DNA of 40,040 bases from positions 30,380 to 70,419 of the forward strand of contig MU001687.1 in the NCBI GenBank assembly GCA_010093515.1, given 5' to 3'. Position 1 is the first letter of the stretch. Every line of letters begins with the position of its first letter. Positions 1 through 40,040 of this stretch are shown here, piece by piece. The notes under the pieces were generated by a model that had not been told where the DNA came from, ran no database searches, and worked only from the letters and a program-made list of their open reading frames with translations. Both the position numbers and the translations under genes were made by a program. This DNA is from Lineolata rhizophorae. Lineage: Eukaryota > Ascomycota > Dothideomycetes > Lineolatales > Lineolataceae.

Positions 1-3000
1 ACCCGTGTGGCCCTCGAGCGTCCGCAGCAACGAGCCCGAGCCCGGGTCCCAGAGCTTGACCGTTTCATCCCATGAGCCGCTGGCTACCGTCCAACCGTCG
101 GGCGAGAAGGCTACGGCATGAACCCAAGCCGTATGGCCCTCGGGCGTCAGCAGCAAAGGACCCCATTCTCCGTCGACGGTCGGCCCTCGCCTGAGCCAAC
201 TAGGAGACTGATCGCTAAACTGCTGCCGAACAATACTCTTTCTCGGGCTGAACACAAGCGCGGAGCAATACGTCTGGAGAGGAGCTTTCTGAATGACAAA
301 TGCGCTGCTGCGTACAAATCGAACTGCGTCTGCAACGAACGCGGAAAGCTCGGGCCTACGAATCGACTACAGGCCTCCTATGTAAGCAGCGGTCGACATA
401 ATCCGTACCAGTGAATACTTACGTCTAGCATTGCCTGCAGGCGCTGTAAGCTCTGCACTCCTCTAGGCATCTCCCGCATCAGGCCGAGAGCTTCGAGCCA
501 GTGGAGCAGGTGCTCCCGGAGAAACCTGTGAACCATCCCGTCGTCTTTGAGAGCATCGATCGCGAGTTCGGTACGCTCAAGCTGACAGAGATGGTCGATC
601 CAGAAGCAGCAGGCGTACCGAACGTGCGCAAGCGGCTCGAAACTAATTCTGCGTCTTTGGTGGTCGGATAGGTCGCCGAGTGATCCGATACCGCATACGT
701 CCTTTTTCAAGGATCGAGACATGCAGATTACCAGTCGGCATGCGACTTTGCGGTGTTCCTCGGCTGTCGTGGTCGGAAAGATGCGTGATTCTTCGCGACT
801 GATCAGGAAATCCTTGGCTGACTGATGGACGAAGGAGACAAGGTCTCCTTGTACACTCAGGAATGAACCGCATCGATAGACGAGTCTTCTTAGGTCCTCC
901 GGGCGGTCTGAGAGTTCCGGGGGGAGACCGGCAGTAGCCCCAAGCTCCTTCAGGCTCAGTGGCCGATATGCAAGAGTGGCAGCGACGAGTATCCTGCGAC
1001 AATGATCGACGTCGTCTTCGTCTTCTTGCCCAAGGAGCTGACCAATCATGCGCTTGTACAACTGACCCAGTCCTGGCGGGAACTTTTTAAGTTTCGAGCG
1101 TACCTTCGACGTCAGGTCGTCCCCAAGTGCCTTGCAGACCAAGGAAACCCAGAGGAACGTGTCGTTGGCGTTTTCTTCCAGATAGTGTTTGACCTCCTGT
1201 CGAAGCTGCTCGTCGTAGTGCCCTTCTTGCGCTAACGTCTCGACTTTTTCGGCAATGAATGCCCTGACAGCATTTGACACCTTGTCTGAGTCCAGTTTCA
1301 GCCTGGTCAATTGCCGAGGATCGCCCCGTTCCAAGCGACATTCGATCTCTTTCCGGTAGCGGCTTGCAACAATCCACCTGACTGTAGGTGGAAGGCTTAG
1401 TGAATCCTTGCCGATGAGCTCAAGGAGCTCCTGTAACCCGCTATCGCATTCGTCGAGAGCATCGACGATCAGGTAGGTCGGACCAAGATGTCGCTCTTGA
1501 AGAATGCGCAACAAGATTCTCTTCAAGTCGAAAAAAGCATTGGGGCCTTCAAATAGTCGACTTCCCGCATGGTTGAACTCCTGTTCTAGGCATCGGACAA
1601 GTATCGGCCTTCGGATAACGATGAGGTAGATGAGTCCTCGGAGAACAGACACGGCACTGTTGAAGCTGGAGCGCGTGCTTTCGCAGAAGACGAAGGATAG
1701 CAAATCGGACTGCCCGAAAAACTTTCTGACGAGAGCAATTGTCATCATAGTCTTCCCCTTTCCAGCGTCGCCGTTGATCCAGAGCAGCCGTGCCTTACTG
1801 TTGTCGCGCCATCCCCGGAGATCTGGATGCGACAGGACCAGGCCGGCGGAAGCATCTATCAAACCGCCCTTGTCCTGCTCGATTCTGTCCATATCAGATC
1901 GAGGATCGGTCAACCGCAGATCGCGTACACATTGCTTGTTTAGATCTTCGGGGTTGTGATCGCTTCCAAAGCCTAGAACAACACATTAGCCAGGTGGAAC
2001 AGGCATTTCGTCAGAAATGTTCACACCTCCAAGTTAAAAGAAGCGTGATTCTAAAGGGTCTGTAGACTTTACTAAACTTACCTATCGGTTCGGACGTTCT
2101 CAGGAATACGTTCTCGGTTCGCTTGATAAAGGTTCTGAGTTTCGATAGCACGGTCAAGTAGTCGGGGTCAAAGCGAGAATATTTTACAAGGTCCGAGTGG
2201 TTCCTTGGAAGTGCTTGAACGTTGTAGGTGGTATCCTCCCACGGCCGACAGTGCGTCGCGGAGTTGCAGCTAACTAGGAGTGCAGGTGGTCCGCACATTT
2301 TCCACCGGCCGTCTACCTAAACATGCGGTTAGTCGCAGCATCCCCAACGTGCTACCTCGGATAGCTTACAGGCAATGCTGTCGGCGATGAAGATGTTTCG
2401 TAGAAACAGCACATCCAGGTATCCCTGGAATCGAACGCCTTGAGAAATTCCCGGTGTTGCTTTCTAAGGGTCTGCGATTCCGTTCCAAGAGAGTGTAGGA
2501 GCGCTTGGTTCGGCTGATCTTTGGCCATAGAAATGAGCGATTCGACCTTCATGCCCTGACTCGGCACACCGAAGAAGAAAGCGCCGCAGATAGACCGCGA
2601 AGAGTCGCCGTAGAATGCCGTAGCGTGGCTCATTTGAATTATGGCCTGCCAAGTAAGCACGGAACCTCGCAACATGGACGGGCGGGGCACAAACTTCCTT
2701 CACGACAAGGCCACCGAGGCTGTGCGCGATAAAGCCCAGAGGTTTGTGACCCGAACTCTAAAATACGTCAGCAAAGATTCGGTCGGTTCGTCCGGGGACT
2801 GCGACCTACCTGCGCTAAGAAGTGGACGCACTCCTTGAGCGCGCTCCCGAGGGCCTCGAGGTCTTGAAAGCTCTGGCTCGCATGGACCCGAGCGTCGTAG
2901 CCGTACAGGAGCACTCGGCTGCCCTCGAGGCCGGCAAGGAGCGAGTCTCGAAGCCACATGTGCGGCCCGCCCCGTTCCTTGAACGAGCCGAAGGCATGGC

Positions 3001-3438
3001 CACCGAGCCCGGAAATGGCAAGAAGGCTGGGCGCGTTAGCTCGGAACCGGCCAAAGCGAGACGAGCCGGGGCGTACTCGACCCGATGCTTCGAGGCATCG
3101 TCGAAGGACTTGAGCGGGGTGAGCCCAAGGAAGTGCGTGTCCACGACAATCGGGTCCGACGATGGAGCGCCGTCGTCGCCACGGCAATCCGCGCCGGACG
3201 GATCGAGGTCAGACGCGGCAGGGTAGAACCGCCACTCGCTTCGGCCTCCGGAGAGAGCAGCCGCGGTCCCGGCGAAGCTGACGGTAGCTACCTCGGAGCG
3301 CCAGTCGATGGCCACGGCGAGCGACCTGACGCTGACGGCAACGTCGCCCACGAGGCGCCGGAGCAGACGCTCCGTCCGCTCCCGTCCATAGCCAAGCGGT
3401 ATCCCCTGCACTCGGTACGCCAGGTGCTCGTTTTGCAT
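1..3438 (-). CDS. NLR-type STAND protein: SesB-like alpha/beta hydrolase - NACHT - WD40 (3' end outside window)
   Basis: Likely cytosolic self/non-self recognition receptor. Exons (minus strand): 3438-3077, 3026-2810, 2757-2695, 2645-2370, 2316-2082, 1972-423 and 366 to the edge. All six introns are GT-AG (49-109 nt) and every join keeps frame, giving 1023 codons without a stop. Residues about 115-330 form an alpha/beta hydrolase of the SesB type, with FVHGLGG-like AISGLGG and a nucleophile elbow AHSLGG (Ser206). The NACHT domain follows with P-loop GDAGKGKT (452-459) and Walker B YLIVDALDEC (551-560). The last exon enters WD40 repeats: a first repeat with WVHAVAFSPDG and WDETVKLWD, then EGHTG at the edge. 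The ATG at 3438 is the first in frame and precedes a typical N-terminal region. In known fungal NLRs the hydrolase is the effector and the WD repeats sense ligand; that role here is inferred. Divergent to DIM1. It looks intact as far as it is visible. Confidence 0.92.
4..156 (-). repeat. Start of 42-codon WD40 repeat array
   Basis: The segments beginning at 4 (cgtgtggccctcgagcgtc) and at 130 (cgtatggccctcgggcgtc) are near copies exactly 126 bp apart, that is 42 codons, the unit length of HET-E-type WD40 repeats. Only about one full repeat is inside the window. The array continues off the left edge. Confidence 0.8.
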
Positions 3439-3722
3439 CTCGGGCTTTCACGCGTCGGACGGACCCGGCGCCGCGGAAACGTCGCAACGCCGACGTGGAA
3501 GCAACCGACGGGGCAAGGTGGAGGGCGTCGGGCTCGCCGTGGGACGGGACGATGCGACGGCGAGCGGCGAGTCGAGACGGCGTCCGGGCGCGCTGGCGCC
3601 GCCCGGTCTTGGCTTCAGCCGGCGCAGGCGGACGGCCATTGGCGCGGCCTCGCAGGAGGCGCGGCAAGGCTGAGGTGCGGCGAGGACGGAGCGGGCGGAA
3701 CGCATGTGCGTAGGACGTACAT

Positions 3723-3777
3723 GTCACGTGCCTCGGTGCGGCACGGGAGACGCGCCTATCGATAGCGCGGTCACGTG
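3723..3777. promoter_or_regulatory. GTCACGTG - TATCGATA - GTCACGTG cluster in NLR/DIM1 divergent promoter
   Basis: GTCACGTG lies at 3723-3730 and 3770-3777 and flanks the 10-bp palindrome ctatcgatag at 3756-3765, about 100 bp upstream of the DIM1 start. CACGTG is the core bound by bHLH factors such as Cbf1. TATCGATA recurs in the IMP3/yippee promoter. The role is inferred. Confidence 0.5.
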
Positions 3778-3863
3778 CGCGCGCACCCCGATTTTCGCCC
3801 TCACGTCGCCGTCGCCCGCGACCCTCGTCCCCCATCCCCGCCCGTCCGCCCGCCGCCGCGAGC

Positions 3864-5208
<1,345 letters not shown>

Positions 5209-5490
5209 GGGCTCTCCCTCGCCTCGAAAGGCGCTGGGCGCGGCGACGCGCCCTCGGCGTCTGGGCCGGGGTGCGCTTGGAAATACCGAATCACTGATGA
5301 ATTCTCGCGTTCGCTGTTCGCTGTTCGCTGACGAGTGCACGTGCGGTCGGAGACCTCTCGTTTCGCCCCCTCCGGCGACGGACCACGGTTCGAATCGAAT
5401 CACATTGTGTATCTACCTGCAGCCCTACCATTGCGTCCGAAAAACATGCCGCAACCGACCGCCTCGCGCGAGCCCCACGTTTCGCGACGA

Positions 5491-7068
5491 CTACGCCGCC
5501 GCGCGCCCCGAACCCTCCCCGTTCCGCGCCCCGTCGCCCCCCTCCGCCTTTGCCGCCTCCTTCGACACGGCGGTCCCCGCCGTCGACGTCGGCTCCAAAC
5601 GTCCCCCGGGCGCGTCGTCCACGCGCTCGCCGTGGATGACGCGCTCCTCGTCGGGCCCGACGTGGTCGTACTGGCCGTCGAAGAAGAGGGCGTAGGCCCG
5701 CTCGCCGTGGACGTAGTCGTCGCCGATGACGAGGTGCTCGTCGGCCATCCGCAGCGGGATGCGCAGCACGTGCTTGATGAAGAGCATGATGACCGACGTC
5801 ATGAAGATGTTGAGGCCGATGATGAAGAGCGCGCCGACGATCTGCACCCAGACCTGGCGGCCGTTGCCGTGGATGGCGCCGCCGGACGGGCCGAGCCCGA
5901 AGGCGGCGGTGCCCTCGGAGGTCGCGAAGAGGCCCGTCGCGAAGCCGCCCACGAAGCCGGCCACCATGTGCGTGTGGAAGACGCCCCTGCGCTCCCGTTA
6001 GGCCAGACGCGGGGAAGGGAAATTTCACCCGGGGGGGGGGGGGGGGGGGGGTTCTTACATGACATCGTCGACCGTCTGGAACCACTTTTGCCGACCCAGG
6101 ACGTTCATGCTCAGCCACGGGACGGACCCGGACAGGGCGCCGATGGCGATGGCGCCCCAGCCCGCGACGAAGCCGGCGGCCGGGGTGATGGCGACGAGGC
6201 CGGTGATCTCGCCCTGGACGGCGCCCACGACGGACGGCTTGCCGAAGCGGACGTAGTCGAGCGCGGTCCAGACGAGCAGGCTCGTGGCGGTGCAGACGAA
6301 CGTGTTGAGCACGGCGGCGCCCGCGTCCGGGCTGGCCGAGTAGGGGTCGCCGCCGTTGAAGCCGGCCCAGCCGATCCAGAGGATGCCGGCGCCGACGAGC
6401 ATGAGGAGGACGTTGTTGGGGAAGAACTCGTCCCGGTCGCGGCGCAGGCGCGGGCCGACCCAGAAGGCGCCGACGAAGCCGGCGGTGCCCGAGCTGACGT
6501 GGATGACGTAGCCACCCGAGTAGTCGAGCAGGCCGCGCTCGTACAGGAAGCCGCCGCCCCAGATGCTGAAGGCGCCGACGACGTAGCTGAAGGTGACCCA
6601 GAGGGGGACGAAGACCATCCAGGCGAGGAAGTTCATGCGGGCCAGCAGGCCGCCGGCCAGCAGCACGACGGTGATGGCGGCGAAGACGAACTGGAAGTAC
6701 ACCATGGTCGACAGGTTGTAGCTGGGCTGCAGGCCGGCGGCGGGCAGGTCGGCCTGGCGCAGCTCGTAGCTCATGGTCAGCACGGGGCCGGGCGTGCCGA
6801 CGAGCGGGAACGATCCCCACTGCTCGCCGAAGCCCATCTTGTAGGCCCAGATGACCCAGCACACGAGCGTGGCCGAGAAGGCGTAGAAGACCATGAAGGC
6901 CGAGTTGATGGCCCACTTCTTCTTGACGAAGCCGGCGTACAGCACCGCCAGGCCGGGGATCGACTGGAAGGCCACGAGCGTGCCGGCCGTGAGCTGCCAG
7001 GCCTGGTCGCCGCTGTTGAGCCAGGCCGGCGCGACGTCGGTGATGTCCACGGGCGGTTGGAACGACAT
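5491..7068 (-). CDS. Ammonium transporter, AMT/MEP family, bacterial-type (MEP-alpha-like)
   Basis: Polytopic plasma-membrane ammonium channel/transporter. Exon 1 is 7068-6059, a 72-nt intron (6058-5987) follows, and exon 2 is 5986-5491; 501 aa with phase kept. It starts at the first ATG of the conserved region. About eleven hydrophobic segments are visible. Signatures include [20 protein letters not shown], the central [20 protein letters not shown] with the first conserved pore His, [11 protein letters not shown], and across the splice [14 protein letters not shown] with the second His. The charged tail (about 75 aa) has no membrane segment. The sequence lacks the usual fungal Mep block after the second helix and resembles prokaryotic Amt. 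A fungal MEP-alpha clade thought to have been acquired from prokaryotes is described in the literature; placement there is inference from motifs. GATA sites upstream fit nitrogen control. Confidence 0.93.
6031..6051. repeat. G21 homopolymer inside the ammonium-transporter intron
   Basis: Twenty-one consecutive G on the plus strand read as C21 on the transcribed sense, starting a few bases after the 5' splice site gtaaga. It is the longest mononucleotide run in the window. It can also be a place of length error in sequencing. Confidence 0.95.
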
Positions 7069-7311
7069 GGCGGCCGGCGAACGGGAGGGGGAGTCGGCGA
7101 GCGTCCGCGGGCGGCTTTCTCCTTGCGAAGGACACGAGGGCGAGGGGAGCGACGGCCTGGGAAGCCGGCGGGGGGAGATGGCCTTCGGGGGGACGGCGCG
7201 GCCGCGGAGACACCCCTGCCTTTTAGATGCGTCAAGGATGCGTATCAGGGAAACATCGCGGCGCGCGAGACCCCACGGCGACCACGTAAGGCGATGAGCT
7301 GCCCGCCGCCG

Positions 7312-7565
7312 CTATCACGGACGTCGCCGCGACGCTCTCGACCGCTGGCGACGGCCCGACCACTGAGGACCCGCCTGGGCATCTCGAAGCGTGCCGGGGC
7401 GCCTCGCGGGACGGCGGCGCGGCGGCGCGGTGCCAACACCTACCCCACAAAGCTTATCGCGGCGTGGCAAAGCTTGGCCTCGACGTCTGCGGGGCCGCTC
7501 GCGCCGGGACGAGGGCGGCGGCGCGACGCACCGGCGACGGCCAATGGGGGCGGCGGCCGTTATCT
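7312..7565 (-). promoter_or_regulatory. Three HGATAR (AreA/NIT2-type) sites upstream of the ammonium transporter
   Basis: On the minus strand, TGATAG (7312-7317), CGATAA (7454-7459) and AGATAA (7560-7565) lie 244-497 bp upstream of the transporter ATG. HGATAR is the known binding sequence of the fungal nitrogen regulators AreA/NIT2, which activate MEP genes under nitrogen limitation. The region is shared with the divergent gene at 7899. Confidence 0.45.
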
Positions 7566-7748
7566 GGACGGGATTGGGTGGCGCGCGGATCGGCTCACAT
7601 CATGCGCCCTCGCCCGCGCCGACGGGCCCGAGGTGGAGAGAGAGAGAAGGCTGCGGCGGTCGGGGCGCCCCTCGACGGCCGCGACCAGAGCGCGCGAGAC
7701 GGGGGAGGCGGCCGGCGTGGAGGGCGACGCGCGGCGGCGGCGCGGGCA

Positions 7749-7756
7749 CATAAAAG
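7749..7756 (+). promoter_or_regulatory. TATA-like element of the gene at 7899
   Basis: cataaaag occurs about 145 bp upstream of the ATG at 7899, in otherwise extremely GC-rich DNA. It is the only TATA-like word close to that start. Confidence 0.35.
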
Positions 7757-7898
7757 GGACGGCGCCGTCGGGGCCAAGCTTCGGCCGCGCCGGCGCCGAG
7801 GTCTTGGCGCGAAGGCTTCGCTTCTCCCGTCGCCGCCTCTCGCCTGCGCCGCGCACCGCGATGCCACCCGCCTCGCACCGCTGCCCGCCCGCCCTCGA

Positions 7899-8270
7899 AT
7901 GAGCACGAACGCGCCGCGCCATCGCCCCGGAATGCTCTTCTCGTCCGCGCAGCCGTCTCCGCGCGCGGCCGGCGCCAAGGACGACGCCGACCGCGAGCCC
8001 CTGCTCGGCGGCCAGGACCCGCGCCGCGGCAGCCCCGGGGGGCCGAGCCAGCCAAGCTGCGACGCCAAGGGCGCCGGCGGCGGCTCGTACCGCTACGTCA
8101 GCCACGGCATCGGCGGCGTGGGAAACATGCGTGCGTACGCCAACTTCTCCGGCCGTCGCGCGCGCCGCGGAACCTTCTTGCTGACGGGGGCGGCGCGAGG
8201 CGCCGGGCGCGCCGGCGCAGACAAGGTCAGGGAACGCCGCGCCGAAGCCCGCGCCGGCGGGCCGTCGTGA
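7899..8270 (+). CDS. Small glycine-rich fungal protein, DUF3602-like
   Basis: Function unknown. Spliced model: exon 1 7899-8130, intron 8131-8220 (gtgcgt...gctgacg...gcgcag), exon 2 8221-8270, giving 93 aa. The centre reads YRYVSHGIGGVGNM, resembling the G-R/I-G-G-x-G-N motif of fungal DUF3602 proteins, which are small and disordered. The N-terminus has PLLGG and proline/serine-rich sequence. The intron is 90 nt, divisible by three and free of stops, so an unspliced 123-aa product using the same stop codon is possible. Diverges from the ammonium transporter over 830 bp of GC-rich promoter. The DUF assignment rests on one short motif. Confidence 0.55.
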   Translation: MSTNAPRHRPGMLFSSAQPSPRAAGAKDDADREPLLGGQDPRRGSPGGPSQPSCDAKGAGGGSYRYVSHGIGGVGNMRAYANFSGRRARRGTFLLTGAARGAGRAGADKVRERRAEARAGGPS

Positions 8271-8637
8271 AGCCATTTCGTCGCTCGGGGGGCCTTCGCG
8301 CGACGAGCGGAGGAGGACGGACGGCGTGTTTCCGTTCGCATCGATATCTGGGCCGAAAATTGACCGCTTGTTTTCCCCGCCGTGAGCATGAAGCGTGATG
8401 GGTTGCGCACGTAGAACCACGCGCGGGACCGGTGCGTCGGCCCGCGAGTCCCATCGTGAAGGAGTAGAATAGCTCTATATGCCCAGAAGCGCCGCGCAGG
8501 GTCGCCCGGAAACGCAGCGTGAAATCGAGGCCGGCCGGCGACGCCGCGGCTCTCATAGCATGTCTACACACGTGATGGCGCGCTCAAACGGTCTCCGACA
8601 ACGCCGCTCGCACCCGGAGGTCCGAAGCGCACCCCAA

Positions 8638-8697
8638 GAAAGAAAAAAACGCACGCAAAAAAAAAAAAGAAAGGAAAAGAAAAGAAAAGCGAAAAAC
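8638..8697 (-). other. A/G-rich tract in the IMP3 3' flank
   Basis: An almost pure A/G stretch on the plus strand (runs of up to 12 A) lies just downstream of the IMP3 stop, so the transcript sense is T/C-rich. It probably belongs to the 3' UTR or polyadenylation region. The convergent gene ends at 8270, leaving about 440 bp with no other gene. Confidence 0.5.
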
Positions 8698-8707
8698 TCG
8701 GCGCCCC

Positions 8708-9338
8708 TCACAGGAGGTCGAAGTCGTCCAGCTTGTCCCGGTACCGCAGGATGTTCCTCCTGATCTTGGACGAGTCGACCCAGGTGACGAAGTCCTCCAT
8801 GTTCCTGGCGCCGCGCGTCAGCCGACGGGGCCCGACAGGGGCGGACGGAAAGGAGAGAGAGAACGCACCTGGTGACGATGAAGGCCGGGTCGGTGACGAC
8901 GTCGGTGCCGACGCGGACGTGGCCCTGCTCGACGAAGCGGTTGGCGGCGCCCACGGCGTCGGCCATGCCCAGGCGGGTCATGACGACGGCGAGCCGGCGC
9001 CGGGCGAAGGCGCTGACGGTGAGGCGGCGCTCGACGTCGCCGAGCTTGCCCCTCCCGGCGCCGCCCGAGCCCAGGACGCCGAGGTCCCACAGCTTGCCCA
9101 GCAGCAGGTCCTCGTGGCGCGCGCGCACGGGGTCGGCGGGGTCGAGGCGCGCGAGGCGGTGGGCGAGCCGGCGCGCCGCGCCGCACAGGCGGTTGTAGGC
9201 GGCGTAGTCGGCGGGGCGGGCGATGCGGTAGCGGCGCAGCACGGCGGCCTCGCGGTGGCCGGGGCCGTCGGACCGGTAGGTGGCGAGGTCGACCTTGCGG
9301 AGGAGCTTGCGCTCGTGGTGCCTGAGCTTGCGGACCAT
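8708..9338 (-). CDS. imp3: U3 snoRNP protein IMP3 (S4-domain, small-subunit processome)
   Basis: Nucleolar protein of the Imp3/ribosomal S4 family that helps pair U3 snoRNA with pre-rRNA in early 18S processing. Exon 1 is 9338-8869, the 64-nt intron 8868-8805 has branch gctgacg, and exon 2 is 8804-8708; 188 aa, close to 183 in yeast. Family features: N-terminal [17 protein letters not shown], then an S4 RNA-binding domain (about 105-165) containing [13 protein letters not shown] and [10 protein letters not shown], and a C-terminus [19 protein letters not shown] ending LDDFDLL. Divergent to the yippee-like gene. Like DIM1 it has GTCACGTG and TATCGATA upstream, fitting joint control of ribosome-biogenesis genes. 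Confidence 0.94.
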
Positions 9339-9961
9339 GGCCGGCGTCGGCGGCGGGGGACGACGCGTTCGCGGCGGGGGGGTGGTGAGGCGGGGAGGGC
9401 GGAGAGAGCGCGCGGGTTTTGTGCGCCGGGCCGGGACAACGCGCCGCCGGCGCCGGCCCCGTGACTCGGCGCACGTGACCGGCCTCGCGGCTGCCGGCCG
9501 CCGCCTCCGCCCGCGTCCTCCTCCGCCGCCTCCGCGCGCCGCCCGCCGTCGCGCGCAGCGGCGCTGCCTCTCGCGCCGCTCCTCCCGCTCCCCGTCGCGC
9601 GCCCTCGTCCGCCGCCGCGCGGGAGCCGCGTCGCGCCGCGCGCGCGCTTCCGGCCGGGGCCGCCGGCGGGCTTATCGATAGGCCGCCGGCGAGGTCAGAA
9701 GACCGGGCCTCGCGGCCGGATCATCCTCCTCCCTCGGCCGCCCCCCCTCGCCCCGCGGCCCGCGGCCTCTTCGAGAGACGCCCTCCTGCCTCTCTCCTCC
9801 CACCCGCGAGCCGCTTCCGCGCCCTCCGGAGCCGTCGCGCTCGACGTCGCCAGCTTCGTCCGCCCGCGAACCCCGCCCATCTCGCCCTCCGCGCCTCCGA
9901 ACCCCCCCGACCGACGACCGCACCTGCGCCCGCGCGCGCTCGCGACCGACCGCCGCCCGCG
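9339..9961. promoter_or_regulatory. Shared divergent promoter of IMP3 and yippee-like gene
   Basis: 623 bp between divergent starts, very GC-rich. It holds CACGTGAC at 9472-9479 and TATCGATA at 9673-9680 (ttatcgatag). No TATA box is seen on either strand and no other gene is evident. Confidence 0.5.
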
Positions 9962-11143
9962 ATGCCCTTCCCGACGCTGCCCTCCCCTCCCCAAATCTTC
10001 ACCACCTACCTCACGCCCGGCGTCCCGTTCCGGCGGCGCTCGGGCGGCTCCGCGGCCACCGCCTCGCCCGCGTCTCCGACCGCCGCCGCCGCCGCCGCCG
10101 CCCCGCCGTCCCCCGCCGGCGACGACGACGACCACCACCACCACCACCACCACCGCCACCACGGCGACCGCCAACGGCGCCCCCCGTCCCCTCCCTCTTA
10201 CCTCTCCGGCTCCTCCTCGCACCTCCGCTGCGCCACCTGCCTCACCGACCTCTGCCTGACCTCGCAGATCATCTCCAAGGGTTTCACCGGCCGCTACGGC
10301 CGCGCCTACCTGGTCTCGCCGTCCGTCTCGGCCGTGCGCTCCGTCCCCGCGCCGGCCTGCGACGAGCCCTTGCTGCCCCCCTCGCCGCCGCCACGGCCCT
10401 CCGCCGACGGAGGCGTCGCCGCCGCCGCCGCCGCCGCCGCGTTTCCTCCCAGCCCGCCCGCGTCGCCCCCGTCGCAGCCCGTCCGGCCGGCGAGGCGCGG
10501 GTCCTCCCTCTTCGGGAGCCTGCGGCGCGGCTCGGGCACGGGCCAGGGCTGGCGCGGTTCGGCCGCGGCCGCGCCGTCGTCGCCGTCGTCGCCGTCCCCC
10601 GCCCCGGGCCCGGCCGCGGGCCGGGTGCGCAACGCGCGGGCCCGCGACGCCGACGCGCTGCCCAACACGCACGTGCACCGGGCCGTGCCGCGCCAGCTCG
10701 TCACGGGCGCGCACACCGTCAGCGACATCAGCTGCGCCGTCTGCGGCTCCGTGCTCGGCTGGAAGTACGTCGCGGCCGAGGACGAGGCCCAGCGGTACAA
10801 GGTCGGCAAGTTCATCCTCGAGACGAAGCGCGTCTGCCGGGGGGTGTGCTGGGAGAACGGCCCCGGCGACGGCCCCGGCGAGGAGGTGCCGCTGTGGGCC
10901 GGCGGCTGGGGCGACGGCGAGAAGGAGCGGAGGGAGAGGGGCAGGAAGAGCTGGGAGAGCGAGGGGGGCGCGGCCGGGAGGGGAGGGGCGGCCGGCGCGG
11001 AGCGGGAGGAGGACGTCGAGTTCGACAGCCAGGACGAGGACGAGTGCGAGGACCTGTTCGCCGGCGTGTGGAGCCCGGCGCTGGCGAGGAAGAGGAGGAG
11101 GAACAGGGGCGTGTGGGGCGCGAGGAGGGGGGAGGACGACTGA
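9962..11143 (+). CDS. Yippee-like zinc-binding protein with large low-complexity insertions
   Basis: Yippee/Mis18-fold protein; the yeast relative is Moh1, and yippee proteins are linked to GID-type ubiquitin ligases. Single exon, 393 aa, against about 110-140 aa for canonical members. The two zinc half-sites are CATC (C90, C93), followed by LTDLCLTSQIISKGFTGRYGRAYLVS, and CAVC (C258, C261), followed by LGWKYV and AQRYKVGKFILE. Canonical yippee spacing is CX2C-X52-CX2C; here 164 residues separate the pairs, so about 110 residues of Ala/Ser/Pro-rich sequence are inserted in the fold. The N-terminus has poly-Ala and a His-rich run. The C-terminus is charged (RKRRRNRG). Both core halves are well conserved, so the gene is probably functional. 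An intron around 10,330-10,600 instead of a translated insertion cannot be excluded. Confidence 0.88.
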   Translation: MPFPTLPSPPQIFTTYLTPGVPFRRRSGGSAATASPASPTAAAAAAAPPSPAGDDDDHHHHHHHRHHGDRQRRPPSPPSYLSGSSSHLRCATCLTDLCLTSQIISKGFTGRYGRAYLVSPSVSAVRSVPAPACDEPLLPPSPPPRPSADGGVAAAAAAAAFPPSPPASPPSQPVRPARRGSSLFGSLRRGSGTGQGWRGSAAAAPSSPSSPSPAPGPAAGRVRNARARDADALPNTHVHRAVPRQLVTGAHTVSDISCAVCGSVLGWKYVAAEDEAQRYKVGKFILETKRVCRGVCWENGPGDGPGEEVPLWAGGWGDGEKERRERGRKSWESEGGAAGRGGAAGAEREEDVEFDSQDEDECEDLFAGVWSPALARKRRRNRGVWGARRGEDD

Positions 11144-12074
11144 GCTCGTCGTCCTTCTCCTTTCCTCCTTTCGCGGCGTCGGCCCGAAGTTGTCGGCCGG
11201 GGCCCCGGCCTGACGAGACGCGTAGAGACGACCGGATGTCGATATGCCGCGCGCGCGCGACGTACTTTGGTGATACCCTTGGGCACGAAACCGGGCGGGG
11301 CTCTCCGAATATCGCATCGTCATTCTTCTTCTTCCAGGTTTCATGTTTGGTGCTCTCATGGTCCGGCGTTTCGCTAAATGCATCAGCCATTCGTTGAACT
11401 TTTTTTCTTTTTTTTTTCCTTTTGCTTTTCTCTGTCGAGGTGTTTCGGCATAGGCGGGGGCGGCCAGCAGGAGCTTCAGATTGATATCACGGCACGCGAA
11501 CCGACAATTTGAACTTTGGACTAGCTTTCGGTAATATCCGCGGCTGCTAGATGGTGCATTTAGATGTTTCGAGTAATACAGGACAAGTCCATTCAATGCA
11601 GTCGTGCGGAGCGAAACTTGTCGAGGGTGATGATTTTTTGGTATTTTCCATTCCACGCATCTATTGTACATACACCGGTCCGGTTCCGGCTCATACACGG
11701 AAGTAGATGTGTCGGCCGTCGCAAATGCTACAAACTAGCAAAACAGAACGATAGAACGCGAGCGGCCGCCAACGCCAATGCCAACGTGATCCGTCATGGG
11801 TCACCAGCGAACCGTGAGCCGGATGCATAGCTCCGAAGATCCCGCAACCACGTGATTGCGTGCAGAGAACGAACCTCAAACGACCAACCAGACAAAAGAG
11901 AAGGTTCCGAAACGAACTGGCAAGCGCGATGAACCAAGCTGCCGTCCGAGCGGTGTTGAACTAAACTCGATCTCAGCAAAAGGAAACATGGTCAAAAAAT
12001 AAAAATGAAAACAAAAACAAAAACAAAAATCGGGGTATCGATGAGCGAACGTCCTTCCCTGCGCGGTCAAGTCC
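11144..12074. other. Convergent intergenic region between yippee-like gene and flotillin
   Basis: About 930 bp holding the 3' ends of two genes facing each other. It contains T-rich tracts at 11,400-11,425 and an A-rich tract near 12,000, the latter in the flotillin 3' flank. GC content drops relative to the genes. I see no coding exon, tRNA or repeat here. Confidence 0.6.
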
Positions 12075-13684
12075 TCAGTGCTCCCCCGGCACTCCGTTGG
12101 TCGAGGCCTTCGCGTAGTGCTGCTGCTGCTGCTGCTGCTTCTTGGCGAGAGCGGTGTCATCGGCGCCGCTCCGTCCGCCGTATCCCTGCTGCTGCCCCGG
12201 CATCTGCGCCATCCAGGCCGGCGGCGCGATGCCCGTCTGGTCGTTGATGGTGGAGAACAGCGGCGGGAGGGTCTGGAACAGGTTGCGGATCGGGGCGGCC
12301 GGGTCGGCGCCGTCGCCCTGGCCGCCGCCGCCGCCGCCCGTAGTCCAGACGTTAATCTTGGGCTGCAGGCCCTGGACGGCCGAGGCGTTGGCGCGCGCCA
12401 GCTTCTCGTAGGTGCCGTTCTGCAGCACGAGGTACTGCATGAGGCCGTCGGGCCCGCCCATGACGTCGGCGAGGGCGCCGTAGGCCTTGGCCATCTCGAG
12501 CAGGCCGTCGGCCTCGCGCTTGCGCATGACGAACATGGCCTCGGCCTCCTTCTCCTTGGTGATGAGCGTCGCCTGGGCCTCGCGCTCCTTGGCGATGAAG
12601 TCGGCCTCGGCCTCCTTGGTGCGGCGGAAGAGCTGGGCCTCGGCGTCGGCCTCCTCCTGGTAGCGGCGGCCGTCGGCGCCCTTCTCCTGGGCGTACAGGT
12701 CGCCGTCGGCCTGCTGCTGGGCGGCCTCCTTGTCGATCTGGGCCTGGGTGACGGTGGTGGCGCGCAGGCGCTCCAGCTCCATCTGGGCGCGCTTCTGCTC
12801 CACCACCTTCTGCAGCTCGGCGTCGCGCTGCTCGGCGGCGCGGCGGGCGTCGATGCGGGCCAGGTTCAGCTCCTGCTCGATGCGGATCTCCTTGTCGGTG
12901 AGGCGGGCGTCGGCCGTGGCCTTCTCGCCCTTGCGCTCCGTCTCCAGCACCGCCGTGGCCGCGTGGATCTTGGCGATCTCCTGCTTGGTCCTGCCCTGCT
13001 TCTCGGCCTCGCCGACCTCGCCGCGCATGCGCGCGTCGGCCACGTCCACCTTGGCCTGGTTGAGGGCGCCCTCGTGGGCCTTGCGGGACAGGAACGCGAA
13101 GTACTCGGAGCCGGGCGTGTCCTGGAGCTCCTTGACGTTGGCGTTGTATCTGCGGCGAGGGTCAGCGGTCGGGGAACTGTCGGCGAGAAAGGCGGACGAG
13201 GGAAGACCCACATCTTCAGGCCGAACTGGTCGAGCTCGCTCTGGACGTTCTGGATCACCTTGGCCTTGAAGACCTTGCGCTCGCGGAACAGCTCCTCCAT
13301 GGTCATGGTGGACACGATGGAGCGCGTCTCGCCCTCGATGATGCCCTTGACGATGTCCTGGACGTGGTTGCGGCCGGCGCCGACGATGTCGCGGGTCGAG
13401 GTGGAGCGGCCGTCGGACTCGCCCGTCAGCAGGACGGCGTACTTGGTCATGGACTCGACCGTGTCCTCGGGCCCGATGGTGAAGACGGCCGGCAGCGAGA
13501 ACTTGAGCTTCTCGACCGTCATGGCCTGCAGCGACATGGAGAAGTCGAAGGGGGTCACGGAGATCTTGGAGACCTTCTGGAAGGGGAAGACGAAGGCCTT
13601 CTTCCTGATGAGGACCTCCTCGATGCCCGGCCCGGTGACGACCAGGTAGGAGTTGGACTCGGCGACATGGTACCAGAAGCCCAT
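12075..13684 (-). CDS. floA: Flotillin (SPFH/PHB domain membrane-microdomain protein)
   Basis: Flotillin/reggie homologue, a peripheral scaffold of sterol-rich plasma-membrane domains in filamentous fungi. Exon 1 is 13684-13212, intron 13211-13150 (gtgggt...gctgacc...ccgcag), exon 2 13149-12075; 515 aa. The join restores FGLKIYNANVKELQ, a family hallmark. The SPFH domain spans about residues 1-180 (MGFWYHVAESNSYLVVTGPG at the start). A long Ala/Glu/Lys coiled coil follows (about 180-400) with repeated KEREAQATLITKEKEAEA-type heptads. The tail has a glycine run, INDQTGIAPPAWMAQMPG and a short poly-Gln (CAG tract near 12,120-12,140). There is no transmembrane helix, as expected. Divergent to the gene at 14333. 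Symbol follows the Aspergillus name. Confidence 0.94.
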
Positions 13685-13844
13685 CTCGAGCGGGGGGGTG
13701 GTGGCGGTGGTGGTGGTGGCGGTGGTGGTGGTGACGGTGGAGATGGATGTTGGGAGACGCGCGAGCGCGGGGCTGGTCGATCGTGGGAAGCTCGGAGGCG
13801 GATTGTAGGACGACGGAGGGAGGCGGCGGGCCGGCGACGCCGCG

Positions 13845-13851
13845 TTTTATA
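13845..13851 (-). promoter_or_regulatory. TATA box of the flotillin gene
   Basis: tataaaa on the minus strand about 160 bp upstream of the flotillin ATG, inside the 648-bp divergent promoter shared with the gene at 14333. Confidence 0.5.
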
Positions 13852-14332
13852 TTCGTGCGGCTGCTCGGCCACGGCTTGGCCGTTCGACGAGACACGAGGA
13901 TGCGGGCTCGTGTTTGCTCGGTTTGGCCGCTTTGCGGCTTGGCGCGGGCCGCCCAAGGCTGCGACGGCGGGGCACAGCCACGCCGCGGCCGAGCCACCTC
14001 CGCGGTCTGCCTCGCCGTCACCCCACGCCATCCTCCGCCAAGGCCGCGCCACTCCACCTCCGCCCGCCGCAGCCATCGTGACCCGGCGACGGGGTGCGCT
14101 CCAGCCTCGTCGAGCCGCGCCTTCCTCGGCCTCCCAAGCGGGCTTTGCTGCGCCTTGCCGTCGCCTCCCTAGGCGCGACAAGGACCCGGGCCCACCGGGC
14201 CGGACAAGACGAGCCGTTCAAGACGCCGGCCGTCCCCCCGCGCAGGCGCTCGTCGTAGAGTCAAATCCAAGAATCCCACGGCCACGACCGTTTCCAAGCC
14301 TTACCTCCCTTCGCCCCGCCTCGCTCGTCGCC

Positions 14333-15127
14333 ATGGACCCTTCGGACAACAACAACGACACCACCACCACCGACGCCGACGACCTCCCTTCCTACGCCGA
14401 CTCCCAGAAGGCCTCTTCGCGCGCGCCCGCCCCGTCCGCCCCGGCCCGGCCGGGCCAGCAGTCTCTCGTCGACTCCCTCACCCTCTCCCGCGCCCAGCAC
14501 GTCCGCTCCGTCTTCGCCGCCCACATCTGGCCGCTGCTCTCCCGGCAGGCCTCGCTCGGCCTCTCCGGCACCACCATCGCCCTGCTCCCCTCGGACGTCC
14601 TCTCCTCGCCCTCGGCGTCGCCCGCCGCCGCCCGGTCGCGCGACCCGATCTTCTCCGCCGACGAGAAGCCTTCTTCGTCCCTGGACGACGACCCGCCCCC
14701 GACCGTGGTGGAAGTCCAGGGCCTGGACGGAGCCGACGCCGACGCCGCGCCGCTCCACCAGGCCCAGCTGCGCGGCGCCATGGACTCGGCGGCCTTCTGG
14801 GGCCAGCCCGGCGTGGCGGCCCAGCTGGAGCGCGAGATCTGCGAGCGGCTGGGCGCATCCTCCCCCTCCGCTTCGCCCTCGGCCGCCGCCGCGGGAGCGC
14901 CGGCCGCGGCGCCGGAGCCGAAGAGGGGCTTCTTCGGCCGGAAGAAGGGCGGTGCAGGGACCGGTGCCGGGGCCGGTGACGGCTACAGCGGCGGCGTCGC
15001 CGTGAGGCCGGGCGTGAGCGTGAGCGTGGCGCTCGAGGACGTTTGTCTGAGGACGGTATCGAGCTTCGGGCTGTTCGATACGAGCACGAAGGAGGTCGTC
15101 GTCGTCAGGGTGAGAGTGGAGCAATAG
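14333..15127 (+). CDS. Conserved fungal protein of unknown function
   Basis: Single exon, 264 aa, soluble, with no signal peptide or membrane segment. I recognise the layout of a widespread but unnamed ascomycete family: N-terminal DDLPSYADSQ (PPxY-like), then LVDSLTLSRAQHVRSVFAAH with PLLSRQASLGLSGTTIALLPSD, a middle block FWGQPGVAAQLEREICERL, a basic GFFGRKK segment, and a conserved C-terminus VALEDVCLRTVSSFGLFDT followed by KEVVVVRVRVEQ. Linkers are rich in Ala, Ser, Pro and Gly. The ATG chosen follows a ccgcc-like context and begins an Asp/Asn/Thr-rich leader. The PSY motif could be a ligand for WW-domain (Rsp5-type) proteins, which is inference. Confidence 0.8.
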   Translation: MDPSDNNNDTTTTDADDLPSYADSQKASSRAPAPSAPARPGQQSLVDSLTLSRAQHVRSVFAAHIWPLLSRQASLGLSGTTIALLPSDVLSSPSASPAAARSRDPIFSADEKPSSSLDDDPPPTVVEVQGLDGADADAAPLHQAQLRGAMDSAAFWGQPGVAAQLEREICERLGASSPSASPSAAAAGAPAAAPEPKRGFFGRKKGGAGTGAGAGDGYSGGVAVRPGVSVSVALEDVCLRTVSSFGLFDTSTKEVVVVRVRVEQ

Positions 15128-15939
15128 GGGGTGCCAAATTCACGTCGTTCTTCGCCTCGGGATCAGCCCGGCACTGGTGTGATGTGCCGGAGACGCCTAG
15201 GTAGTGAGCGCCTGTGCTTACGCACGACATGCGTACGCTTTTAGTTGGGCTTCGATTACGTAGAATGAACGCCGCGTCCCTGGACGCAAATCTAGACATC
15301 ACAATCAGCATGACAACGCGACCCATCGTGAAATGGTTTTTATTTCCACCTGAATGCATGCACGACTGACCAGTTGGGGTCAACGGACAGCCCGAAGCCA
15401 TACCTAGCTAGTCCCATAGTGCAGGTCTTCCTCCTGATCACCTCGACGGCGTGAAACCCCCATACACAGTACTCAGCATGAGAACGCGCCGTGGCGGCCT
15501 CGCACAGACGTTTCCTCGTGAAAGGAAAAATGGAAAGAAAAAGAAAAGAAAAGAAAAATCGCCATGCAGTAATACTTTGTAGAATCGCAACCAACAGTCA
15601 TGAGAGAGAACAAGCCACGCCACACCGTCGCCATACCTACGGCGAGGCCTTTGGGAGAAAGCACTACCGCCATCGTAAGCACCCAAAGAAGCAAAAAGTA
15701 GAAACATCCGTGAAAGCATCCCAACTCCATACCGACTTTCTCCCAAGAAGCCTACAGTGCATGGGAAAGTCATTCCGTGCCCCGCCCATAGCAAACCTTC
15801 CGACGCCTCGTATGCCCGTGAGAAAGCCGATGCCGTGAAAAACGAAGTTAGAGGATGCGTTCAGAGCAAAGCAAAAGCGGAAGGGCGGTACGGGTATCAC
15901 ACAGCGGTCACCCTCGACGAGATCACGCGCACGCAGTTC
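15128..15939. other. Convergent intergenic region before MPE1
   Basis: About 810 bp, lower in GC than its neighbours, between two convergent genes. It holds an A-rich purine tract at 15,525-15,557. Short reading frames on both strands resemble no family and lack start context. Nothing else is seen. Confidence 0.6.
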
Positions 15940-18126
15940 TCACAGCTCGGTATAGTCGCTCGGCCGCGGCTGACGCCTCTGCCTATTCAGGTGCCTATGC
16001 GGATTGACCGGCTTTCGGAAATACGCGTTGTCCTCCTCGTTGGGGAATGGCTCGGAGAAGTTGGTGCGCTGCTGATTCGGAAACGCCCCCTGGCTTCCTC
16101 CCCCGTGCATTTGGTTATGGTGTCCCCGTCCTCCTCCGCCGGGGCCTCCGTGCCATCCCTGCTGCGAGCCACCGCCATTGTTCCACCCACCGTTCATCAT
16201 GCTCGGGTTGAACCCGCCGTACATGCCCGCCTGACCGTACATGCCGCCTCCGCCGCTCATGTCGCCCCAACCGCCGGCGCCGCCGGCCATCATCGGGTTC
16301 ATCATGGCGCCGTTGCCCATGGGCATCATGCCTGGCACCGACGACATGAGCGGCATGCCCATCATGCCGTTCTGGAACATGGGCATGCCTCCCTGGGGGC
16401 CCGCACCGTTCATGCCCTGGAAGCCACCCATGGGGCCTGGCATAGCTCCCGTGCCGTTGCTGGTTGGGAACGGGGCCTGAGACCCGGGATTGCCATTCGT
16501 TTGAGCCAGCGCGTTCATATGCGCGATGAATTCCTGGTAGCCCGAGGGCGGGGGTGCCATGGGGTTCTGCTGTTGTTGGTCTTGCTGCTGTTGTTTGTTG
16601 CGCATGGCGGCCGGGCCGGTTGGAATACGGTCGTTCTTGAGCTCCTCTTCGGCGGGTCGCTTCTTCGTGCTTCCGTTCGGAGCCGCCGACGGCGTCGACG
16701 ATTCGGGCGTCTTGGAAACGGCCGCGTTCGAGCTGGGCGCCGGGGAATGGGGCTTCTCGGTCTTGGACTCGGCGGAGGCAGCAACGGAAGGGCTCTTTGC
16801 AGCTTGATCATCGGGTTCGTTACTCTCGCCGTCTTTCGCATCGGCAGCGCCGGGCGTGCCCGCCTCCTCGGGCGCATCCAACGGCTTCTGCTTGGGGCTC
16901 TTGGACCTCGCGCGCTTAGCCGCCGCGGCCGACGCCGCCTTCTCCTCCTCGAACTCCTTAATTTTCCTCGCCATGTCCTCATCTGCCGCCAAGTCATCCA
17001 GCAGCACGCCCTCACGTCTACATTCTGGGCACACGAGATCGCTGTTCACGAGCGCATTCTCGATGCAGTCGTTGCAAAACGTCTTGCCGCAGCACGGCGT
17101 CTTGACCGGCTCCACAAACAGCCTCTTATCCAACGAGCACTCCAGCCCGCGCTCGCGGATCTCCTTGTTGTCCTGCTTGGCAGCTTCTTCCTGCGCCGCG
17201 GCCGCCTTGGCTTTGGCTTGAAACTGCTCCCACGACGCCTTGTCCGGCTCCGCAATCACATATTGACCCTCGGCGTTGACCATGACGCCTGACGGCTGTT
17301 TGCCGTCCTCGTCCCCCGCCAGCGCCGTCGACTTGTCCACCGTCTTGAGGAACGAGCGCGGGATTCCCGTCGTGCGCTTGATGCGAGGGCGGTTCTCGAA
17401 GTTGGGGTCGTCGTTGGTCGGGCACACCTGGATCCAGTGGCCCTTCTGGTGGCAGCGGAAGCATATGTAGCCGGGAGGCGGGTCGTGATCTGGAACGTTG
17501 GCCGGCCGCTTCTGGTAGCCGCCGCGGAAGACGGGCTTCTGGGCCGCCATCTTTTCCTGCTGCTGCTGCCAATTCTCCTCGCCAGCCTTGAACATGGCAG
17601 CGATCTTTTCCTCCTCCGTTTGGGCATTGTTCATGGCCCTAATGCCGTCGGATTCGTTCGGGCCCTTGGTCGCCCCAGGTTTGTTGGACTCGGTGCGATA
17701 CGAGTTCTTCGCGTTCACCGGCATTTTGCCGGAAACGTAGCGAGCAGCCCTGCCATGGCCAGGTTTCGACGCGGGAAAGCGGCGCGCGATTATGTGTGAG
17801 GACCGGGGGATGAGGGTGGTATCGTCATCGTATTCTACGCCGGGCGAGCAACGTGTCAGCAACCATAGCATCGCAAGTGGCCCCTCCCGGGGGGAGAGTG
17901 GTTTGGTTCAAATCATCGCGGTCGCAAATCCGGAGGAGCGACAGATGGACGTACCTTCATTGGTATCTTCGTTGTAGATCGTCAGGTCAAAGTCGGTCCC
18001 ATCGCCCAGGCCGCTGGCGTTGATGATGTCGCGCTTGAGCTCGAAAACCGTGATGTGGAGGCCGTCGAACGTGATCCGCGACGGCTCTTTTGACGACTTG
18101 AACTTATAGAAGACGCAGGATGACAT
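15940..18126 (-). CDS. mpe1: mRNA cleavage and polyadenylation factor Mpe1 (RBBP6 homologue)
   Basis: Nuclear subunit of the cleavage and polyadenylation factor; E3-ligase-like RBBP6/Mpe1 family. Exon 1 is 18126-17955, the 120-nt intron 17954-17835 (gtacgt...gctgaca...gcgtag), exon 2 17834-15940; 688 aa. The DWNN ubiquitin-like domain (about 1-77, MSSCVFYKFKSSKEPSRITF, then DDDTTLIPRS) is split by the intron. The CCHC zinc knuckle is CFRCHQKGHWIQVC (182-195). The RING-like domain (about 290-329) reads CSLDKRLF, TPCCGKTFCNDCI, CPEC; its first site is C-S-L-D rather than CxxC, as in other fungal members as I recall them. A coiled charged stretch follows, then a Pro/Ser region and a Met/Gly/Asn-rich tail ending RQPRPSDYTEL. 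Confidence 0.95.
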
Positions 18127-20484
18127 GGCGACGACGGCGCGCCACCCTCCCAGAGAGCAGCGGCGAGGGAGGGAAGAGAAAATGGGTCACTTGGTCGCTT
18201 CCTCGTTCTGGGTGAGAGAAAAGAACTCGGGTTGCGTAAAAGGGTTGCCCTGTTGAGCTGGTGTTCTGCAGCTGGATGAGCGCCGTCGCTTCTCCGACGT
18301 CCGCCCAAAATTTTCAAAGGTTGCTCAAGGGTCTCCCGCCGCGAAGAGACTGGCAATAAGCAGCTATTGTCTTTATTCAACTGCAAAAGGAGCGATGAAG
18401 CGGACGAGGTCAAGATGTCAGGGGGTGGACAATAGCGAATCCAGAGTACGACTCCTATTGTGTGAAGCGGAATCCTATTGTGAACGTCCTATTCAAGAAA
18501 GAACACTTCTCGGCGGAGCCGCGCGAAAGCGAAGGGCACTTGGCCTTTGTCGTCGAAGCAGAAGAGGCGTGCTCGAGCCCCGAGGGCGCGGCGGACGCGG
18601 GAGAGAAAAGGGAACGGGCAGCAGAGCGCGATTCACAAGACAGGAAAGAAACGTCGGACGCGTGAAGGGTCTTGTTGTATACACGATGGAGCGTTGAAAG
18701 CAGGACAGTGACGGGCAAACAAACCCCGAAAATGCCGCCACCCGCCAAAGCACCGCGCTGTTCTGCAGCTTCCCTCCACCAAGCCTTTCGACGGATATCG
18801 CTACCTAGACTTCGCACCGCGCGCTGCCACGCGCCGCGACGAAGGACTCCCCAAAGGGCCTCACCTGTCTGGTGGAGCACGCCGCGCCGACGAACGAGGC
18901 TTCGGTCAGCGAGGGCGAGCGTCGGCCGGTGGCGACCGGCGAGGCGTCGGGGGCGCTCGCGCGAGGGCGACGGGAACACGGATATCGCGAAGCGCACGGC
19001 GTCGGAGACCGAAGGCGCAGCGCCGGTGGATGAAGAGAGCGCGCCGGAGAGGGTGGGCGATGACGGCGCGGACGCAAGTGAGGCGGGGACAAAGAGCGAG
19101 GAGGACGAAGGGCGGCGGAGGCCGGCGGAGCTTAATAAAGAGCGAGCCGGAGGCGGCGCCACGTGACCCTGGCGAGGCAGCCGCCGGCCGCCGGCGCCCG
19201 CGCTTGCCTCGCGCCTCGGAGGCTCGCCCGGGCCAACATTCCCCCGGCCCCGGCCCGTCTCGCCGCTGCATCCAAAGCGGCGCCAGGCGCGTGCCCAGCA
19301 TCGATGGCGGAGCTTCGCACTTCCGTCGGGGTTTGCTGTGCGGTAGGGCGGGCGATGCGGACAAGCAGCCAACCACGCCACGTCCGGAAGTTCGAGACTA
19401 CGTAGTACGCGCACACATCCTAACGCGAAGACAGGTACATAGCACATCCGCAACACAGGTCCAGCTCCCGCTGTTCATGCGGCTCGTTACCAACTGCTAT
19501 TCGCTTTATTTCTGCTTCATTTCCGCGCCGCGCTCCCCAATGTCCCGGCGATACCCGAGGCCAATTTTGTGAGAGGGGGGGAAGGGGGGCCCGAAAAGCC
19601 CACGCATCCGCCAAGAGGACCTGTCGTACATACGTGCGTGGTGTATCGCAACCACCAGGGTAACGCGCGGCTCAAAAAAGCCGCCTGCATCTAGCTCGGG
19701 CCCGGAAAACACGACACTACGCTGCTCACGAACGTTCAACTCTGCGTCAACTGATGTTCGATTCTCTGGCAAGGCTTCCGGGAGATTACCGGTACGAAAC
19801 TTTGCCAGGCGGCGTGGCAGGAACTCCGCACGAAAGCCCACCGATGAGGAAGACTCGTGAAGGCGCCCGTCCGCACTGAATCCGTCACGTTGTATCGACG
19901 AACCCAAAACGCCATCTTCCCGATGCAAGCAGTGCGGGGCGGTAGTTTCCAATCTATCTCGCCAGAACGCCGATGCCCTTCGCCGCTTACGCACCACTAC
20001 GTCGGACCTAGCTACTCTCGCCCGCGCTCCCTCCCACCGCATCCTAACCAGCGGACAATTCGCAAGACCTTCGTTCGCTTCATGGTATCATCCGCGCCGT
20101 GAGCGCCGACAAGGACATCATTTACACCGCAATGCAAAGTCGTGGCCGAGGCCCGGATAGCGAATCAAACAAGAGACCGTCTGCCGCAAACGAAATAAGG
20201 AAACAAGAGTGTGGCGGGTCCTCATCTCAGGGAGTCCCCGGGTGGCAAACAAGAACCAGCTCAGGCCATAGTCGGAGAGAGGAGCCGACTGGGGCCGGGC
20301 CTGCGTTGGCAGCCGCGCAAGCCCCAGAAGAGCGGCTTCCCCTCCCCTATTTTTCGCTTTCGTTTTTTCTTCTTTTTCATTCTGGCGCGGGCATCGACGG
20401 AAGAAGGCAGATCGAGGTGTCCAGTTTAACGGAAACATTCAACGGAAACACGTCGGGCCCCGGGGGAAGTCTGCGGGGCTCGCA
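18127..20484. other. 2.4-kb region without a supported gene (MPE1 5' flank, RAS2 3' flank)
   Basis: Contains a GC-rich island at about 18,840-19,300 with long open frames on both strands but no recognisable domain and biased composition (Arg/Ser/Pro). On the minus strand CACGTGAC (19160-19167) is followed by tttattaag near 19,132, which could be a core promoter for an unrecognised transcript reading left. No ATG with good context follows. The part from 19,560 to 20,484 holds nothing I can name; a T-rich tract at 20,348-20,385 precedes the RAS2 3' end. Confidence 0.4.
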
Positions 20485-21317
20485 TCAAAGGATCACACAT
20501 TTCTGCGGCCCGTACTTCTTGTCGCGCGCCTCTTTCGGGACTCGGCCGGGGTGCGACGGGTGAGCGACCTTGCGCCCGGCTCGTCCACCGCCCGTGTGCC
20601 CCAAGCTGGTCGGATGCATGACGTTGCGGCGAGGATCCTGCGCCTTCCCTGACGACGCCTGATGCCGCTGTCGGCGCAATTGGCGCACGACGTCGTAAAA
20701 CGCCTTCTCCACGTTGATGCAGTTTTTGGCAGAGGCCTCGACGAACTCGCACCCCAGGTCCCTCGCGAGCGCGCTTCCCTCCTGCGTGGAGACCTCGCGC
20801 TCCGTGATGCGGTCGCACTTGTTGCCCACCAGCATCACCGGCGCGGGGCCGGGGGAGCCCGATCCCGCCGACGAGGAGCTCAGGGGCGAGCCGGGGTAGG
20901 TCGGAGAGCCGGAGTAGGAGGATTCCTTGACGCGCTGGATCTGGTTGTGGAATTTCTGGATGCGGGTGAAGGACGAGCGCGACGAGATGCTGTAGACGAG
21001 GACGAAGCCCTCGCCGTCGCGGATCCACTGGTCCCTCAGGGCGGTGTACTCCTCCTGGCCGGCCGTGTCCAGGACTTCCAACATGCAGGCCTGGCCGTCT
21101 ATCTGCACCTGCTTCCGGTACGAGTCCTCGATGGTGGGGTCGTACGTCTCGACGAAGTGGTTGAGGCAGAGCTGCAAGGCGAACGTTAGCCGGCGGCGGA
21201 CGGCGCCGGGCGGTGGCCAGGGGGGGGATCGATACGCACCTGGATGGTCAGGGCGGTCTTGCCGACACCGCCGTCCCCCAAGACCACCAGCTTGTACAGC
21301 GTCATTTTGCCCGACAT
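20485..21317 (-). CDS. ras2: Ras-family small GTPase, Ras2/RasB type
   Basis: Membrane-anchored GTPase signalling to cAMP/MAPK pathways, growth and morphogenesis. Exon 1 is 21317-21240, the 68-nt intron 21239-21172 (gtgcgt...gctaacg...ttgcag), exon 2 21171-20485; 254 aa. G1 is GDGGVGKT, switch [13 protein letters not shown]3 DTAGQEEY, G4 NKCD, G5 SAK; all key residues are present. A Ser/Gly/Pro-rich insertion of about 25 residues precedes VMLVGNKCD, as is common in fungal Ras2-type proteins. The basic hypervariable tail ends [11 protein letters not shown]. The CAAX box ends in Leu, which predicts geranylgeranylation, and there is only one Cys near the end, so no nearby palmitoylation site. 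MSGKMTLYK is the family's usual start; an upstream frame extension into GC-rich promoter is not supported. Confidence 0.96.
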
Positions 21318-22333
21318 GTTCGGCGGCCCGGGTCGCCGTTCGGCGTCGGCGGCGGCTCGCCGGGGGTGCGGCGGGAGGGTATGACCGTGCGAAATGGATG
21401 GACCCGAGACAGGCTCTGGGGCCTTCCGGGCAGTCCGGGCAGTGCTGGATCGGCGGCCTTGTCGACGGGAAGCCGCGGCGCGATGGCGGACGATGGTCGG
21501 AGCGGACGGCTGGAGCGGGCGGGACGAAGGGCCGCGAGAAGAGACGGGCGGTGCGAGCGTCGAGGCCCGCCGGGGAGGGGAAGGGGAGGAAGGCCGCGGT
21601 GGAGCGAGGCAGGGGGGGCGGTGCAGGCTGGCGAGAGAGGGGGGCGGCCGTCACGTGCGACCCACGTGGGCGAGGGAGGGAAAAGCGCGCAGGCACGGCC
21701 GGACGGCGCGACGGTGAGCCGGCGGGCGCGGGCTTGGCGGCGGCGCGGAGCGAGCAGCGCGTGGGGTCTCGGGGGGGGCGGCCGGGCGCCGGGCCTGCGG
21801 GCTCCTGCCGGGCGGCGGGCGACGGAAGGCGCGAGGGGCGGCGCGGGGCGTGCGGGAGGCAGCGGCGGGCGCGGCGGGCAGAGGCGGCGGGCAGAGGCAG
21901 CGCGAGAGGCGATGGGAGGGCGAGCGCGAGGGGAGAGCGAGAGAGGAGGGAGCGAGCGGCCGCGAGCCCAGGAGGCAGCGGCGGACGGGCCCCGGCCGTG
22001 GCCCGGCCGCGCCCGAGGCCCGTGGAGCCGGCCCGCCCCCCGCCCCCCGCCGTCGCCGCCGCCCATTGGCCCTGCAGTCGAGCGCCGCCGGCCCCGGCGG
22101 ACGGCCGGCCCGAGCGGCGCCCTGTCACGTGCGCGCCTGCCTGCGGGCGCGCCCCGCCGTCCCGCCGCCCGCGCCTTCGCCCTCGCCTTCGCCCTCGCCT
22201 TCACGATGCCGCTCCGCCGTCACGAAGTCACGCACGCACGCCCTGGAAGAGGAAATGCCGCTCCGGATAACTCTACACGAACGAGCGCAACCGCAAACTA
22301 AGGGGAGCCCCGCGAGCCGTGCACGCGCCGACC
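21318..22333. promoter_or_regulatory. RAS2 promoter/5' UTR and acyl-CoA synthetase 3' flank
   Basis: About 1 kb of extremely GC-rich, purine-biased DNA. CACGTG cores occur at 21652-21657, 21663-21668 and 22126-22131; the first and last are in GTCACGTG. A short 12-bp repeat (cttcgccctcgc, about 2.5 units) is at 22,174-22,203. Long open frames on both strands have Arg/Ala/Pro-dominated composition and no domain, so I do not call a gene. Confidence 0.5.
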
Positions 22334-24644
22334 TCACAGCTTCGCCCGGCCCTCGGCCGCCTTGTGCGTCTCGCTGCCCCCCCGCGCGAAGTACTCCTTG
22401 ATCCGCCCCCGCGCCACCTCCACCACGTCGGCGTCCTCGATCGTCGACGGTATCTGGACCGCCTTGTCCGGCTCGCCGTGTACCGCGTTCTCCACGAGCT
22501 CGCGCAGCACCCGCCTGAGCGTCTTGCCGCTCCGCGTCTTGGGGATCATGCCCCTCCCCTGGATCATGCCGCCGAGGCTCGCGATGGGCCCGATCTGCTC
22601 GCGCACCGCCCGCTGCACCTCGTCGAATAGCGTCTTGTCCGGCACGGCCGCCGTCGGGTGGTCGTGCCTGGCCAGCGCCACGAAGGCGAAGGGGAGATGG
22701 CCCTTGAGCGAGTCCGGAACCCCCACCACGCAGCACTCGGCCACGTCCGCGTGCGACGTGACGGCCTGCTCGATGGCCCCTGGTTCGGGCGCCAGTTACC
22801 CTGTGCTCGGCCTCACGACGGGCTGGCCCGGCCCGGGGGTCTTTCCACTTACCGGTGCTGAAGCGGTGCGCCGCCACGTTGATGATGTCGTCGGACCTAG
22901 ACATGACGTGCACGTAGCCGTCCGCGTCCACCATGCCGGCGTCTCCGGTATCGATCCATCGGCCTTTGAACCGCCTCATGTAACCCTTGTAGAATCTCTC
23001 TTCGTCTCCCCAAAGGGTGTTGAACCCCGTCGGGGCCAGAGGTATACCCAGCACGATGTTTCCCATGTTCCCCTTCGCCACTTCCTCCCCATCGTCGTCC
23101 ACGACGCGGACATCGAACCCCGGCATCGGTTTCCCCGCCGACCCGGGCTTCGTTGGCAGCGGAGCGATGGCCCCTGAGCGGTCCGACACCGCCCCTGTCT
23201 GCAGCGCCAAGCCGCTGATGGGCGATCCAGACTCCGAAGACCACCAGTTGTCCACGACCATCGCTCCCTCCGCGCAGTGTTTGGCCAGGAGTCCCTGGAA
23301 CATTCGCACGATGCTCGGCTCGCTCCTCTCGCCGGCGAGGAATAGGGCCCGCAAGGTTTTGAGGCCGCCTCGGTTCCCGCGGTCCTCGATGTACGTGTTG
23401 TCGCCGTCTTCTCTTCGGATCGCCCGCAAGGCAGTCGGCGCCGTGAACATGACGTTCACCTTGTATTCGTCAACAATTCGCCAAAACGTCCCGGCATCCG
23501 GCGTGCCGATGGGCTTCCCCTCGAAGAGGACCGTGGTCGCTCCGACGAGCAATGGGGCGTAGACGATGTAGGAGTGGCCCACGACCCAGCCGATATCCGA
23601 GGCGCAAAACATGACGTCCCCAGGCCCTCGTATCCCAAAAAGATACTTGATGGACAGGTTCAGTCCAACCGCGTGCCCGCCCGCATTCCGAAGCACCCCT
23701 TTAGGAAGGCCGGTCGTACCTGCGAGCATGTCAGAAACGGTCACGTTGGCGTCGGGGTACTTGTCATGTCGAACCGCTCGTGTATATGATGTACAGGCCG
23801 TCGTCGCTATTCACCGGTACGGCACCAGCCTTTACTCCTCGATCCTTTGCGCTCTCGACCAGGCGCCGCCAGTCACGTTCGCCTTTACCCTCGGAGATAG
23901 GATCCCAACGAAGCTCGTCACGCTGCCAGACAAGGACCCGGTCCGGCTTGAAATTGCTCTTCCCGACCGCGCCTTCGATCAGGGGTCTATAGCCCATTGG
24001 ACCTTTGGAACCTTCGATACCGCATGACGCCGTCATCACGACGCGAGGCTTGCAGGCCTCGAGCCTTTGGGCCAGTGCCGGAGGTGAAAACCCACCAAAC
24101 ACGACCGAGTGGATCGCTCCAAGACGCACGGCCGCAAGCATCGCGAATACCGCCGCCGGTATCATGGGCACTATGGTATGTCAGACGGCGATGCTCTCAG
24201 CTCAGAAGCCGCGGCGAGCGTCCTACGCCATGCATCAAGTGGGGCGAGAACGGTGCGGGCCATACTATAGATCAAAACAACGTCGCCCTTTTTGACGCCC
24301 TCTTCACGCAAAGCGCCCGCCAATGTTTCGACCTCCTCTAGGAGCCGAGCGTACGTGAAGCTTTCCTTGCGTCCTGAAACGGGGCTATCCCACAGGATGG
24401 CAGGGACGCCCCCATTTCCCCCTTCAACGTGACGATCGATACAGTTATAGGCAGTGGAGATCTGCCCGCCCGGGAACCACGACCAATGGGGGTGAGTGAT
24501 GCCGTTGCGGAGCGTTTTGGTCCGGGTTTGAAGAGCTCTGGACGGTCTTTTGTACCAGTGCAGCTGAGACGCCTGGCAGCCCCAGAAAGCTTCCGGGTCT
24601 CGCAGTGCCTTGTCATATATCTCATCTTGTGGATGGGGCGCCAT
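22334..24644 (-). CDS. Short-chain acyl-CoA synthetase, propionyl-CoA synthetase/ACSS3 (PrpE) type, with PTS1
   Basis: ATP-dependent acyl-CoA ligase of the ANL superfamily, probably activating propionate or a similar short acid. Exons: 24644-24266, 24170-23775, 23719-22853, 22779-22334; introns 95, 55 and 73 nt; 695 aa, phase kept. Features: N-terminal ACS domain (FWGCQASQLHWYK, then NCIDRHVE), GAIHSVVFGGFSP, the P-loop-like YTSGTTGLPKGV formed across intron 2, DIGWVVGHSYIVYAPLL, DNWWSSESG, WIDTGDAG, and the catalytic-lysine segment PKTRSGKTLRR. The C-terminus AKL is a type-1 peroxisomal signal, so peroxisomal location is inferred. The 5' site of intron 2 is an unusual gttcga. The start was chosen downstream of the TATA box at 24769; an in-frame ATG further up would lie at or before the expected mRNA start. 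Confidence 0.92.
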
Positions 24645-24768
24645 CGTAGACGTTGCTCCGCTGTCTCCTCTCGGGGCAGCTGCGGGGTGAGGACAATCGC
24701 CAACGAATGGAGGTGTGTGCAGTTCAACTAGACCACGCGATACGGTTGCGACAGGCGGCAGCAGTCCC

Positions 24769-24775
24769 TTATATA
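24769..24775 (-). promoter_or_regulatory. TATA box of the acyl-CoA synthetase gene
   Basis: tatataa on the minus strand, 125-131 bp upstream of the ATG at 24644. It supports that ATG rather than the in-frame one at 24821. Confidence 0.55.
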
Positions 24776-25308
24776 CAAGAACAAGCAAACGCTGGCCGAG
24801 GGGTGTACCTATCGCAGACACCGTGCCGGGGCTGCGGGAGCACTGCGGTTCCGGGCGAAGGGGCTGGCGCGAGGGGAAGCTCGGCTATGGCGCCGCAACG
24901 CGGCGCCATTGGTCGGGTGGTCGGCACTTCGGTCCGCGAGCGCACACCTCGGGAATGGCCTCCAGCGCCGGGCCCCAGCCCGCCCGGTTTGCCGGCTTTC
25001 CGGTGGCCAGCGTGATGAACTTGGTACGGAGTGCTCGCGGCGCGCGACTCCCTTCCGCTTCCTAGGGCCCCCCACGCGGTCAGGGCCCCGCAATACGTAG
25101 CACGTACCTAGGATCCCAGGGTTCCCCATGGGTCAAGCTCAGTAACTACTCCCTGCGGACAATATATTCACGAGTCACGTGAAATGTGGCAGTGTTCTTG
25201 GCACCACCACAGAAGCTACAATCTGGTGATAGGGCCCAAATGAAGCCGAAGTAGTACATAGAAGCCTATATATAAATCTTTTCTACGAGTATTATGAGAT
25301 TAGTTGTC

Positions 25309-25338
25309 CATCAGTGATCAATACATCAGTGATCAATA
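25309..25338. repeat. 15-bp tandem duplication (catcagtgatcaata x2)
   Basis: Two perfect adjacent copies, 25309-25323 and 25324-25338, within the AT-rich block just after the composition change. They could be a footprint of a mobile-element event or replication slippage. Confidence 0.9.
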
Positions 25339-25851
25339 ACACTATTATCCAATCTAAATGACCACTAATAAAGAGCCTCAAATTGTACTTTTTCGGCACT
25401 AGTTTACCATGATAATTGTAAATATCCTCCTTATGGGTTTAGTCCTTCAAATACTTCTATATCGGCTCTATCCTGTTGGATCAAGGCTGCGAGTAGGGTA
25501 ATTTACCGTACGAACTCTAAACTTATTACGAGGAGTATTATCCTTGATTATCCAGACTCCTTTTCCTATTTCTAGACAACTATGTTAGCATACACGATCC
25601 CTAGCCAGCAGGATCGCACTTCAATGTGATACTGTGCCAGTCTTTTAGCCAAGTTGGCTAGTTGCAGGCTAGGGCATGCTAGTTCTAACAAGTGGTCTTG
25701 CCGTTATTCACTCTTTACTCCTGTTCTCTTTTCTTCAAAGGCTAGTTAGCATATAGTAGTTGCCTCGATGCCATGAAGACGTGACTCCTCCTTTGTTCTT
25801 CTGTTCTATTTCGAGGTAAAGCGCTCTACCCAGCTTACAGTAGGGACTTGT

Positions 25852-26238
25852 CCTATAACCCAAAGCAATAAAGCGTTCGTATTCTTAAATAGGAGGCCAT
25901 AGACGATTATATCGTACTTCGCCTCGTAGACGCGATACGTAGAGAGGAAGTATATATTTAGCTTGCTCGAAAACGGTCTCGCCGGAGTAGATAAGAGGGT
26001 TATAGCACCTTGTTATTTTTTATAAAGTTATCCTTTTACCCAGTAATTACCTAGGCTAGGAGTTCACAAAAGGAATTGCCCAATTTACAAGGGCTTTCCT
26101 AAGAAGCCTATATCCTAGCTCAAGGGTAAGCTTCTTTAGAGACCTTCTTCTTGTAACTCCTTGCTTATAGAGAAGCTTTTCTAAAGTTATTCGAGGCAAG
26201 TAGATATCGTACTATTTAGATACCTCCTTGGCAATACG
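25852..26238 (-). pseudogene. Possible DNA-transposase relic (helix-turn-helix part)
   Basis: The minus strand, read in one frame across stop codons, gives KTYKRIAKEVSK, YDIYLPRITLEKLLYKQG and VTRRRSLKKLTLELGYRLL. This resembles the N-terminal helix-turn-helix region of Tc1/mariner-type transposases. Stops are TAG/TAA and fit C-to-T changes. No DDE motif was recognised downstream, so the family is uncertain. Confidence 0.3.
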
Positions 26239-26659
26239 CTTATAGGTCTTATCTTTATTTGCTTTGGATTCAAAGACCTAGGTTTTGCTAAGTTTTGCTA
26301 AGAAATTCTAGCTATATATACCTTGTGGTAGAGAGCTTCTAGAATTTTAGTACCCTCCTATTTCTTAGGTCGTCTAGATCTAGACTTATTACCTAGAATA
26401 TATAACGTGATACGAAGCCTTTCGTGTGGGGTGGGGGCTGTGTTGTAGTTATTCTACTCTTAATAATATTGCTCTGGATCTGTTAATCAAGCTTCGATTC
26501 GTTAATAGAGAGTTTATATACTATTTGGAGCAGACTGGATAATATTGCTTATTTTAGTCTACCCTATACTAGCTGAAACTCTTTGGATAAGAGAAAGCTA
26601 GCGGGATTGTGGTATATTGAGGTACAAGATTTACTATAGAAGGCTCACATGATTTCGTA

Positions 26660-27600
26660 TATTTATTAATGATTGGGCCCTAAAGTATGTCAGGGGCCTC
26701 GGCTCGCCCAGATAGGGGGCCGAGCTCCCTAGTGCCTGAACGTGACCCACTACTGTGTACAGGAGTAGAGTCCCCGCAAACTGTGAGGGGTGGGGTCAGC
26801 CCCATCGGGTTTTGGGGTGAATTTTCCGAAAGAGTCTAGTAGTTACCTAGACAGGAAACTTACCCCAAGAAAACCCCAAAATTTCTGGGGTTTACGGTCC
26901 ATCCCCCCTTGTAGACCATACCGCAAACCATAGACTCTTTTGGCAAGCAAGCCCCGGGGCATCGTGGTGGGAACCTTTCATATCGTCTAAATGAAAACCA
27001 ACTCACCCCCTGTGAAGAGCCCACGGGATGGGCAGTTGATAGGTTCTAAGTTTGGCAGGTCCAAATATTCTCGGCGAGCTAGTGGGTCAATTCCCGCTTT
27101 ACAAACCCATCAAGAAATAATAGTTATTGAGATCCATCTTGTGAATTAAAATTTAAATTTTTGGGTAGGGTCGCCAAAAATCCTGGCAAACCCCAATCAG
27201 ATTTTGGGTGGGACCCCACCGGCCCCTCAAACGGGCGCCTAGGGTCCTCTTTTGGAGGAGTAGTTAGGGTGTCCGGGTGCTCGAAATACGAGAAGTCGTA
27301 TGTGAAATAGAATTTGCTTGGGGGTAGATATAGTTTTAAGTGGGGCTGATCTCATTAGGGTTTAGGTCGGGTTTTCCCTTTAGGTTTACCCCCTTTCTCA
27401 CCCCAGTGTAAACCATACTTATCTCTATACTATGCCGAGGGGCCTCGGTTTTCCAAGTTATCTATAAGACTTCATTTTATTATATCGGTCGAAATTATTG
27501 TCCACCATGGGGTTTTGGGGTGGGTATTTTAGGTAACGATGAAAATCCCACCCCATCAGGGTTTCCAAAAAAGCTTCTTCTCCTCACCCCATCGTGGAAT
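26660..27600. repeat. Zone of dispersed G-rich repeats (ggggttttggggtg type)
   Basis: Related words recur on both strands: gggttttggggtga (26807-26820), aaaaccccaaaatttc (about 26,868), ggggttttggggtggg (27509-27524), ccaccccatcaggg (about 27,549) and caccccatcg (about 27,576). Their arrangement in both orientations suggests the subterminal repeats of a non-autonomous element. Several runs could form G-quadruplexes. No terminal inverted repeat with a target duplication could be fixed by eye. Confidence 0.5.
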
Positions 27601-28150
27601 ATAGAAATAAGCATGCAGAGCACAGAATGTACGGAGCACTGGGGCGGCAGAGGAGCCTCCCAGGTTTTTGTACACGAAATAAAATCTGCCTGTGCGTAGC
27701 ATGCTGGGAACTTGGCGTGGAGACGGCACGAATATTCATAGGAGGCGATGAGATAAAATAGCTATCCTTATACTTTATAATTCTCTTGCACGTGATAATT
27801 ACCACCTTTATCCTAAATATGAAAGGAAAAGGTAGATTAACCAGCTTAGCAACGTTGTCGGATGTAGGCTTAGTTTACCAACCCTTGACAATTGGATTTG
27901 GCCTACCGGAATCTGTCAAACCGGGGAGCAAGCTTTGCCGGGGGCAAAGTCATGTAGAAGATAACCAAAGAGGACAGCAAAGAAAACTTGGGAAGGGACC
28001 TAATATAGTAGTGTGTATAGGACCAAAGAGCCCGCGAAGCCCTCCTATACGCGTCTACGTCGCTGCGGGTGGAAACATCTTCGAGAGATAGCTAAATACG
28101 GGGCGACGGCTACTAGGGCCTTGCAGTTGTTCGTTGAGATAGTGGTACAT
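27601..28150. other. Unassigned stretch before the inverted-repeat cluster
   Basis: About 550 bp of mixed composition. An open frame of 101 codons at 27786-28091 (+) has no recognisable domain and no conserved context. I do not call it a gene. Confidence 0.5.
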
Positions 28151-28508
28151 ACGCTAGGAGGATGGGCTCCTAGCGTGCGATCGTGGTAACAGCCACCGAT
28201 CGCAACTAACGTTGCTAGCAGCAACTTTGCACAAAGCCTTTAGGAGGAACCTTCGCTTTTTATGTGCCCGAGCAGCATGATAACCTTTCTCTACGTGCTG
28301 GAAGTGATCACCGAGCCAAGCCCCAAGGGCCCCACTCCGTACAGAGTTTTTACCTCGACACCGACAGTACGACATCACGGTAGCACCGACAACGAGCCGC
28401 TCCACTGCCTTTCGTAGGCAGGCTAGTTACTGCCTGTAGGCGCAGAGTAGTGTAGGCACTCTGGTAACTATAGGCCTCTTTATCGACAGGCACGCGGGCG
28501 AGGCCTAT
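28151..28508. repeat. Cluster of short inverted repeats upstream of the captain relic
   Basis: Perfect pairs are acgctaggag/ctcctagcgt (28151-28160 and 28167-28176), gttgct/agcaac (28211-28216 and 28220-28225), and ataggcctc/gaggcctat (28470-28478 and 28500-28508). Between them actgcct (28404, 28429) and its complement-like taggca/taggc (28415, 28437, 28453) alternate. cgatcgtgg/ccaccgatcg near 28,177-28,203 is a further imperfect pair. Such half-site iteration is what a DNA-binding recombinase or repressor site looks like. Confidence 0.6.
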
Positions 28509-29186
28509 AACTATGGGCGGGCAGGTAGCTAGCAACGAAGCAGCTCACAGAACACGACAGGGTACCTGTTGGCTGCGAGTTACAATGGAAGTCAAGGTCG
28601 ACAAACTGCCGCAAGGTTTTTTCATTCATTTGAGGGGCTTTTCCTTGCACCGCGCACCTATAGAAGCACCCTATAGGCAACGGCCTGTACGGGAGTAGGA
28701 GTCAATGACAACGCACAGGCCAAGAAACGCGACTTTAAAGAATCTAATAGCAAATTAACCCCTATTTTCAGCGGTTTGTGACGCCCTTTTGGGGGTAGAC
28801 TTGCCAACCTGTGTGCCAATCGTTCGCCTTCGGTTTCTGCGTGGCGTAGCTGCGCCGCATAGTGCCACATCTCCAGCTCTTAGATTCAAGCTTCTGCCTC
28901 CCAGCTTCTTACTCCTTCGATCAAGGACGGCTTGAAATCGACCAGCATTTCTGCCAGGTCAGTGCCTTTCCAATAGCCCCACTTAAGACCTTCCCGTCTC
29001 CTTTTATCACTATTCATTTTCAACCTACTTCACTCTTCTACCTCTCGCGCATCCTCTCCACTGCCTTCATCGCTCGTTCTCTCCACCGACTTCACCGCCC
29101 ATCCTACTTCGCCCTAGCCACCCTCCTCTACTTGCTTTACTCCGCCTACTCTCCTCCTTGCGATCATACCAGAGGCTCGAACCATC

Positions 29187-31611
29187 ATGAGCTACTGTCC
29201 GTCAGACTCCAGCTCATCTCAAAGTTTGGCGCAGAGCAACTCCGGGTTAGGAGATGACGCGAGCTACGAAGCGGACGTAATGGATGTTGCGGACGTTAAT
29301 TCGGACACTGATTCGGATGCTGTCAACGACGGATCGTTCGCAGAGTCGGCCTGGCTCTTAACGGATAACGCACATCCGCCGGAATACTATGTTCGCTAGA
29401 GGTAGGAGTCTGATGAGTTAGAGTATGCGGAGGACTACAGTCCTGGCGCAACCCTCTTACTTGACCTGATTGAAGAGCAATGGTTCTAGTAGGTCGCTTA
29501 CGTTTTGCCGTAGTAGATGACTAAGATATTCTAATACCGTGATAGATTCTGCGAGTACGTACAACGGAACCCTTAGAAGATGTACCGGAACGTGTCTCTA
29601 GCTCTATTACATAGCTTTTTCGACTGGATGTTGAATCAGAAAATAGGCAAGGGAGGGAGGAGAATGCGTGGTACCAAACATAGGAGTTCTCTGGGCGCAT
29701 AGTGGAAGCTATATCGTCTGATGTATGAGAGAGCTACTGGAGACAAGATCACGGGCCAGGTGAACTGTGGCATGCATAAGGTACCTGTACGTACCTGGAC
29801 AAATGAGCTCACTGCTAATAATCTGCATTAGGTGCTTCATAAACTCGCAAAGAAGCATGGTTTGCGGGAACAAGGCCGGGAAAAGCCGTGCATGTACGTC
29901 GAAGACCTCAAGGAAGTGCTTCGAACAAACTTGACCACAACGAGAAAGCGGTATTCATACGGTCAGCTTCGCATGCAAATGCGAATATTCATGCAACTAG
30001 CCGGGTTCACTGCGAGCCGGCCTAAAGCACTGCACAATCTCTGCTACCGATACATAACGGCTGCATTACTGCGGGATCAAGGAGGCCGCCCTCATTAGGA
30101 TCTTGCTTAAGTTCACGTTCGAATTCACAAAGAACTTCCTCGGGTGAAAGATGTGTATGAAAAACCTAGTACTCAGAACACTGATTCCACTAATGACGTG
30201 AACAGCAACACTTTTCTAATCCCAGAGATCGTTTACGATCCCTCCCTTATTTTCAGCCCCCATGTGACACTTCTTAGCATAATGTTTAACGACCAAGCCT
30301 TTGCCCCACCTAGCCTAACGTGCCCAAGGAAGCTTAGTAGACTAGACATTGAGCTAGGCTCTAACCAACTACCATTGCATTTTAAAGAAGAGAGGTTGAA
30401 CCAGCCACTTTTCCGACGCGCCAAGGGGATACTTCACTGCTGGACTATTTCCGCCGACAGACCCTTGACATACGCGTTCCTCAACCTGGGTATGAAGAGT
30501 ATCGGCCAGATCACCCGGCCTAAACAAGTCACATGCACATATGCGCTCCGATACGGTGCGGGCAAAGCCTTCAACGAGGGTAGTTAGCATTCTTCTCTAC
30601 TAGAATAGCCTTTATTAGAGATGCTGATACTGATTGTGCTACATGTGTAGGCAAGGTCAGCGAGGCGGTACAGAACCCGATGATGCAGCACGCTGATATT
30701 CAAACATTCCTCAGACCCCATCTCCATAGGCTGGTTACGGCGGACACTGCGGCAATTATCGAACTAGATCCTCAGGAATCGGTCATGCTGTCTACCTTCA
30801 ACATGAGCAGATGGATTGACCCGGACAGGCTCTGGGGCCTGACCGCGGAGCAAGCAGAATATATGAATAATGCTCCCGTCATTCTCTCCCTTACCCAGCG
30901 GCGGGTAAAACTCAAACAGCGCCTTCAGCGGAAGGCTATAGAGCATCCAAAGTACAAAGCGCTGGTTAGGAGAGTCGCGAATGAGAAGGAGCGCCTAAGG
31001 GCTACACTGTTAGCGGAAATTCAAGAGATATATGAAAGAGGGCAGCCAGTAAGAATTATCGAACGGCACCTCGCTGGCGTGAAGCTGAACAGTGAACCGA
31101 AGGTAGCGTCCTACTTCTCGGAAGACACGCTTCCAGGGCAGCGACGTTTAACTGAGACGATGATACTCGCTCCACCAGTGGCAGCTCTCGAGGAGGAGCT
31201 TGAAAGACGGAATAATGCGATCACCGCTGTCACGGCGTACTGCAAAATCGAGGAAGGCGACATGTGCGAGAGACGAAAGCGTTCGGGCGCCGACACCAGG
31301 CTGTGGTAGTTAATGAGGACCCTCCGTCGCCAGCGGACGAAGCGTTGAAGGTAGCCATGCTGTCGGTGTGTACTACAGATCAACAAGGGAGGCCAACGAT
31401 ATGCTTCATGTATCTGGGCAACGAGAGGGCACCATTCAACACGCGTCTATTCTTTCAGCAGGCCTGGCGACCTGAGCAAGCACTTCAATAAGAAGCATTT
31501 GAAGAGAGTCGAGGAAAATGAGGATCCGGAATGCAAAATCTGTAGATGTCGCTGAAGCACAAGACGCATTTACAGAATCACGCGGCTAAGATTCATAGGA
31601 CTACTTCCTGA
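29187..31611 (+). pseudogene. Degraded DUF3435 tyrosine recombinase (Starship captain family)
   Basis: Family role: DUF3435/YR enzymes cut and paste Starship elements, and the gene is normally the first at the 5' end of the element, pointing inward. Spliced reading: exon to 29780, intron 29781-29831 (branch tgctaat), exon to 30579, intron 30580-30650, exon from 30651. Family blocks: DYSPGATLLLDLIEEQW, MHK then VLHKLAKKHGLREQGREK, CMYVEDLKEVLRTNLTTT, LAGFTASRPKALHNL, IPEIVYDPSLIFSPHVTLL, then YALRYGAGKAFNE and QNPMMQHADIQTFL, which carry catalytic-type R and H (RxxH...HA). The end has a CxxC...H-type finger (CKIC, HKTHLQNHAAKIH) in shifted frames. Eleven in-frame stops precede intron 2 (for example 29397, 29403, 29487, 29511, 29574, 29700, 30096), nearly all TAG, and frameshifts fall after 31,250. 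It cannot make a full protein. Confidence 0.88.
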
Positions 31612-32246
31612 AGCCGACCCTATCAGCAAGGCTAGTATTAGGAACACCTATTCTACCTGCAACGCAACGGCCAGCATGTCCTATTGAAATGCTTCTTACC
31701 TCGATGAAAGATACTTACGCGGCTCCAAATGCGACCAGCGTTCCTTGTGCAAGCCTCGCAACTACATCGCAGCCATGGCAATATGCACTCATCCCTTTCC
31801 TAGCATACGCAAACGACGTACATCTTCAGCCGTACCAATCAGTTAGCCACCTGCTTGCTGCTTTGACTATGGTAGCTGGCAATACCCTACGACTTCACTT
31901 GAATAGGATCTCTATTCGTTTTAGCTGGTCCGGCGGCACAACTGTTCATGATCCGCGTTCAATTAGGAAGCAAGCGATGGTGTTCCGATATCAAACAAGA
32001 TACAGCGCGCTCCTCTCCACTTAAGCGTGCCATTCCATCGGGATATCGTCTACGCTAATACTGTACGCATAAACCGTGGAACGGAAACACGGGCGAGAAA
32101 GTAGGGGAGAAGGATGGCATATCACTATTCATGGCATGGCTTAAGCTCATCGGCTGGTAGATATAAGTTGGGGTAGTTCACCCGTAAGCTATGGGACATC
32201 GCTACCATTTCATTATTCTGACTTACTCTTTATCAGCTACTTCTGC
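31612..32246. other. Gap between captain relic and AAA pseudogene
   Basis: Open frame of 111 codons at 31689-32024 (+) matches no family I know. tataag at 32,162-32,167 lies about 80 bp upstream of the AAA gene start and is a plausible TATA element. Nothing else is recognised. Confidence 0.45.
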
Positions 32247-34756
32247 ATGTCTTTATCTGAGTTCGATATGTCGTCCCTACCAGCAACAATCCTCAAAGGG
32301 TTCACTCCTCCACAGACTGAGAGTCGTCCAGGCAGTCCTTCTCTGCCAGCGACTCAGCAATTCCTTAGCTCAGCGTACGCCGAGAGACTCGTCGACTTGG
32401 TCAACGATATCGTCACGGCAGCGTAACAATGGAAGCCTGCCGTAACAAAGAATGTCCCCGCTGTTCCGCCTAGCACTCCCATAGGTTCTCTGCCAATGAT
32501 CGTTAGAGCGCTGGTACCAAACCTAGAGTACCGCACTGTCCAAGAAATGTAAGCTTCTAGATGACTTAAAGCGCGCATTGGACTGAGCTGTGCTAGTTGG
32601 GACAAGAAAGCATACAAGTACAAGGTCGTTGAGTCGTCAACAGCCGAAGAGGATGATAGTGATGTGTTGGATTAGTACATTTTTATTGTCCGGGAACGCA
32701 TTGGTTAGTATCATGTCCTCTTCAGCTTATTTCTCGTCGTTGACAATAGATACAGACAAGAAAACCCAAGATCCTTCGTACTTTATCGATGTTAAATCAA
32801 ATAAGTTGAGGGATATCCTCAGAATTGTTCTTCGTCGTGTTCGAGGAATTTCCCTAAAGGGGAACAAGCCTCCAGTACGCTTGACTAAACGTCCAGTTCC
32901 GTACATTATATAGCTTACTGTCTCTTGGGTTGAGCAGAACCTGCTGTACAGCTACGTTGCTGAGCTGGAAGCGCATTACGGCACGATGGATTCCTCACCA
33001 GGGAATGATATACCAAAAAAGCACCTCAGCGTCTTGCTCGATTTCATCAAACGTACCTACGCTTCTACAACTGAGCGACTGGTGCCGCTACTTGATGGTG
33101 GCGAGATCACCTACGATCTACTCTGGGCGTTGTTCAAACCGAACACTGAAGTATATGCGAATTGTCCTGAGATTGACCGACCTAGATGCGTCAAATGCAA
33201 CTTCGGGGAAGAGAGGGAGCGCACTAATCGCACCAAGTATTTCCATCTCGAGTGCCGGTACCTTGAGTGGGATGGTAAGCTGTTAGGTGAGTCAACAGTT
33301 GTTTTCGAGATTGAGAGATTTAGGGGTGTGAAGAGTATCTCCCTTCTCAATGCATTCCCTCTCAAGTACCTGCCAAGTGAGAGAGAAGCGAGAACGGAAC
33401 TCATCAAGAACGGCCGGAACTTCCTCTCCTATAGAAGCACTCACCATGTTCAGTACCACAGGCTTGCATTTTACAGAGACAAATATGGGACGCCAGTCAG
33501 TGTGTCAGTAGACGGTCGCGTAATTGTTGATGCTGCCTATTTCAGAAAAGTCAATCCGAATTTCCGCCTCTCAGCGGTCGAGTCGTCGCGCCGTACCACG
33601 AATGATGGCCTTCTGCCACCGCCGCCGCCGCCTCCTAGCGAAACTGGCCAAGTTAAGAATGCAGACGTGGACGTCAGTGGAATGAAAGATGAGGAGCTGC
33701 TTATTTGCAGCCCTGTTGTGTATGGCTTTAGCTTAAAAGACAAACTTTGGGTCAAGTCGTCAAAGGGCACACGTCGCACACGCTAACAAGGGCAGTTGGT
33801 TTCGCGGTTGCGAATATTCGGCCTATTTCATGGAATCCTGGATCATTCGCTCACCTAGCAATCCCTCGAGATAAGAAAGATATGCTTAGAGCTGTCGCTG
33901 AAGCGTACTCAGGTGGGGACTCAGGGCCAGCCTTTGACGACTTTATTCAGGGGAAAGGCCGCGGTCTTATCACCCTCCTACAGTTGGTTTCCCTATTGTC
34001 TAGTAATTTCGGTTCTAACTTTTGAATCAGCGGGCCGCCTGGCGTCGGCAAAACTCTCACAGCTGAGGCTTTATCGGAGCTCCTTTGTTTACCTCTATAC
34101 TCGGTAAATCTTCCATCTCTGACGCATAGTATATTACTAATAATACTTGCAAGATTTCCGCTGGCGAAATCGTGAGCTCTGGAGATCTGGAAGAGCAGCT
34201 TTCTCGCGTCTTTGAACTGGCGAGTCATTGGAAAGCACTACTACTCCTCGACGAGGCCGATGTTTTTGCTGAGCAACGTGCTGTGCAAGACATCCACCGT
34301 AACAAAGTCGTTTGCACGTTTTTACGAACGCTGGAGTATTATGAGGGGATCATGTTCCTAACGACAAACCGAGTCAAGACTTTCGACGACGCCATTACAA
34401 GCAGAATTCATATGATGCTGAAATACGAACCCCTCTCCCTAGTTAATCGCGTAACCGTATGGGAAGGATTCCTTCGCAAAGCAAACGCCGAGTACAAGAA
34501 AAAGGACCTCGAATGGCTTGCCAACAAGCTGTTCAATGGCCGAGAGGTAAGGCCGCGCTTGTATACATTTAATCTTTGACGAGCAACTAAGGTTTTTCAG
34601 ATCAAGAACATCGTGAGGATGGCGAGTGCTCTCGCCGGACATAAAGATGGAAGACTCTCGCTGCCTCAACTAAAGGTCGCAATCGCTATGAGGGAAGAAT
34701 TTGAGCGGGATTTCAAGGGAGCTGGTGCGATCGAAAGTCAGCATGGATATGTTTAA
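32247..34756 (+). pseudogene. AAA-family ATPase with N-terminal DUF7025 region, broken
   Basis: Fungal AAA ATPase of the DUF7025 type; cellular role unknown. Exons inferred: 32247-32548, 32597-32703, 32750-32895, 32938-33750, 33796-33982, 34031-34103, 34154-34546, 34601-34756, with introns of 42-54 nt. N-terminal part: WDKKAYKYKVVE, YIFIVRERI, KLRDILRIVLRRVRGISL; middle: FEIERFRGVKSI, HHVQYHRLAFYRD, VDGRVIVDAAYF; AAA module: Walker A GPPGVGKTLTAEA, Walker B LLLLDEADVF, sensor FLTTNRVKTFDDAITSRIH. Damage: TAA at 32424, TAG at 32673, and a one-base frame loss just after the intron at 33751-33795. A TAG at 32911 probably lies in a 42-nt intron and need not count. Both stops fit C-to-T change (CAA/CAG). 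It lies in the cargo position after the captain relic. Confidence 0.85.
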
Positions 34757-34862
34757 GTAGTCATGTCTTAGGGTGGCTTCGTAACATACAGGAATAGTAC
34801 GCTACGTATCGACTCCGCCTGAGTACACTCAGGCCCGTAGCCAAAATGTCTTTCCTCTCAAC

Positions 34863-35093
34863 GTGCTGAGTTCACGTGCTTTCCCTGAGCCAAGGATGGC
34901 AGATCGGTTCAAGATCATTTGCACCGACGGTGTAGAGCGCATCATCACCGCCGGCAGTAACTACTACATCGGCTTCGTCGACGAGTCAACAATCTTAAAG
35001 TACCCACATTTCAAAGGAACTTCGACCCTTCCCTACTACCGAGATTGCTCTATATACCATCGCTGCCAAGAATCTATCAAACTTAAGGACTAA
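34863..35093 (+). pseudogene. N-terminal fragment of a fungal protein kinase
   Basis: 76 codons. The sequence RIITAGSNYYIGFVDESTIL followed by KYPHFKGT resembles the glycine-loop/ATP-lysine part (ILKYP) of a fungal kinase family with short N-lobes. The conserved sequence stops after KGT and no catalytic loop or DFG follows, so it is a truncated copy. The kinase at 38248 has a similar lobe organisation but a different sequence here. Confidence 0.6.
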
Positions 35094-35212
35094 ATAGTTA
35101 GGAGCGAACTTCTTTTTAGCTATTTGCGTAATAAAGACCCCTTTCTAAAGCCTCCTGTTGTGAATAACGCTGCGTTAGTCCAATCAACACGTTTCTATAT
35201 CTCAATATCTTA

Positions 35213-35575
35213 GTGTTCATGCTGTCTTACCTATTCAAGGCGTACTTGCATATAGGCTGGTATAAGGAATGGTTTTTCTTAGGCTGTACGGCGGTGATAT
35301 TGCTCCTTCTCGAACGCAGCGGTAAGGGAACGTCAACATACCTAAATCCCTCGAAGTTGGGCAACCTCCTCGTAAGAGAGGCGTTGGTAGTAAGCGTCAA
35401 GGGATTCTGTTACGCGCGGCACGACGAGACCTGTCGGCGAGATATTGTGGCAGAGTTCAGGCAAGTGGCCAGGGACTGGTCTAGGAGTGCCAGGAACTTG
35501 GTAGCGCAGGGGGGACAGGGAGGGGACGTCACGGTGCCGGAACCGGGAAGCACTGAACAAGCACAGGGTGGATAG
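35213..35575 (+). other. Open frame of 120 codons, unrecognised
   Basis: Starts with a hydrophobic segment (FFLGCTAVILLLL), then a charged region with YARHDETCRRDIVAEFRQ and a Gly/Gln-rich end. I recognise no domain. It immediately precedes the LTR-like segment, so it may be the end of a retroelement or element-borne gene. Coding status uncertain. Confidence 0.3.
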
Positions 35576-35644
35576 GTTGGAGTTGGACAATCCGTGCCGC
35601 AAGTGCCAGCTGCGAATGAGGGTTCTCGCAGACAACAGCCGGTT

Positions 35645-35860
35645 ACGTGATGGAGCGTAAGTACACGTGATGGAGCGCGACGCTCCGTGAGGGAAACGTA
35701 CACTCCGGGTGTTGGCATCAGCAGGCAGCAGGGTCTAGCTGATTGGACAGCGAGAAGAGGGAAATTGTGTATTTAAACGGCCGCAACCCACACACACAGA
35801 TAGTTTCCGCTCCTCGTAGTTACTCTTGAATACAATCCCTAGCGATTGCATGATCTACTG
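35645..35860 (+). mobile_element. LTR-like promoter segment, possibly a solo LTR remnant
   Basis: A direct repeat acgtgatggagcg (35645-35657 and 35665-35677) overlaps a hairpin ggagcg/cgctcc (35672-35677 and 35681-35686). tatttaaa near 35,769 resembles a TATA box, and gaatacaat near 35,828 a poly(A) signal, the order seen in LTR U3-R regions. No TG...CA ends with a target duplication and no second LTR were found, so this is weak. Confidence 0.3.
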
Positions 35861-36692
35861 AGAACTTCTCGGTGCTGCCTCAAGGAACCGCCAGGCGGAT
35901 TGTCTGTGTTTTGCTCACTGAAGCCTTCCAACCTCAATCCTCAGTGGAGCGTGGTAACAGTTGCTCGTCGGATAAGGCGGCGTCGCTTTCGCGTCGTAAG
36001 TAGTGGCTTCCGGCCAGGTAGTTGCTTTGGCGTATAGATCCTAGTTTGAATACAGAGCTAGACCGTTGAACGCGCTAGGCGAAGCTCTCGTGCAATCTGA
36101 GACTGATTCTATCTCGCGATATAGTATAGCGTCAGAATCTGGATACGCTCTCGTTCGGATAGGTGCTGGCCCTGTCGCCGGTCTAGATCAGTATATGACT
36201 TGCGGTGCTGGTTCTTATGCTTGCCAGGCATCGTAATTAATGGCGGCGGTGAATGAGATAGGTAATAGCACAGATAATAGGATGCGTGATGAAGAGAATT
36301 GACGCGTTCTCATGGCAGCGCCATTTTTACAAGGGAGGGGGTGCCAGCCCGTACAGGAGACCCCCTTGTATCAGCGGGGCGGCCCGGTCCGCATGAAACC
36401 ACTGTAATCGCGCTCAGGGGCCTGATTCTTGGCTTCCTGAGTAACCTCCTCGTCAATACATGCCACGTTTGCTATCGAAACTCTAGGAGCCGTGATAGGC
36501 ACTGCGGTCATCGCAGCTAGAATCATTTTTCACTCAATTAGCATCATTTTGATGAGAGTTACAAGGTCGGAAATGATTCTTAAACTTACAGTGCAAGGTG
36601 GATATCAAGCGCGGGTTTCGTAGGATGACGCTGTAGTAACATTTTGTGTTTACGAGATCCATTCGGTCAATCATTTGATTCGTCTGTATAGT
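35861..36692. other. Region without a supported gene
   Basis: Only short frames without domains are present. Sequence around 36,300-36,600 is unassigned, and no RNA gene was recognised. Confidence 0.5.
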
Positions 36693-37761
36693 CTATTCTC
36701 CCATGACCTTTGGGTCCTTTTGTGCCTTGCGAAGAATCTTCTTCATCTGTGAATACATCATTCTGTCTTCGCTCCGCTCCCGCGGTTTGTCCATTGGGAA
36801 GACAACTTTCCGCAGCATATTAACCCAAGGAACCAACGGCTGGTAATAGGGCGTGAAATTTTCGGTTATCCGATTGAGGAAATGCCTTTCTATACTCACT
36901 AGGCCGGACTTCAACTCTGCTAACTCTTCCGTGTCCACATAGTTTCATTTCTCAAACCGTGGGACGACTCTACCGTTGTTTGGGCCGTCATAATGAATGC
37001 AGATCCAGAAGAGCACCTAGAAAAACGACTCAAGATCGTGCATGAACGAATGCCTCTCGCCTAGAAGTACCCTAATAGCCGTGAAGGCTCTGGTCCCTGT
37101 CTTTCCTCGTGCCCCGGAAGGTTCTTCGCGGTCTTCTTTGATGGCGAGATCGAGGGCAATCAAGAATGAGCACCAAGAAAGATTTTGTTCGTCCTCGTTT
37201 ATGATGAGGTTATTCGGTGAGATACTGCGTTGCAGCATGCCGGTCCGTGTGTGCAACGACTCGTACCCTTCATGCAGCCTTCCAGCGCAGCCAACAGGGC
37301 TGTACGAGAGCTTGCTTTGTAGATAGCGGGAGCATATCTCCTAGCATTCTCGTCCCTTGAGAACCAACAATCCTACTTTTAATGGCCTACTGGAGTTGAT
37401 TATATTTGTCGAGCTACCAGTCTTGGTTACCATTGGCATGCCTCTGCGCTGCCGGCTGTATTCGGAGACGTTCTAGAGGTGAGGGATGCAGGTAATTGAG
37501 GGAGCGGGGAATCTGTTATTCGGATCGGATCGTGTTCGTCGAGTCGAGGATAGTCCGAAAGTAAAGGGCTGTCTGCGTCTTCATGACGAAAGAGAGCGTG
37601 CCGAGAAGAACGACTCTTACGAGCTCCGCAAGGACAGGCTGGTTCTTCGCGTGATCGATACTAAGTAGTGCTTCTCGAAGGTAGTTGCTGAGATATGTAG
37701 CGTGCTCGCGGGTTTCGTTCGGCCATGCTAACTCCTTAGGCCACTGGAGAGTCGCTATCAC
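36693..37761 (-). pseudogene. FunK1 fungal-specific protein kinase, degraded
   Basis: FunK1 (fungal-type protein kinase) family; role unknown in general. Read from the right: LGTLSFVMKTQTALYFRTIL with LDSTNTIRSE (37516-37761), then RGMPMVTKTGSS with RPLKVGLLVLKGREC in other frames, then RTGMLQRSISPNNLIINEDE as catalytic loop (S replaces the usual D of HRDIS), IALDLAIKEDREEPSGARGK with TGTRAF, and HSFMHDLESFF. Stops at 37017-37019 (TAG) and 36945-36947 (TGA) sit where the family has Trp (FFWVLFWIC and KWNY), both G-to-A changes as RIP makes. The C-terminus PYYQPLVPWVNMLRKVVFP is still recognisable. The whole kinase is present but broken in several places. Confidence 0.82.
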
Positions 37762-37927
37762 GCTTTTATCGCACCGGGCAGTGCAATTGGAGCAATGACA
37801 ATCCTGTGCGCCCTTGGAGATCGCTTATAGGTGCTGTAAATCACTTCAATTCCAAGAATTCGAGTTCTCGCTGTTGAGGTGTTTTCGTTGCAGTAAGCTA
37901 CCCCGACATAACTCCGAGTAACTTTCT

Positions 37928-37937
37928 GTCACGTGAC
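37928..37937. promoter_or_regulatory. Palindromic GTCACGTGAC site
   Basis: A perfect 10-bp palindrome containing the CACGTG core, between the divergent FunK1 relic (5' end near 37,761) and the kinase at 38248. It could have served either promoter. Confidence 0.4.
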
Positions 37938-38247
37938 TTTGTATTGTGGGAAATGATTGTTCCTCTAGTTACAACCTCTGCACCAAGGCTTTCAGCAATG
38001 CGACTGTCACACTCTTCCTCACTTCGCTTACATTTTCCATAGTTCTTGCAACTGTGCTCGCCCGTAACATAACCTCTGCGGCCACGACTGCGCGAGAGCA
38101 ACCACACCCATCCGGCCAATGGAAGGAGGCCAATGAGCTGGTGCAACTTGATCAACCCCACATTGAAAGCATGACCTCAAAGGCAGCAGTTTCGCTAAGT
38201 AGAGCTTCCTCAGAGAGCGTCCACCACTGCCCACTAGTAAGCTAACC

Positions 38248-39119
38248 ATGCGTACATTTGTAGCCTGCGATCACACCAGCCCGGACGGCCCGGACAGCGA
38301 AGCAGGTATCAACCCTCAGGACCTCGTCTTCAATGGCAAGCCTGTCTCTGTCAAGGAGCTTAAAAAAAATGCCAATATTATACAGGGGAAGGGCGAGTTC
38401 CTCGGGGGGGAGTGACGGGACTTGTAGAACGTCTTAAGTCGGGAGATGTTATCAAGTCTCCTTGGACGGGCCGTCCAACAGCATCAGATTGCAGGCAAGA
38501 GATGGCGATCGAGGCGCAGATATACGAGAGACTTGGAGCACATCCCCGACTGGTACAACTCAAATACTGGGATCCCGTCGACTACACATTAACGCTAGAA
38601 TACATGCCTCACGGCAATCTCATGGAATACGTTAAGAAGTATGGACAAAAGATATCGCCAGCCCAGAAGCAACAATGTGTTATGAAGGCTAGTGAGGGTA
38701 TTGAGCATCTACACTCCCATGGCGTTATTCAGGGTGATATCGGGCCGCACAATTTTCTGCTGGATATCGATCTTAGTCTTAAGATCTGTGACTTCGGCGG
38801 GTCTTCCTTGGATGGCTCGCGGGCTACGGTTGTTCCGGGAGTGAGATACAGGCTGCCGAGCGTAGCTGAGAGACATATCCAGTCGGCGACGATCAAAGAG
38901 GACCTTTTCGCTTTAGGCTCGACAATCTACTTTATCGCCACCGGGCATGAGCCGTATAACGAGCTAACTGACGAAGACCAGGTGGAGAAACTCTATAAGG
39001 ATAGAGTGTTTCCGGAACTGAGCGGTGTGCCCTTCGCAGAGGTTATTGCACTATGCTGGAGACAGGAAGCCGAATCGGCTAAGATGATCATCGAACTCGT
39101 CAAGCGCTCATCGGCCTAA
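38248..39119 (+). pseudogene. Fungal protein kinase with a single-base frameshift
   Basis: Small protein kinase of a fungus-specific group. The N-lobe starts at ATG 38248 and runs to GKGEFLGG, where a run of seven G (38404-38410) breaks the frame. With eight G the reading would pass straight into VTGLVERLKSGDVIKSPW, giving the glycine loop and the ATP-binding lysine. The rest is intact: LEYMPHGNLMEYVKKYG hinge, catalytic loop VIQGDIGPHNFLL (QGD instead of HRD), CDFGGSS (DFG kept), LFALGSTIYFIATGHEPY, and CWRQEAESAKMI at the end. No intron can explain a one-base shift. It is either a young pseudogene or a homopolymer sequencing error. Confidence 0.78.
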
Positions 39120-39355
39120 GTTATCCTAGATACGCAGTAAAAAATCACATGCTTTTCTTCGGTAATGCCACCACGCTTACGGCATAACCATACGTAGGTA
39201 AATTACCAATGATAGAACTGAAGCAGACGGCCCTACTACGTACAACAGCTAAAATCCAAGCCTCCCAAGCGCCTATTCGTTTCGTTCCTCAGCGATCCGG
39301 TCGATCCGGATCCTGGCCCTTAGTCTACCCATACCTTTGTTTCTAAGTAGCTCGA

Positions 39356-39791
39356 GTCTGTTGGATTAGACCGAGAGAAGCGCTGCTGGTCGGATGGCCA
39401 TCTTTATCGTTTAGACGAGGGCCCTATTTGGAGGAATCTCACGAGATCGGCGCCGGATATGGGTTATATACCGGATGCCAATGGGTTTGTGGTGCCGCCG
39501 ACGCCGGCTTCTACCAGGTTACGTTCACACCGAGCGGATGCAGACACCGGATCCGTAGCGGCCTCGGATCTCACCGGTGCTAACCTTAGTTCAAGTCAAT
39601 TAGCTTCAAGGAGTGTCGTCGAGGACGCGTTTCACAGGTTGCTCAGCTTGGCCGCGAACAACATCTACATGCGAAATCCCGACGACAAATTTCTGGAACA
39701 CATTACTAAGCTCATTGACTATGTAGGCCCATCGCCAGATCAGCTCAGGCTAACGCGGATGTGCATGAACTTTAGAACGGTGCTGAAGTAG
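39356..39791 (+). CDS. Exon-like open frame of unknown function
   Basis: About 145 codons open from just after a TAG at 39350-39352 to the stop at 39789-39791; the first ATG is at 39459. Composition looks protein-like: CWSDGHLYRLDEGPIW, then PDANGFVVPPTP, a Ser/Thr-rich linker, and a probable helical C-terminus with FHRLLSLAANNIYMRNPDDK and KLIDYVGPSPDQLRLTRM. The absence of an ATG before the conserved-looking part and an AG just upstream suggest it is the last exon of a spliced gene. I recognise no family. Confidence 0.35.
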
Positions 39792-40008
39792 CAGGATACT
39801 TCGCGGGCAGCCAATAGCCAAGCAGACTGTCCCAAATTCGGAATCAAAGCTTAAACTCAGCACTCCGGTACCTAACATACTCTAGGGATACGACCACTAT
39901 GAGGGTATTTCCTTATTTATCTCTATAGGAAAAAAATGTTGTGGCTAACAAATACGATCTAATGTACACATTTTCCGCTCTCAAATTCAAAAGCGATAAC
40001 GTATTCCA
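39792..40008. other. Right-end intergenic sequence
   Basis: About 220 bp, AT-rich towards the end. No gene, RNA or repeat was recognised apart from the terminal tandem repeat listed separately. Confidence 0.5.
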
Positions 40009-40040
40009 CCACCGAGTCGCTCACCCCACCGAGTCGCTCA
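40009..40040. repeat. Beginning of a 17-bp tandem repeat at the window edge
   Basis: ccaccgagtcgctca occurs at 40009-40023 and again at 40026-40040, spaced by two bases. The array may continue beyond the window. Confidence 0.7.

Follow-up and report, generated by a model that had tools for sequence, protein, structure and literature searches.

The window analysed here, 40,040 nt of Lineolata rhizophorae DNA (assembly GCA_010093515.1, contig MU001687.1, 30,380 to 70,419 of the forward strand), holds a real captain-type tyrosine recombinase gene that is dead. It is a DUF3435 pseudogene on the plus strand (main frame 29187..31309, 631 codons when spliced), whose likeliest interpretation, with a probability of about 0.5, is that it served as captain in a Starship now derelict. 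The assembly comprises 30.97 Mb in 48 contigs, of which the window represents C18:30380-70419. Pfam scans were performed with the open frames and with all six frames of window 25.0-40.0 kb, and were complemented by a genome-wide family search, a comparison of paralogues, composition and RIP indices, genome repeat searches and a reading of the flanks.

A dead DUF3435 recombinase gene

In the Pfam scan of open frames, two plus-strand frames, 30111-30587 and 30584-31309, matched DUF3435 (PF11917) with E values of 5e-40 and 7e-37; their scores were 138.1 and 127.7 bits, compared with a curated cut-off of 25.8 bits. A search of the organism's own genome covered the profile at this locus in two pieces, 1-213 (192.6 bits, E 1e-55) and 212-418 (126 bits, E 1.8e-35). 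These matches are far beyond chance, and the gene is a member of the DUF3435 family. An earlier note, made from the letters alone, had described DUF3435 blocks in order on this strand and had named the Pfam profile as the way to check them; the profile, now run, bears out the description far above its cut-off. An ATG is present at 29187. The six-frame scan of window 25.0-40.0 kb detected no recombinase family besides PF11917, and no other Pfam domain from 25.0 kb up to the recombinase. For the recombinase, no further information came from scanning nine ORFs with NCBIfam. No recombinase was matched when the two recombinase ORFs were used to search solved structures (E up to 10): one ORF matched 10 sequences, all of them eS25 ribosomal proteins (best E 0.0016), and the other matched nothing. 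Among 44 pattern matches in viral contigs and 71 in prokaryote genome contigs, none encoded a relative of the recombinase.

As judged from splice signals and reading frame, the pseudogene most likely has four introns, and all four sites are also breaks in the alignment with the paralogue on contig C27. The earlier note had claimed two introns, without coordinates. Two are indeed easily seen: a probable GT..AG intron at 29781-29831, which is in frame and where the C27 alignment breaks too, and a probable GT..AG intron at 30580-30650, which separates the YxxR motif from the nucleophile helix and has a matching C27 break between L024 8516 and 8582. The total of two did not stand, as two more introns are likely. 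One of these probable introns (29489-29545, 57 bases, GT..AG) has a CTAAT branch-like motif and agrees in phase and aligned place with a gap in C27 that runs GTGAGT..AG. The other (30155-30205, 51 bases, GT..AG with CTAATGAC) would be in frame and free of stops, and the C27 alignment breaks at that place. The spliced reading on the plus strand thus gives exons at about 29187-29488, 29546-29780, 29832-30154, 30206-30579 and 30651-31309.

This splicing changes the number of stops. The raw frame from 29187 to 30587 contains 13, and setting aside those at 29829 and 30585, which are intronic, reproduces the eleven in-frame stops counted before. Four of these eleven fall inside the intron 29489-29545, so that the five exons, joined unaltered, retain seven internal stops (five TAG, two TAA and no TGA) and a terminal stop. 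Past 31309 the C-terminus runs on in other frames, as had been proposed: the remains at 31310..31611 on the plus strand include pieces (31216-31488 and 31355-31552) that match the corresponding part of the C27 copy. We read these remains as possibly zinc-finger-like, a reading that is without a profile match.

The Y-x-x-R motif is intact. At the place where the C27 paralogue shows a Tyr in the aligned TFLKHYL, the window recombinase has a His, as seen with this one aligned paralogue, and this His lies 36 residues past the Y of Y-x-x-R. The nucleophile Tyr is Y458 in Sanctuary and Y416 in HhpA, 34 and 35 residues past the YxxR tyrosine, in the account given in PMC12506042. If the alignment is right, the His occupies the place of the nucleophile and the protein would be non-functional even without the stops. 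The catalytic set of YxxR and nucleophile Tyr thus appears incomplete, which would mark a loss of function and not another family. With seven internal stops, a frameshifted C-terminus and the apparent change of the catalytic Tyr to His, the claim that the gene is inactive holds.

The evidence that RIP is behind the stops is suggestive only. Five of the seven internal stops lie in the first two exons, which are nearest to a RIP-like repeat arm (binomial p 0.02, in a test chosen post hoc), and none of the seven is a TGA. The composite RIP index is weakly RIP-like in the N-terminal part of the recombinase (+0.17) and is not RIP-like in the 487 bases before the gene (-0.20), its middle (-0.12) and its C-terminal part (-0.53).

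The low-GC island and its borders

A bounded low-GC island of about 20 kb, which extends from window 25.2 kb to contig 75.6 kb, houses the recombinase close to one of its sides, with the gene oriented inward. In steps of 200 bases, the GC content drops at around window 25.2 kb to values of 0.34-0.56; on the other side it lies consistently above 0.5 between about contig 75.6 kb and 78.2 kb. Low GC by itself is not special, since eight of 78 two-kb blocks outside the island also lay below 0.515 GC (sampled 180 kb; blocks with 500 or more N dropped). GC-rich gene DNA flanks the island on the left, and its last gene is an AMP-binding (acyl-CoA synthetase) gene (AMP-binding E 3e-32). A fossil giant transposon had been placed next to this gene; the gene does bound the island, and the giant transposon is only plausible. 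The right flank comprises, in order, histone H4 (minus strand, read directly), a plus-strand core histone gene (Pfam Histone E 1.3e-37), which is probably H3, and a RasGEF gene. PMC12289983 gives a size range of 15-700 kb for Starships; the island of about 20 kb is not demonstrably a single element.

Elsewhere in the window, a NACHT/NPHP3_N NOD-like receptor frame of 535 aa is located at 378-1985 on the minus strand, about 23 kb outside the island. A perfect 9-base tandem repeat of 15.4 copies (4743-4881) lies in frame within a KsgA/Dim1-type rRNA dimethyltransferase ORF (4051-5208), to which it adds a Gly-Asp-Asp run. Very GC-rich gene blocks, with about 67-80% GC per kb, are found at 3000-11000 and 21000-23000.

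Both ends of the island are repeat arms, and the two arms have repeats in common. The left arm (25200..28701) is AT-rich and RIP-like in composition, and contains dispersed repeats; three blocks between 25.2 and 28.7 kb gave composite indices of +0.57, +0.12 and +0.52, and the right arm (contig 72.2-75.5 kb) gave +0.28. The middle, from 28.7 to 40.0 kb, has a GC content near 0.49 and is mostly without a RIP-like index, the exceptions being the N-terminal part of the recombinase and 39.1-40.0 kb (+0.04). An LTR-like unit of roughly 110 bases, which starts with TGTTAG and has a CTAACA-like end, is located at 25583-25690 (39/44 matches listed, on 23 other contigs; 40 of 118 candidates scored). 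A repeat of about 70 bases (about 25,760-25,835) has relatives in the right arm at C18:73107-73176 and 73899-73966, which are 77-81% identical; no further copy was found among the matches listed (40 of 118 candidates scored). This arm repeat is not a clean terminal repeat.

Between the left arm and the ATG lie 485 bases (28702..29186, read on the plus strand), which begin where a repeat common with contig C1 ends (28701) and which had no second match among those listed (40 of 118 candidates scored). The former 5' edge of an element would have lain near 28.7-29.2 kb, with 28702..29186 as its likeliest place. The distance is comparable with the gap of about 350 bp reported from captain to 5' edge in Sanctuary (PMC12506042). 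Neither border of the island showed a clean terminal repeat, direct or inverted. The longest inverted match had 12 bases, compared with a mean of 11.9 in 40 first-order Markov controls. Among the direct matches, those of 18 and 17 bases exceeded the control maximum of 16; the matches of 14-18 bases sit in repeats shared by the arms, namely the LTR-like unit and the repeat of about 70 bases. With search zones of over 4 kb at the borders, short target repeats are indistinguishable from chance, and 1,650 N mask part of the island.

To the right of the recombinase, the first recognisable gene is a broken DUF7025-AAA ATPase gene on the same strand (32268..34579; PF22942 9e-29, PF00004 9.5e-9), broken as judged from its frames and stops. 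Its DUF7025 part is located at 33085-33375, its AAA part begins at about 34026, and the gene start given, 32268, is a guess based on reading. Next, on the minus strand, comes a FunK1-type kinase of which a C-terminal fragment with one stop remains (36999..37271; profile 297-387; PF17667 4.9e-29 and 1.1e-29), and then a plus-strand protein-kinase ORF of 251 aa (38364..39119; PF00069 9e-25), 392 bases of which are 85% identical to C11:14376-14767. At the end of the window begins a multi-copy DNA transposon, whose left terminal inverted repeat (39994..40040, plus strand, 45-47 bases) has many identical copies elsewhere. Its inverted partner is at contig 72116-72156 and its body falls in the 1,650 N (contig 70420-72069); the copies elsewhere show repeat pairs about 1.75 kb apart. 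The island is therefore a mosaic, in which RIP-like arms enclose the recombinase, the broken ATPase gene, the kinase remains and a nested TIR transposon.

Genome searches returned 10 matches for DUF7025 and 33 for FunK1, so neither is specific to the island. Stops occurred in 11 of the 33 FunK1 (PF17667) matches (17 TAG, 2 TAA and 1 TGA, some of which may be intronic), and this TAG excess is what CpA-to-TpA mutation would give. DUF3723, ferric reductase, patatin-like and NLR gave no match at E 0.05 in window 25.0-40.0 kb and contig 72.1-80.4 kb, and DUF3723 was not found in a genome search, which was run without a positive control. In the part of PMC12134995 that deals with the Starships of Gaeumannomyces, most such accessory genes are given as absent, except for one putative NLR.

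Paralogues of the recombinase and comparison of their surroundings

The genome search with PF11917 yielded 11 matches, which we grouped into at least eight loci. The whole DUF3435 domain is covered at only two of them, the window locus and C27, and the C27 paralogue has three stops in the aligned exon parts. The six remaining loci are partial: five contain one to five stops each, some of which may be intronic, and the C9 locus is a stop-free fragment (profile 84-209). No intact DUF3435 copy was seen among these at least eight loci. The nearest paralogue is that on C27, whose identity to the window copy rises from 29% in the N-terminal part through 37-39% in the middle to 41-43% in the C-terminal part. 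A second DNA copy of the captain was not found among the matches listed, a weak result since the window's own locus was missing from them too.

Surroundings were compared for seven stretches from six other DUF3435 loci, with only 1 kb covered for C9 and the locus on C1 left out; two further stretches came from C38 and C11 and do not represent DUF3435 loci. No convincing common cargo was found in the seven stretches. Beyond the recombinase, the island shares with them only the LTR-like repeat, in C17, and two protein-level matches that are weak: one of 29% over 75 aa at the C27 end (E about 4e-4) and one of 31% over 42 aa in C17 (E about 5e-4), from 203 queries. The earlier note had taken the DNA on the right as candidate cargo. 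Broken genes and repeats are indeed present there; they form a mosaic, and cargo convincingly common to other loci did not emerge.

A derelict Starship or a solo recombinase

The derelict Starship reading draws on the orientation of the recombinase into the island, on the bounded island itself and on the stretch of 485 bases that separates the ATG from the left arm, all of which fit a captain. It is also backed by the match to the whole PF11917 profile, by a gene structure like that of the C27 paralogue and by the broken DUF7025-AAA gene, which comes first downstream on the same strand. The lack of clean edge repeats, the failure to find DUF3723 (in the search without a positive control) and the lack of convincing common cargo count against a Starship. 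The kinase, FunK1 and repeat pieces of the island have relatives scattered genome-wide, as expected of a repeat graveyard. Of the proposal that a Starship captain stands here at the 5' end of its element, the identity of the recombinase and its decay are thus confirmed; the captain role is plausible only, as no clean border repeat accompanies it.

The gene resembles Starship captains such as HhpA of Hephaestus and that of Sanctuary, as these are presented in PMC12506042, in its full-length PF11917 domain, its YxxR motif and the spacing of the Tyr position (36 residues vs 34 and 35); unlike these captains, it carries stops and frameshifts, has a His for the last catalytic Tyr and is without demonstrated borders. 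Solo DUF3435 genes and derelict Starships have both been described (PMC12134995, PMC12289983, PMC11623301, PMC11905480, PMC12506042), and degraded captains beside former cargo are treated as derelict Starships in PMC11623301. With the latter the locus has in common a mutated captain-type gene, a transposon-filled region and RIP-like arms, but it is without cargo shown to be common to a known element. Like the solo genes discussed in PMC12134995, it has a single recombinase and no demonstrable element; the difference from them is its place in a bounded low-GC island, where broken accessory-type genes follow it.

Nearly as likely as a derelict Starship is a solo DUF3435 gene, or a fragment of one, among unrelated dead genes in intergenic DNA rich in repeats, with an ATPase and kinase that were never cargo. 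DUF3435 genes are more usually solo according to PMC12134995, and PMC12289983 cites 10,628 orphan captain-like genes compared with 143 Starships. In this genome, unrelated repeats form a mosaic around the recombinase, and among the at least eight DUF3435 loci six are partial and the other two, in the window and on C27, are broken. However, a gene may count as solo only because its borders escaped detection, a caveat raised in PMC12134995, and a recombinase near one side of a bounded island, pointing inward, is less readily explained by a solo gene.

Two further explanations carry little weight. A Crypton or another cargo-free tyrosine-recombinase element would use recombinase chemistry of the same kind, according to the literature; this origin is nevertheless very improbable, because the match is specific to PF11917, the sole recombinase family in the six-frame scan, and the two groups are only very distantly related in the description of PMC12134995. 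The chance that the gene is alive under another genetic code, in which TAG encodes an amino acid, is close to nil. Five of the seven internal exon stops are TAG and none is TGA, as such recoding would have it, but TAA is present as well, the gene has frameshifts and has apparently lost its catalytic Tyr, the NACHT frame of the window terminates on TAG (one case seen), and the standard code leaves long host frames open.

Under the derelict Starship reading, we infer that the recombinase once headed a mobile element, with the broken ATPase and kinase genes as its cargo. From the published mechanism of captains, the live protein would have cut and rejoined DNA at the element ends, moving the element together with its cargo. 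Stops, C-terminal frameshifts and the loss of the catalytic tyrosine would then have silenced the recombinase, and other transposons and RIP-like mutation may have filled and eroded the surrounding 20 kb or so, so that neither border is recognisable. More doubtful is the wider proposal that the whole island of about 20 kb is one derelict Starship, inserted with the acyl-CoA synthetase gene on one side and the histone H4 gene on the other and carrying ATPase and kinases as cargo, in a genome whose recombinases of this family have all been destroyed and whose Starships may have been purged.

If the locus is a derelict Starship, it would add one more fossil insertion and would mark a former insertion site between conserved genes. 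With at least eight DUF3435 relics, among which no intact copy was seen, this genome would be a modest case of Starship inactivation. Orphaned and broken captain copies have already been described, and a specialist should be surprised neither by the fossil insertion nor by the inactivation.
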